From Polytrichum commune (lineage: Eukaryota; Streptophyta; Polytrichopsida; Polytrichales; Polytrichaceae), in assembly GCA_950295325.1 (NCBI GenBank), contig OX485803.1, positions 66,047,554 through 66,111,553 of the forward strand: a stretch of 64,000 nucleotides of DNA, written 5' to 3'. The translations under genes and the position numbers were made by a program. The notes beneath the pieces were generated by a model, which saw only the letters and a list, made by a program, of their open reading frames with translations, made no database searches and was not told where the DNA came from. The first letter of the stretch is position 1; each line of letters starts with the position of its first letter. Positions 1 to 64,000 of the stretch are shown here, piece after piece.

Positions 1-1260
1 GAAGTTAGAGATGCTTTGCGGTGCGGGGAGGAGGTGGGGTGGAACGGCGATTCAGTGATGCTGTAGAGGAGCAATTGGCGTTGGTGCGAAGCAAGCGACT
101 GTCGATGGTGTGGGTAGGTAGGTGGTATGGCGCGATGATGGTTGTATGGTTTGTCGGTGTGGGAGCATTTTTGTGTGGTGTGTTGAGCGGGGATTGAGAT
201 GATGTTCTGTATGGTCTGTGTATGAATGTCTGTGGAAATGATTTGTGTTGGGTGTTGGTCTGGCGAAGTGAATTTTGTGGTGGAGCAATGTAAGGGTTTG
301 AGGCTTAGGGGAGTGAGATACCTGGGATGAATTGAAGCATGTGATATGTGGAGGTTGGCTCCGTATGTGGTGTTGGAGCGGTGTCGGAGGAGGGGCGGCA
401 GGTATTTCATGCAGCGCCTTCGAGGTTGGTGGTCGCGCCATTGGTCTTCTACAGGGAGGAAGGATGGGTGCGGCGAAGGCGGGATCTTCGGTGGGGGTTG
501 GAGCTGTTCGGAGGATGGGAGCTGCGCAGGTGGGTGCGGCGAGGCTTGGAGCTGGATTTGCAGTCGCAGCGGGGCTCTGACATAGTTAGAAAGAGGGCAA
601 GCACAGCTGGTGGTTGTTGTAGGGTTTGTAGCAAGAAGTGTATACAACACTATTGAAATAAAGAACAGACGCTTTCGAAGCTGATTCCAGCGTTGTGTGC
701 CGAATCTGTTGTTGAGTGTGTTGAATGTGTTGCGTTTTTCCACGGCAGCAACAATTTGGTTCGGCCTGGTGTATGTCGCAGTAGTCGCAGCATTCGCAAT
801 AGGAATCTGTGGTTGGGGGGCTGGGGAGAGTTCTCGTGGCTGCGGTGCGGCCCAGCGCCATCCTCTTTCTACTGTACATGTGAATACTTGTGAAATAACA
901 AATTGACACTTCTACGAGAAATTAACTCTTTTTTATGACATGTTTAAACCATGTGGAAATGTTGGACATGTTTCCATCAGTGGATGCAATGGAAACACAA
1001 AGTCCTTGAAAGGAAAAGGTTTTCAAGTCTAATTGTTGGTTCTCAAAACTACGATCCAGTACTTGGACCCAATAATATCCCAATATTTATTTAAACTAAA
1101 CAAATAATTCATAATTAGTAATATATAGTGTATAGTTTATTTATAAATGTAAGAAGTTAGACTTAAACATGTAGGATTGAATTATAAATTAAACTAAATG
1201 CAAGATGTATTCATAATTCGTAAGATATACACCATGTAAGACATTCAATCCTACATGCTC
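1..1260. other. G-rich then AT-rich stretch, no recognisable gene
   Basis: The first 900 bases are strongly G/T-rich on the plus strand. This leaves long open frames on both strands, but their translations are low-complexity and match no family I know. An AATAAA lies near 656 and the surrounding TG-rich text resembles the end of an LTR or a transcribed repeat, but no partner repeat was found. From about 930 the sequence becomes AT-rich and featureless. Confidence 0.35.
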
Positions 1261-1269
1261 TTCATTTAA

Positions 1270-1746
1270 GGGCCACTTCGCACACGAGACTAAGAGCCCG
1301 TGACCACTACACTTCAAGCACTCTCATTGGTGGAAAAGGCGGAGCCGGTCAAGTTCGCTTCACACTACGCTTGAGGGACCAACGGAGTATGTGAATGCAA
1401 GGTGGATAGTAAAGTCTACATGGATTCCTACACGGCATCAAATGGAGCATGTTTCGTGGTCACTTGCACTATCTTCAAAAACCACTTCTTGGACATAGGC
1501 TTCACACAAAACCAGGAGGCAACGGCACTCTGAACACTCACAACCGTTGATTTATTCTATTTTATCATGTGTGAGGAGTTGCATGAATAGAAATCCATTG
1601 AACTAGCATTTGGTCGAGGGCTCAATCACATATGACTCCCCACTACACTAGAGGGTCCGTGACCACACTACATGATTTTGGAGGTGTCTTGGGACACTTT
1701 CTTTTGGGCTACGACAATGTCATGGTCACGGTATGTGAAGTGGCCC
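1270..1746 (+). mobile_element. Harbinger-type MITE, family A
   Basis: A 477-bp non-autonomous element whose terminal inverted repeats read GGGCCACTTCGCACACGAG at the left and the near-complement ending GTGAAGTGGCCC at the right. The left flank is TAA, the duplication favoured by PIF/Harbinger transposases; the right flank is TTC, so one target copy has decayed. At least seven relatives of about 500 bp occur in this window. No coding capacity. Confidence 0.8.
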
Positions 1747-2142
1747 TTCAACCCGGACCTAGGGTAAACTCCTTGACTCCAAAAAATTCTTCTCAACCAA
1801 TAAGATTGCTCGATTGCTTGATTAGTATGGAGGACTAAGTCAAGTATGATCGTGACGATTTTAGGGTTCACAAAATTTCTGCCAAGTATAGTCGTATGAA
1901 GGTCACAACAAGTAAACCCATGCCACGTGGAGGACCTCCCTCCAATACGTGGCATGCAACGATTGGTCCGTGGGGAAGGCATCTTTCGTATGACGTGGAA
2001 GCAGGCGAAAAATATGGATGTTATTCATTCTGACTGTTGGAACTGGGAGGCTGCCAGAGTTACATGCTGCCTGTATTTGAGGGCCACTTGGAGGACAGTG
2101 AGTGGGTAGTAGCCTCTCTTAGTCTCTATGTATATTAACTTA
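1747..2142. other. Intergenic, no gene seen
   Basis: Non-coding sequence between two MITEs. A short imperfect hairpin carrying a CACGTGG core lies near 1920-1953 and a TATA-like run near 2129. Neither sits upstream of a recognisable coding region, so no promoter is called. Confidence 0.3.
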
Positions 2143-3189
2143 TGCCCCCTCCCCGCCTGACTTTAGCCAAGCCTAGAGGTTGGTTCTACCAACCCGGCCT
2201 CCATGGACGTTATCTAGTGCCCAGCCTAGTTGGCAAATGATGTGGCATGGCTTAACAGTGGAGGTTTTAAGCCCCAAAAATTGACCCTCCCATCGATACC
2301 TAGACATGAGGCAAGAATATACGACCTTTTAAAGTGTGCCTCTTGCCGTTGTGATTGGTTGCTTTTTAGTCTTAGCTATGAGGGCACGAGGAGCTTCATT
2401 AACAAACAAAAACTGACCATAATGCCCCCTCCCCACCTGACTTTATCAAATAACCAAAGTCTTTCCTAAAACCCAGCTGAAGCTCCCTCAGTTATAGCGG
2501 AGGCATCCAACTATCCCAACGCACCCACAAGAACTTGCTCCGGAGATTTTCAAGTAGGTTTTAGTTAAGTAACTTTCACACATGTTCATTGTTTTATCTA
2601 CCAAGCAATCAATGTTGGGTAGTTTTTGTCCCATCCCCAAATGCCTTACTACTCACCTATCTTACCATGATCGGTTTTTGTTAATGGAGCTCCTTGTGCC
2701 CTCATAGGCTAAGACTAAAAAGCAACCAATCACAAGGGCGGGAGGCGGCACTTTTGAAAGTCATGTATTCTTGCCTCGTGTTTAGGTACCGATGGGAGGG
2801 TCAATGCTTGGGGCTTGAAACCTCCTCTTTTAAGCCATGCCACATCATTTGCCAACTAGGCTCGGCACTAGATAACGTCCATGGTGCGGAGGCCGTGTTT
2901 TTAGAAGCAACTTTTAGTCTTCGCTAAAGTCAGGTGGGGAGGGGGCATAAGATAGGTGAGCAGTAAGGCATTTGGGGATGGGACAAAAACAACCCAACAT
3001 TCATTGCTTGGTAGATAAAAAAATGACCATGTGTGAAAGCTACTTAACTAAAACCTACTTGAAAATCTCCGGAGCAAGTTCTTGTAGGTGCATTGGGATT
3101 GCCGGATGCCTCTGCTATAACCGAGGGAGCTTTACCCGGTTTTGAAGAAAGACTTTGGTTATTTGGTAAAGTCAGGTGGGGAGGGGACA
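2143..3189 (+). mobile_element. MITE family D, interrupted by a second family D copy
   Basis: Outer element with termini TGCCCCCTCCCCGCCTGAC at the left and GTCAGGTGGGGAGGGGACA at the right, flanked by TTA at 2140-2142 and 3190-3192. Removing the inner insertion leaves about 520 bp, the same size as the intact relative at 22019-22542. The TTA duplication and GC-rich inverted ends point to the PIF/Harbinger superfamily. No coding capacity. Confidence 0.8.
2423..2947 (-). mobile_element. MITE family D, inner copy in inverse orientation
   Basis: A 525-bp element inside the 2143-3189 copy of the same family. It has the same terminal repeats, is flanked by TAA at 2420-2422 and 2948-2950, and runs in the opposite direction. 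The host copy resumes directly after the second TAA, so this is a clean self-insertion rather than a rearrangement. Confidence 0.8.
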
Positions 3190-3239
3190 TTAAACAAATT
3201 TCCTCATTAACGCGTAGTTTGAGTGTGTTTTTGTGAATT

Positions 3240-3380
3240 ACTAAGTTGGGAAATATGCGGCAGGGCCAATGAACGAGAACCAACCTGCTAGTTACTTACA
3301 AATGAACTGGTCGAGTTTGAGAAATATGCGGTTGAAGTTCAAGACTTCAGGCAAATTACGCATCACCCTATTGGAATTGA
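3240..3380 (-). repeat. Dispersed repeat family R, left part of a split copy
   Basis: This matches one half of a dispersed repeat whose unbroken relative lies at about 49738-49960. Shared landmarks are CTGCTAGTTAC, a GGTTGAAGTTCAA core and a following ACGCATC-type tract. The other half resumes at 13079 beyond a MITE and the retrotransposon, which shows that both were inserted into this repeat. Confidence 0.65.
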
Positions 3381-3425
3381 GGGCCACTTCACACACGAGA
3401 CTGAGAGCCCGTGACCATTACACTT
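3381..3425 (+). mobile_element. MITE family A, left fragment split by the retrotransposon
   Basis: The first 45 bases of a family A MITE (GGGCCACTTCACACACGAG and onward), flanked on the left by TGA. It stops at CATTACACTT, exactly where the retrotransposon starts. The rest of the MITE continues at 12615 with ACTTCAAG, so ACTT is present on both sides of the insert. Confidence 0.85.
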
Positions 3426-4204
3426 TGTCACGTGAGGTGACATCGGGGGCTAAGTCACGTCAATTTAGGAGTAAATGGACTCCACTAGGAGTCCATGTGT
3501 GTTGGGATGAGTAACGGACTCCATTGGGAGTCCTAGTTAGTTGTTCGTCCACTCCATGGATGAACTCCACATAGGATTGGGGTTGTATGGAGAGGAAGGC
3601 CTCTTGACTTGCCATTGTTGTCAAGTCAAGTCTTGTGAGTGTGTTTTGAGAGAGAGAGAGCTTGTTGTTGCTTTCTCATGGCTATGGTGTAATAGATTAT
3701 GAGTAAAGCCTTTGCATTCTTTCTCCACCACTTGCACTCTTGGATTCTCCCTTCGTGGAGTGAGAGATAGCTTGACTCTTGTGTGTGAATTTTAGAGTTT
3801 CTTAAGCTTTGTAAGGAGACATTTTAGTTTCTTAAGCTTGGAGAGAGAAACCCTCATACTTGACAACAATTGTATTCAAATTTTTCATTTTTGGTTGTAT
3901 TTCTGAGCTAGAATGGTCCAGTATTGAGAGCAAATGAGTGATACAAGTGTTTGAAAGCTTAGTTTGTCATTTCTTGCAACCCTCAAGAAGATTTTGAGAG
4001 AAATCTTCCCATTTTTCTTTTGTTTTTTCTTTGTGTTTTCTTCAAGTGTTGATGGTTGAATCTTGAGATTCCATTTGGTCTCAAGATTCTCAAGTCACAT
4101 CATTCTTGCTTGCAATTTGTAAAAGCAAAGTTTAATTTTTTTTAAAAATTTACAAACAAACACAAACCAAACTTAAAATCCGAATTTTATTTTTATTTTT
4201 TTTT

Positions 4205-4395
4205 GAAGCTCCGGAGCTCCACGGACACTCTTGGAGCTCCTGGAGCTCCAATTCTGCACCCTGGGGCGGCAAAATCCCGGGGCGGGGGGCGGCTAATCCC
4301 GGGCCGGGCCCCACGGCGGGCGGCGCCAGCCGGGCCCCGCGGCGGCGTGGCAGCGGGCCGGGGGCGGGCGGGCGGCGCCAGCCTGGCCCCCCTTT
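4205..4395. repeat. Extreme GC-rich island inside the leader
   Basis: About 190 bp of near-pure G/C between very AT-rich flanks. It contains repeated GGCGGCGCCAGC units, CCCGGGGCGG runs and a palindromic GGAGCTCCTGGAGCTCC. Reading frames through it give only proline, alanine, arginine and glycine repeats, so I take it as non-coding structure and not as a gene. Confidence 0.7.
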
Positions 4396-4419
4396 CAAGG
4401 TGAGCCTTCATTTGCTAAT

Positions 4420-4670
4420 GTTATTTAAGTTAATTAGGTTAGTTAATTAGTTAATTAATTAGGATAATTAAGTTAGTTAATTAATTAGGTTAATTAAGAT
4501 TAGTTAACTTAATTAGTTAATTAGGTTGGTTCATTAAGTTAATTAATTAAGTTAATTAGCTTAATTAAATTAGGTTCATTAGTTTAAGTTAATTAAGTTA
4601 CGTTGAGTTAAATTAAATTAATTAAGTTAATTCATTTAAGTTAATTAAGTTAATTAAGTTAAAGTTTTTT
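4420..4670. repeat. TTAATT-rich low-complexity tract
   Basis: Roughly 250 bp built from variants of GTTAATTAA, with the unit drifting in length, followed by T-rich runs to about 4760. It is simple-sequence DNA within the retrotransposon leader. Confidence 0.8.
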
Positions 4671-4799
4671 TTATTTTTTGGTTTTTTGTTTTTGGTTTTT
4701 TGTTTTTGTTTTGTTTTGTTTCATTAAAACAATTATTTTATTTTATTTTATTTTATTTTCACATTTTTACTTTCACCTTTCACACTTGGCATCCAATTC

Positions 4800-5105
4800 T
4801 CACAAACTTTGAGGTTCAAATTTGGGGGCATACTAGCTCCAAACGGAGTGAAATTTGAGCCTATCTTGTGTGAAATTTGCCAAGGAATCCAATGGTGTAA
4901 TTGGATTGTTGATTGGAATTCAAAATCATTGCTGAAATTATTAATTTCAACGCTGATTTTTGTTTTTGGGAGCAAATTAACTCCGAACGGAGTGAAATTT
5001 GAGCCTAATTTGTGTGAAATCTTCCTAGGAGTCCATTGGTGCACTTAGTTTGTTGATTGAAGTCCATAATCACCTTGGAAATGAGCCTTTTCAACGCTGA
5101 TTTTT
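4800..5105 (+). repeat. Two-copy tandem repeat, period about 144 bp
   Basis: AACGGAGTGAAATTTGAGCC occurs near 4842 and again near 4986. Each copy is followed by similar TTGTGTGAAAT text and each ends at TTTCAACGCTGATTTTT. The copies have diverged noticeably. Tandem repeats of this size are common in untranslated leaders of plant LTR elements. Confidence 0.7.
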
Positions 5106-5260
5106 CATTTTAATTACCAATCTCAAACCTTTGCACAATTTTGGAATTCTGGGGGCATAAACACTTGGCATTTGGCAAGGGATTGCCATTTAGATAGCCC
5201 GCAACAGGTGCAGGTTGCCATTACCTTGTAGATAGTTGCAGGTACTCAAGTGATTATTTT

Positions 5261-6094
5261 ATGGTGCAAACTAGGAGCCGATATTATCGATCTCCATCAC
5301 CAGATTACTTGGAGGACGTGCATACCACAAATCTGGAGCCAGAGGTAGATACCAACGAGGCTTTTGAGCCTATTTCGGCGTTGGACACTACTAGTAGGCT
5401 TCGGATTTGGAGTGTCGGCACGTTCGACGAAATGGAGGACGATCGCCACAATTCAGTGCGTGATCGGTTTTCAGGTCGAGCTGGGGGCATTTCCTTGCCC
5501 GATTGGAAACTCCGGTTTCGTACCTGGATTAAGGAGAAACGTCAAAGGTCTTCCAATTTCAATGATTGGTATGCCTTTGAACTTCTGCCTCAGCATTTGG
5601 AGTATGAGGCACTCCAAACTTATGAACGCTGGACAGAGGGTCATCAGCGACAACTTCGGGAGGTGGAGCAGTATTGGGAGGCTCGGGTTGAGCTCATTTC
5701 AACCCTTAAAGATGGGGCGATTGCTACCTTAGCTCCACCCACCTTAAAGGAGGAGGAATCGCCGGCGGAGTCTAAGGACACGGAACTGGCACTTGGGCCA
5801 ATGGTGGCTAGCAGTAGCACGGCAACCCTTTCACGGGTGGCACATGCTACACAGGCAACATTGACGGATGTTGGTCCACCACCTCCGTTTAATCCCCTTA
5901 CTGAATTTGTCGCACATTTGGAAGTGGAGTATGGTGGGTTTCGGCGAGACCAGATGCAGCGCATCCAGGATTTCCGCCGAGAGAAGGATGATACTCCACG
6001 GACCATTCGTGTTGGGGTTGTGGAGAAGCTGGTCATTCGAAGAATGATCCCAATTGTCCTAAGAAGAAGAAAACTCAGCCTTTGGGAAAATTAA
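5261..6094 (+). CDS. gag: Retrotransposon Gag, capsid part
   Basis: A 277-residue frame beginning MVQTRSRYYRSPSPDY. Residues 70-150 contain the tryptophan- and leucine-spaced helical pattern of retrotransposon Gag capsids (DWKLRFRTWIKEK, then DWYAFELLPQHLEYEALQTY). The middle is an acidic, alanine- and threonine-rich linker. Gag assembles the particle that packages element RNA. The frame stays open to 6094, but its last 30 or so residues are not Gag-like: the zinc knuckle that should follow is in the next frame from about 6010. The change from Gag frame to knuckle frame therefore lies between 5992 (just after a TGA in the downstream frame) and 6010. It equals a -1 shift or a 1-base deletion. 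I see no canonical slippery heptamer, so mutation is likelier than programmed shifting. Confidence 0.8.
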   Translation: MVQTRSRYYRSPSPDYLEDVHTTNLEPEVDTNEAFEPISALDTTSRLRIWSVGTFDEMEDDRHNSVRDRFSGRAGGISLPDWKLRFRTWIKEKRQRSSNFNDWYAFELLPQHLEYEALQTYERWTEGHQRQLREVEQYWEARVELISTLKDGAIATLAPPTLKEEESPAESKDTELALGPMVASSSTATLSRVAHATQATLTDVGPPPPFNPLTEFVAHLEVEYGGFRRDQMQRIQDFRREKDDTPRTIRVGVVEKLVIRRMIPIVLRRRKLSLWEN

Positions 6095-8190
6095 AACAAA
6101 AGATGGAACCAGTAAGGGCAGGGGATAATTCTAAGAAGAGACAATTGAAATGTAGCCATTGTGGTGGCACTAATCACGATGTGGATCATTGTTTCCTACT
6201 TCATCCTGAGATGCGGCCTGCCAGTTATGTCACTGGAAAGTCTCCAAGGGAGCAGAGTCTTGAGGCTAAGGTGGCAGAGCTTGAGCAAAAGCTCAAATCT
6301 TCTGCATCTTTTGCTCAAATTTTTGAGCCGCATGTGGGTGGTGGCACCTCGGGTTCGAACATGTATATGTTTGGAGCAGCTGGAGAGGTGGTGGCGGCGG
6401 CTTCTACTCGCTCACAAACATTGGCAGATGCGGTGGCTTCCACGAGTGGTGGTAGCAATGAGGTGCTACATCCTCGCCATGCCGGACCAGCTGATCAGAT
6501 TGGTCAAGCACGTTTACCTCTTTCATTTGGATTGGTAGACACCACTGTTGTTGGGGCTAAAAACCCTGTACCTTTGAGAGATGGGGATTCCATCTCGAAG
6601 GATGTTACGCAGGCATTGGCATACAAAATTCTCCATATGCCAATTTTCTCGGGTTCGGAGTTTATGGCTTCGGATTTCAAGCATGCTGCAGTTTTTCATT
6701 TAGCTGGGAGAATGTTAGAAGGTAAGGCGGCTTTGCCATCCCTTCAAGTATCCCAAGCTGTGGTTGACATACCTGTGGCTGACGAGGTGGAGGACTTAGC
6801 CAATTTGCGAGCGAGTCTTGCGGATGCGGCGATCATTGCTTTTGGTAAGCAAACTGATATTCCTCCAGCATCAATTTCAGCAATGGATACGTCATTTTCG
6901 AATTATGCGTCGGGAGCGGCATATCTTGCAGACATTTCTGCAAGGCCTGCTCGCGAACGGCATAATTTGCAACCTGGAGTTGTACGGCTGATGAACGACA
7001 AATCTTTGTTTGTCGTTTCACGCACGGATATGCCCACTATCCGTGCTACACCACTGAGAGTTATGATGGATTCCGGTGCTCAACCGGTTATGATTGGCAA
7101 AGGACTTGCTGACAGTCTTGGATTAACGCCAGCAAGCTTGGATCCTTGTCCATTCACTATTGTGACTTCAGTAGGGGGCACTGAACGTGCAACAGGTTAC
7201 ACCAAGGCACCTCTACGTTTGATTTTTCATGTGGGGGCAGGGCCTACTTACACTCATTTGTCAATGAAGTGTGTTGTTACTAATGCTACCAACTATGATA
7301 TATTTGTTGGTCAGCAAGCTCTTTACCCACTTGGCTTTGGTTTGGATAATTGGACGGAAGAGGCATGGATTAGACCGGGATGGTCCACTGGAGATGGCAG
7401 GAAGGTATTTATTCCCGTCACATTTGCAGCCACTGCTATGACTATGGTTGCGGAGGCAATGTTTGGTTGCAGCGGTTCAGTTGCAGATTTGCCTTGTGCT
7501 CCAGTTTTATTGGAGGAAACAATGGACTACACTTGTAATGTGGCAGAACAACAATTTTTACCATCTTTTCAAATTCCTGCTCGACATTTTCAGGATCCAC
7601 CTCCACCATGGCGAACTCCTAAGGAGTTATCCGACCATTGTCGACACATTGTAGCGGATTTGGAGCTTGGAGAGGCACCTCCAACTTTATCCTCATTTTC
7701 TTTTGCTCAACCCATTCGTTGGCAACCATCACCTGAAGGTATTGTCCTTGTGAAGATCTTTGGAGGCATTGGCACAGGTTTGGCGGCAGTGTTGGAAGCT
7801 GGAATTACAGTTTGGCGATATACTCATGTGGACAATGGGTATGCAGCCAACAGAGCCGTCCGACACCACATCCAACAATTGTTGTTGAGATACCCCGCAC
7901 ACTTGTCAGCCTCTGCCATTCATGGATGTTGTGGTCAACTTCCTCAAGATGTCACTATGATTAGTGATGAGGATTTGAGAAGGTTGGGCCACGTGGATTT
8001 GATTCTTGCAGGATGGCCTTGTCAAGGCCATTCGCGGGCAGGAACTGGCCAGGGATTGGATGATCCTAGGTCTAGTTTGTTTGCGGATTTGACACGATTG
8101 ACGCAATGGTGGTTTACCCACCAATCAACTCCGCCAGGGTACATTTTCGAAATGTACCATTATTGGGTGATACCCGGCACAAAGTCGTGA
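5992..8190 (+). CDS. Zinc knuckles, protease and first half of the DNA methyltransferase
   Basis: Open from 5992, with the first ATG at 6082. Features in order: a knuckle CWGCGEAGH...C at 6010-6057; a second, regular CX2CX4HX4C knuckle (CSHC...H...C) at 6151-6192; a short coiled-coil-like segment (LEAKVAELEQKLK) near 6270; a long alanine-rich region; and a retropepsin-type aspartic protease at about 7040-7380 with active-site DSGA at 7069-7080 and the late motif YDIFVGQQAL. From about 7735 a C5 cytosine methyltransferase begins: motif I FGGIGTG at 7759-7779 and motif IV WPCQGHS with catalytic Cys codon at 8020-8022. The frame runs into motif VI at IFE (8143-8151), after which the conserved continuation is in the next frame from 8154. 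Residues after 8151 up to 8190 are out-of-frame read-through. The 1-base loss in motif VI should inactivate this copy. Confidence 0.85.
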   Translation, partial: YSTDHSCWGCGEAGHSKNDPNCPKKKKTQPLGKLKQKMEPVRAGDNSKKRQLKCSHCGGTNHDVDHCFLLHPEMRPASYVTGKSPREQSLEAKVAELEQKLKSSASFAQIFEPHVGGGTSGSNMYMFGAAGEVVAAASTRSQTLADAVASTSGGSNEVLHPRHAGPADQIGQARLPLSFGLVDTTVVGAKNPVPLRDGDSISKDVTQALAYKILHMPIFSGSEFMASDFKHAAVFHLAGRMLEGKAALPSLQVSQAVVDIPVADEVEDLANLRASLADAAIIAFGKQTDIPPASISAMDTSFSNYASGAAYLADISARPARERHNLQPGVVRLMNDKSLFVVSRTDMPTIRATPLRVMMDSGAQPVMIGKGLADSLGLTPASLDPCPFTIVTSVGGTERATGYTKAPLRLIFHVGAGPTYTHLSMKCVVTNATNYDIFVGQQALYPLGFGLDNWTEEAWIRPGWSTGDGRKVFIPVTFAATAMTMVAEAMFGCSGSVADLPCAPVLLEETMDYTCNVAEQQFLPSFQIPARHFQDPPPPWRTPKELSDHCRHIVADLELGEAPPTLSSFSFAQPIRWQPSPEGIVLVKIFGGIGTGLAAVLEAGITVWRYTHVDNGYAANRAVRHHIQQLLLRYPAHLSASAIHGCCGQLPQDVTMISDEDLRRLGHVDLILAGWPCQGHSRAGTGQGLDDPRSSLFADLTRLTQWWFTHQSTPPGYIFEMYHYWVIPGTKS

Positions 8191-8700
8191 AGGATGGTGA
8201 GGACATTAACCAAATTCTGGGTACTCCAACATTTCTGGATGCTGCATCTTTGGGATCCTTTGCTCATCGGCCTCGTTGGTTTTGGACCAACTTGGTATCA
8301 CCTCGGGTGCTTTCAGCGGCGATTGCCCGCATTTCCCGCCTTATGAATCGCAAAGTGGATGACATTTTAGATGATCATCGTGTTTCCTTGGCAGTTACCA
8401 AGAATGACACCTTGCCATTTGCATTAATTAATAAGGTGGGCATTCCAAGAGGTGCACTACCTACTTTTGTGACATATCCACAGTCTTTTGCATTTCGATC
8501 TCGTGGACCTGGCATGGTTTGGGATTCAAAAACCCAAACTTATGAGGAGCCTACGGCAGATGAGCGGGAACGCGCCATGGGTTTTTTTACAGGTACCACG
8601 GCTGCTCACGGGCTTCAGGAAGGTCAGAGACGTTTCCTATTCGGGCAAGCTATGGATCTTAACAGCATTGTGTGGATAATTGGAATTTGTCTTGCTGCTC
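7735..8700 (+). other. C5 cytosine DNA methyltransferase domain, Dnmt3/DRM-like, frame-broken
   Basis: Combining the two frames gives all main C5-methyltransferase motifs in canonical order. They are: SAM-binding motif I (FGGIGTG, 7759); catalytic motif IV (PCQ, Cys at 8020) followed by GLDDPRSSLF; motif VI (ENV region, interrupted at 8152); motif VIII-like AHRPRWFWTN at about 8259-8290; motif IX-like LPTFVTYPQSFAFR at about 8457-8498; and motif X-like GQAMDLNSIVW near 8644-8676. The AHR-x-R-x-FW-x-N pattern is characteristic of the Dnmt3/DRM group. Order I to X is unrotated, unlike plant DRM proteins, and thus closer to Dnmt3. The PCQ segment reads more like bacterial Dcm enzymes than the PCN of Dnmt3. 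The enzyme would add methyl groups to cytosine C5. Domain assignment is from motifs only. Confidence 0.88.
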
Positions 8701-9044
8701 AACAACGTATAGATGACCAATTGCGTACTCTGAGGGCAGAGAACAATGGTCAGGGGGCAATGGAGCCGCAATCCAAGGATCACATTGAGGTCAATGACAC
8801 CAAGGGATTATTTCCTTTGAAACTTTATGTTGCGGAAGAGCTTCGAGCCCAACGTGTTTTTTCGGCTTTGGCCCAAGAGTTTGGAAAGTTGGAGGCCCAT
8901 AAAATGTTTCCACTTCTATTTCTTGGTGATACTTCATATGTGGGTAGCTATTTAGCTACACAAACTGATTGTAGTGGAGAGGATACGCATTTGGATTCAA
9001 GTGCAGATGATGGAGGCAAAGGTGTTGCCCTCTCCACGGACTAG
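8106..9044 (+). CDS. Second half of the methyltransferase and linker to RT
   Basis: This frame is meaningful from 8154, where it begins NVPLLGDTRHKV; residues encoded before that are out of frame. It carries the target-recognition part and motifs VIII to X (AHRPRWFWTN, TFVTYPQSF, ERAMGFF near 8570, GQAMDLNS). After motif X at about 8700 follows a linker of roughly 110 residues with no domain I recognise, ending in an acidic run (SSADDGG) just before TAG at 9042-9044. The next open stretch, encoding RT, is in the same frame directly after that TAG. The stop therefore looks like a translational junction inside one polyprotein and not the end of a separate gene. Confidence 0.82.
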   Translation: MVVYPPINSARVHFRNVPLLGDTRHKVVKDGEDINQILGTPTFLDAASLGSFAHRPRWFWTNLVSPRVLSAAIARISRLMNRKVDDILDDHRVSLAVTKNDTLPFALINKVGIPRGALPTFVTYPQSFAFRSRGPGMVWDSKTQTYEEPTADERERAMGFFTGTTAAHGLQEGQRRFLFGQAMDLNSIVWIIGICLAAQQRIDDQLRTLRAENNGQGAMEPQSKDHIEVNDTKGLFPLKLYVAEELRAQRVFSALAQEFGKLEAHKMFPLLFLGDTSYVGSYLATQTDCSGEDTHLDSSADDGGKGVALSTD

Positions 9045-9050
9045 CAATCA
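9042..9050 (+). promoter_or_regulatory. TAG CAA TCA: candidate stop-codon readthrough site
   Basis: The only in-frame stop between methyltransferase and RT is TAG followed by CAATCA. This fits the type I readthrough consensus known from tobamoviruses, UAG followed by CARYYA. A random six-base match has a chance of about 1 in 512. It would let ribosomes make mostly Gag-protease-methyltransferase and a minority of full Gag-Pol. The later TAG at 10083 is followed by AGTCGG and does not fit. Readthrough itself is inferred, not shown. Confidence 0.6.
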
Positions 9051-10085
9051 CAGGCTGTGCTGGCACCAAGTGGCAATCCTTCTATGAAGAAGGAAACCAC
9101 GGAGTTTGACGATTGGCCAATTGAAGTGGGGCCAAAGCTTACTAGTGCCGAAGCACGAAAGGTACAGGCATTTATTCGCTCTTACCGTAATTGTTTTGCC
9201 TTTAGTCTTCATGATCTTGAAGGATATAAAGGTAAACCTGTTCGTATTCAACTCGAGGACGACCACCCTATTTTCAGACGGCCGTACAGACTTAGTACCT
9301 CTGAAAGGTTGGGTGTTCAAACTCGATGTCAAGAGTTATTGGCAGCGGAATTGATTGAACTCTCCAATGGAGAGTATGCTTGTGCCACGGTTATGCCGTC
9401 AAAGAAGGATATCTTTGGCAACTGGACGGAAAAACGGATATGTGGTGATTATCGTCCAGTCAACCGCAAGACCAAGTCGGATCGATATCCAATGCCGGAG
9501 GAGTTGTTTGATGCACTAGGATTTTCTAGAATCTTCAGCACTTTGGATTTGAGGTCTGGTTATCACCAATTACCTTTGTTGTTGGGTGATCGGGTGAAGA
9601 CCGCATTTTGGGGAATTGATAAAGATGGCAAGGATCAACTTTATCATTGGAAATTTCTGCCATTTGGTCTCAAGAATGCACCAGCTGAATTTCAGCGGGT
9701 GATGGACCAATTATTGGCTGGTTTGCCGTTTGCTAGATGTTACATTGATGATGTTATCATCTTTAGTAGCAGTCCACATGATCATGTGAGACATTTGCAA
9801 GCGGTATTTGAACGACTTCAACGGTGGGGACTCCGTTTACATCATGGAAAATGTAAGTTTTTCCATAATCAATTGCCCTATTTAGGCCACATGATTGTTA
9901 CTGGCGGTCTTGGTGTGCAACAGGCGAAGGTGGATGCTTTGCACAAAATTCCCGCAGCTAGTGATGTATCACGGCTTCGTGCATTTCTAGGATTGGCAAA
10001 TTATTATAGGAGGTTTGTCAAAAACTTTAGTTTGATTGCCAAACCTCTTACCATTCTCACGGGGAAAGACCAACCATGGATTTAG
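9045..10085 (+). CDS. pol: Reverse transcriptase
   Basis: Same frame as the methyltransferase C-terminus; the first ATG-like start is annotated only for convenience, since translation probably enters through the TAG at 9042. Ty3/gypsy RT motifs appear in order: RRPYRLS, ICGDYRPVNRKTKSDRYP, FSTLDLRSGYHQLPL, TAFWG, FLPFGLKNAPAEFQRVMD, the catalytic YIDD at 9741-9752, KCKFF near 9852, and the connection motif LRAFLGLANYYRRFVKNFS. It copies element RNA into cDNA. The frame is cut by TAG at 10083-10085, in a position where relatives usually have tryptophan (PWI then a stop before SREQQQTFDTLK). This is most simply a TGG to TAG nonsense mutation. Confidence 0.93.
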   Translation, partial: QSQAVLAPSGNPSMKKETTEFDDWPIEVGPKLTSAEARKVQAFIRSYRNCFAFSLHDLEGYKGKPVRIQLEDDHPIFRRPYRLSTSERLGVQTRCQELLAAELIELSNGEYACATVMPSKKDIFGNWTEKRICGDYRPVNRKTKSDRYPMPEELFDALGFSRIFSTLDLRSGYHQLPLLLGDRVKTAFWGIDKDGKDQLYHWKFLPFGLKNAPAEFQRVMDQLLAGLPFARCYIDDVIIFSSSPHDHVRHLQAVFERLQRWGLRLHHGKCKFFHNQLPYLGHMIVTGGLGVQQAKVDALHKIPAASDVSRLRAFLGLANYYRRFVKNFSLIAKPLTILTGKDQPWI

Positions 10086-12182
10086 AGTCGGGAACAACAA
10101 CAAACATTTGATACATTGAAGCAGAGGCTCGGTTCAGCGCCAGTGCTTCGACGCCCGGATGTGTCTAGAGCTTTTCAATTGCACACGGATTGGAGTGCAG
10201 TGGGATTGGGAGCGGTATTGACACAGAAAGATGAAGAGGGAAAGGAATATGTGATGGCTTATGCATCTAGAAGTAATAATAGTGCGGAATCTAATTATTC
10301 TTCTTATGAAGGCGAGGCCTTGGCGGCCGTTTGGGCCAATGCACATTTTCGACCTTATTTGTATGGGCAGAAGTTTACTTTGGTGACTGATCATCAGCCT
10401 TTAAAATGGCTTATGGAATCAGATAAGCTCACCGGAAAACTTGCTAGGTGGGCATTGTTACTTCAGGAATATGATTTTGAAGTTGTTCACCGAGCAGGAA
10501 TTGCCAACTTGGATGCAGACGGATTGTCTCGCAATCCAAGTCCTTCAGATGAGGATTTAACTGGAGTCAGGTGGCATGGAGATTGTGATCGTGAGGCAGT
10601 GCCGGGTTGGCATGCTGCCACGTATCTCACAATGATGTCGGGATTGGCTGCTGAAATCCTTGTGGAAGAGCAAGATGAGGAGATTGATAAATCTCTCGTT
10701 GTTAGTAATGTGTGGGAAGACCAGGCAGTCTTGCACAAACTTCAACAAGGGATATTTCCTCTTGGACTATCTTCTATGGAGCGAGATAGAGTTAGTCACC
10801 GGATAACAAGGTTTCGTTGGGCAAACAGCTTGTTATTTCGTGTGTGGCCGAACGGAACGAGGCGCATCGTTCCAAGGCCAGATCAAAGAGCTTCTTTGGT
10901 GCGGCAAGTGCACGAGGAGCTTGGACATTTTGGAGTGCGAAGGACGCACTCTATGTTGCGCAACCAATATTGGTGGATTGGTATGTATCAACAGGTTGCC
11001 ACTTATGTTTCTCGGTGTGAGGTATGTGACCGGGTCAGGTCAAGTTTTAATATTTTGTCACCTCAACTTCAGCCTTTACCTATTATGGGCTTGGGATATC
11101 GTTGGTCTTTGGATTTTGCCGGACCGCTTACTATCACTCCACGTGGTTCCAAGTATGTGCTTGTAATGGTGGAGCATTTTAGTAAGTGGATTAAACTCGT
11201 GGCTATTCCCCAAAATTCCTCAGAATTGGCGGCTATGGCATTTCTTGATCGAGTTTTGGCACGGTTTGGAGCACCTGCAGAGGTGTTGACGGATCAAGGG
11301 AGAGAATTCCTTGGATCTTTCGAGGCTTTGTGTACCAAGGCTTTGATTGATCATCGGACAACTTTCAGAGATCACCCTGAGGCAGATGGCTTAGCTGAAC
11401 GAGTTGTTCAGACAGTTAAGTGGGGTTTGCGGAAGTATGGATTGCTTCATGGCAACCATCGCGATTGGGACTTGATGTTACCATGGATAGCAATGGGTTA
11501 TCGTTTCAGCAGGCAAGCATCTTTGGCATCCTATAGTCCTTACCAACTCTTGTATGGACGGGAACCAATTTTACCTAGCTCGGTGCGAGAGAAATTGGCT
11601 CCCGTGGTAAACTTGGATGATCCAGATGTTTGGGCTCAATGTCTTCATGACCGAGCAGCGTTCTTCCAAAAGGCCATGCCTATGGCTATGGAGAACTTAA
11701 ATATTGCTCAACATCGTGATACATTACGGTATGCCCGGATCCACAGTGGAGCTTATCGACCTCAGGTTCGTAGATTTTCCAAGGGGGATTATGTTTACTT
11801 GCAACGGGAGGCGCCTACGACATTGGATGTCAAGGCTGGGCGCACGATTTTGCGGGTAAAAGATGTCTTGCCAAGTGGTATATTATTGCTTGAAGGCAAT
11901 GATGGACGGGAATGTCGTGAGCATTCAAAGAATTGTGCTCCATGTCACCTTCCCATCGACGGCTCTGTGCATCCCGAGTTGGCGGTTGTACCACAGGGTC
12001 TGCCTTGTTATGTTTGTGGAGAGAAGAAAGGAGCTGCAACAATGTTATTGTGCGACCAATGTCAACGTGGATGGCACATGGCATGTTTGACACCTCCCAT
12101 TTTTACTCTTCCTTCTGGCAATTGGGTTTGTCCTCGTTGTCGGAAAGCCTCTCATTCCGTGGCCGTTAATGGTCATGATTGA
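10086..12182 (+). CDS. pol: RNase H, integrase and PHD finger
   Basis: Continues the RT frame after the TAG at 10083; first ATG at about 10116. RNase H spans roughly 10180-10540 (TDWSAVGLGAVL, YEGEALAAVWA, TLVTDHQPLKWL). Integrase follows: zinc-binding HHCC with His codons at 10911 and near 10926 and SRCEVC near 11011, then the DDE core with Asp in SLDFAGPL near 11112, Asp in TDQGREF at 11292-11294 and Glu in DGLAERV at 11397-11399. A region resembling the GPY-type C-terminus (KGDYVYLQ, DVLPSGILLL) precedes a PHD finger at 12006-12140. The protein ends VAVNGHD. Integrase inserts the cDNA. The PHD finger occupies the place where many plant gypsy elements carry a chromodomain and may guide insertion to particular chromatin. 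Confidence 0.93.
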   Translation, partial: SREQQQTFDTLKQRLGSAPVLRRPDVSRAFQLHTDWSAVGLGAVLTQKDEEGKEYVMAYASRSNNSAESNYSSYEGEALAAVWANAHFRPYLYGQKFTLVTDHQPLKWLMESDKLTGKLARWALLLQEYDFEVVHRAGIANLDADGLSRNPSPSDEDLTGVRWHGDCDREAVPGWHAATYLTMMSGLAAEILVEEQDEEIDKSLVVSNVWEDQAVLHKLQQGIFPLGLSSMERDRVSHRITRFRWANSLLFRVWPNGTRRIVPRPDQRASLVRQVHEELGHFGVRRTHSMLRNQYWWIGMYQQVATYVSRCEVCDRVRSSFNILSPQLQPLPIMGLGYRWSLDFAGPLTITPRGSKYVLVMVEHFSKWIKLVAIPQNSSELAAMAFLDRVLARFGAPAEVLTDQGREFLGSFEALCTKALIDHRTTFRDHPEADGLAERVVQTVKWGLRKYGLLHGNHRDWDLMLPWIAMGYRFSRQASLASYSPYQLLYGREPILPSSVREKLAPVVNLDDPDVWAQCLHDRAAFFQKAMPMAMENLNIAQHRDTLRYARIHSGAYRPQVRRFSKGDYVYLQREAPTTLDVKAGRTILRVKDVLPSGILLLEGNDGRECREHSKNCAPCHLPIDGSVHPELAVVPQGLPCYVCGEKKGAATMLLCDQCQRGWHMACLTPPIFTLPSGNWVCPRCRKASHSVAVNGHD
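12006..12140 (+). other. PHD finger domain at the integrase C-terminus
   Basis: A complete C4HC3 zinc pattern: CYVC, CDQC, GWHMAC, then W-V-CPRC, with normal spacing and the hallmark Trp before the last Cys pair. PHD fingers bind histone H3 tails, reading K4 methylation state or unmodified H3. The tract before CDQC (TMLL) lacks an obvious aromatic-cage tyrosine, so binding to unmodified H3K4 is at least as likely as to H3K4me3; that is inference. Confidence 0.9.
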
Positions 12183-12614
12183 GAATTTTGTGGATGTTTA
12201 CCTCATGTTTTAGTGGTGAAGTTGTTATTTAGTTGGTTGGAAATTTTATGGAATTAAGACCATATTTAAAGAGTTATCCAAGAATTCAACATTAAATGGT
12301 TGAAGGCGATTAAGGATGGGGCTCAAATTGCACCCAGCCTATAGTTCTTGGATTACTTTCTCAATCATGAGTTTAATTCCTTAGATTACCACTACCCAAT
12401 TGAATATGTATAGATGTAGCAACAACTTCATCATGTTCAACAACTCTACCGATGAGTGTGTATGTTCCTAGCCGATTGGAGGGGCTCCTTATCTGCTAGT
12501 GGGGGCACTTGAAGAGGTGGTTGTTTAGCATTTTAGTTTGCTATTTTATTTTGCTAATTGATGTTGACGACGACACTCGATCTGTTGTGTTTAACGATCT
12601 TAGTTTACACGACA
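12183..12614 (+). other. Retrotransposon 3' region with possible polypurine tract
   Basis: 432 bp from the last stop to the MITE junction. AGTGGGGG at 12499-12505 resembles a polypurine tract, which would leave about 107 bp as the remnant of a 3' LTR ending GACA. That stretch has no counterpart that I can see in the 5' leader, so a normal LTR pair is not supported. The rest is AT-rich, without genes. Confidence 0.5.
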
Positions 12615-13075
12615 ACTTCAAGAACTCTCATTGGTGGAAAAGGCGGAGCCGGGCCGAGTTTGCTTCACACTACGCTGGAGGGACCAACGGAGTGTGTGAA
12701 TGCAAGATGGATGTAGTCTCTACATGGATGAATTCCTACGTGGCATCAAATGGATCATGTTTCATGGTCATTTGGACTATTTTCAAAAACCATCTTTTGG
12801 AGTTAGGTCTAACACAAAATTGGGAGGTCATGGCACTCCGAACAGTCACAACCGTTGACGTATTCTATTTTATCATGTGTGAGGAACCGCATGAATAGAA
12901 ATTCATTGAAATATCATTTGGTTGAGGGCCCGAATACATATGACTTCACACTACACTTGAGGTCCGTGACCACACTACATGATTTTGGAGGTGTCTTGGG
13001 ATAGTCTTTTGACACTTTCTTTTGGGCTCGCACGATTTCATGGTCACGGCTCTGGGCTCGTGTGTGAAGTGACCC
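12615..13075 (+). mobile_element. MITE family A, right fragment split by the retrotransposon
   Basis: Continues the fragment ending at 3425: ACTTCAAGAACTCTCATTGG matches the family sequence at the expected place. It ends GTGTGAAGTGACCC with TTA following at 13076. The left flank of the joined element is TGA, one base different from TTA. Combined length is about 506 bp, equal to intact copies. Confidence 0.85.
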
Positions 13076-13078
13076 TTA

Positions 13079-13200
13079 GAGTATATACCTCAAATTCATA
13101 AAGAAAAAAACCCAATAGTTGTCAACATGTGACCGGTTGGACTTGGAAACACTAGGATCTCAACCAATTGTGCCCAAAATTTTCTCCCTGGGCACAGGGC
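13079..13200 (-). repeat. Dispersed repeat family R, right part of the split copy
   Basis: Resumes the repeat broken at 3380: ACCTCAAATTCATAAAGAAAAA, then GACCGGTTGGACTTGGAAAC and CCAATTGTGCCCAAA, in the same order as the unbroken copy at 49738-49960. This makes a three-level nest of repeat, MITE and retrotransposon. Confidence 0.7.
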
Positions 13201-15039
13201 AGGGCTGCCCCAAATTGAGGTTGCATAATACCTCAGTGCCTTTACCATATTATCTATTTATAGGTTGACAATGCTTTTTTATATAATATTAGATTCTGAA
13301 ATCCCGGATTTGAAGGAAATTTTAAAATTTCCATTTTAAAAAATAAAATAATAATTCCATTTTTTTCAAATTAAAACTTTTATTGGTGCCGAAATGGTAA
13401 AGGCATCACGGTTTTTTGGACTATTAAGTACCTTAATTATCTTAATTAGTGTGTGTGATACTATTGTAATTTCCGAAATATACACTATTTTTTGCCAAGT
13501 CTCAAAATTGAAGAAGGTTGAAATTTTAATGGGAGTTCATGAATACATGTTCATTTACCATACATTCCACAAAAACTAATGTGTGTTTAAAGGTGCTTGC
13601 AGTGTGTGAAGGGCACCTTCAACCTTCCAGCCTCAGACGGTGTAACCCGCTGCTAAACCAGTTTACATGGAAGTTACTCCCACCAAAATTAGATCTTCTC
13701 TCTAAGTCTCGTGAAGGTGTTTGCATTCTTCTGTGTCTCAATCCCGTAACATATAGTTCCAATGTACTTAGAAATTCTCTAGGAGTAGTTGATCTAAGTT
13801 CACAAGTTTATGTTCCCCGAAAGCGTCCTTAACCAGAAACACGTAAATGCATTCTCAATATCTCTTAATAAATTTCTAATGAATTCTTAATGTGTAAGTG
13901 CCTTTAGAACTCAAGATAATGTTTCCTCAAAAGTGTAATGTCACGGTTAAGTGTTACGAGGGAAAACGCTCCTATACAATATCTTTCATGGTTGAAAACA
14001 TTCACAATCCTATTTATCCATTCAAGTTCTTATAACATATCTCTTGTTCCTTTCAAGTCTTCAAGCATCTTGCTCAACTTCTCTATAAGGCAAGCATACT
14101 CCCTCGCTAAGTCAAAACAACCTAATTCATAGAATGTTCTTCATTTACTCTCTTAGAATATTTTATCATTCCCGTAAGTCTAATAACTTCTAGGATCACT
14201 CCCCATTATTTCATGGTTCGAATGTCCATTCAATTATCTCAATCCAAGTCACGCTATCCAATTTACGCAAGCATATACCCTTGCTAAATTAGATCTCTTG
14301 GGTGCCTATTTGGTTATGTTTACGGCCTTGAATTAAATCCTTAGTTCATCCACCTCAAATTCCCTTTCTCATGTTCAAAATCTAACCTCAAGGAAGAATA
14401 ATATCTCTCAAATTCCTTAGGGCATCTCACTAAGATATGGCTTAAGTAATCCCTTCATGTATCCCTCAATTCCTTACTCATTACTTTTTAAGTTATTCTT
14501 AGATTGATATGAGGTAAAGGTTCGATATGAGGTCTTGATATAAAGGTATGATGTGGTGGTACATTGATTTGCCTAATTGACGAATCCTCTCCCTCTTATG
14601 ATTATGCTCCTACGTCATGCGGAGGTGTAATTCCAACAACTCAAGTTCGAATGATGGTTAGGTATGTAGACAATGTAATATCCTTTTTATGCTTAAGTGT
14701 AATTACATTCATCAATCAATTCCAATCATGTTACATATAAGTTACTTCTCTTAATCGTTTCCTTCGGTGAATTTGTGTCCACTTTCCTAAGGTCTTTGAA
14801 GTTCCCGCAACTCCAAAATCATGTGGCCTCCTCGGTAATTTTAGTTTATTTTCTAAGCCTTTAATCGTCCCGCTTCGGCACGGAAATCCCAACCTCGCCC
14901 GCTTGAGTAATAATACTTGGCGAGTTCGATTCGTTGCCGCGGTTGATTGTATTGTTTCCACGAAAGTTCTTAAGTCCGAATGCCCTTCGGTGCCTCACGT
15001 CTCGGATTAATTCTCTAATTCCTAAGCTAATTAATCACC

Positions 15040-15165
15040 ATAGGTGCCTCACGTCTCAACAAAGTCCGAGTTCGGACACTCATGCCTCACGTCTCAACAA
15101 AAGTCCGAGTTCGGACGCTCAAGCCTCACGTCTCAACAAAGTCCGAGGTCCGGACACTCATGTAT
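15040..15165 (+). repeat. Tandem repeat of about 44 bp, three copies, in the solo LTR
   Basis: GCCTCACGTCTCAACAAA followed by GTCCGAGTTCGGAC recurs three times just upstream of the TATA-like box at 15214. Each unit holds a short inverted repeat (GTCCGAGTTCGGAC). Arrays of this kind in LTRs often act as enhancers; that role is inferred. Confidence 0.75.
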
Positions 15166-15628
15166 AATATTCGGGATCAAATGAAGTGTATTAGGGCCCT
15201 CTAGTGGCCTCCTTATATAGTCTTCCACATCTAGATTTTTGTAAGATTTCTTTAAATGTCAGCTGTGTCTATTTTTAGCACTGAATCTAATTTACAGTCT
15301 GAATTTAGAGTTTTAATCTAAATTCCTAAATCTATATTGTTTGAAATGTACCTCCTACCTACATAACTTTTCATATCACCTAGTTGGATTTCCATCCATC
15401 CTAATTCTATTTTAACATGTGCTCCTAAACGGGAATAGGACCGCGCCTCTACGCTTCTCAAAATGGTCCTATTTACATTCACTGTCCGAGCCTTAAACCA
15501 GTTCGTCTCTACTTCCGTTCGGCCGTCCCGAACCGGCTTGCTAACTTCAGGGCCCGATGGCCGTCCCCGTCCTCAAATAGGCCCCGTTTCCACTGTCCCA
15601 TTTAGTTCCCTCTCCTGTTGGTCCCTCA

Positions 15629-15785
15629 GGCTTACTGGCCGCTTGGCTCTCGGGCTGGGTCCTCTCTTCGCCGGTCCCGCAGCTCCTGCCCTAGTCCCTT
15701 AGCTCTTACTGGCCGCATGCTCTGGGTCCTTTCTTCGTTGGTCCCGCAGCTCCTTCACCGAACTCTCACCCCTTCACTGGTGGCT
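15629..15785 (+). repeat. Imperfect duplication, about 78 bp, near the LTR end
   Basis: TTACTGGCCGC, then GGGTCCT, then GGTCCCGCAGCTCCT occur in the same order twice, starting near 15629 and 15708. This is the C-rich 3' part of the probable solo LTR. Confidence 0.6.
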
Positions 15786-15846
15786 CAACTCCTCGTCTTC
15801 CTCGCATCGCTTCCTACTGGTGTGATGAGGGTGTCTCTACACAGTG

Positions 15847-16391
15847 CAGTAAAAAAAATTATATGCAAACACATGCTTTGTCAAGTGCTACGATGAATAG
15901 GGTTGGTACTTTCAGTGCATAGTACTCCTAGAATAGTATTTTTAATGAATATGGTAGTATTGGGACAAACATTACTTCCTAGATCTTTTGGTGGCAATAC
16001 TTTCATAGCGTAAAGCAATTCAATATCACCTTTGTTAATTTCCCTTACACACATTATTAGCCCTCCATCACGTACTGGAACAATCAATGTAGTCTCACAT
16101 TGAGTAGGCTCACTACTACACTTGTTTATGGTACTTAGCGTCACTTACAATTTGGAATCATGCAATGCTAAGCTAACATTTTGCTACATATTTCAATTTG
16201 AAGTGATTAAAGTCAAAATACTTTGTTTGGTTATTTTCAGAATATAAATAGCATTCAGTGGTAAAATATAGTACATGTAAAAAGTTACAACAATGTGTAA
16301 TTTTAAATAGTAACATTGTGACATTCTGTGCCATAGACAGTGGAGTTTGACTAACATCACTGTCCTAACATTTTGTAGATATTCAACATAA
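15847..16391. other. Intergenic, no gene seen
   Basis: AT-rich DNA between the solo LTR and a MITE. Short open frames are unrelated to any family I know. Confidence 0.3.
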
Positions 16392-16890
16392 GGGCCACTT
16401 CGCACACGAGCCAAGAGCCGAGACCATGAAATTGTGAGAGCCCAAAAGAAAGTGTCCAAAGGCCGTCCCAACACACCTCCGAAATCATGTAGTGTGGTCA
16501 TGGATCCTCAAGTGTAGTGTGAAGTCATATGTGACCAAGCCCGCAACCAAATGCTATTTCCATGAATTTTTATCCATGCGGGTCCTCGCACATGGTAAAA
16601 TAGAATAAACCAACGGTTATGAGCATTCGGAGTGCCATGGTCTCCCAGTTTTGTGTTAGGCCTACCTCCAAGAGGTGGTTTTTGAAAATAGTCCAAGTGA
16701 CCATGAAACCCGATCCATTCGATGCCGTGTAGAAATCCATGTAGACTTTACATCCATCTTGCATTCACATACTCCATTGGTCCCTCAAGAGTAGTGTGAA
16801 GTGAACTTGGACCGGCTCCGCCTTTTCCACCAATGAGAGTACTTGAAGTGTAATGGTCACAGGCTCTCAGTCTCGTGTGTGAAGTGGCCC
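16392..16890 (-). mobile_element. Harbinger-type MITE, family A
   Basis: Full-length 499-bp copy in the opposite orientation to the one at 1270. Termini are GGGCCACTTCGCACACGAGC and CTCGTGTGTGAAGTGGCCC. Perfect TAA target duplications sit at 16389-16391 and 16891-16893. This copy is among the clearest for defining the family boundaries. Confidence 0.9.
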
Positions 16891-17107
16891 TAAATACTCT
16901 CACGTTTTGTAATAATAACTGCACTATTGGACAAAATCACAATGTTAAATAGATTCCTGCCATACATTAGTAATAAAGCGCACTCACACAACAATAATAG
17001 ACACATCTACACAACCTCATGTGTCAGTTTGTAAATTTGACGGTATCTTGGAACCATGTACTTAGTCACAATATATAGAAGGTCATACTAATAACCTAAG
17101 ACACAAT

Positions 17108-17581
17108 GGAGTTATCCGTAAAGTAAGCTGGTGTTTTGACAGATTTTGAGTGCACTATTCACACAAACCCATGGAAACGCCAAGTAAGGCTCTTGAATTC
17201 CGGGGCATAATACACAAGGCCAGGGTTTAGGGTCAGAGCTGGTCTGCTTGTTTTTGGAGCTGGTCTACAATCCTTTAATTTCTCCGGATTTAGGCTGCGA
17301 CAAATTTGGGGTTGTCCCCGCGGACTTTGCCCTGCCTTGTTAGTGGATCTTCTTTGTTGGCGAAACAGGAGAGGGCCCTCTGACAAAGCGACGCTAAATT
17401 CTCGGGGCGCGCTCGCAACACAGGAGCAATCTTTTTTTTTCACCATTTCCGGTCCCTCAAAAGATTTGTGCATGTGTTTTTTTATAGCTACAGACACCTG
17501 CTCCACTTTTAGGGCCTGTCACACAATTTTCTCAAATCCAGGCCCAAAACCCTCTCTTCAGCTCACTTTACGGATAACTCT
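17108..17581. mobile_element. TIR element, about 474 bp
   Basis: Begins GAGTTATCCGTAAAGTAAGC and ends with the near-perfect complement GCTCACTTTACGGATAACTC, with AAT on both sides. The interior has open frames without recognisable protein similarity. The superfamily is uncertain. Confidence 0.6.
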
Positions 17582-17606
17582 AATGTAACATTATTCAAGC
17601 CCCATA

Positions 17607-17949
17607 CTAGATCACATTTTCATTTGGCTGGGGCCCGCCCCTCCCACGTCGCCTCCTTCAGTGTCTGGTCTTCCTGTCTGCATCCGCATGGGAACTTTTC
17701 CTCGTTGGGAACCAATGTGACAGTACGCGGTCACTTAAGGCATTACGTTCCATTGGCATGTGAAGGAACTCCGTCAATTAATGTGGGAATAATGAAAGTG
17801 ATGGCAGCTTGAATGTTTGTATTTCTGACCGGGTATTGTCACATTGGATCCCAACGAGGAGGAGTTCTCACACAGGTGTGGGTAGGAAGACCGGGTGGTG
17901 AAGGAGCCGTGGGAGGGGCAGGGCCCAACCGAATGGAGATGTGATCTAG
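17607..17949. mobile_element. Fold-back element with arms of about 125 bp
   Basis: The left arm (17607-17732) and right arm (17825-17949) are imperfect reverse complements. Matching landmarks are CTAGATCACAT, GCCCCTCCCACG, GGTCTTCCT and CTCGTTGGGA. The spacer is about 95 bp. If transcribed it would form a long hairpin. No protein-coding capacity. Confidence 0.65.
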
Positions 17950-19019
17950 CCCAGGGCATTGTTTAACAACTATCGGTCAATCCATTCTAACAATACCAAT
18001 ACACTACTTCACTTGAGTTTTTCAACATGAGTATGCCAATGCAATGCCATGTTGTGAGAATAAACAAAGTATGATTCCGAAAAAACTGTGGCTTATTCTT
18101 GGCCCCACCCAACGTAGAAACTCCACTAAATTATGTTATGAAGAATATGGATGTTGTTCAACAGGCCACATTATTAAGCGACGTAGTATCACTACGTGCA
18201 TCACTTGGTTTTATCAGTACATAGGTATCATCCATTGGATGGTTTTGTATTTGTTACAATGATAATTTCTAAAACCACAATTAAGTTAAGTATTTTAGAA
18301 GCATTGAGTGGAAGAAAGCCAATGTTACAACCACTGTGAACGGGCCTTATTTCCTTACTCAAGATTGAACCCAACCTCGAAGATTGGTTCCTCAAACTAG
18401 GAATCCGCATACTTTGCTTGACGGAGGACTCCAAAGATTTTGTGGGAAAGTGATGCGACATTAGTGCCACATTGTTTTATGGTACTTAGCATCATGTGCG
18501 TAATAATGTCACTTAACTTATTTTAGGCGTATGCCATGTTACACTGATGATTGTCACCTAGTGACACTTTGCGTTCAATTGCGCTAACTAACACTTATAT
18601 CTTGGCATGAGCATGGTTAACAATGTTATGAAGGGTATGCCCATGCTACACAATGGTCTACAAGCTAACTAAATTGTACACAAACGACACTTGGCATTAG
18701 TATGCTCAAGAATATTCCCTATTGCATACTAAAATGTAACACATGATGCTTGCCATTAGTATGCTCAATAATAAGTCCCCCCTTTGTATACTACAACATA
18801 CAATTACCATCTCAAGCATCTTGATGTCATAATGTAAATATATTTTCACTTGAGAAATGTCCTTATGCTAACGAATAGTATGAGTAGACGTGACACTTTG
18901 AGACCTCTAGGTATCTAGTTTATACCCTTTCCTAGACCAGTGTTCGTGACACTAAACACCCTGGACCGTGTAGTCCATGTTTTCCATACCCTTGGACCTT
19001 GACTCCAGTGTGCACTAGT
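17950..19019. other. Intergenic, no gene seen
   Basis: AT-rich sequence with CATTAGTATGCTCAA-type motifs that recur around 18560-18780 and again at 51010-51300. This suggests a diverged interspersed repeat, but no ends could be defined. Confidence 0.35.
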
Positions 19020-19264
19020 GGAGAGACAACACTATCAAATACAAGCGTACCTCTCATTCATCCAACACAAACACCTTGGAAACAGTATGCACCCCATACA
19101 CGACTTCCAAACGTCGATTTGCCACCAACATTAGCTTCAAATACCCCAAACCAATTTGCTCGAGATCATTCAAGATGACACAACAACCAGATCCCCATGG
19201 GGGATCGAGGTCTCGTATGTCGGATGGATGAGAGATACACTCGTATACAATAATTCCGTCCCTC
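19020..19264. mobile_element. Small TIR element, family E
   Basis: Both ends carry inverted versions of a sequence like ATTATCACATACGAGCGTACCTCTCATCCATCC (shown here only as family landmarks CGTACCTCTCAT and ATGAGAG). About 245 bp. Related termini occur at 20901, 36718, 36983, 37374, 38619 and 50505. Confidence 0.5.
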
Positions 19265-19469
19265 ATGAACTCCTTAGGAATAGGGTTCGGCTCTTAACCT
19301 ATGGGATCGCTCGGTTTCGGAGCTTCTTTGGCGTTGGACCCTAGTGTGAACGTGTGCTCTTAATGCACCGACTGGCAAAACTTGGGATCACAATGTGGAG
19401 AGCCTCAATTATTGGCCTTTTACGTTGAACCCCGGTCCAGGGTCTGGACTCATATTGATGTATAAGAAA

Positions 19470-19550
19470 CAACATTAGTAGTAGTAGTAGGAGGAGGAGG
19501 AGCATGGGATTTGTCAGAGCTTGGGGATGGATGGATGGATGGATGAATGA
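19470..19550. repeat. Adjacent microsatellites (GTA, GGA, GGAT)
   Basis: Short runs of AGT, then GGA, then GGAT units in succession. Confidence 0.85.
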
Positions 19551-19929
19551 ATCTCACATGCACAATCAGTGGACTTGTCCTCCACAACTCTCATCCCAAG
19601 ACCCAAGTGGAATGCCAAGGTCCAACGCCCTTAATAATTGAACACCATGCTATGTATGGAACTCGTGTGTATAGTGTAGTATGTATAGTTGTGTCACGAT
19701 AACTACCGTTGCTCGAGGTCACATACTACCAGTTACGGGTAAAGGTTATCAATCACTGATGTAGTGTCTACTCCCTGCAAAGGGTGAAGTAGTTTTACAT
19801 CTAATGCCAGTGCCCTAGGGTGTGGCCAAGGATGTTTTACGAACATACACTCTATTCACTCCGGCCTACTTCGGAGACCGGAGTTCTTCTTCTTCGTCTT
19901 CTATATAGTGTGTCCCGTCAAGGTCAAGG

Positions 19930-20145
19930 TCCTAGTGTTTCCAAGTCCAACCGTTGGTTACATGTTGACGTCTTTTGGTTTTTCTTTCTTTCTTTCTTTC
20001 TTTCTTTCTTTTGTTTTATTGAAACATGTTCTAAAGATCCCTTAAAAATGATCGTTGATTTCCGTGTAGTCTTGAATGTCATCTGGTTGTTTTGCAAACT
20101 CCGCCAATTCATTAGTGATTGGTGGTCGGTTCTCCCCGTTTGTTG
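19930..20145 (+). repeat. Dispersed repeat family R with (TTTC)n expansion
   Basis: Starts GTTTCCAAGTCCAACCG and GGTTACATGTTG like other family R copies, then carries a TTTC microsatellite at 19980-20010 in the T-rich middle of the repeat. Its end directly abuts the TIR element at 20146. Confidence 0.55.
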
Positions 20146-20726
20146 AGGGCCGGTTTACGCCATGGACCGTGAAGTTGGACCATGGAAGATGGTCTTTTCC
20201 CATGGTCCGACTCAATGATCCAACTTCCATGGTCTAATTTCTTTAAAAAATCAATTTACAAAGTCTTTGGGCCCCTCCCTAGGTGTAAATCGAGTATGGA
20301 CCAAGAGGAATGACCATGCTCCAAAAACTGAATGTGATGATTTCTTTAATATATGCTCAAAAAGGGAAGTTTTGAAGGGAAAAAAAATTAAGTTTGACCA
20401 TTCTCTTGTCTTGTCTTGTCTTCGTCTTCTCTTCTCCATAAAAAATTCCATTGAAATTTTATTATATTAGTATTTCTCCGCCATGGGCTCTTGCCTTTTT
20501 AAACCAAAGCATCTCTTTTGCTTCTCCCACCGCAAAACCCGTTGAACCATGTCATTGGATAACGCAGCCTTAAATGTTGTCTTTTTGGGACCTCGAATTG
20601 CATCCTCACTCTCACATTCTTTTCCTTGGTGTAAACCGAAGTGGACCCCGGACAAGTTCCAACAACTAGCTGCAAATTTTACGGGGCCTTGGGACAACTT
20701 CATGGTCCATTTGTGTAAACAACCCC
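20146..20726. mobile_element. Harbinger-like TIR element, family G
   Basis: Left end AGGGCCGGTTTACGCCATGG and right end CATGGTCCATTTGTGTAAAC followed by AACCCC form imperfect inverted repeats. Internal text (CCTAGGTGTAAATCGAGTATGG, TTTAATATATGCTCAAAAAGG) matches the larger element at 47214-48354. About 580 bp, non-coding. The target duplication is unclear. Confidence 0.65.
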
Positions 20727-20900
20727 GTGGTATGAAGTACCATCTCTCAAGTTTGTAAGTGCTAAAACTGATATAGGAGATAGAGGACATTGTATTCAAC
20801 CTCCGGCTCTTCACATGATCGTGCCAACGAGGTCCTTTTGGCATTAAGAGAGTGGGTAGAAACTTGGAAGGAAGTCCAAGCAATTCAAGATTTGTTTGTT

Positions 20901-21143
20901 GGGGGAAGAGGAAATCACATACGAGTGTACCTCTCACCCATCCAACATAGAATCTTAACCCTCTATAGGATTCTTGTTGAATCATCTCGAATGACTTGGA
21001 GTAGACTAATTTGGGGTGTTTAAAGTTGATTATGGCGTCATTTGTTTTCAAATGACCTCCAAACTGCATACTATTTCAAGGTTTTCATGTTGGATGATGG
21101 AGTGGTATGCTCATATGCAATAATTCTCTCTCTCTCTCTCTCC
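20901..21143. mobile_element. Small TIR element, family E
   Basis: Left GGAAATCACATACGAGTGTAC and right GTATGCTCATATGCAATAATT ends are related inverted repeats, as in the 19020 copy. The right end runs into a CT microsatellite (21127-21148). Confidence 0.45.
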
Positions 21144-21769
21144 ATTTGTTGGGTCCTCTGTTGACACTTGATTTGTTAGCACTAACTTCTTATAAGTAGG
21201 TACTCCACTTCCATGCCGAAAAGCATAACCCCTCTATTTCGTTGTCTCTCTCTCTCCATTATGATTAGAGCCGGCAAATAACTAGCGGATTGACAATGCA
21301 CTGTGGGATATAGGATTGAACACAATTGCAAGTTTTGGGGAGTGTTCGTTCCGGCTAGAATAGAGGGTATATAGACAAAGCCTAAGGGTGAAGTTCCATG
21401 GGCCCAATCTTACCCTTTCTCGAGTGATTTACTTAGTTATACAAAATGACTAAATGGAACACTCAAAAAATGGCCAAGACCGGTACATGGAACTACGCCG
21501 GAATCATGCATGGTGGATGGAAGGTGATTAGGGCATGTAGGCGCATTGTTAGATGTGTTCAACAATTGGGAAGTGCCGACAATGCGAGATCGAGGACACT
21601 CATGCCATAATCCCTAGCCCACGCTACACTAGGAGAAAAAAAAATTGCCAAAAAGAACGGTATCCAAAACCGGTTGCAGTTCTTAATCTTGACCAACCTG
21701 ATTTGTAGTCGCTAAATGATTGTATATTTGTTTTTTTGATTTATTGATTGAAGTGCTAGGAATTCGGGG

Positions 21770-21830
21770 GCATGTAATATATTGTTGGAAAGGGTATGAA
21801 ATAACCTTTCCAACGGTATATTGCACGCCC
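21770..21830. repeat. Hairpin with CGTTGGAAAGG-type arms
   Basis: GTAATATATTGTTGGAAAGG is followed within about 10 bases by its near reverse complement CCTTTCCAACGGTATATTGC. A second copy of the same hairpin lies at 47838-47900, inside a different element. Confidence 0.7.
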
Positions 21831-22018
21831 ACAAATTTATGGGCATAGTTTTCTACTAGTGTTGTCACCACCACATGCATGAGTAACCGTTGGTGTGTAG
21901 CTCGTGCCCCATTGAATACCAACTCCACGTATTTCTAATTCAACTCGAAGACAAGGAGTTTGTTGTTCCCAATGCAAAGATGCTAATGGAGTTGCACTTA
22001 GTGCTTGGGCCTCACTTA

Positions 22019-22542
22019 GGCCCCCTTCACACCCGACTTTAGCTAAGACTAAAAGTTGGTTCCAACAACCCGACCTTCACACCATCAACATTATCTAGTG
22101 CCCAACCTAGTTGGCAAATGATGTGGCATGGCTTGAAAGTGGAGGTTTTAAGCCCCAAGCACCCACCCTCCCATCAGTACCTAAACACGAGGCAAGAATA
22201 TAGGGCCTTTAAAAGTGTCGCATCATGTCCTTGTGATTGGTTGCTTTTTAATCTTAGCTATGAGGGCACGAGGAGCTTCATTAACAAAAACCGATGGTAA
22301 TTAGGATAGGTGAACAGTAAGGCATTTGGGGATGGGACAAAAACTACCCAACATTCATTGCTTGGTAGATAAAACAATGAGCATGTGTGAAAGCTACTTA
22401 ACTAAAACCTACTTGAAAATCTCCGGAGCAAGTCTTGTAGGTGCATTTGGATAGCCGGATGCCTCCGCTATAACCAAAGGAGCTTTACCTGGCTTTTAGG
22501 AAATACTTTGGGTCTTAGCTAAAGTCAGGTGGGAAGGGGGCA
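22019..22542 (+). mobile_element. MITE family D, intact copy
   Basis: 524 bp with ends GCCCCCTTCACACCCGACTTTAGC and its complement, flanked by TTA at 22016-22018 and 22543-22545. It aligns throughout with the outer element at 2143-3189 once that element's insertion is removed. Confidence 0.8.
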
Positions 22543-23123
22543 TTAGCAAAGTGGATGAGTTGAATAATGTTACGAGATTCAATCGAAGGAACAAAAGATC
22601 AAATGAAACTGAAGGGGTTCATGTCATGACAACAATTGAGTATTTTGGGGGGTCAAGCATGGCTTAAGTGCAAGCTTGTGATGTTCTACACTACCTAACT
22701 CGTGTGGAGGAGAAGACCACCTTCTTGAAAAAAGATTGCTCTCTTTAATAGGTGTGCGTTTCTCAAGCATCTAAGATTTGGTGTAAATGATCTACGTGAC
22801 AATAGACATTCATTGTCAACCCTCCCATTCTCAAGTATCTAAGCATTGTGGTGAGTAACCTAGTTGCGAATTGGCTTTCCTTGCTTGGTACAAACATTGC
22901 CGCTATCAATTCATATGCACTTTGTGACACATCCTTCATGTGGGCTCACAGGGTTGAATGAAACAATAGGAAATTGTTATTGGGTCCACTTCGGGGTTAT
23001 ATGCCCTTATTGTAAAAAAACACCCGTTATTGCATTGCACCCCATTGCTTTAAGGAAGAAGAAAACTAGTTTCATATGCATGGTCAATCTTTTTGGCTCG
23101 TCGGTCAGAGTAAGTAGTACTTA
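22543..23123. other. Intergenic, no gene seen
   Basis: Unannotated AT-rich DNA between two MITEs, without recognisable coding or repeat structure. Confidence 0.3.
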
Positions 23124-23602
23124 GGGCCACTTCGCATATGAGCCAAGAGTTGTGACCATGAAATTGTTTTCAAAGGCCCAACACAAAGTTTTCAAAGGCC
23201 GTCCCAACACACCTCCAAAATCATGTAGTGCGGTCACAGATCTTCAAGTGTAGTGTGAAGTCGTATGTGACCGGGCCCTCCACCAAATGCTAATTCAATG
23301 AATCTCTATTCATGTGGGTCCTCACACATGATAAAATATAATAAATTGACGGTTGCGAGCATTCGGAGCGCCATGGTCTCCAAGAGATGGTGTTTGAAAA
23401 CAATCCAAATGACCATGAAACGTGATCCATGTGATGCCATGTAGAAATTCATGTAGACATTACATCCACCTTGCATTCACATACTCCATTGGTCCCTCAA
23501 GCATAGTGTGAAGTGAACTTGGACCGGCTCCACCTTTCCCACCAATGAGAGTGCTCAAAGTGCAATGGTCGCGGGCTCTCAGTCTCGTGTGTGAAGTGGC
23601 CC
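23124..23602 (-). mobile_element. Harbinger-type MITE, family A
   Basis: 479 bp from GGGCCACTTCGCATATGAGC to CTCGTGTGTGAAGTGGCCC, with perfect TTA duplications at 23121-23123 and 23603-23605. Confidence 0.88.
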
Positions 23603-23781
23603 TTAGGGTGTCCCAATGTAAATGTTATGCATGCAAGTTCAAGTCTCTCATCCAATGCTCCTGATAACTGGGCGACTAACTGAGAACAATGCACAAACAA
23701 TTGACTGCACTTGTTGAAAAGTTCAAAGGAACAAGCAAAAGACTCGGTCCACAACTAGCAAAGATTTCCACCTTTCATTAA

Positions 23782-24120
23782 GGGCCACTTCACACACGAG
23801 CCAAGGGCCGTGAACATGTAATTTTGAGGGTTATTGACTCTCATCCAAAGGCCGCATCAGTTGTTTATTTAACACGATCTACCAGATTTTGCATTCAGAG
23901 CATCAACCTACCTCTTCAGGGTGAGCCTGACGCAAATTTTGGTAGACGATGAAACATTGTCCATAGTTTGTCAGTTAGGATTTCATGTAGACTTTTCATT
24001 CATTCTAGTTGTCATGGGCTCTCATGCCTTCACCTTCTAGTATGAAATAACCTTGGATGGTCTCGGCCTTTTGGACTCATGAGATATCTTCACTTACAAT
24101 GGTCGTGTGCCTTCAATTGT
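23782..24120 (-). mobile_element. Degenerate MITE, family B
   Basis: Left end GGGCCACTTCACACACGAGC preceded by TAA. Interior landmarks (GACTCTCATCCAAAGGC, CCTTCACCT) match the family B copies at 32591 and 48820. The right terminus is too eroded to place exactly; the end given is approximate. Confidence 0.55.
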
Positions 24121-25228
24121 CCAATATAGCGAAGTTGTTCTATTAACCCAAGGGGGATGATTAGCATTCCACTAGAAATGTGGTGCGTTAAAAGACGAGG
24201 TCCTCCTAAATTTTCCAAATTACTACAAAATTAGGGTATGGAACATTCATACCGAGATTACAATAAATGTCTTCCAATGAGAGTTATAATCATATATTGA
24301 ATATCCCATGGATATGCCCTACTTATGCACAGTACTTCATAGCCCGCTCTTTTATCGCACATGCTTCATTATTTCTAGAAAGAGTTACCTCTTAAATATC
24401 GCTCCTTTATTCTTTTATCAAGCTCAATCATGTTGAAAACGGTGGGGTTTTGGTGAATGCCAATTGGTTAGTCGATTATGTCAGTTTTGGACATAGAAAA
24501 AGAAGTACATGAAATACATTTATTATGATGTGGCCCACACTATTCGATCCACATTGATTGTCTTGCACTCACCAGATGGCCACCATAGGGATGTCACATG
24601 ACACTTTGTGCTATATGACATGTGACAAAGATCACTATGATTAATAGAGCACACCAATCTTAATTCGAAACTCAAAACTTCTTTTTTAGTGCACTTGTCA
24701 CAATTATCATGTGCCATGTAGTGCACATTGAATTTCAACATGAAACCTCAACATCGAATGATACACATAATCAGTGATGGTTAAAAACAATTATCATGTG
24801 TCATGTAGTGCACATTGAATTTCAACATGAAACTTCAACATTGAATGATACACATAATCAGTGATGGTTAAAAACAAACAAACCGAATGCCAAGCGAATG
24901 TGCCCTCCAATAAGTACATATTAAATTGAGTGGATAATCTTAGGTGTTGACTTTTTGTCTCCGTCATGGAATGAGTTGTGTTTCTTTTTTAACCTTACTT
25001 TTAACATTATGAATATTCATTTTGACTTTAGGACTAAAGAAACTCAATATTGGAATTTAAACACTTTCTACCATATAACGGACATGTGATGTTTGGGACA
25101 TTCGATGCTAGTAGTTGGCTCCAACTGTCACCACATTCCATTCCGCTTGCAAAGGGCAAAATGGATAGCATCTTGCCAAAAAGTTGATGTAATGTCTTTT
25201 CCAAGTGAGAGGTGGAAGCTTGAACTTA
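24121..25228. other. Intergenic with an 87-bp tandem duplication
   Basis: No gene is recognised. An 87-bp unit beginning CAATTATCATGTG is duplicated in tandem at 24701-24787 and 24788-24874 with very few differences, so it is recent. Confidence 0.6.
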
Positions 25229-25413
25229 GGGCCGGTTTACACTATGGTGGAGAAGTCCACCGGTCATGAAAAAAAGGGCGTTTCTCAATTGTGATTGGTC
25301 GAAAATGCAACTCTTGACCGGTGGGTGTTTACACTAGGTGAAGAAAACAATGGTGGTGAACTTTTCTCATGGATGATAAAATGACATGGCCGCCTACATG
25401 GCGGCACTTTTTG

Positions 25414-25497
25414 GAGTTGGGCTTCTTCGGAGGAGGAGTTTCTTGTCCGGCCTCAAGAGGCCAGACAAGAAACTCCTCCTCCGGAGAAGCCCAACTC
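25414..25497. repeat. Near-perfect palindrome with 41-bp arms
   Basis: Left arm 25414-25454 and right arm 25457-25497 are reverse complements with two mismatches and a 2-base spacer (AA). The core reads GGAGGAGTTTCTTGTCCGGC and its complement. It lies inside the deleted Harbinger element. Confidence 0.9.
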
Positions 25498-25620
25498 AAT
25501 AAAAAATACCATACAAATCGGCAAGTGTATGCAAAGTATCACCGGTTGCCAATCGATGCAATGTCAAAGAAATTCTACACTCTATTGGAATACAAAGTCT
25601 TAATTTTGTATCTTTCTTGC

Positions 25621-25920
25621 TCAACATGGGTCCAAGGAAATGACATAAATAAAAAAAGTAGGCTTACTCACCCGTACACGATCTTTGAGCATTTTTGCAT
25701 TATATGATCCAAGAAGAAATTGTGACACATATCCACTTGGCCGGTCAAATTTCCACACCACCCTCTCCTTGCTCCCAAACAAAAAATATACCGTCATCAT
25801 AATTGAAGCATTATCGTGATACATGATGGTTTTTTGTATTGCCATAGTTGAAACGATAAAATACTTCAAAACCATAAAGATCATAAGAGAGCACAAAATT
25901 TCTCTTCTTCGATTATCCAT
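25621..25920 (-). pseudogene. Harbinger transposase, N-terminal fragment
   Basis: A 99-residue frame starting MDNRRREILCSLMIFMVLKY. It resembles the start of the decayed transposase at 46558 (MDERRRKILVALVFFMAVRH) in length, charge pattern and the following IQKT...H...A segment. It then continues with a region (DRPSGYVSQFLLGSYN) corresponding to the segment before the helix-turn-helix part of Harbinger transposases. It stops before the DDE catalytic domain, which the element lacks. This is a relic with no expected activity. Confidence 0.65.
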
Positions 25921-26441
25921 GATTGAAGATCAAAGATAAGAAGAGAGAAATTGATGAGGATGATTAAGTGGAGAGCATGTTTTAACTAATACCAAAGAGT
26001 AGTGCTTTGTCCAATGTGTATGGGTTTTCCCCTCTTCATTCTTAAACACCCAAGGAGACATTTATTTCCTACATGGGCCAAACTTGACAATTGGCAATTT
26101 GGCAATTTTCATTATCTTTTGAATAAAATTGAACATTATATTACACAATTCTTATGAACACAATTCTTGTTGAAATCTTTTGATACAATGTGAATGTAGA
26201 GAATTATGATTTTTTATCACAAAAAATCTTCACCATTAGGTGAACTTCTCTTCACCGGTGGACTTCTCCGGTGGACTTCTCCTCTAGGTGTTTAGACTTC
26301 AACTGGTCAAGACTCCTTAAGAGATATTTTATTGCCTTTAATTCTTCTCCGGCACATCCACTATTTGCCTCATATAACCATGTCTTGGCCAAGCATTCTT
26401 GACCGACCGGAGGCCTTCTCCACCGTAGTGTAAACCGGCCC

Positions 26442-27297
26442 TTAGTAAGCGCTTCGGATTTGTACCCATGTTTCCTTGTTCCGCTCAATGTTGGAGTACC
26501 AAGCTACGTGATAACTTATGCCATGCCTACACTTTTGGGTGGGCATAGCTAGTGGACGGCTCTTACCATTATAAATGGGTTCTCCGTTCGCTTTTAGCTA
26601 ATGAATGAGTAAAACTTCCCTACGCTGCATTCAATTGTTGGTCAAAAGTGATGAAAAACCACCCGTATTGGTGGGATTCACCACTAGCTATGCTCACTAG
26701 TAAGTGTGGGCATGGCATTAAACCACAATCATGTGTGCCAAAAAAAATTGACGAAAACGAATAGATGCTCCCCCTCTTCCAAGAAAAGATCTCCCTTCAC
26801 ATGGGAGTCTGCGTTAATTTTCTCTGGAATCAACAACCGACATAGTTGCAAGGGGAGTTAAAGTTCAAGGAGGAGAACTTGACCATCTTTATGTTTTCAA
26901 ATAAGGATACAACGTTCAGTTGAGGGTAATAAATGCTTTTGCATAAACCTACAACTGTGGACATGTATTTTTCACATTGTACACTACACATTGGTTTTCC
27001 ACAATCACACAATCACACAATCACACAATCTTACCTTCAAACCTTGTTTACAATTTTCACAATTTTTTTTCAATTTTCTCGAAACTCGAGATACACAGTC
27101 CAACAACTCTAATCATGCAACCTCCAAAATGGATAATTGCAATGATAATCACATTCCAACCTGCATGTTTGATAGCCAAACCAACATGTTACCTCATATG
27201 CCCCCCCCCCACACACACACAAACAAATATGGAACCGCGTGATCAAATTTTACTTGATAAATCTAACCAAAGCTTCACCAACTTTGATGATTTTTAA
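26442..27297. other. Intergenic, no gene seen
   Basis: AT-rich sequence with short CACAATCA repeats near 27004-27030 and a run of nine C at about 27200. No coding signal. Confidence 0.3.
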
Positions 27298-27391
27298 GGT
27301 CCACTTCACACACGAGCCATGGGCCATCACCGTGTAACCCATGCTAATTATCAAAATAGTTGGTTGACGAGTCTCGTGTGTGAAGTGGCCC
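27298..27391. mobile_element. Miniature family A derivative, 94 bp
   Basis: Consists almost only of the two termini (GGTCCACTTCACACACGAGCC and GTCTCGTGTGTGAAGTGGCC), with about 50 unique bases between. It is flanked by TAA on both sides, so it is a mobile unit and not a broken end. Confidence 0.8.
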
Positions 27392-27519
27392 TAATTTTCT
27401 TCACCGAAATGGCCGGCACACGTAAGAATGTCGTTTTACTAATCCGTCTCCCATACGTCAAGCTTTTGCATTGCAATCAAACGGGTCTACTCCAAACCAA
27501 TACTCCATTCATCATATAA

Positions 27520-28011
27520 GGGCCACTTCGCACAAGAGCCAAGAGCCGTGACCGTGAAATTGTGAGAGCCTAAAAGAAAGTGTTCAAAGGTTGTCCCAAG
27601 ACACCTCCAAAGTCATGTAGTGTGGTCATGGATCTTCAAGTGTAGTGTGAAGCCATATGTGACTGGGCCCTCAACCAACTGCTATTTCAATGGATTTGTA
27701 TTTATCACATGATAGAATAGAATAAATCGAAAGTTGTGAGCGTTCGGAGTGCCATGGTCTCCTGGTTTTGTGGTAGGCCTACCTCCATGAAGTGGTTTTT
27801 GAAAATAGTCCAAGTGACCACAAAACATGATCCATTTGATGTCATGTAGGAATCCATGTAGGCTATACATCCATCTTGCATTCACTTATATACTCCATTG
27901 GCCCCTCAAGCGTAGTGTGAAGCGAACTTGGATTGGCTCCGCCTTTTCCACCAATGAGAGTGCTTGAAGTGTAATGGTCACGGGCTCTCAGTCTCGTGTG
28001 TGAAGTGGCCC
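27520..28011 (-). mobile_element. Harbinger-type MITE, family A
   Basis: 492 bp, GGGCCACTTCGCACAAGAGC to CTCGTGTGTGAAGTGGCCC, with perfect TAA duplications at 27517-27519 and 28012-28014. Confidence 0.9.
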
Positions 28012-28269
28012 TAAGCTTAGTTGAGCCGAGGGTGCATATTTCGTAGGTGAAGGTTGCTATTATATTATTGACAAGGATAAATATTTTAACAGGCCCACAG
28101 CCCAAGCCTAGCCAATAACCGAGTTGCATTATTGGAAGGCTGGTCCATGTTGTAAGTACTCCTTGACACGTGTCATCTTCCTATTACCCGATGCCTTCGA
28201 CTCATCACATAGGACTGCTAACTTAAGCTTATTAGTTGGACCCACCGAAGGCCTTATGTGACACACTTC

Positions 28270-29519
28270 CAGGGGTGTTTTTTCACAAGGTCCCTAACAT
28301 GTCTAGGGACTTGTTCATTAAAAAAAACATTTCCAGTGGACGGGTTCTTAGAAAATGAACCCGTTTTGGGACGTGTCAAATTCACTTTGGACAGGTTCTA
28401 AAAATAACATTTTTAAATTTAAAAAAATGGTACAAATACCAATTACGTTATGTCATATATGACATGTGAATATAAGCATAATGCAATCAAACCACCAATA
28501 CCCAATCAAACTATCAATCTTGAAGTGCTTGATTCACCTGCATACATTAATTCATCAACCACAAAATTTAGAACCTTTTTAACATAATGTCAATCCAACT
28601 AATAAATAGACAACGCTTGCACTATCCTTGCAAAGACAACGCTTCCACCATCTTAGGCACATGTAAGGCTCAAATATCTACTCATACATTGACCCAACAA
28701 CTTACAAGCTCAACCCTGCAATTTGCTAGTGTTTAACTCGAATTGACAAAAATTTCTTGCACAACCCTCGAATCTGCACTCAACCCACAACAAAAGAGAG
28801 GAATAAGACTCTCAAGATTTAGGATGCTAATGAATCGAACATATGCAACTGAAAGCTAAAGCAATTGAGAGACCGGTGAGAGATAACTTGATTGCAGTCG
28901 TCAAATGAACCGGTTGAGTTTGAGAAAACACCTGTTGAAGTTTAAGATTGCAGGAGAAGATTGTTCCAATGGCACTCTTCAACTTCTTGAATTCGAGTTA
29001 GTTTCAAATGAACCGGTTGAGTTTGAGAAAACACCTGTTGAAGTTCAAGATTGCAGGAGGAGATTGTTCCAGCGCCACTCTCCAACTTCTTGAATTCGAG
29101 TTAGTTTCAAATGAACTGGTTGAGTTTGAGTGACTGAATCTAGTTCAGTTTCTCTGAACTAGTATGTGGACAAACTGACAAAATGGGGCAGTGGCAGGCT
29201 GGCAAATTGGTAATTATAATAGAAAAAACAGAAATGAACGAAGATAATAAGATACTATTGTTTCCAAGTGGCAAGTGCACCAATCACATGCCGACATCTT
29301 TCGGGTTATCTTTATCGATTTGTTTTTTCCTTTAACCTTTTCATGGACGGGTTGGTTTAGATATTACCGGTTTTGGGACGGGTTGTTTTTTCTTCAACCT
29401 TTCCATGGACGGGTTGGTTTTGATATTACCGGTTTTGGGACGGGTTGCAATTTTTTTTGCCTTTCAATTCGAGGTTTTGGGACGTGGACGGGTAAAAACT
29501 TTGTGAAAAAACAGCCATG
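28270..29519. mobile_element. Non-autonomous hAT element
   Basis: Ends CAGGGGTGTTTTTTCACAAG and (complement) CATGGCTGTTTTTTCACAAA form imperfect TIRs that begin CA, like hAT termini. An exact 8-bp duplication CACACTTC lies at 28262-28269 and 29520-29527, the size hAT transposases make. The 1250-bp interior carries no transposase. It holds a 103-bp tandem repeat and ACGGGTTGG-type subterminal repeats, which in hAT elements usually bind transposase. Confidence 0.75.
28902..29130 (+). repeat. 103-bp tandem repeat, two full copies plus a partial third
   Basis: CAAATGAACCGGTTGAGTTT starts at 28902 and 29005, and a diverged third start lies at 29108: exact 103-base spacing. The unit also resembles part of dispersed repeat family R (the GGTTGAGTTTGAGAAA core). 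The array sits inside the hAT element. Confidence 0.85.
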
Positions 29520-29534
29520 CACACTTCCTAATCG

Positions 29535-30302
29535 AACATCTATATTTGAGTGGTACGATAAGAAGTAAGGCTACCCCAACCTCAATCCCAACTCCATTCC
29601 TCAATATTTGGACAATAATTGAATTGTTTGAGAAGTAAAGCAAATGAAATCATGCGTTTAGTCCCAAACCACGAGTTTGTAAGGATTAACGTAAAGTCAC
29701 CCAAGTTTTTTTCATGCTTAATTGATCATATCATACAAAGATTGGTGTTGAGCTATTAAAAGCCGACTTTTCTAGTTGTCCTACTAGGATGGGTAGGCCA
29801 AGCTAGCCTTGCATAGGATGATCTGGATTTAGAAAAGTGGGTCCCATGCGCATACCATGTTTTAGATCCTAAGATTTTCTCAAAGTTTGAGATGTGGAAA
29901 GAGGAGGCCCAAGAGTTTCACCCAATTTTTTTAAATAGGCTCCAATACTCGACGAGCTAATCATGGTTTTGTCCCTCTTTGAGAGACTTCATGGATAACT
30001 TTGATATAGGTCGGGGAAGGGCCACCCGAACCCCAACCCTAATAATCCCAACCCCCAACCTCGACACTCCAATAAATAGATATAAATAAAAACCTAATAT
30101 CGGTATTACCACCGACGTGAATTTGAGTATGTTGACCCTATTTTGTTCAAGAGGCCACAAATAACGAGTCCCCTCGCTCGTACCTCCATGGATGGAAGTG
30201 CAAGGAATGGAGTCCGCAGATGTTCTGCATCCAATGTCCTTCTCAAAATGACAATTTAGAAATCTAGGACAAGTCATGAAATTGAACGCATACATTAATC
30301 AA
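29535..30302. other. Intergenic, no gene seen
   Basis: No recognisable coding sequence; open frames here are short and without family resemblance. Confidence 0.3.
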
Positions 30303-30437
30303 ATCCATAATAGTGTTCCGTGGGACTGACATGATTCCACAAAATATTCCAATGTATTAAAATATTCATACTAAATGTGGGAAATATTTGAGAATATTTG
30401 TAAAATCGTGTCAGTCCCATATAACATTGTTATGGAT
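30303..30437. mobile_element. Short fold-back MITE, about 135 bp
   Basis: ATCCATAATAGTG and GTGGGACTGACATGATT at the left pair with AATCGTGTCAGTCCCAT and ATTGTTATGGAT at the right. Almost the whole unit is an imperfect hairpin. Confidence 0.65.
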
Positions 30438-31952
30438 CTGAACGATGTTACCCATCATGTACCTTTTTTTGCCATTTAAAAAATGGCACCGTGTTTGCTC
30501 TCAAATTATATGTATGTTCATCCCCTCCTATTTTAGAACCTACTTGGTGTGGCTCATTTGGTGTGGACCACTCGATGTGATAAATGTACCAAAATTTTAG
30601 ATTTATCCTTCAAATATAAAATATACTCACAATGACAAAGAATTTCCAAGTAAAATCTACGTGCGTATAAGATAACAATTTCATCCAACCAGTTACATCT
30701 TGTAATCTCTTGGCTTTTCAATTATTTAAAAAAAAATGAAGGTATATTCCAAATATAACTCTAAAAGAGGATGGGCAAATTTCTTGGAGTTTTGGACTTC
30801 AAACAGTTCATTTGTAACTAGCAATCGATTGTCCCTGTTCAAAAAAATATGACATGGCTTTAAATATGTTGCTCTTCCCCAAAAAATCCAAAGCATGATG
30901 CCTTTGAGAAAATATTATATTTTATGTTATGCTACATGTTGTGCATGTTGTGCATGTTAAGTGTTGTGACACCTCAAATTAAACATTTATTATTCAAAAA
31001 ATAAGAGCAACGTAGAATGAGATCACACTAAATTGTTCTGCAAATGATTGTTTATAGTAACATGGTTGAGAGTAGCTTTTAAGATGAAATTTGAAATTAT
31101 TGTCAAACCCTACACTACTATCTTTGAAGCTTATTTTGGTGTCAAATCAACTAACAAATTGTAACCTTTGGGATGCATACCATTGAAAGGCTTTTGTGTT
31201 GAAGATGAATGAGAGGTACATTTGTAACCACTATAGTGCCCACCCCAAGAGGGGTTAGTAGTCCTACACCACTGGTATTATGCCCCGAGGGTTTAATGCC
31301 AAGGGTGGGTCGAATGGGCATTCCAATCACGCTGATCACATGGTCAACGTTTCTTCTTCTTCTTACACTTGTAACCAATAACTCCCTCTCTTTCTTGCTC
31401 ATGAGATGCATTGGCTAGTTGCACCCACATCAATCTCTTGGGAGATTTTTGGACATGATGATCAGTCAAAATCTTATGTTTCCAAGTCCAACTGGTTACA
31501 TGTTGTGATCTTTTGTTTTTGTACTAATTTAAGCATATTCAATAGATTCCTCTAAAATGATGGGTAAATTTCTTGAAGACTTGACCCTCAATTGGTTATC
31601 TCTCAAACTAAACTGGTATATTTGTAACTAGCAATCGGTTGTCCGCATTCATTGAACGTTACTAAGCAATTGTGGCCCTTAGAATATAACCGTGGGATGC
31701 AAGGAGCTTAGTCTAATTTTGAGTCTCCTTGCACGAGGTTTGTGCATCCCATGATTATATTCTCATGGCCCATAGAACAAATGGCCACTACTTAGTAATG
31801 TCATGCATTGATCCACATGAAAAAAAAAATGATTTCAAAGTCCAACCCCCTTACTAAACTCAACGGTTGTAAGAGCACAAGTTTCCAATTAGCAAGTAAA
31901 ATGTAGAGAATGTTAAGGAGGATGTCTTCAAAGTGACTTGGGACTTGATTGA
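30438..31952. other. AT-rich intergenic with family R fragments
   Basis: Contains a family R copy at about 31471-31650 (TTTCCAAGTCCAACTGGTTA to TTTGTAACTAGCAATCGG) and a partial one near 30757-30830. No genes are recognised. A minus-strand frame at 31151-31411 is not convincing. Confidence 0.45.
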
Positions 31953-32352
31953 GGGACACTTCACACACGCGACTAAGGGCCCGTGACCGCTGCACTTCAA
32001 GATTCTTACATGACATCAAATGGATCATGTTTCATGGTCACTTGGATTGTTTTCATAAAACCACCACTTGGAGGTAGGCCTAACACAAAACCGGGAGACC
32101 ATGGCACCCCGAAATCTCACAACTGTTAGGCTATTGCATTTTATCATGTGTGAGGACCCCGAATGAATAGAAATTCGTTGAAATACCATTCGGTTGAGGG
32201 CCCAGTCAAGTATAACTTCACACTACACTTGAGGAGCCGTGACTACACTAATGGTTTTGGAAGTGACTCGGGGACGGCCTTTGGACACTTCTTTTGGGCT
32301 CTCAGTTGCATGGTCACGGACCATGGCTCTTGGCTCATGTGTAAAGTGGCCG
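31953..32352 (+). mobile_element. Family A MITE with internal deletion
   Basis: About 400 bp. GGGACACTTCACACACGCGA opens it and GGCTCATGTGTAAAGTGGCC closes it. Roughly 100 bp of the usual left part (the GGTGGAAAAGGCGGAGCC region) is missing. Confidence 0.75.
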
Positions 32353-32590
32353 TTAGGGTTTAGGGTCTACCTGAACTCAAGACCTTATATTGAAGGCAGT
32401 GGAACAACCCTAGTCCAAAGACCACCGCACAGGCAATGTAGTATAATTTAAGTTAACCCTAATGCCCTAAACCCCTATCTTTGTTGCATGTTGGAAATAA
32501 GGTGTGACTCAGCGAGGTCGGTGCCAGGTGTCCACCGAGTCTTGCTTTTTCCCCCTTCACCTCTTTAACCCTGCTTGGTAAGCTAAATAA

Positions 32591-33150
32591 CGGCCACTTC
32601 ACACATGAGCCAAGAGCCGTGACCGTGTAATAGCGAGGACCCTTGACTCTCATCCAAAGGCTGTACCATGGGTGTTGGGAAAGCCATTTTATGTAGTCGT
32701 GGGCCCTCAAGCATAGTGTGAAGTGAGAATGAACCATGTTGCGCGACCGTTGCATATTTTGTTGGCGGAAAAGAGGGGGGAATTTGGTTTAATATAATAT
32801 GTCTCAAACTTTATCAATTTAAGAGAATTACTTGGTGTTGTTTGTTTGTCCTAGAATCTACCTTGCACTATGTCCTTCAAATTGTCATGCTAGTCATGGT
32901 CTCCCGGGATTTGCGTTGGGCCCACCTCTTGGAGGTGGGTATGACACAAATTCCAGTAGACCATGCACCCTTATTCACAACTTGCCATGTAGGATTCCAT
33001 GCAAATTTTTCATCCACAAACTTTTCTTTGTGCATGTAGGCCTTCACCTCCCAGTGTGAAGTGAACTTGGACAATCTTCGCCTTTCCGACCAATGAGAGC
33101 TCTTACATTGCCATGGTCAAGGGCCTTCAACCTTGAGTGTGAAGTGGCCC
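32591..33150 (-). mobile_element. Harbinger-type MITE, family B
   Basis: 560 bp, from CGGCCACTTCACACATGAGC to TTGAGTGTGAAGTGGCCC, with TAA duplications at 32588-32590 and 33151-33153. Termini are shared with family A, but most of the interior differs. A second full copy in inverse orientation lies at 48820-49414. Confidence 0.85.
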
Positions 33151-33153
33151 TAA

Positions 33154-36100
33154 GTTTAAGATGGATTTGGGCGAACCAACCCATACACTCGTTCCTTGTT
33201 GGATGCCTAAACCCTTGCCTCCAAGGAACCAGTGTACGGGTTGGATCACCCCAACCATTCAAGATGGCAGGAGTCGGATGTGTTTTTTAGCATGGATTTA
33301 CTACTCTCCTCTCTTAATATGACAAGTTTGGTCGCACAAGAAAGTGTCGTAGTATCCAAATGTCATAATTTGCATAATATGACATTTTGGCCTCAAGTGT
33401 TGTAATATTCAAGTTTTTCATGCAAATGGCATGTTTTGATGGTAAATGTCATTTTGTATACACAATGAAGATACATAAGTATTGAATAACCATTTTATTA
33501 AAGAAATATCCTCACAACATCACCCAATGTGGAGTGTTGTATATAGTCTCGTGATGATGTCTTCATCAGCATATCACACACTACAAAACCAAGGATCTAT
33601 TGTCTTTTGACAATGTCTATTGATGTTGGAAACTGATATCTTGTTCAATTTATCCATAAAAGAATGCATGTTCATCACATCCACAATCAAAAACTCCAAA
33701 GGATGATAAATTTTATAATAATTGGGCATACCCGTGGGCTTGAGGAAGCTCGACTATTGGTGTTGGTTGGTCATCCACATCATTTCCATCCATTGGCTCT
33801 TTATTCAAATTTGTACATGAATGGATTTCTCTATAAGAAGTTAGATTGACATGAAATGCACCATATAGTCGAGGTGTCATATATATCGGGGTCAGACTGT
33901 ATACATATCATTAACCCCAATTGTCCTATGCAACCATAATATGGTTGTGAGAAGTTTGTTTTGACCCCTTTGACAGTAGTTCAGATGGTTTCTTGATTGT
34001 TTCAACTAATCCTTTTGTTGATGTTGATGTTGATGTTCAAGTTTGTTATGTTCAACCACATAGTTAGCTATTTTGGATTAATTCAAATATGGGAGTGTGC
34101 TCTCCATTGGTTTATAATGAAACTAGTCCACAAACCAAAACTCAACAATTATTACCTCCGCATGTTAGGGGCATCATATTCTAAACTTTTTTTTTTGTTG
34201 ATCCCTATGTGCAAATGATTCCCAATTGATTTGAAATTACTAGGATTGGAATTTATAGGTGGACATGTATTGGTGGGTGTAAATCCATGTGGAAGGTGCG
34301 CAATTGTGGCACTGTTGCCTCAAATTGCAAAGCTTCTTAAAAATTAAAAAATGGTTTCAAAATGTGTGAGTTGATTTGAGTAGTTAAATTGCCCCTCTTT
34401 TGAACAAAGGTAATATTTTGTCACTTGGAGATGATTTGAGCATAGGTCCGATAAAAATACCAACCGTAAATATGATTTCTAAATTGTTGCCCCTCGAGAC
34501 CACTACTGACATTCCTCTTATAGTCTCATACATAATAGAACTTCAACGCGTCAAATTCGGACAACAAGTACCTAGTCCCCTCTAAGTTGCAAACATCTAT
34601 AAAATTGGTTTTTTCAAAAAAAAAAACCATAAATCTTTAGCTACAATGGCTAAAATTGAGGTCATATTTTCTAGGCATATTTGAGGGAAATTGGGCATGG
34701 GAAGTTAGGGATTGATAGTATACAGTTCACCATCAATATTTGTTAACACTTCGGAGCAAGAAGACTTGTAACACTTAAAGGTTGAGGCATCTATAACCGA
34801 TAAAATAAGAGAGTTTGCATTCATTTAGGAGGAGTAATAGCAAGGAATCACTTTTCTTGCGAAGTGAAACAAATTCAAAGGAGAATGCAAAAAACTAAAA
34901 CTAAAACTAAACTAAAATAGAATCATAAACATGGGAATTGCTACAAACTTTGAGGCGGTAAAGTTAGGGTAACACATAGTCGATCTATAGATCAAACCCA
35001 TAACCACTCATCAAAATTTTAATTCTTGGCTACGCCAATTGTCAAAACTCTTACAAAGGTAATCGATCACTAAACACAACCACATAAACCTTAACTCCAT
35101 TCGCCTAACAAATCATAGATCTCATCCATGTTGGCATCATAACATTATCCAAACGAGTTTGTACTGTACATGGGGGGGGGGGTTAGGAATAAACCAAAAT
35201 TTATTCTTTAATTATCCTATGTTACTCTCACAACATAGAATCACATTGGAAAATTTATACTAACAACTAAAGTGAACCAGTCAGTGTACCATTAATGGAC
35301 ATGATCGACTATGAATGCTTCGACCTTATTGGAAGTGCACAAAATTCACCTTTCACCAAGATCGCAGGAAACCCTTGGACAGTTGGAATCCACACTCTCT
35401 CTCTCTATATATATATGTATGAGTATTTGGTACACCATGGCCCACTACCATTATCCTCCGAATTTGATAGCCGACGTGAATTTTATCCACTTGAAGGCCC
35501 AAGTTCAAACCGCCGTCACCCGCTATAGTTATTGGCAAGGTATAACATGGTACAACATCCACAACCCGAGCGAGGCATTTCCTAACGGGTTTTTTTGTTC
35601 ACTTGAGCGTGGGATCATACTTTTGGTGTAGTATATCCACCCAGGTACACCAAAACCTGACATTCAATACCCACCCACTACATCCACAATAATGTGATGA
35701 GAAACACGTGTGTGGCGTTTGGGTGAGAGCTCGAGGGACGTGGGCCTATAAATGAATGGGCACTTCAACCTCCACATAGATGGTGTTTGAAATGTCGTAT
35801 GGGATCGTGAATTGCCTCATGCCTAGTGGTGCATTTTTTAATTTTATTCTAAAACATGCATTTTGAAATACGAGGCAAATATTGAGGCATTTTTAAATGT
35901 TTTTGCAATTATAAATTCATGACTGTAGTCTGTCTAGGTCAATACGGCATATATAGACACGTGCAACTTCGCCATTTGTTCCGTATGACCATATAGCATC
36001 AGTACATTCAAACTCAATGGTAGTGTTTGAGCCTTGAGTGTTGCCACACGAACTAACAAATACTGGAATACATAACGCATCACATGGCACACCGGACAAG

Positions 36101-36378
36101 TCGTGAATGGTGGTTTGCATTCGTAATGTCTTTATTCTTGGATCAATACTTAGGCAATGAAGAGCTCAAAGAACTGATCTTCGAAGAGGGGAATGTTTTC
36201 GACAGCGATTTGCCATAAAGGACCTCACGGATTGATGTCTTCGATGATTTTCAACCAAAAAAAAACACAAAAAAAACATTTTAAAATATCAAAAACATTT
36301 TATAATGCCGCCTCTGACCTCTAGAATAAAAAAATGCAACACTACTCATGCCCCAATCACACCAACACCCACTCTAAT
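33154..36378. other. AT-rich intergenic, no gene seen
   Basis: Three kilobases of mostly unique-looking AT-rich DNA. Small oddities are a run of about ten G near 35171 and a CTCT/TATATA patch at 35395-35425. Open frames are short and unrelated to known families. Confidence 0.35.
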
Positions 36379-36477
36379 GAAATAGCAAATCATTGCCAAG
36401 TGTGACACACGATCATTATTTACACTGTAAATAATGATCGTGTGTCTAGGTTAGAAATAGCAAATCATTGCCAAGTG
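36379..36477. repeat. Perfect 43-bp palindrome between 24-bp direct repeats
   Basis: Arms 36404-36424 and 36426-36446 are exact reverse complements (GACACACGATCATTATTTAC core) around a single central base. GAAATAGCAAATCATTGCCA onward is repeated exactly at 36379-36402 and 36454-36477. Confidence 0.9.
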
Positions 36478-36717
36478 ACTTTATTTTTCTCCATAAGATA
36501 GAGCCTTGCAAGACCGACCCCATAATGTTTATAGATCACTATTTGGACATGAAACAAGGTATGTGGGCCAAATTTTTAAAAAGTGCAAAAAGCCAAATAT
36601 GGCCCTATGGTCCTCTAGGGGTTAAACTCGTCCATGGATAGAATTGAGAGCTGAGTAAATTGTTCTATAGCTCGGGGGAGGGGGGGACACTTGGATTGAT
36701 GGATTGCAAATTTTTAA

Positions 36718-36932
36718 GGAGAGAGAAAATTATCACATATGAACATACCTCTCATCCACCTAGCATAATAGGCCTTGATACAACATGGAATCCAGAGATT
36801 ATTATTGGGAGTTAATTCAACAACGGAACTAGCTTTATAGACGTGAATTAGTCTAGTCCAATTCATTGAGATGAATAGGCCACAAACCTGTAGGGGTCTC
36901 GAGTTTGTATGCATTGATAATCCCCTCCCTCT
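36718..36932. mobile_element. Small TIR element, family E
   Basis: Left GGAGAGAGAAAATTATCACA and right TGATAATCCCCTCCCTCTC are related inverted ends. Similar left ends recur at 36983 and 37374 with matching upstream flanks (CTTATAGAAGGTGGGTT), so this locus has been locally duplicated. A matching right end lies near 38619-38660. Confidence 0.5.
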
Positions 36933-37100
36933 CAACTTATAGAAGGTGGGTTGTTACCATGCTGGTTCCACCTACTATGAATGGGAGAGAGGGAATTATC
37001 ACATACGACGAACGTACCTCTCATCCATCCAATGTGAAAACTTGATCCCTTGAAGATTGTTGGCCAAATCATCTCCAACGGCTTGGATTAGAATACCATA

Positions 37101-37241
37101 GAGGGCTCTCTATTTCATCTTTACATGTGCAAAAATGTAGTTTCCACGTGGGATACAAGTGGTCTTAGCGAATGTGCGCATGATACGTGACAACTTTGAG
37201 GAGGAAAAATAATTATTTTTTCGTTGGAATAGAGAGCCCTC
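37101..37241. mobile_element. TA-flanked MITE, 141 bp
   Basis: Perfect 14-bp terminal repeats GAGGGCTCTCTATT with TA on each side (37099-37100, 37242-37243). The TA duplication suggests a Tc1/mariner-type transposase. It interrupts a family E-related sequence, which resumes after it. Confidence 0.65.
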
Positions 37242-37419
37242 TATGATATTGTGGGGATTTCTAAAGCTAATTGTGGAGCTAATTCAACCCAAAATAGCAA
37301 TGTGTGGGCTGCATACTCTCTTCAACTTATAGAAAGTGGGTTTTTACTAAGCTCATTTTTATCCACTATGAATGGGAGAGAGGGAATTATCACATATGAG
37401 CATACCTCTCATCCAACCA

Positions 37420-40400
37420 AAATGAAAACCCTAAAACAACATGCAACCCAAGGTCTGCTATGTTGACTTTCATTGACTCCGGAATAAGCTTCAAAAATCC
37501 CCATAGTATTCATTTGAGATGTAACGGCCATCCATTGTAGAGGAGTGTGAGCCAAATTTTTGGTCATTTAGTAAATTATAGACTTATAGTTGAAATTTGG
37601 ATGAAGTCATCCTAGAGGATGAATATAGTTAAACCATAGGCTAGGAAGTTATAACTATAGTCACGGCCTTAGGAGGCCCTAGTAGGTAGTTATGGAAACT
37701 ATCGTCTTCCTCGCCTCTGTAAGAGGGCTGGCAAGGAGGGACAGAGCAGACATTTCTTTGATATTTTGAGCGCATTGCTGAAGCTAATAGTTATGTCTCG
37801 CTCAGCACCGTACTCGGGCGAGGATAAAGAGTTAAACTATCTTCTAAGTAAAAAGAGTGATCGCTGCAGTGATTGCAAGACACTGTTTTCTGTGAAGCTT
37901 GTTGTTATTTTTGAATTTTGAGTTATAATGAAAGATTGAGAAGTGGTCGAACTATCAATTGTATGGAAAACTATTTTCGATGTTTGCAATAGAGATGTAT
38001 TGTGGAGAGATCTTGAGCAAGATTGTGTAATGAGGGTGAATGAGATAATGAACCTGAGTGTGACTACGTGGAGTAGACTGACGAAGAAGAGTGTGTGAAA
38101 CTATCGACAATTGTTGAGATTGTCATTGGCTGAATTTGCGAGTGAGAACGATACTAATTGAGAGTATGACGTAGAATTTAATGAGAGGATGGAAAGAGAA
38201 TCAAGAGTGAAGAAGTAAAACAGGGTAGTGAGAAGTCCCTGATACTATGAGCGAAACGTGTGTGGAATGAGAGGAATCTGAGAGGCAAGAGAAATTGAGA
38301 GGAGAAACTATTGACAATTGTGATACTCAAAGACTATTGTTCTACAAAATCTCATGACGAGATGGTTACTACTGAGACTGACACACATACCCCACTGAAT
38401 GAGACACGGTGAGAGGAAACCAAGAGAGAAAAGGAGAGTAAGAGACATACCAGTCATGTTTTAGAGTGAATATAGCAAACCTTTGGTCCAATTAAGGAAC
38501 TATGAAGTGATAAATGCCTGTAATGGACACCACTTAAGTCTTCCTTGAGAGTCTGTACCTTGGGTTTTGGGTTATTGAAGTGAGAGCAAAAACTAACTAC
38601 AAGGAGCAAGTGTTTACATTGGATGGATGAGAGGGACGCTCGTATGCAATGATAATCACTCTTTCCCTACGAATGAGTGACTTATGTATCATGAGGAAGA
38701 TGGGGTCACCGACAAGATGGAGTTAGAAGACCATGTCCATGATACACAATCGCTTACATATCCATTCCTTCATATCCTCTAGTCAACACCACCTTAGATA
38801 TTTATAGCTTTATAAGAGTACCGGGAATATACTATTCATATGACTACATTGATTACGGATGGGGCAAAACAACCCATCTATTCGTACCTTGGAGGTAGGG
38901 CTACAGTCATCCAACAAAGAACCAACATATGGGTTGGTTCACCTTTCTCCCCAATTAGTGAATGTTATTATTCAGAGGTACGCAATGCTAAAACTATTCA
39001 TTGAGAATGTGGTCTTCTACCAATCATAGCCATTTATGCTTTATAATGTTCAAACAACCTATTCAATTTTTGTTAGTAAAACTTGAAGTCTTGAGTAGGA
39101 TGTTATTGCATTGCATAATTTTGAATTGTAACATACACTAATTGGGATAATCAATATAGTTATAACATAAGTTATGTGGGCCTTCTGTGACAGAATGAGT
39201 ACCTCCTTTTTGTTTTCTTCCTTTGAAATATGAATCGTATGTAGTATAACTTTTCTATTAGACTATGATAAAAAGGTAGTGCTAATTCCATCTTTGATAT
39301 ACAAGTGGTGTTCACTTTTGCACATTTGGATATTATGTACTGTGAAATTGAGATGAGTCCCTAACAACACATGAGTCTTAGGCAATCGTCTTGAATCCAT
39401 GAGAGAAACATGCAAATTTATCACACGTGCAAGATAACTATATACTAATGCATGACATTTGTATAGGAGTCGTAAGTTTGTAGCAATTGTCCTTGTTTCT
39501 AGAAACGTAAATTCTATTATCCCTTGAAATTTTTACAACACGGGGCATGTCAATAAATACGGAGCTTATTACGACGGGTGTGGACAGCTTCAAATTAAGT
39601 GGATGAAAATCCTAACAAGTCATCTACATGTATCTTGAAAAGAAAGAAAAAAATGAAGCCAACACTCCCTTCCCAATCAAACACCTAGCATTTCTTTTTG
39701 GGAAACAAGACTAATCATAATTTTTTGTTTGTTTGTGTATAAATGAGAAAAGAAAAATAAGCATACATGTTATATTTAGCACTGATGTGAAGATGGCATG
39801 TCCACAATTGATTAGCCAAATGAGCAAAATATAATGTTTTTTTGATTTTTTGATTTTTGATTGTTTGTTTGTTTGTTTGTTTTTGGGTTTGCAACACAGT
39901 AGGTGCTTGACCACCTGACTAGTTTCTGTCAAGTAAAGAGATGATTTCATGGTTAGGAATTGAACTGCCAACTACTTTGTTCGGTTCGGTTTAGGGTCAT
40001 ATTAGCCTGCCTATATAATATATTTATGATAATCACAAAGTTCCATTGATGAAACCTTAAAACATATGTGGCATGTGTTGAGAAAGGACACCAATAAATT
40101 AGTAATTAAGTTAAGCAAGTTGGGCTTAAGGGAGGGAATCTAGCCATTGAGCAATGAGTAGTGAGCAGTAACATCAACTACGAGTTTCCATTATTAAAAT
40201 ATATTTTGTGGAATTTCATTAGTTTGGCTATAAATGGAACACAAGGGGACGTTTGACATTCGAAAAATGCACCCTATTACTGTGGACTTCATGCTCTACA
40301 TCTTCTCAAGGGATCTATTACCATGTAAACAACTTAGATATGCAAATCTAGGAATAAGCCTTGATATATCAATGTAGCGTCAGTGTTAGAAAGCGGGCCT

Positions 40401-42349
40401 CAAAAATAACTACAATTACTTACATGTGTTGAAGTTTCAAAAATGTATATATCAACAATGTACTAACGTCACATTCAAATTATATATTATTGACTAGTAG
40501 TGCTCATCAATAGTGGCAACCTTGTATGATACCAATATGATGTGCAAGACCTTGTTGTAGCCTAAAATTATGGTTGCATGCATGAAGGTGTTTGCCGTCA
40601 TGTAGTCAACCTTGCATAAATAGATGAATACATGATACATATGTGTTTGTAGTAAAACCTATGGGCATTTCTTCTCCAACATGGCATACGTTGGAAGTGT
40701 CGTACTCTCTCATTTGTTCCTATGCTCTCCATTATGTGCATTTGGATCGTTCTAAGTTGTCTTGGAATACTGGGTGGTGGGGTGCGTGTGTAAATTGGAT
40801 GAAACTTAGATATGAGAACGTAATTAAGGGGTGTTTAGGATAAATACTAGCATTTGATTTGATAGTAATACCCTCGCGTTGTTGGAGTTGGAAATCACAT
40901 CTTCTAGATTAAATATCTTATCCTAATATACACTTACAAATCGAATACCTCATCTCCAATCCACTATTAACATGGGAGAAATAAGGCATAGGTAGTAGGG
41001 TAGCGTAGACTAGAAGGACGAGCTAACATGGGTATAAAGAAAATTCAAGTTGAGATACTGACCTTTTTCAATAGCAATACTGCACAAACCCAAAATATGA
41101 AAGTAGATGTGTCATGGAGAAGTGGATGATAAAAAAAAAATCCAAAGTCTTCGCAAATTTTAATATAGGTGTTGGTAAACCGGGATCCGTTATTGATGCT
41201 TATGCATCTACATGTGATGTTATTTATTTATTGTAACTATGGATTTTAGGCATTGAACATAATCCCTTTGTCTATGTGGATTGTACCTACATCTTTTCAT
41301 GCTTGTTGGTATAGTAGCGCCACTTCATTGCATTCGCGATAGACTTTGTCATGTTCAATGTCATTTTGGCACCATCATACATTACTACACTCTCACCTCA
41401 CAGTGGTGGCTCGATGATAAGGATGATATTGCTCAATGACAACGAGGGACATATTCGGAAAGTTCTCAAAATGTCATGATCGAGTTCGTAAGTTTGCCAT
41501 TTTGTTTGATTTTAAAGTCATTCAACATGTTATATTTTCCAATAATGAATGCTAACCGTTTGGAGTTTTTCTTATTTAAGAAAATGAAAAATATCTTCAT
41601 CCCTCCCAATTGAATAACCTTCCCATTACATGCAAAGGCGGTCACAAAGGTTGTGGCTATAACCTGAACACTGTCACGTTGCAATAATTCGACGGGTTAT
41701 GATTATCACATCATGCCATTCGTAGATGTCGAGGTAGAGTAGTGTATTGAACATGTTAGTGACAAAGAGGAGGAGGGAATGGAAGAGGATAGGAGTAGTT
41801 ACAAAGCTTCTATCCATGGTTCTACACTAAATGTGCTTGTTACTTTGTGGACATTGATATGTATGAGCAATTTTGTGTTATACTTCCATCTATGCCCAAA
41901 ACCTTCAATTCCTTTTTTTTTTTTTTTTTTTTTTTTTGCAATGCCTCCATCAATTCGTTTCTCAAACCTATGTGGATTCTAGAAACATAGTTTAGAGCAT
42001 TCTCAATACTTGGAATGTGCTTGCATTTTTTCAAAGAAATGGATGTTGAATCTAACAACAATATTGAGAATCATTTCCAAACCCTCACGCCAAGCTCACG
42101 CTTGTTGATCTAGAAAAATAAAGTAAGGCATTCATTAGGCTGATTGCACTTGTGTGAACTCCCCAATCATATTATTATAAACAAAGATGTCATTTATGTC
42201 AAAATACCACAATTATAGGATACTAGCGGGTGTATCTCCAAATGCTTTGCCTCCCTCACCGCTCACAAGTTTACCTCTCGCCGCTCACTGCTAAAATGGG
42301 TTCAATGTCTATGGAGAATTTTGTGCAGAATCAATCAAACTCCTAGTCT
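37420..42349. other. Long AT-rich intergenic stretch, no gene seen
   Basis: Five kilobases without a credible coding region. Simple repeats include GTTT units near 39860-39880 and a run of 25 T at 41913-41937. The right end of a family E-like element lies at 38619-38660. Nothing else could be defined. Confidence 0.35.
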
Positions 42350-42510
42350 TTCCAAAGTGCGACCGGTTACATTTTGATCATTCGAGGAACATTCCACCAT
42401 ATTCCTCTATTACGATCGGCAATTGTCTTGAAGCCTCAAACTTCAACCAATCGTTTCTCAAACTCAACGGGTTCATTTGTAACTCGTTCCCCTCGTTCAT
42501 CGAATTGGTT
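42350..42510 (+). repeat. Dispersed repeat family R copy
   Basis: GACCGGTTACATTTTGATC, then TCTTGAAGCCTCAAACTTCAA and CTCAACGGGTTCATTTGTAAC, in the family order. About 160 bp. Confidence 0.55.
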
Positions 42511-42733
42511 ATTAGGAAACTAGGTACACTTAATAATTCGATCCAATCCCAATACGGATCGAATTCCAATAAGGGGATGTGGCTTCGCCCTAAAACGACA
42601 TCTTTTGAATCAATTCCTTTGGGATTACTAGCTCTCCTCATATGAAATTGGACATTTCTCCGAGCCTCCACTATGCACTCACCGAGCTCCCTTTGAACCT
42701 CCACAAAGGATACACCGACCGAGCTTCCATTAA

Positions 42734-43239
42734 GGGCCACTTCGCACACGAGACTAAGAGCCCATGACCATTACACTTCAAGCACTCTCATTGGTGGAAA
42801 GGGCGGAGCCGGTCCAAGTTCACTTCACACTACGCTTGAGGGACCAACGGAGTATATAAGTGAATGCAAGATGGATGTAGAGTCTACATGGATTCGTACA
42901 TGGCATCGAATGGATCATGTTTTATGGTCACTTGGACTGTTTTCAAAAACCACCTTTTGGAGGGTAGCTCTAACACAAAACCGGGAGACCATGGCACTCC
43001 GAATGCTCACAACCGTTGATTTACTTTATTTTTTATATGTGTGAGGGCCCGCGTGAATAGAAATTCATTGAAATAGCATTTGGTGGAGGGTCCGGTCACA
43101 TATGACTTCACACTACACTGGAAGGTCCGTGACCACACTACATGGTTTTAGAGGTGTGTTTGGAGTGGCCTTTCGACGTTTTCTTTTGGGATCTCGCAGT
43201 TTCACGGTCACGGCTCTTGGCTTGTGTGTGAAGTGGCCC
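42734..43239 (+). mobile_element. Harbinger-type MITE, family A
   Basis: 506 bp, GGGCCACTTCGCACACGAGA to GCTTGTGTGTGAAGTGGCCC. The left flank is TAA and the right TGA, one substitution apart. Confidence 0.85.
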
Positions 43240-43811
43240 TGAGTTTTGCTAAACCTTCCTCATTCATTAAATTCTGACATGCATTACCCGGGTCCTATTA
43301 CCACTCAAAGACAGTGTCCACAACACCTCTATCGCATGACGGGGCACAAAGCCAACAAATGTGATAACTTAGGGTTGCTTTACACCTAGAGGCCGGGCCA
43401 ATTTGTTGTGTAAGAGGCTTGAAATCCTCGCTTGTGATTGGTCAAAAGGCTGAAATCGGCCCCAACCCTTTTACACCTAGAGGCCGGGCCGATTTGGTGG
43501 TATGAATTTTTTAATCAAAAAATGGATGGTCTGACACGGCCCGAGCTCACTCAAATGGGTGCACCGAAAATGGAAGGCCAATTCATGGCCTAGGGGCCAA
43601 TGTCAGATTTTAATAAAATATTTTTTTTCAAATAAAATATATATTTTTTCAGCAAAACAACTCCGTTGGATTATGTGGAAATCTGAACGGCTCTTATAGT
43701 TCATCGTGACTTCATCCTCTCTTCTCTTCTCTCTCTCTCTTTTCCTTAGAGTTTTTCTTGCTGATTTTTTTTTGCGCTTGCAAGATTGTTACTACCGTTT
43801 CTAGGGTTAGC

Positions 43812-45069
43812 ATGGAGGGGTCTTTAGAGAGGAGTGGATGGAATTCTAGTGAAGTGTATGAGGCGATGCAAAGGTATCAAAGTGCTGAAAATCATGCTTT
43901 CTAACCCTATCAAGCTCCTCTACAAGAACATGGAGGTAGTGTAGGGGTTCCCGAATTTTTTCAACCACTTTGTGGAAATCATATTCCTCCTCTGCCTCCG
44001 TTGATTATAGACATGTGTGCAAGTAATTTGAAGAGAAAGGCTACGGAAGAGATTGGGGATGAGGATGTCTAGATTGTAGCTCCTTTAGCACCGAAGAAAA
44101 AAGGAATCGCAACTTCAAAAAAGCCTCGGAAAAAGAACGTGAAAGAGGTGGAAGAAGATGAAAAACTCGGATCAAAGAACTAGAGGGATCGCGATGTGGA
44201 GACAATGATTGTAATGCGCGATGAGATGGAACCTGAATTTTTGAAGAACGCAAAGAAACAAGATAAGATTTTTGCAACCCTAAAATTTTTGAAAAAAAAA
44301 GTTCTGATTTCAGAATTGGCCAATTTGGCCTTTTTAAAGGCCTTGGCCTTGGCCTCAAGCCCCCCCTTTCCCCCCCAATGCTTGGGTTAAGCCTTGGGAG
44401 AGCAAGTTGTGGGTGCTAAGGTTTGATTCCTCCACCTCTCATACGCGAGAAGAGGTATCCATCGGAGTACCAACTCTACATTCCTTTCTACCGTGTCCAC
44501 TTTGTCTCATATGTAGTAATTAAACTAGAATCATTTCTGTAATTTATCGTCCTTATGACGCTCTCATGTTATGTGCAGGGGTGGATACATGGTTGAAATT
44601 GCATGCTCGTCTGCTTGCAGTAATTCCTGGACTGAACCGAACTTCCGAGGGTTGCAAAAAAAAATTCAATACCTTGTACAAGTTGTACAAAGAAGACAAG
44701 TTGGCAAATGGAATTTCAGGATCAGATCGTCATGCTTGTAAGTTCTATGATTCTTTTAATCAGTGGTGATATCAAACTAGAACTGTAATGAAGCATGTGA
44801 CAACATCCGCTAGCGATTCTGTTAGTGTTGAAGACAACACCACAGACAATGAGAATGATTTACATTTAAATGACACTCCAATTCCATCTATGACAACGAC
44901 TCCAAATTCAACAATCAAAGTGGACAAGAAGAATTTTCAAGAGCGATGCTATGGAGTTTTTGTACAAATGGCCGAAAATAGTTCAGTCATGGTGAAGAAT
45001 TTTGAGAAAACTAATGCTTTATTAGAAATGGTAGACCGACAAATGAATAAGCTTATAGACAAACTTTAA
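43812..45069 (+). pseudogene. Harbinger Myb/SANT-like accessory protein
   Basis: The second Harbinger protein, which normally binds subterminal DNA and brings the transposase into the nucleus. Exon 1 starts at ATG 43812 and is broken by in-frame stops at 43902, 44070 and 44181, though the frame stays consistent between them; it includes a basic stretch (PKKKGIATSKKPRKK) that looks like a nuclear localisation signal. After an interruption (44270-44578, probably an intron plus repeat-like text) a SANT/trihelix-like segment follows: VDTWLKLHARLLAVIPG...EGCKKKFNTLYKLYKEDK, then the C-terminal part to 45069 ending MVDRQMNKLIDKL. A further stop (TGA at 44767) precedes the last part. The exon structure is inferred from reading-frame content. 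Confidence 0.7.
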
Positions 45070-45071
45070 AA

Positions 45072-46558
45072 CTAATCCTCTTCCAAATCAGATGCATCAT
45101 GGTTACGAGGGAAGAGAATTTTTCCCTCCATCCTCAAATGGGCTTCCCAAAAAGATTGAGCTAGTAATTCATGTGCTTGTGTTGCTTGCACCAGCAAGTT
45201 TTTAATCCTTATTCCTTTGTCTTTTTTTATTTCGACAATCTCCGCACTCTCATCTTCATCTTCATTTTCTCCTAAATCTTCAAATGCATTTACTACAATT
45301 TCTTCAAGGTCTTCAATTTGCATAGTTCATGCTTCAACCTCGTCCATTTTACCTCCTCATCTCTTTTGTAGCTTGTGTAGCCGCCATAAATATATCTACA
45401 TTTTCTAGCTGTCCAAGTTGATTTGTACTCTCTCTATGCATGATTCTTTGTCTTTCTTTTACCCATTCATCATCAAATTTGTCTCGGTGTACTATGTACA
45501 AGTTGTGAAGACAAATGCAAGTAGTAACCAAATTAGGTACATGTCAGAGAGGCATGTCAATTCTTTTCAATAGTATCCTCCACCTCCCTTTCAATATGCC
45601 AAAGGCTCTTTCTACTGCCATTCTTGTTGATGATTGGATGAAATTCCAATGCGCCTTTGCTCTAGGTAATCAATTTTTTTCACCTTTGAAAGGAGAATAG
45701 AACCATGGTCTCATTGGATAAGCAACATCACCCATACATTTGTAAGGTAATAGCTTACATTTCATCATTTTTTTTCCAATATCTGAATTTTGGAACAAAG
45801 TCCAATCATGGCAACGCCCAGCCCATCCAAAATCATAATTCCAAAACCTACATTTGCTATCCACTACACCTTGAAGTATAGTTGAATATAAACCTTTTCT
45901 ACAATAATATGAAGTAGGATCTATAGGAGGAGCAATGATAGGTATATGACTACCATCAACCACTCCAATTACATAAAGGTAATCCCCTAAGCTCCTGAAA
46001 CTCGGCTGCAATTCTATTCAATGTAGCTTTAGATTGTTTCTCAATTACTAGTGGTTTTAAATGTTTTTCAATTGCTGCACAAAACTCCCTTACAATGATA
46101 GATGTAGTATTTTCATAAATTCCATAAGTTTCAGCACAACTGCGTAATGAATTACCACTACTAAGTCTATTAAAAGAAAGAACAATCCGGTTTCTAAGAG
46201 GAATGGATGCTCTGAAATTTGTATCCTTACGACTTAATGATGGAGATAAGACACCGCACAAATAATCAAAAGTTTCGGGAAGTAACCTTGTATGTTGTTT
46301 GAATAACTTAACCGAGTAACATCAAAATAACAATCTATCCGCAAAAATAGTACTCCGGTCATACATCCAAATACTCCGTGTCCTCCTAGACGTACTACTC
46401 TCCATAACCATCGTAGCAAAAACGATTGTCATGGCAGCATAATGTTCATGCAAAGCAATTTTTTGCAAAATTGCAACAACCGCCATAACATGTCGCACGG
46501 CCATGAAGAACACAAGAGCAACTAAAATCTTCCGTCTACGTTCATCCATCTTGTACAA
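45072..46558 (-). pseudogene. PIF/Harbinger DDE transposase (DDE_Tnp_4 type)
   Basis: Read from 46558 down to 45072. The N-terminus MDERRRKILVALV is followed by a TGA at 46319-46321. A helix-turn-helix-like region follows (RNRIVLSFNRLSSGNSLRSCAETYGI), then a frame change near 46000. The catalytic core comes next: first Asp in IGVVDGSHIPI, second Asp in GWAGRCHDWTLF, the GDVAYPM motif, and the third acidic residue in VERAFGILKGRWRIL, which lies after another in-frame TGA. The tail LVTTCICLHN is typical of the family. A final acidic segment (45323 to 45072) is in yet another frame. With at least three stops and two frame changes it is dead, but all three catalytic residues are still visible. 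Confidence 0.85.
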
Positions 46559-46984
46559 ATGACAATGAAAAGAAAGAAAGAGGGACTGAAATTTTCCTAA
46601 ATTTATTGAATCGGCTTGGCTTCTTGGCCCGAGGGCCTTTACATATGGGAAAATTGGCCCCCGTTATAATCTTATTATAATGTGTAGTAGAGGCCGGCCT
46701 CCAACCCAAAAAAGGCTCAAATTTTGTGCAATCGGCCTCAAGGAAAATTGGCCCGGCCTCTAGGTGTAAAGCGGCCTTTAGTTGTCTTTTGGTTTCGGAT
46801 CGCCACACCACGAGGCATGCAAATTCTTTTCCAAGGGCAGGGTCAAAAAGTAAATTCCTTGGAAGGTTGGAACTTTTAAAGCTCGTGGAGCATTGATTGG
46901 GAGCGACGCTAGGACTACACTCCGCTTTTAGGGTACAATACTTGTACTGAAAAGGAAAATAACTTGTACTTTTTTCACTAGCTG

Positions 46985-47213
46985 CTGAGAGACAAACAAC
47001 CCCGGGGGAGTTTTGGCCATAATCACTCAGTCAAGATCCTAGCTACTCACTGTTTCCAAGCCCAGCCGGTTCCGTGTTCACATTCTTACTTTATTATTTT
47101 GAAAAATTATTCTTTCTGTGTTTCTTTATTGATTCGAGGTGAGGTATGTTCGCTAGATTCCTCTACAATGATCAATAAGTCTCCTGAATTCTTGAACATG
47201 AACCTCAACCTCA
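46985..47213 (+). repeat. Dispersed repeat family R, left part of a split copy
   Basis: GTTTCCAAGCCCAGCCGG through TCTTGAACATGAACCTCAAC. The copy is interrupted by the element at 47214 and resumes at 48355 with ACCGGTTCATCTGTAACTAA. Confidence 0.65.
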
Positions 47214-48354
47214 GGGGCGGTTTACACTATGGACCATGAAGTCGTCCCACGTAAGAGGCCTATTTTGCGTGGGACGACTTCATGGGACGACTTCCATGGT
47301 CTGAGTTACTAAAATATCAGTTTTCATGGTTCATGGGCCCTTCACTAGGTGTAAACCGAATGTGGACCATGAAGAATGACCATGCACCAAAAAGTGGAGG
47401 TGCTGATTTCTTTAATACATGCCCAAAAAGGGCAATTTTGAAAAAAAAAATTTAAGTTTGATCATTCCTTGTCTTCTCTTGGGCTTCACTTGTCTTCACT
47501 TCTTGTTAAATGTGTCGAAGATGTGGCTTGCAAATCTTCTCACAACAACTTTTTTTTTAAATAAAATAAAATGAGCAATTTTATTTGTACATGCTCAATG
47601 TAATTTACATGTGACATGTACCTTGTGTTGTCACTGCACTAAATAGGATATTTAGTGTGTTGATTATATTTAATGTTGTTACCACCCTACCTTGCTCAAC
47701 ACTAATTTTCAATTCTTTGATAATTAATGTTAGAAGATTTCCCATTGCACTTCTTTGGACTACCCTGATCTACAATCACTAAACCACTGCAGATTTTTGT
47801 TTTTTTGTTTTGCAACTGCATTTTGTAAGCATATTGGGGTGTGTAATATACCGTTGGAAAGGTATTTTCAAGACCTTTCCAACGGTATATTACAAGCCCC
47901 AAAATTCCAAACATTGCATTTGGTAGACCAAAAAAACAAATCTGCACTTGAATTCTTGAGTTCTAGATGTCCCGCGTTGTTTGGTGAAACACGTGTGAGC
48001 CGGTTTAAGGGGTAGGGCAAGGTAGTGTTGGTATGTCTCATGGGCTATGGTATAATTAAGGCGCTTAAAAGGTAGATTCATTAAAAAATTATTGGAATGA
48101 TATTTCTTTGACATGGGCCCTTGCCTTTTCCTACCATACCACCTCTCTTGCCTCTCTCAACACAAAACCTGTTGGACCATGTCAGTGCATTTATTAGGCC
48201 TTAAATTTTATATTTTAGGGACCTCGACCTCCATGGTCCTTCTGCCATTTTTTCCTTAGTGTAAACCGAAGTTGTCCCAGGAGAACTTCAACAGCCAATC
48301 AGCTGCCTTGCAGAGCCCTGGTCCAACTTCATGGTCCATAGTGTAAACCGCCCC
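47214..48354. mobile_element. Harbinger-like TIR element, family G, 1.1 kb
   Basis: Near-perfect inverted ends of about 30 bp, GGGGCGGTTTACACTATGGA at the left and its complement at the right, flanked by TCA at 47211-47213 and 48355-48357. It is inserted into a family R repeat. It contains a hairpin (47838-47900) also found at 21770. No transposase is recognisable. Right half and left half match the shorter copy at 20146-20726. Confidence 0.85.
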
Positions 48355-48390
48355 TCAACCGGTTCATCTGTAACTAACCGTGAGTTATCT

Positions 48391-48819
48391 ATTCATTGGA
48401 CACTTTGAGGGGCAATCTGTACACATAAGAGCACGCCCAGTCGTTCTTGGATCTGCATCTGCATCCGGGGATGAAAAGTGGCCTCCACCCAGAATGCAGA
48501 TGCAGACTCAGGCAAAACTGCCACTCATTCTACCTTACTACCTCATAATTTCCTCTAAAATGATTTGTAGTTTTCTGCGGCCCTACCATATTGAGTTGTC
48601 TTTAGTTAAAAGCCGCCATGAAGTTGTTTGTCCTTAGCTGATAGCAGGCTCCCTGGATATCTCGACGAAATGCAGGGAATTCTGCAGTTCCTGTATTAAT
48701 TTACATCCAATTTTAGCAAATAGCAGGGTGACTGGGCCAGTATCCTGCATCTGCATCCGCATTGTGGATGAGAAAACGCAAATGCAGATGCAGGTGCAGG
48801 GTCGCTGGGCTTGCCCTAA
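48391..48819. other. Intergenic, no gene seen
   Basis: Contains several GCATCTGCATCTGCAT-type repeats in both orientations (48450-48500 and 48745-48800), which could form a loose hairpin. No coding content is recognised. Confidence 0.4.
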
Positions 48820-49414
48820 GGGCCACTTCACACACAAGGCTGAAGGCCACTGCCCAATGCAATGTGAGAGCTCTCATTGGTCGAAAAGGCGGAGATCGTC
48901 CAAGTTCACTTCACACTAGGAGGTGAAGGCCTAGAGGCCCAAAGAAAAGTTTGTGGATGAAAAGTCTACATGGAGTCCTACATGGCAAGTTGTGGATAAG
49001 GGTGCATGGTCTACTGGAATTTGCATTAGACCCACCTCCAAGAGGTGGGCGTGACGCAAATTCCGGGAGACCATGACCTTTTCAATGTTTTTTTTTCCCC
49101 GGCAAGACATGTTTCAGGACATACTGCATGGCAAATTTCATAACAAATTCCAGGACAGACAACACACCAACAAGTAATTCTCTTAAATTGATAAAGTTTG
49201 AGACCTATTACATTAAACCAAATCCTCCCCTCTTTTTCCGCCAATAAGATATGCAATGGTCCCGCAACATGGTTCATTCTCACTTCACACTATGCTTGAG
49301 GGCCCAAAACTATATAAATCGGCTTTCCCAACACCCATGGTTTGGCCTTGGATGAGAGTCAAGGGTCCTCATCATTACAAGGTCACGGCTCTTGGCTCAT
49401 GTGAGAAGTGGCCC
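48820..49414 (+). mobile_element. Harbinger-type MITE, family B
   Basis: 595 bp, GGGCCACTTCACACACAAGG to GGCTCATGTGAGAAGTGGCC, with TAA at 48817-48819 and 49415-49417. Inverse orientation to the copy at 32591. Confidence 0.85.
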
Positions 49415-49472
49415 TAAGGTAGGCGGGTCTGTTCCATCTACTTCTCATTGTCCTAGTTACTCGGTTAACTAA

Positions 49473-49680
49473 GGGCCACTTCACACATGAGACTGAAGGG
49501 CCGTTTCCATTAAATTCTAAAATCTCTCATTGGTTGCTCCACACTATGCTCGGCTGGAGGCTCCAATTCTTGTATTTTATTGGCTATTATTTTTCAGCCC
49601 ATTTCTTTGGCCTCTCAACAAAGTTTGGCCATTCAATCCCACAGCCTATCGACTTGGACAGTCGTGGTGTAAACCGTCCC
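49473..49680. mobile_element. Short Harbinger-like MITE, 208 bp
   Basis: Starts GGGCCACTTCACACATGAGA, ends GTGGTGTAAACCGTCCC, with TAA on both sides (49470-49472, 49681-49683). The left end resembles families A/B and the right end resembles family G, so it may be chimeric. Confidence 0.7.
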
Positions 49681-49737
49681 TAAGATGGAAGACATGGAAA
49701 AATCTACCCTTCATGATCATTCATGACATGAAAGTTG

Positions 49738-49960
49738 CACCATACAATGAACGGGAAGAATCAACCGCTAGTTACAGACGGAACCGGTTGAAGTTCAAAA
49801 CTCCATGAAAACTACCCATCGATTTTAGAAAATGCATGGAATGTACTTCAAATTAATGAAGAAAAACCGAAAAAAAATCACAATATATCACCGGTTCGAC
49901 TTGGAAACCGACCAATTATGCCCAAACTCCTCTCCGGACACCGGTGCGGTTTGCCATATT
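49738..49960 (-). repeat. Dispersed repeat family R, unbroken copy
   Basis: Used as the reference for the family: GCTAGTTAC, GGAACCGGTTGAAGTTCAA, a TTCAAATTAATGAAGAAAAA middle, ACCGGTTCGACTTGGAAAC, then CCAATTATGCCCAAAC. About 220 bp. Superfamily unknown. Confidence 0.65.
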
Positions 49961-51459
49961 AAAGATAGGAAGTCACCGTAAGGAACCAAGATTTTATTGT
50001 AGTAAGTAAGCTTAGGGGTGCGAGCTCCTTGTAATCCGGTTATTGCCTTTTAATGAGAAGGAATTACCGAAGAGGTCAAGCATGAAACAAGGTCCTGATT
50101 ATGGGGATGATAATAATGGAGGTTGGCATCATAACTAGGCAGTTCTATCCTTTGTTCTAACATTTCTCAACAATATGCATATCAAAGCAATATGATAACT
50201 ATTGAGTTCAAACTACTTGAAAATATATTGTGCACCTAGGTTCAGGGGTTTAGGTGAAAAATTGTTGCGAAAGAGATAAAAGCTTATGACTCTCTTGATT
50301 AAATTTCAAGATAGAGAACTTAGTTCCCTTAGCTCCCATGTTTGAACATCATTTTACATTATATTTACTCAAACATGTATGTAACCCACTATATATGCAT
50401 CTATTACCTCTATAATATGACATTTTGGGGTCCGAGAATGCCATTGTCGTATTGTAGAGGTAGATTTTAACTAGAATGTTTGGTTTACAAAATTGGTGTC
50501 AATATATCGTATGCTCGTATGTGATAATTCCCTCTACATAGCCGAAAATTTGTGCCATATATGTATATATATATATATTTGTCATGGAACTTCACCACCC
50601 TCAAGGAACCTATAATCTACACTGATTACCCCAATTAGTGAGGAAGGGCTAATAAGGCATGTGGGAAATTAGTGAAGGTGATACTAAATGTATTCATGCT
50701 ATAAAATTAGTGCCATCAAGAGATCTAGGAAGCATTTTTCATCTTGCCATTGTTCACTAAAAATACCGTTCATAGGAACACTATTCACTGAAAGTCATGT
50801 ACTCTTCACACTTACACTATTCACTAACAAGCATGTGTTTTCTATCACTCTACAAGCACCTTAGAACACCTAGTAATGTTTGTAAAATGTATGATAAATG
50901 AGCATGCATCCATGAATGTAGTACGACTCAACAAAAATTCCAACCCTAACTAATGTTAAGACTTTGCAAAATAGTGCATATTTCTTGAATTACATTGTTT
51001 ATGGCATTAAGTGTAAGGTGCATAATAATGTCACTTACTCTATTTTGACGCGTATATTAGGTTACACTAATTACCAACAACTTCACCATTGGTGTCGCCT
51101 TGTGACACTTGGCATGGTATGTTCATTAGTGTTATGAGGTATATATCTATTCTTCGAAATGGTCTACAAGTTAATTGAAAGTGTATAGTATGCTCAAGAA
51201 TATCTTCCTCTTTGCATACCAAAATGTAAACAAGTGACACATGCCATTAGTATACTCAATCATATATTTCCCTTTCATACTAAAACGCCAAGTTCTCATC
51301 TCAAGTATCCCAATGTGCTACACTGAATATCATCATGGATTTCAATTTGACTTGAAAGAATTATTTATGTTGATGGATAGTCTCATATTGACAATCAACA
51401 GACGTGACACTTTGAGACCTCTAGTGTAGGCCCTTAGCAAATAATGGACGTGACACTAA
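49961..51459. other. AT-rich intergenic, no gene seen
   Basis: No coding region. A family E-like end (CGTATGTGATAATTCCCTCT) occurs near 50515 and a TA repeat at about 50560-50580. Text at 51010-51300 resembles 18560-18780. Confidence 0.35.
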
Positions 51460-51959
51460 GGGCCTCTTCACACACGAGACTGACGACCCGTGACCATTAC
51501 ACTTCAAGCACTCTCATTGGTGGAAAAGGGGGAGCCGGTCCAAGTTCGCTTCACACTACACTTGAGGGACCAACGGAGTACGTGAACTGGAAGATGGATG
51601 TAAAGTCTACATGGGTTCCTACATGGCATCGAATGGATCACGTTCCATGATCAATTAGATTATTTTCAAAAACCACCTCTTGGAGGTAGGCCTACTGCAA
51701 AACCAGGAGACCATGACACTCCAAACACTCACAAGCATTGATTTATTCTATTTTATCATGTGTGAGGACCCACGTGAATAGAAATTCATTGTAATAGCAT
51801 TTGGTTGAGGGTCCGGTCACATATGACTTCACACTACACTTGAGGGTCCGTGACCACACTACATGATTTTGGAAGTGTGTTGGGATGGCCTTTGGACACT
51901 TTCTTTTGGGCTCTCACAATTTCATGGTCACGGCTCTTGGCTCGTGTGTGAAGTGGCCC
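51460..51959 (+). mobile_element. Harbinger-type MITE, family A
   Basis: 500 bp, GGGCCTCTTCACACACGAGA to CTCGTGTGTGAAGTGGCCC, with TAA duplications at 51457-51459 and 51960-51962. It lies about 700 bp upstream of the PMT start codon, the closest element to the gene promoter. Confidence 0.9.
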
Positions 51960-52126
51960 TAAATACCATAAATGGTGTAGAATCACACCCATTAAGAATT
52001 AATGTAGCCAGCCTAGGGCGTGCAATTAGCTCCTAGTAGAACTCCATTTCTTACCTTTTTAATTTACTGGGAAGTCAATACCTTACCTCTGCTCTCAGCT
52101 CTCGCCTGGGCGTAGAATAAGGCCCC

Positions 52127-52670
52127 TAATTATTATTGGGATAATAATAATTGAGGCTGGGCAATAATGGCGAAACCTGGCTAAACACTCAGAGGAGGAC
52201 GGCCATAGGGGGAAGTCCGTCGCCCGTCCCCCTCTCACTCCATCGCCTTCGCTCTCTCTTCTCTCTCTTTCGCGTATCCTTCTCCTCCGTCACTCGTCTC
52301 TTTCCGCCCTCTCGCTCGCGGACGGACGATCCTCACACCCCTGCACCCATCCCCACGCCCGTCCCATCTCTGCACCTCTCCGCCGGATGTCCCCAAGCCT
52401 CATTTGGTGCGGAGTCGAGCATTTGCGGCCATCTTTTGTCTCCGCAGATGGGAGTTCCTTCACACCGCTTGCACGATCCAAGTCCAAGCCGGTCCGGGCC
52501 ACCGAGGATCTGAGGCGCGGTGTATGCCAAGATCTGAAGCACGGAGACGAATAAGAGGAAGGGTCTGGTGGCAAGTTGAAGTTTCTGAAAGGGGTTGTTA
52601 GTCTTGCGGGGGGAGTCGCTGTGAATGGTGTAAACCGGCAGCCCTTGTGGTTGTGTGTCCATCTCCCATC
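52127..52670 (+). promoter_or_regulatory. Promoter and 5' UTR region of the PMT gene
   Basis: A perfect inverted repeat AATTATTATT...AATAATAATT at about 52128-52151 precedes a CT-rich, GC-raised stretch (52210-52330, many CTCTCTT units) typical of plant 5' untranslated leaders. No clear TATA box is assigned. The first exon's ATG at 52671 follows. Upstream open frames here are not family-like. Confidence 0.5.
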
Positions 52671-55600
52671 ATGGCGATGGATCTCTTTAATGGTATGTGT
52701 GGGCTCCTTTTCCAGATGTGTTGTGATGGGTTGTGCGCTCTTGGGGGTTCATGCCTCCGTGGTGAGGTGTGGGTGTGGTTTTAGTAAAGACGAAACCTCA
52801 CCAGTGGAAGAGAGGGCTATGCTACCGAGTACTTGGAATGTGTTTCGTGGGAGGTTGTTATTGTTTGCGAAATTAGATGTTATGAATTAGTGTACTGGGG
52901 CCGTGTAATTTTGGATGAAGTTATTTGTGGTGAAGTCTTTTGTGGCAATAGGGTAGAGTGCTTGCTTTCCTTCTGGAAGATGGGTGTCTTTTGCAGTGAG
53001 ATTGCTTGGCGAGATCACTGTGAGAAGAGTACGAGTACATCTTAGTGCTGTCGATATGTGTATTGGGTTTAAAGCATGGCAGGTGAGACATGACAGTTTC
53101 AACCTGCATTGGGTTAACTCCTATCACCTATCTAGTTCTTGAAGGGCGATGCCGCTCCTCATATATCGTCCTTCACTGTTTTTATACCGTTTTATCTCTC
53201 TGGGAAGTAACCTAGGTGCTTTGTCCAGATCTCTAGCTTTAGCCCCCTACTGCGGCTTGTGGAATTTTCCTGCTTCGATGTACTCGAATCTGGGGCTTTG
53301 ACGTATTGTGTTTTTTGACATTGTTTGTTTACTTGTTTGTTGTTAGGTAGTTGGTATTTCGAATGTCCCCTGGAAGCTGCTTGGGTTTTCAATCTGTGGA
53401 TCTTTACCCATGTTTCTTGAGAGGTCTGTCAGGTTTTGTACTTGTACTAAGTTGTGGACCGGATCTAACTATTCGGATCTAGAATTAGAGATGGATGCGG
53501 AAGAATTTTCGAACAATTCACTCGGTCTTTTATGGAAGTGCTTACAGTTTACAACACGACGGCACCTTCTTGAAACCAGAGGTCGCCTGAGTTCTCAGGT
53601 TGAAGAGATGAGAGATCCTCTCTTGAGAGTATCCGTATGTGACATGGATCTGCGTTCTTTGCATGAAGATCGATCCACCGGTGTATGGAAACATGTAGAG
53701 TTTAAATATCATGTTGGTTTCCCTCTCTCGAGGTTACCAATACATCTAGGTTTATGTGCGAGCTCAAAGTTGCGGTGATGTCCTCACCCAGTAACATTAA
53801 GTAGGTTTTCATCAAGTAGACCACGAAAAACAGGTGGGTCTTGTACGGTTACGTTTGAACCTTTCAAGAACAATCTGCTAACTCGGAATGCTTGATATCG
53901 GCCACTGCTTCCGCAGTTGATATCCCTAATGCCATTGCTTTCCTTCAAATTGTACTGCACCACAGTTATTATGACCCTGCCCACCTAAATGTCTGGGCGG
54001 CTTTTGGAGGCTTGTAAACGATTTCATGTAAAGAGAATGATATCCGAGTTGGTGAAGTTTGGGGCTTTAGTTCTGGATTGCTTAATGATGGGGGGTTGTG
54101 GTTAGATGTTACTTTTCTTTCTTTCGGTCTCAAATGAGGCATTATCTATTGTAATTCTCTTGTTTCTTCCTCAACGACAGGAATTGGATTGGGGAAAGAC
54201 AAGCCAAACTCTCCGAAGGTACACAAGTTGGACAACGGAAGAAGGCGTCGGCTGACACTTCTGTTCACTGTAGCCGGACTATGTTGTTTCTTCTACATTC
54301 TAGGGTCATGGCAAAACGGTGGGACAGGTCCTGCAGCCACCACATTGGGAAAATCTGCGGACACTGCTGCATGCAACAACGCCGTTCTGGATTTCGGAGC
54401 CCACCATGGCTTATCAAGTACTAACAAAGACGGAAGCAAAATCCAGCAAATACCACCATGCGACATGACGTATAGCGAGTACACGCCCTGTGAGGATCCA
54501 ATGCGGTCTCTCAAATTTCCCAGGGAGAGGTTGGCTTACAGGGAGAGGCATTGTCCTGAAAAGAACGAGTTGCTCAGATGTCTCATCCCTGCTCCTCCTG
54601 GTTACAAGAATCCTCTGCCATGGCCGAAGAGTAGAGATTACGCATGGTTTGCTAATACTCCCCACAAGGAGCTTACCGTCGAGAAAGCCATCCAGAAATG
54701 GGTGCAGTATCAGGGTGAGAAGCTGTATTTCCCCGGAGGCGGTACTTTTTCTGCCGGTGGTGCGGATAAGTACATTGAAGACATCGCTGCTCTCATTCCT
54801 TTGGATGATGGCACCATCCGAACTGCCATTGATACCGGTTGCGGGGTGAGTTTTGTTTTTGCAACAGCTGCTCATTTATTTACATTGAAATTGGAGGGTA
54901 TGTGGGATCTACTTTTGGTGCGTTCTGTGAATTTTCTCGGAAGTTTCTGTTCTTTCCGATCAATGTTCTCGGTTAATCAGTTGCTTAATTCTACGTGAGA
55001 TTTTCGGTATGTGGGATTATCTTTCTCTGTTCTATCAGTTACTTCATTGATGTAAAAACCTGCGGTAGTGTTGGATCATTGTGGTGTTTATCGGTTGCTC
55101 AATTTATCTGATTTCTTGAAACTGTGGTTCTGTGGGATCAGTATTTTGTTAGGTTCTATCGGTTGCTCAATTTCCATAAAAGTTGATGGTTTGTGGTATC
55201 ACCATTCTCCGTTCTATCAGTTTCTCACTTCATACGAAGATGGTGGTTTTCTGGGATCCTTTTATAGATTCTATCAGTTGCTCCATTTTCATGAAAAAAA
55301 TCTGCGATGTGGGTTTCATCAGTTCTCTAATGTAAATAGAAAATTGAGGTTCTGTGGGGTGAAGTCTTTTGACCTGACTGTGAATGCGTGGCATTTCAGG
55401 TGGGCAGTTGGGGAGCCTATCTTTTGAAGAAGAACATTCTGGCAATGTCCTTCGCACCCAGGGACACGCACGTCTCTCAAATTCAGTTTGCTTTGGAGAG
55501 AGGAGTTCCTGCAATTCTCGGCATCATGGCTACTAATCGTATGCCTTACCCTGCAAGGGCCTTTGACATGGCACATTGCTCCCGGTGCCTCATCCCATGG

Positions 55601-58093
55601 GGTGGTCTTGGTAAATTCTTTACGTTTCTGAGCACACTTGAGTACTATCTGGTTCTTGTACATCTGGATTTTCATCTAGAGTAGGTTACAAGCCATTGAA
55701 AAGATTTGATGCAGGCCGGATTGGATTCATCTCTGCTTAATTTCATTTGCACGTCCTCTTCGAAGAGGTTTCAACCATTCACATGATGACACGCAGCACT
55801 TTCTGGCCGTGAATATTGAATTCACGCCTAAATTGAACTGCCAGAAGGGTAGTAGCCTCCTGATTGGCCTTCATGTTGAATAGGTTGGTTGGGTTTACGA
55901 TGTGCAGACAACATATTCTTGATCGAAGTTGACCGTGTGTTGAGGCCTGGAGGCTACTGGATCCTGTCTGGTCCCCCTATCAACTGGAAGACACACCACA
56001 AAGGCTGGGCGAGGACTGAGGAAGACTTGAAGAGCGAGCAGGATAAGATTGAGGATGGTGCTCGCCGCCTGTGCTGGAGAAAGGTTACGGAGAAGGACAA
56101 CCTCGCCATCTGGCAGAAGCCATGGAACCACGTAGACTGTGTGGCTTATCATAAGAAGAACCCCACTGTTCTTCCCCATGTCTGCAGCAAATTGGAGGAT
56201 CCTGACCATGCCTGGTATGTTAATCTTTAACCCCTCTATTTTATATTGTATCATGCAATTGTTGGGAGTTTCATGTATTTACATCAGTCTGTCATAATTC
56301 TTTTCTATATATATTTGAGCATGGGAATATTAATAGGCTCGTTTGCTTTTGGTGGTTAGGGTCACTTTACATAACGGCCCCTGACCATGAAATTTGAAGG
56401 GCCCTTGAAACTCATCCGAAGGCCATATTATGGAAAATCGAGTTTGAGGTTTTTTCGGTCAGGGGCCTTAAATGATATCTAGTGTAAAGACATAGCTATG
56501 CAACTCGACTCTCAACCGAATGCTATTTCATACCATCCTATTCATATGGAAACCTTCATACTATAATATATGAAAGGCTATTCGATTTTCAAGCATCATG
56601 GTCTCCCGGTTGTGTGTTAAATCCACCTCTTTCAGGTGGACTTGATGCAAGATCCTTTAGACCATGAAAAGCCATGCCATTTGATATAGATTTGGATATC
56701 CATCCAAACTGTCTTGGTCCCTCAGGTCCTTAACCTTGGTGGAGAGTGCCCCTTAGGAAATGTGAGTTGATGTTTATCTAATCACTGTTCGCATTTTGAT
56801 TCTTTTCAGGTACCGCGAGATGGCGAAATGCCTAACCCCTCTTCCAGATGTCAAGGACAAGAAGGATGTTGCTGGTGGAGGCCCGTTGGCCAAGTTCCCC
56901 GCCCGGGTGACTGCCATTCCTCCTAGAATTGCAACTGGAACCATTCCGAACATGACCCCAGAGAAGTTCAGGGAGGACACAAAGTTGTGGGAGAAGCGAG
57001 TGAGCTACTACCAAAAGCACTTGGTTCCACCATTGGCCCATGGACGGTACAGGAACATCATGGACATGAACGCAGGTCTTGGAGGCTTTGCTGCTGCTTT
57101 GGTTAAAGAGCCTGTATGGGTGATGAACGCCATGCCTCCTGAAGCCAAGGATAACACTCTAGGTGTCATTTATGAGCGTGGTTTTATTGGAACATATCAA
57201 AACTGGTATGCTACCTCCCCCTCCCTCCCCCTCCCTCCTTCTTGGAGGCATTTGAGTAGGACTCAATGGGGCTTGCATCGGGAGTTCGTCCCTATGATTT
57301 TCCATCGGTTGTGTTGCCTACAAAATCTCATTTGTGGTGCATTTCCACTTGTGGTGCATGCCTCGAGGCATTGCTTGAATTTGAATGAAACGAACGGATC
57401 TTGGTTTAAACTTCCACAGCCTTCTAGCGTGCACTGAAAACTTAACAAACATGGACTAGCAACTGTAGGTTTCCGTAGATTGACACCTAGTATCGGACGA
57501 TTTTGTATGCACAATTACCTCATATCATCCACTGGAGTGATCTATGGATCAGAAATTGAGATCCTGTGATATGACATTTTTTTGGGTCTGCTCCAGGGAT
57601 TTTTAAATTTCTGATGATGTGAATCTTCTGTTTGTCTTCCAGGTGCGAAGCGTTCTCTACATACCCAAGGACTTATGACCTTGTTCATGCTGACGGTGTA
57701 TTCAGCATGTATCAAGACAGGTAATTTACTCATACATTATTGCACAAATACATTTTTTTGTGTGCATTCAACACAACTGTATTTTACAAGACAGCCGCTC
57801 TGTCTGTTATTACTGTTCTATCTTAACCCTCAAACTTGGTTGGTTTTGTTGCATCCAGGTGTAACATTCTTGACGTGTTGATCGAGATGGACCGTATATT
57901 GAGGCCTGAAGGAGCGGTGTTGGTGAGGGACGAGGTGGACGTCCTCAACAAGGTTATGTCGATCACTCAAGGTATGCGATGGGAGTGCCGAATGGCAGAC
58001 CACGAGGACGGCCCCATGATCAGGGAGAAGATTATGGTCTGTGTGAAGACTTACTGGGTTGGTGTAGCCTTAAACACGACTACGTCATCATAA
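52671..58093 (+). CDS. PMT: Putative Golgi methyltransferase, PMT family (pectin methyltransferase-like), seven exons
   Basis: Exons: 52671-52692, 54181-54845, 55400-55610, 55908-56214, 56810-57205, 57643-57720, 57859-58093. All introns are GT-AG, and the 1914 coding bases give 637 residues, near the usual 600-690. Exon 1 supplies MAMDLFNG and joins in phase to IGLGKDKP. A basic stretch (GRRRR) then one membrane span ([20 protein letters not shown]) indicates a type II Golgi protein. Family landmarks follow: [45 protein letters not shown]-binding [101 protein letters not shown] and a closing DHEDGP...VKTYWVG. PMT proteins such as Arabidopsis QUA2 and relatives are implicated in homogalacturonan methylesterification. 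The tiny first exon is inferred from phase and signals. The gene appears intact. Confidence 0.92.
52693..54180 (+). other. PMT intron 1, 1.5 kb
   Basis: Donor GTATGT after AATG at 52692 and acceptor CAACGACAG at 54180. It interrupts the coding sequence after 22 nt. Open frames inside (for example 53410-53778) have no family resemblance and are treated as chance. A long first intron next to the start codon is common in plant genes and often holds expression-enhancing signals. Confidence 0.7.
56359..56752. mobile_element. Harbinger-like MITE inside PMT intron 4
   Basis: 394 bp from GGTCACTTTACATAACGG to GGAGAGTGCCCC, flanked by TTA at 56356-56358 and 56753-56755. The interior recalls family B (ACTCATCCGAAGGCC, GGTCTCCCGG, CCACCTCT...AGGTGG). 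It sits wholly within the intron (56215-56809), about 55 bp before the 3' splice site, and the splice signals are intact. Confidence 0.7.
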
Positions 58094-60648
58094 CATGCCT
58101 TACTATTAATCTGTATTATTTGTTGGTTGTACACATTGGGTCAAGTCTACAACATTAATGCATCTTTATCTGATCTGCCCCAAGGAGCCTGCACAATTGT
58201 GTATTGGAAACATAAGGTCCCTAATAGTATTTTAGTAGGAAGGGCAGTCATAACTAGGAAGTTCAGAAAGTTTTCTCAGGATTTGTGGGTGAATTAGCAC
58301 TCTAATTTGAGTTATTGATTAATTTGAAGAGCATTTACTACCCATTGAGCCGATACTTGCTGGTGAACTATATCTTACTCCAAGAGTGTACACTGCCTAT
58401 TTCGCAGTAAAATTCAGTACTTCTAGTCCAATAGGTTCTTCCGGAAATTTGTATCTATAGATTGGGTACTTCGATATCCATCAACTAATCCATACAGCAT
58501 CCTAACATTATCAGTCCATATTATTTGATGCCTGCACACATTTGTTCAAGTCTAGATAGTGGAGCATCTATATTTGCACCAAGAAGCTTACATAATTGTG
58601 TATTCGGAAACGTAGATCCCAAAAAATATTAATGAAATGACTTATGGGATTTAAAGAGTACAACAAGATGGTGTCAATTAGGATGATTCTCTATAGTAGC
58701 GAAGTGAAGTAGTCTCCGTGATATAGAGGCTAATATCAACTCTATGATCCAATTGCAAGAATAGACGAGGCTAATGGAGCCACCTCCAGCTCTGCGGAAT
58801 CATCAGTGAATGGATTCGAGCGTTAGAAGCTCAACATGTTAGCAATTGCAAATCAGGATCAAAGAATTTGAAATCGGAGTCGAAGAAGGTGTTCCAAGTT
58901 CTGGAATTGAAGACTCTACTTCCCAATGTGGTGTTATAGGGGATTCGTTTATCTTTCAATATTGTGAAAGTGGACAACATTGACAGCAGATTCCACATGA
59001 GTCATTTGGCAAATATGCGGTGGCTAAGTCACCATATATTACTCACCCACAAGTTTAAGGTGACTGTCGATTTGTAGCCAAAAATAGGTGTCCGACTAAG
59101 GAAGCTAACCGAACTAGTCTCGTCTACCTTAAGACTCTTTAAGGAAGCAACACGTGGGTCTCAGCCAATGTGAGCATGGCACGTGGCACATTGTAAAGGA
59201 ATATTCTTTTGTCGGAATGGAGTGCCCTTCGCGGTAGTGGGTACTTGATATTCATCAAACATCCACATGTCTTGAGTTATGGTAGTCAATCACTTCCTTC
59301 TGCAGCTTAGCGATTCTCTAACACATTAGATCTGCTGACATGCTCACTCTGGAGAGGTGGAGTGTCGCCTTGTTCAATTCCTTTGGGTATTTCTAGACGA
59401 GAATCCTCGTCACCCTGAATTGAAAAAAAACTGGAGACTTCGGTTGGTCAAATGTCACCGGGAACACTACATGGAGGGCAATAAGAAGGGCTTGGCATGG
59501 AACATAATATAATGAACGCCGATGTGTATATACTTACACCCCAGAGGCTGCAGTCAACATGTAAAACATAGTGTTATTGATGAAACACTATGGAGAACTG
59601 GTTGTCTGTCTAACAACAATAAAACTATCCTCAATGTCTATACAAATCATGGATTGGTAGGGAGTTTGACAGCTTATGTAACATTAATCAGCTTCAGATT
59701 GCAGCTGGATGGGGGCCAGGAATATATATGGGATATACAATGGACAATTCTCTGCGGAATCTGAGGGCAATAGTTTCAGCTTCAATCTATTTCAGTTGGG
59801 CCACTAGAAAACTGCCTTCACCTGGTGTTCTGAAGGACTGTCAATGCTAGTTTTCATGGGTGCCGAGCACAGTCCGGGGAGTTTTATACAAAAATTGGTA
59901 CATTTCCGATCTTTTATAAAGACATTCGGATTTTTATTTTTTTGCTCGGAAGCTACCTAAATCCAATTTTTATCCTCGGTTAAAAACCAATATTTAACTT
60001 TACCATTCGGTAATTTTCCGACTTTTTGAATTTCATTTCGGTATGTTTCCGAAGATTTGTATTCTATGTCGGATTTGTTTTTTAAATATTGTAAAAAAAT
60101 ATTGGTGTTATGCTTTTAAAGGGGTGAATTTGTGTTGATAGAAAATCCAAGTATCCTTGGAAGGATTTGAACCTTGCCAAGCCCCCACCAACTTGGGGCC
60201 AAGGATTTAGCCTTTAAAAATATATATAAAACCAAAAAGGGTTCATACATTATTTAGAGGCTAGTTAGTACAACAATACATGCAACTTTTAAACATCCGT
60301 ATTCTCATAATTAGAAAACATAGTTGAACTTACTGAACAAGATGCATCACTTGCAGAAGACACATAACGTGAAGGATTAGCAAATTAAAGCCGGTATTTG
60401 GTTACAGTTTTCCACAAAGGAATTGCCTATTCAATAATATTATCAAAGTTTTCATCTGGTCCCTTTAAAGCAATTCTAAGCATAGCTTCCAAATTTTTAC
60501 TTCCAAGTCTATTTCTCACTCATGTTTTCATCCCACGCTTTGTACTTCACGGCGCCATGCATAAAACTGCAATGTGATGTCACTGTGAAGTCTCAGAATC
60601 AATGTGAGAGAGCACGATGATATTGATGCATCTTTTGGGCGGTGAAGC
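58094..60648. other. Downstream intergenic region, no gene recognised
   Basis: The first few hundred bases probably include the PMT 3' UTR. Around 58780-59420 the text has the feel of decayed coding sequence, with mixed codon-like composition and many stops, but I could not identify a family. At 59890-60070 CGGAA/TTCCGA motifs recur among AT-rich DNA. Confidence 0.35.
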
Positions 60649-61704
60649 ATGAAGTTGCGGGAGGAGGATTTTCCTACAATCCCGTTATTGATGAAGTCGT
60701 ATATGGATTTGGAGAACGTTACCATCATCCCCTATATGATCGAGGAGGTGCCAGATTTCAAGGCATTTATAGAACCTTATATTCGAAGTGGAGCTCACCG
60801 ATTGATCGGGCATACGAAGGCACAACAATTCCGCTTCTACATGCGTGACGATGGTGTCCCGGCCATACAATACAAGTTGTTGTGCACGACACAAGACTGG
60901 AGCCTGCCGGAGGGTCTCCTTGTGTGGCGCGTGGATGCGGATGGGAAGACCATGTTACCGGATGGAGAACCTAGGCCTTACAAGCCAATAGCCATGAAGA
61001 ATTTGGAGGATATTTTGAAAGGTATATCAAGCTTCATACAATATTGGGAGAGTTTGAAGATAACGGATGTTGGCGGATCATGTTGGCATCGTTATGGGAG
61101 TTGGATACATTATTGGACACGTGTTCGTGCCGCCTTGGCAGACCTCCACCAAGATAGCCCTCATACTTTGAGACACGGATTTTGGCCACAAACTCGTGTC
61201 GATGTACAAGCTTTGGAGGCTTGCCTTCTGGAAAATGGAGAGGTTCGTGAGGAGTTTGATATGGATGACCATTACGTTGGGCCTGCTAGTCAATGTCCCC
61301 CATCATCTTTCCGCATTGCAGTGGATTGTCATGAAGGTTATATGCTCATTTTGCGTCCTGGAGACGAGACATATGAGAAGCCAGTGTGGGTGACAAGAGC
61401 TTTGTCCAAACCAAATTTTACAACTTCCAGCCCTCATTTTCGACAAATATAAATGGAGTACTACCGACCGACAACACGGAATGAAGATGTGATTCGGCAT
61501 TATACAGGCTGGGATACAAACCAAAACTTACGGTGAAAGGTGGATTTTGGGCACGGTCCATCTTGGATAGATACATATTCCATATTCATAGCATGGAAAC
61601 CACGGAAAAACCATAGTGGATCAGTGTCCATCCCTCAAAAGTACATAACTTTTGCAAAAGATAACCTTGCTTGGATCGCACAAGACGCAACTTACGTTGA
61701 ATGA
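60649..61704 (+). pseudogene. Interrupted gene of unknown family
   Basis: A 267-residue frame from ATG 60649 (an in-frame TGA lies six bases upstream) to TAA at 61450-61452. The same frame continues with protein-like sequence (EYYRPTTRNEDVIRHYTGWD) to TGA at 61534-61536 and on (SIFIAWKPRKNH, SVSIPQKYITFAKDNLAWIA) to TGA at 61702-61704. Base composition is higher in GC than the flanks and amino-acid use is balanced, unlike chance frames. The protein would be soluble, with no signal peptide, membrane span or metal-binding cluster evident; it is rich in Trp, Tyr and Pro. I do not recognise the family. Two stops in 1.05 kb point to a pseudogene, or a multi-exon gene whose introns I failed to see. 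It may belong to a mobile element, but no termini were found. Confidence 0.5.
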
Positions 61705-62600
61705 GAAGTTGGTAGGATTATGTTAGCACGATTATAGTTTAATATGTAATTATAGCAATATAAATTACTCATATGTGTGCTCTTCAAAATTGGGGCAGAG
61801 TTTGGATAGAACTTACGAATGCTATATTGTTTGGGGTTGGATGAATATCCATTTACTATATTTCAAAAGAAATGTGAAGTTCATCTTATTATTAAGTTTG
61901 GGACTATATTGTTGATTGAAGAAATATGCATTTATTACATGCACTTTGTATGTAGCAATGTCTATTGAGCATGCTAATAATAGAAATCATTTTATATGTC
62001 ATTTTATATATTTTACATGCACTTGTTTGGAGTGCTCTACCCAATGTGTTTTTGTTCATGAAGTTGGTGTTGAGTGCTCTACCATATGTGCTTATGTCCA
62101 AACATCATAGATTTGGGATATTAGAACATATAATATATTTGAGATTGTTGACAATATAGTTTCGGGCATCTTTATGTTGTTTGATCCATATATTAATTTG
62201 AGACTAGAGAAAGTCTCAATTTAATGAATATAGTGTTACTAGAGAAAATCGTATCCAAATGAACCACATAAGGTAGCTTAAATTACAATGAAAACGGTCA
62301 CCAATAGTGAGTTTGTGTGCAATATCGGTTGTAGTCTTGATGGCCACGTCGAGAGGTTAGTATCACGGTGGTGTTTGATGTTTTAGCGAGATGGAGTGAC
62401 GTTATGGTGAGTGTCTTCATTGTGGCTCATGCATACAAAATATTTTGGGAAATGGAGTCTTGGTTGGAAACCAAAATGACGTGTGTGGGTGACAATGAAA
62501 TTACATCCCCTATACATGAGAAGTTTATAGAGTAAAACGAATGCTTACGTACTAACGGCATGCTAGAAAATGAACTCATGTATTAAATTTGTGATAAATG
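61705..62600. other. AT-rich intergenic, no gene seen
   Basis: Strongly AT-rich with short frames only. GGAGTGCTCTACC and TTGAGTGCTCTACC near 62029 and 62071 form a small direct repeat. Confidence 0.35.
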
Positions 62601-62725
62601 GAGCACCACGGGCCTTGGCTTGGTGGTTAGGCTCATGGCCCCCAATGAGGAGGTTGTGGGTTCTATTCCCCATGCCGGCGTGGTGCTCACCACCTTAGTC
62701 CACCCAACTATGGTGGGGGGTCCTT
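62601..62725 (+). repeat. tRNA-derived SINE-like head
   Basis: An 88-base unit at 62601-62688 starts GAGCACCAC and ends with the exact complement GTGGTGCTC, like an acceptor stem. It holds a box A-like TGGCTTGGTGGTTAGG (62616-62631) and a box B-like GGGTTCTATTCC (62658-62669) at tRNA spacing. This suggests an internal RNA polymerase III promoter of a tRNA-derived SINE. No anticodon arm can be assigned with confidence, so it is not called a tRNA gene. Confidence 0.5.
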
Positions 62726-62989
62726 GGACCTTGTTGTATGGGTACCTCAAAGCCCTTTGGGGGGATACCATGTCCGGTATCTTCAAGGCACTAGTGGCTA
62801 GCTAGGAACTAGTATAGTGTGTCACTATAGTGTCCATCCTTGAAAGGGGAGAGTAGTGGACCTTGTTGTATGGGTACCTCAAAGCCCTTTGGGGGGATAC
62901 CATGTCCGGTATCTTCAAGGCACTAGTGGCTAGCTAGGAACTAGTATAGTGTGTCACTATAGTGTCCATCCTTGAAAGGGGAGAGTAGT
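62726..62989 (+). repeat. 132-bp tandem duplication
   Basis: GGACCTTGTTGTATGGGTAC begins at 62726 and again at 62858, and the two 132-base copies look essentially identical through GGGGAGAGTA. Such identity implies a very recent duplication, or an assembly artefact. It forms the body downstream of the SINE-like head. Confidence 0.9.
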
Positions 62990-62999
62990 ATTGTCCCAG

Positions 63000-63087
63000 T
63001 GTCCCCTTGTCCAGTGGCCATCGGGTTCATTGGCATTACGAACGGACACACTTTATTCACGCCGGCCCCTTGCTAAAAAGGGACCGG

Positions 63088-63148
<61 letters not shown>
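63000..63148. repeat. Repeat tail ending in a long CT microsatellite
   Basis: CATTACGAACGGACACACTT and GGGACCGGAGT resemble 19825-19890 (TTTTACGAACATACACTC, GAGACCGGAGT), indicating an interspersed repeat. It ends in an uninterrupted CT run at 63091-63148. Confidence 0.7.
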
Positions 63149-63153
<5 letters not shown>

Positions 63154-64000
63154 GTTTTTACTTTGCCATACATAAATTACTGAGCTCAGTAAACGTAAAC
63201 TTTAAAGGGTAAGTACCCTAAGGTTAAAAGAGCTCTACCTAACCATTGTCCGCCATAGATTATGATCATTGCATCTACGGACAAGGTTGAAAACCTAATC
63301 GTATAATAAGAGCAAGGGCTTGAGAAAATACCCTTTCACTCAAAGGTAAAACTGCACTAGGCGTTTATCTTTAGTAAGCTCTGAGATTAGGGTAGAGGAA
63401 GTTAACTAGTGGGAGAGTCAAGCTAAGTGCTTCAATCCGACCCCACAAGAAACCTCAATGGCAAAGGAACAGGTAAAATACTCTTTTAGGAGTATGTGAT
63501 GATGCAAAATCAATAGATGTACTGTCGTGTGATTGTGTGACATAGATAACAATTGGGTTCTGCTGTTATTCACCTCGTGTACGTAACTAATCCTCATTTC
63601 TTGTTGGTTGGTTGCATGGGCACAGGTGAGGCAGACCCTTCACAATTTTGAACGACATCCCTAGGTTTTGCTTATCTTTTTGGGTTCATACATGTAGTGC
63701 TCGTATGTTGTATGTATTCCATGATGAAGAAAGTGAATACTTACACATATATTGTTTATTGGGTTATATTTTGAAGTGCATCTGATGACAAAGGCTCTTT
63801 CGAGTTTTTGACTATAAGTTGTTTAGTACATACAAGGTTATTTCAAACAATGCAAGGGGTGTAGAGTTAGGTGAGTATGGACTACATACAATAGATGGTG
63901 CTAACCCATGAGTACACCATATGATAGAGTTACTAAGACATGCATGGTATTGAAATGAGGAGGGATCCCACCCACCCACCCGGTTTTTTGTTAAAAGTAC
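63149..64000. other. Window end, no gene seen
   Basis: No coding or repeat structure is recognised in the last 850 bases. A short CCCACC run occurs near 63968. Confidence 0.35.

Follow-up and report, generated by a model that had tools for sequence, protein, structure and literature searches.

Why would a retrotransposon keep its host's silencing tool? Methylation is a main weapon of plants against transposons, and the initial annotation of the window (the whole 64,000-nucleotide stretch analysed here) had placed a cytosine DNA methyltransferase between the protease and the reverse transcriptase (RT) of a gypsy-like element. Here, our analysis added the true ends of the element, its split repeats, a leaky stop, and a PHD finger. 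The element is almost certainly a decayed copy from a Ty3/gypsy-type family that is young, multi-copy, and self-primed, belongs to the KnitGypsy-Dnmt3 kind, and resides in a probable land plant. Our best explanation as a whole, combining this identity with the leaky stop, a circle route of integration, cDNA methylation, and PHD targeting, is moderately probable.

The element and its methyltransferase domain

The copy in the window has TG..CA termini at 3426-12614 and is inserted in a local repeat of ~510 bp. Its features are listed below, with the relative L002/L004 serving for comparison here and in the text.

3426..12614, + strand: whole retrotransposon copy, 9189 bp, TGTCACG...CACGACA; ends placed where the local repeat of ~510 bp is interrupted, with the flanking 4-bp duplication as second mark
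3422..3425, unstranded: left target-site duplication ACTT
12615..12618, unstranded: right target-site duplication ACTT
3426..3857, + strand: repeat A (A1), up to the primer-binding site (PBS); A2 at the right end in 26 of 29 other copies
3614..3626, + strand: self-primer arm ATTGTTGTCAAGT within A, exact complement of 3858-3870
3858..3870, + strand: putative PBS ACTTGACAACAAT, directly 3' of A
5261..6094, + strand: gag, broken near 5990-6010 compared with L002
6010..6057, + strand: zinc knuckle CWGCGEAGHSKNDPNC, seen in translation, with no Pfam match
7060..7350, + strand: aspartic protease (DSGA), PF13650 2.9e-4, 21.9 bits, below the curated cut-off of 24.3
7735..8699, + strand: C5 cytosine DNA methyltransferase domain (PF00145), frame break near 8150 (motif VI)
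9042..9050, + strand: leaky stop TAG CAA TCA between methyltransferase and RT, conserved
9105..10082, + strand: RT, PF00078 6.7e-29
10083..10085, + strand: in-frame stop attributed to decay; L002 is open at the same place
10086..11996, + strand: RNase H and DDE integrase, PF17917 2.9e-37, PF17921 2.3e-17, PF00665 5.8e-13
12006..12140, + strand: C-terminal PHD finger, PF00628 4.3e-10; best solved chain CHD4, 9.7e-16
12498..12507, + strand: polypurine tract (PPT) AGTGGGGGCA, directly 5' of B
12508..12614, + strand: repeat B, 107 bp; the window copy is without A2-B2
Candidate stretch for circle opening by integrase: GACAGCTGTC

Across the family the order is A - Gag - zinc knuckle - protease - C5-methyltransferase - leaky UAG - RT - RNase H - integrase - PHD - PPT - B (- GC - A - B), and Pfam places the PHD finger of the window copy at the end of the integrase protein. 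The annotated position of the methyltransferase was confirmed, with the protease upstream (below its cut-off) and RT, RNase H, and integrase downstream by Pfam. The motifs reported earlier were also found in canonical order at 7735-8699 (IFGGIGTG, GWPCQG with its Cys codon at 8020, AHRPRWFWTN, and IX/X-like segments), with the frame break near 8150; we take these to be motifs I, IV, VI, VIII, IX, and X. The profile check proposed with the annotation came out in its favour: the N-terminal open piece alone scored 34.8 bits against PF00145 (1.6e-8; cut-off 22), and the domain read through the frame break scored 40.2 bits (3.7e-10). The C-terminal piece alone had no Pfam match and is called methyltransferase on the strength of relatives with an unbroken domain.

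Among PDB chains, DNMT3A was the best match of the window domain (1.3e-7). By family profile, the de novo DNA methyltransferases 3A/3B were the closest solved chains (1e-13 to 9e-11), and the single DNMT2 chain listed had an E-value of 6e-4. The origin, which the annotation had left open, may be Dnmt3 or phage-like: the family profile scored a DNMT3A fragment (162 residues) at 50.7 bits, against 43.4-54.5 bits for five methyltransferases of phages or viral contigs, a phage enzyme (54.5 bits) standing above the DNMT3A fragment in this profile comparison. A phage family matched residues 3-307 of the L002 domain (3.5e-25). The combination of a PCQ segment with FW-x-N does not require a hybrid: alignments of three of these five phage or viral-contig enzymes (L084, L085, and L086) join PCQ with a YWTN motif VIII. 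The Dcm-type prokaryotic model TIGR00675 gave 44.9 bits, below its cut-off of 100.65. DRM enzymes carry a rearranged motif order, with VI-X before I-V; a DRM identity was rejected, as the order here is canonical from I to X and chains named DRM2 match the N-terminal part alone (6e-4). Among viral contigs, one methyltransferase relative was found (32% identity), with no close relative of the integrase-PHD region or of the whole methyltransferase domain. Among phages, 339 records matched, each with its best place below 60% identity and one spanning 80% of the query. An AlphaFold model of the L002 domain, built on an alignment of three sequences, reached a mean pLDDT of 43.4; it was too poor and was left out.

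A selected domain upstream of a conserved, predicted leaky stop

A PF00145 search of the genome gave at least 123 matches on all 7 chromosomes; these are the scored ones among 353 candidates and hence a lower bound, with the best 20 loci read and the other 103 possibly including host genes. All 20 best loci held the same methyltransferase domain family, which, together with the number of scored matches, excludes a chance or lone insertion in one copy. The search for copies with an unbroken domain, also suggested at the outset, succeeded: the whole domain is open in one frame in 11 of the 20 best loci, and it is unbroken in the relative L002/L004. As these 20 loci were picked by methylase score, they are uninformative on the share of relatives lacking the domain. 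The family is large and recently active. The same genome holds 42 dirigent matches, 41 of them over the cut-off, with 0 in 14 prokaryote controls; dirigent proteins are a land-plant family. Its seven chromosomes of 42-78 Mb would suit a bryophyte. An algal host, which would make the family simply the charophyte one in another alga, is accordingly unlikely.

The domain is kept by purifying selection. Between the window and L004, its pN/pS is 0.245 (0.20-0.30) over 321 codons with saturated synonymous sites, and within families, where synonymous sites are unsaturated, the medians are 0.26 (10 pairs) and 0.37 (15 pairs). Values in family 1 reach 1.13, perhaps owing to decayed copies among those compared. 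L028, whose translation has a stop, was excluded from one of the alignments. In the comparison of window and L004, the domain evolves more rapidly (0.245) than do RT, RNase H, and integrase (0.07-0.13). The protease of the window copy shares 72% amino acid identity with that of L004, the closest relative.

Downstream of the domain, UAG-CAR-YYA was found in all 21 readable copies, namely the window, L004, and 19 of the 20 best genomic loci (L031, in which the RT start was not found, was not counted). Three variants of the stop context occur, all within CAR-YYA, and the motif sits 21 codons before FD(D/N)WP even in the divergent L004; the frame past the UAG was followed in full for the window and L002. 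Tobamoviruses have this consensus as their type I leaky stop (PMC3542737); in our family it is a retrotransposon that bears it, in the stretch separating the methyltransferase from RT, and read-through is predicted. Could the stop at 9042 instead be ordinary decay, with the methyltransferase inside a single Gag-Pol frame? The window copy does carry other damage, but all 21 readable copies, L004 included, have TAG-CAR-YYA at this position, which rules decay out for practical purposes and leaves it only a marginal probability. Since the conserved leaky stop separates methyltransferase from RT, the methyltransferase would belong to the Gag-protease product. We propose that most ribosomes would halt at the UAG and that the methyltransferase would for this reason be made in Gag-like amounts and enter the particle, with RT-integrase-PHD arising by read-through; this is quite probable.

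Split repeats and a proposed circle route

Flanks were read in 30 copies among the 123 PF00145 matches. The family has the layout A-coding-B-A-B, with a B-A-B right end in 26 of 29 readable copies (L049, whose right end was not found, was left out of this count). In six copies, the left A1 was set against the right A2, giving 98.8-100% identity. The palindrome GACA-GC-TGTC is exact in 25 of the 26 B-A-B copies and one letter off in the remaining one. The primer and PBS form a complementary pair in 11 of 11 sequences, and compensatory changes, seen in family 2 and in L004, span three lineages. Together, the self-primer and the purine tract define conventional LTRs of the form B-GC-A, of which the integrated copies are a circular permutation. 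In 23 of 26 copies, the A2|B2 junction is exactly what joining of the PBS-set LTR end and the PPT-set LTR start would give; the three odd junctions (+1, -2, and about -21) vary on the A side only, which agrees with end-joining. Target-site duplications of 4 bp flank all nine tested copies (C5:26.51 and C7:19.89, each with one end not located, were left out). Between the ends of the window copy, neither LTRs nor a direct repeat was found. The two ends of the L004 contig overlap by 127 nt, forming a circle that may be an assembly-graph cycle.

These data suggest a route in which the RNA 5' end would prime reverse transcription and yield LTRs of B-GC-A, two-LTR circles would form with the A end joined to the B start, and integrase would open the circle at GACA^GC^TGTC and insert A-coding-B-A-B. 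Because the circle would be cut at an internal palindrome, integrated copies would be permuted relative to the LTR cDNA. One-LTR circles would give A-coding-B, perhaps including the window copy; B1 x B2 recombination after insertion is an alternative source of that form. We regard this succession of self-primed LTR cDNA, two-LTR circles, and permuted insertion as reasonably probable. In its more general form, a retroviral-type integrase would have circular cDNA as its normal substrate, cut at GACA-GC-TGTC with CA ends 2 bp apart, and the leaky-stop methyltransferase may methylate the circle before integration; for this version we put the chances slightly short of even.

The exact junction in 23 of 26 copies is cleaner than end-joining need be and counts against the circle route. 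The same uniformity would suit PAT/DIRS-like replication, in which the split-repeat arrangement would be passed on from copy to copy: the RNA would run from A1 through B2, reverse transcription would restore the arrangement directly, and integrase would insert linear cDNA ending in A and B, with no circle being opened; DIRS elements and, as reported, KnitGypsy-Dnmt3 have this layout (PMC5890265). Such inheritance is rather unlikely, however, as the junction matches the PBS-set and PPT-set LTR ends with its odd cases varying on the A side only, and as an integrase and 4-bp duplications take the place of a tyrosine recombinase. The 2-bp spacer between the CA ends would, moreover, suit staggered integrase nicks on a palindrome. 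In the titles and abstract openings searched, with subscription journals mostly outside, neither the opening of a circle by integrase nor a gypsy element that combines a methyltransferase with a PHD finger and a leaky stop was named.

Possible roles and relation to known systems

A packaged methyltransferase could methylate the cDNA before integration, so that new copies would arrive already marked, their DNA shielded or their own expression damped. We hold this marking of the element's own cDNA as a tentative proposal, a little less probable than its failing. With an observed/expected ratio of 0.69, against 0.62 in the methyltransferase domain and 0.59 in the whole window, the coding part (5261-12182) shows no CpG depletion, and this counts against cDNA methylation. 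The lack of depletion would fit an enzyme whose target is RNA, or one serving as a nucleic-acid chaperone within the particle, and not one that works on DNA, as would its Gag-side position; in the consulted sections of PMC5890265, RNA methylation is raised by the authors for the SymbioLINE enzyme. With DNMT3A/3B as the closest solved chains and DNMT2 far weaker, we consider a role of this kind unlikely. Action in trans, aimed at host chromatin or at competitors such as DNA viruses and other elements and benefiting the host or the element in some way other than marking its own cDNA, is less likely still: an antiviral function has been proposed for transposon-borne methylases (PMC6338049, as far as its available text goes), but the domain lies between protease and leaky stop in the copies read. 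The K. nitens domain gave no activity in yeast, which also counts against cDNA methylation, though its authors judge the result inconclusive (PMC5890265). As for the PHD finger, it may read histone tails and steer integration, a role to which we give even chances.

The family is open to asking why a parasite keeps this tool; as a young family holds its methyltransferase under selection, the parasite's gain becomes directly testable. According to a 2019 opinion paper (PMC6338049), land plants have no transposons that carry DNA methylases; a land-plant host, if true, contradicts this. What was seen of the primer, purine tract, palindrome, and junction also suggests a concrete mechanism for the split repeats, a layout that for KnitGypsy is reported in a figure legend (PMC5890265).

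The annotation had pointed to charophyte algae, and the closest published kind is indeed KnitGypsy-Dnmt3 of Klebsormidium nitens (de Mendoza et al. 2018, PMC5890265). Its description, in the parts consulted, includes gypsy-type domains, a Dnmt3-like domain that lacks introns and has its motifs in unrearranged order, purifying selection, and a DIRS-like A-coding-B-A-B layout, features that our family shares at the level of description. A Dnmt3-like domain inside a gypsy coding region is present here, as is A-coding-B-A-B in the family, with the window copy showing A-coding-B only. Set against that description, our family differs in its probable land-plant host, at least 123 scored matches, leaky stop with the methyltransferase on the Gag-protease side, self-primer, 4-bp duplications, palindrome, and PHD finger; the main text of that paper does not use the word PHD. 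SymbioDIRS-Dnmt3 and SymbioLINE-Dnmt of dinoflagellates likewise carry a cytosine methyltransferase in a retroelement, but with tyrosine recombinase or LINE machinery in place of a DDE integrase (PMC5890265, same parts).

With DIRS and PAT elements the family shares the split direct repeats of A-coding-B-A-B form, and differs from them in its integrase and target-site duplication; the tyrosine recombinase PF00589 had no match in the window pieces or L002, where rve was found instead. DIRS elements are not known to make target-site duplications. As in Ty3/gypsy elements (Metaviridae), the protease is followed by RT, RNase H, and DDE integrase, and a short (4 bp) target-site duplication is present; the integrated copy is not flanked by direct LTRs, the PBS/PPT-defined LTRs being permuted. 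No chromodomain was matched by Pfam in the window pieces or L002, a PHD finger standing in its stead. Tf1 primes itself by RNA self-complementarity. According to the consulted part of PMC6317226, the self-priming gypsy elements Tf1/Sushi and Tcn1 have RNA self-complementary to a PBS beside the LTR-equivalent, as here, and our family is set apart from them by its PHD finger, methyltransferase, and permuted ends.

Coding domains and limits of the element

The window holds a single gypsy-type element copy, no second copy being found there by tblastn. Its limits were set by a ~510-bp repeat that occurs in several copies in the window, one of which is split by the element insertion: the left piece ends in ...CATTACACTT and the right piece begins with ACTTCAAG, which gives the target-site duplication ACTT and places the element at 3426-12614, with termini TGTCACG...CACGACA. 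A perfect 4-bp duplication was found in 9/9 copies with both ends placed (the window copy, seven more of family 1 and one of family 2, the two groups of copies in this genome), and eight of these nine duplication sequences are distinct. The dispersed repeat, used as an empty-site marker, lies at 1266-1747, 12615-13079, 16391-16895, 23117-23609, 27501-28015, 42724-43244 and 51448-51966; these copies are ~78-88% alike, and more diverged pieces occur elsewhere in the window.

Coding domains of the window element (Pfam scan)
Protease: PF13650, 21.9 bits, slightly below the curated cut-off (scan of element pieces)
C5-methyltransferase, domain at 7735-8699: PF00145, 34.8 bits on its N-terminal open piece, cut-off 22
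RT: PF00078
RNase H: PF17917
Integrase: PF17921, PF00665
C-terminal PHD finger: PF00628

Other features observed
2136-3192: fold-back structure with inverted arms (245 and 136 nt; 91% and 90%), perhaps MITE-like
4407-4671 and 4821-5111: AATTAA-rich repeat tract and ~144-bp tandem repeat in the element's 5' non-coding region
22014-22545: stretch related to the 2136-3192 fold-back, at a distance of 19 kb
54138-57437: gene for a methyltransferase of the plant PMT type, seen as exons (PF03141), likely the window's host gene
60646-61452: open frame, possibly transposon-derived, that matches DUF7869 weakly (0.0013, below cut-off)
62725-62989: 133-bp tandem duplication, copies 100% identical

The initial annotation had recognized a methyltransferase from its motifs, which are correct; the PF00145 search that it proposed found a methyltransferase, and the Cys codon lies at 8020, where it had been put. 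The break noted in motif VI is a frame break near 8150. When the domain was joined across this break by an X, it matched PF00145 at 3.7e-10, with DNMT3A as the best solved chain (1.3e-7), while the C-terminal piece alone gave no match in the Pfam scan and only weak PDB matches (DNMT3B, 0.32).

Genomic copies, a probable leaky stop and constraint

The assembly comprises 407.8 Mb; of 19 contigs looked at, seven are large (42-78 Mb) and the other twelve are each below 0.15 Mb. PF00145 yielded at least 123 matches (123 scored of 353 candidates) spread over all seven large contigs, and the best 20 of the 123 scored loci all carry this element family's methyltransferase domain. The unbroken copies for which the initial annotation had suggested searching do exist, the whole domain being open in one frame at 11 of these 20. 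An identical open-frame length of 1386 aa recurs in 10 of the 123 scored rows. The dirigent profile matched 42 times in the assembly (41 above cut-off) and in none of 14 prokaryote controls, which points to a land-plant host; dirigent proteins are not known outside land plants, and a set of seven chromosomes would suit a moss.

One scan of genome contigs revealed a distant relative (L002, also L004; CADCWO010000201.1) with 75% amino acid identity to the window domain over motifs I-VI. It encodes Gag-protease-methyltransferase in one frame, followed by TAG and RT-RNase H-integrase-PHD, and is 84% identical to the window copy in RT and 87% in RNase H-integrase-PHD. Its 9285-bp contig is binned as a cyanobacterium; this eukaryotic-type retroelement in a cyanobacterial metagenome bin likely reflects mis-binning of a eukaryotic contaminant, perhaps from a soil alga or plant. 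Its two termini share a perfect overlap of 127 nt (unit 9158), so the contig represents a circle or else a cycle in the assembly graph.

Damage as the origin of the stop at 9042 was ruled out by its recurrence: TAG followed by CAATCA, CAATTA or CAGTTA, 21 codons upstream of FD(D/N)WP, is present in the window, the relative and 19 of the 20 best loci (the twentieth, L031, was left out of the count as its RT start was not found). Every context read fits UAG-CAR-YYA, given as the tobamovirus read-through consensus in the text of PMC3542737. Translation restart at a later ATG is unlikely, since the first Met downstream of TAG in L002 is about the 117th residue, beyond FDNWP. With this stop conserved, the methyltransferase would most likely form part of the abundant Gag-protease product.

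The domain is constrained between and within lineages. Window and relative share 69% amino acid identity with a pN/pS of 0.245 (bootstrap 0.20-0.30; 321 codons, synonymous sites saturated); in the same comparison RT, RNase H and integrase are under tighter constraint (0.07-0.13) and linkers are looser (0.43-0.56). Among the 11 open domains, synonymous sites are unsaturated within families, where the median is 0.26 for family 2 (10 pairs, range 0.18-0.41) and, over the 15 pairs of family 1, 0.37 (range 0.23-1.13). Between families the value is 0.31 (30 pairs).

Repeat layout and its possible origin

Ten copies were read on both flanks and 20 more on the right flank only. Among 29 of 30 right ends that were readable, the split direct repeats A and B are arranged as B1-GC-A2-B2 in 26 and as B only in three; the window's right end is B only. 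Identity between the left A1 and the right A2 is 98.8-100% in the six copies compared, of which four show no substitution (one with two gap letters). These values point to recent movement of the family.

An inverted pair of at least 13 nt was found at all 11 left ends searched; for the ten copies from the present genome, one arm lies within A and the other directly after its end, while in L004, with a single A seen, the place where A stops is not defined. Substitutions in one arm are compensated in the other when family 1, family 2 and L004 are compared, and we read the arms as a putative Tf1-type self-primer plus PBS. A purine tract lies directly upstream of B. With the PBS after A and the PPT before B, conventional LTRs would be B-GC-A.

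The integrated layout A-coding-B-A-B would then be a circular permutation, arising when a two-LTR circle is cut at the B/A palindrome; A-coding-B, as in the window, could stem from a one-LTR circle or from B1xB2 recombination. Of the 26 B1-GC-A2-B2 copies, 25 carry the palindrome, GACAGCTGTC, unchanged, and the remaining one differs by a single letter. Two CA ends on a palindrome, with 2 bp between them, are the arrangement that an integrase of retroviral type would require to nick both strands and leave 2-nt 5' overhangs. The chief rival holds that PAT-like replication, inherited by the family, explains the layout. The circle model would join LTR end to LTR start, and the A2|B2 junction is exactly so in 23 of 26 copies; in the exceptions (L045, L069 and L077) it is the A side that deviates, by +1, -2 and about -21 nt. 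In L070 (878-1543), the junction is exact and A positions 301-438 are partly duplicated in A2 ahead of B2, which may bear on cDNA end joining.

Role, origin and known systems

Its position favours a methyltransferase packaged with Gag and acting on cDNA. However, the coding part lacks CpG depletion (o/e 0.69 vs 0.59 for the whole window), and the K. nitens domain showed no activity in yeast, a result that the text of PMC5890265 calls inconclusive. As to origin, the family profile best matched DNMT3A/3B chains (1e-13 to 9e-11), then HaeIII (3e-7), HhaI (3e-6), 4onj (3e-6; listed under the bare name 'DNA methyltransferase', which we take to be tobacco DRM) and DRM2 (6e-4). A Psychrobacillus phage enzyme reached 54.5 bits, higher than a 162-residue fragment of DNMT3A (50.7 bits), a phage family matched L002 domain residues 3-307 at 3.5e-25, and a search with the window domain gave 339 phage records, the lowest E among the matches listed being 6e-12; the prokaryotic dcm model matched only below its cut-off. 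In three of five phage or viral-contig methyltransferases scored with the profile, the alignments pair PCQ with a YWTN motif VIII. Either a host Dnmt3 or some virus-like donor may have supplied the domain.

In the portions of the literature consulted, self-priming is described in Tcn1 and TAR elements (PMC6317226), and land plants are stated to be without transposons of the methylase-carrying kind (PMC6338049). This kind of element is already published as KnitGypsy-Dnmt3 (de Mendoza et al. 2018; PMC5890265), referred to as Copia and DIRS elements in PMC12344493. The parts of PMC5890265 consulted mention neither a leaky stop nor a self-primer, and no PHD finger, 4-bp duplications or circle model, some of which its figures or supplements may show. 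The repeat layout reported there is DIRS-like, as is the A-coding-B-A-B arrangement here, read in 26 of 29 readable right ends.
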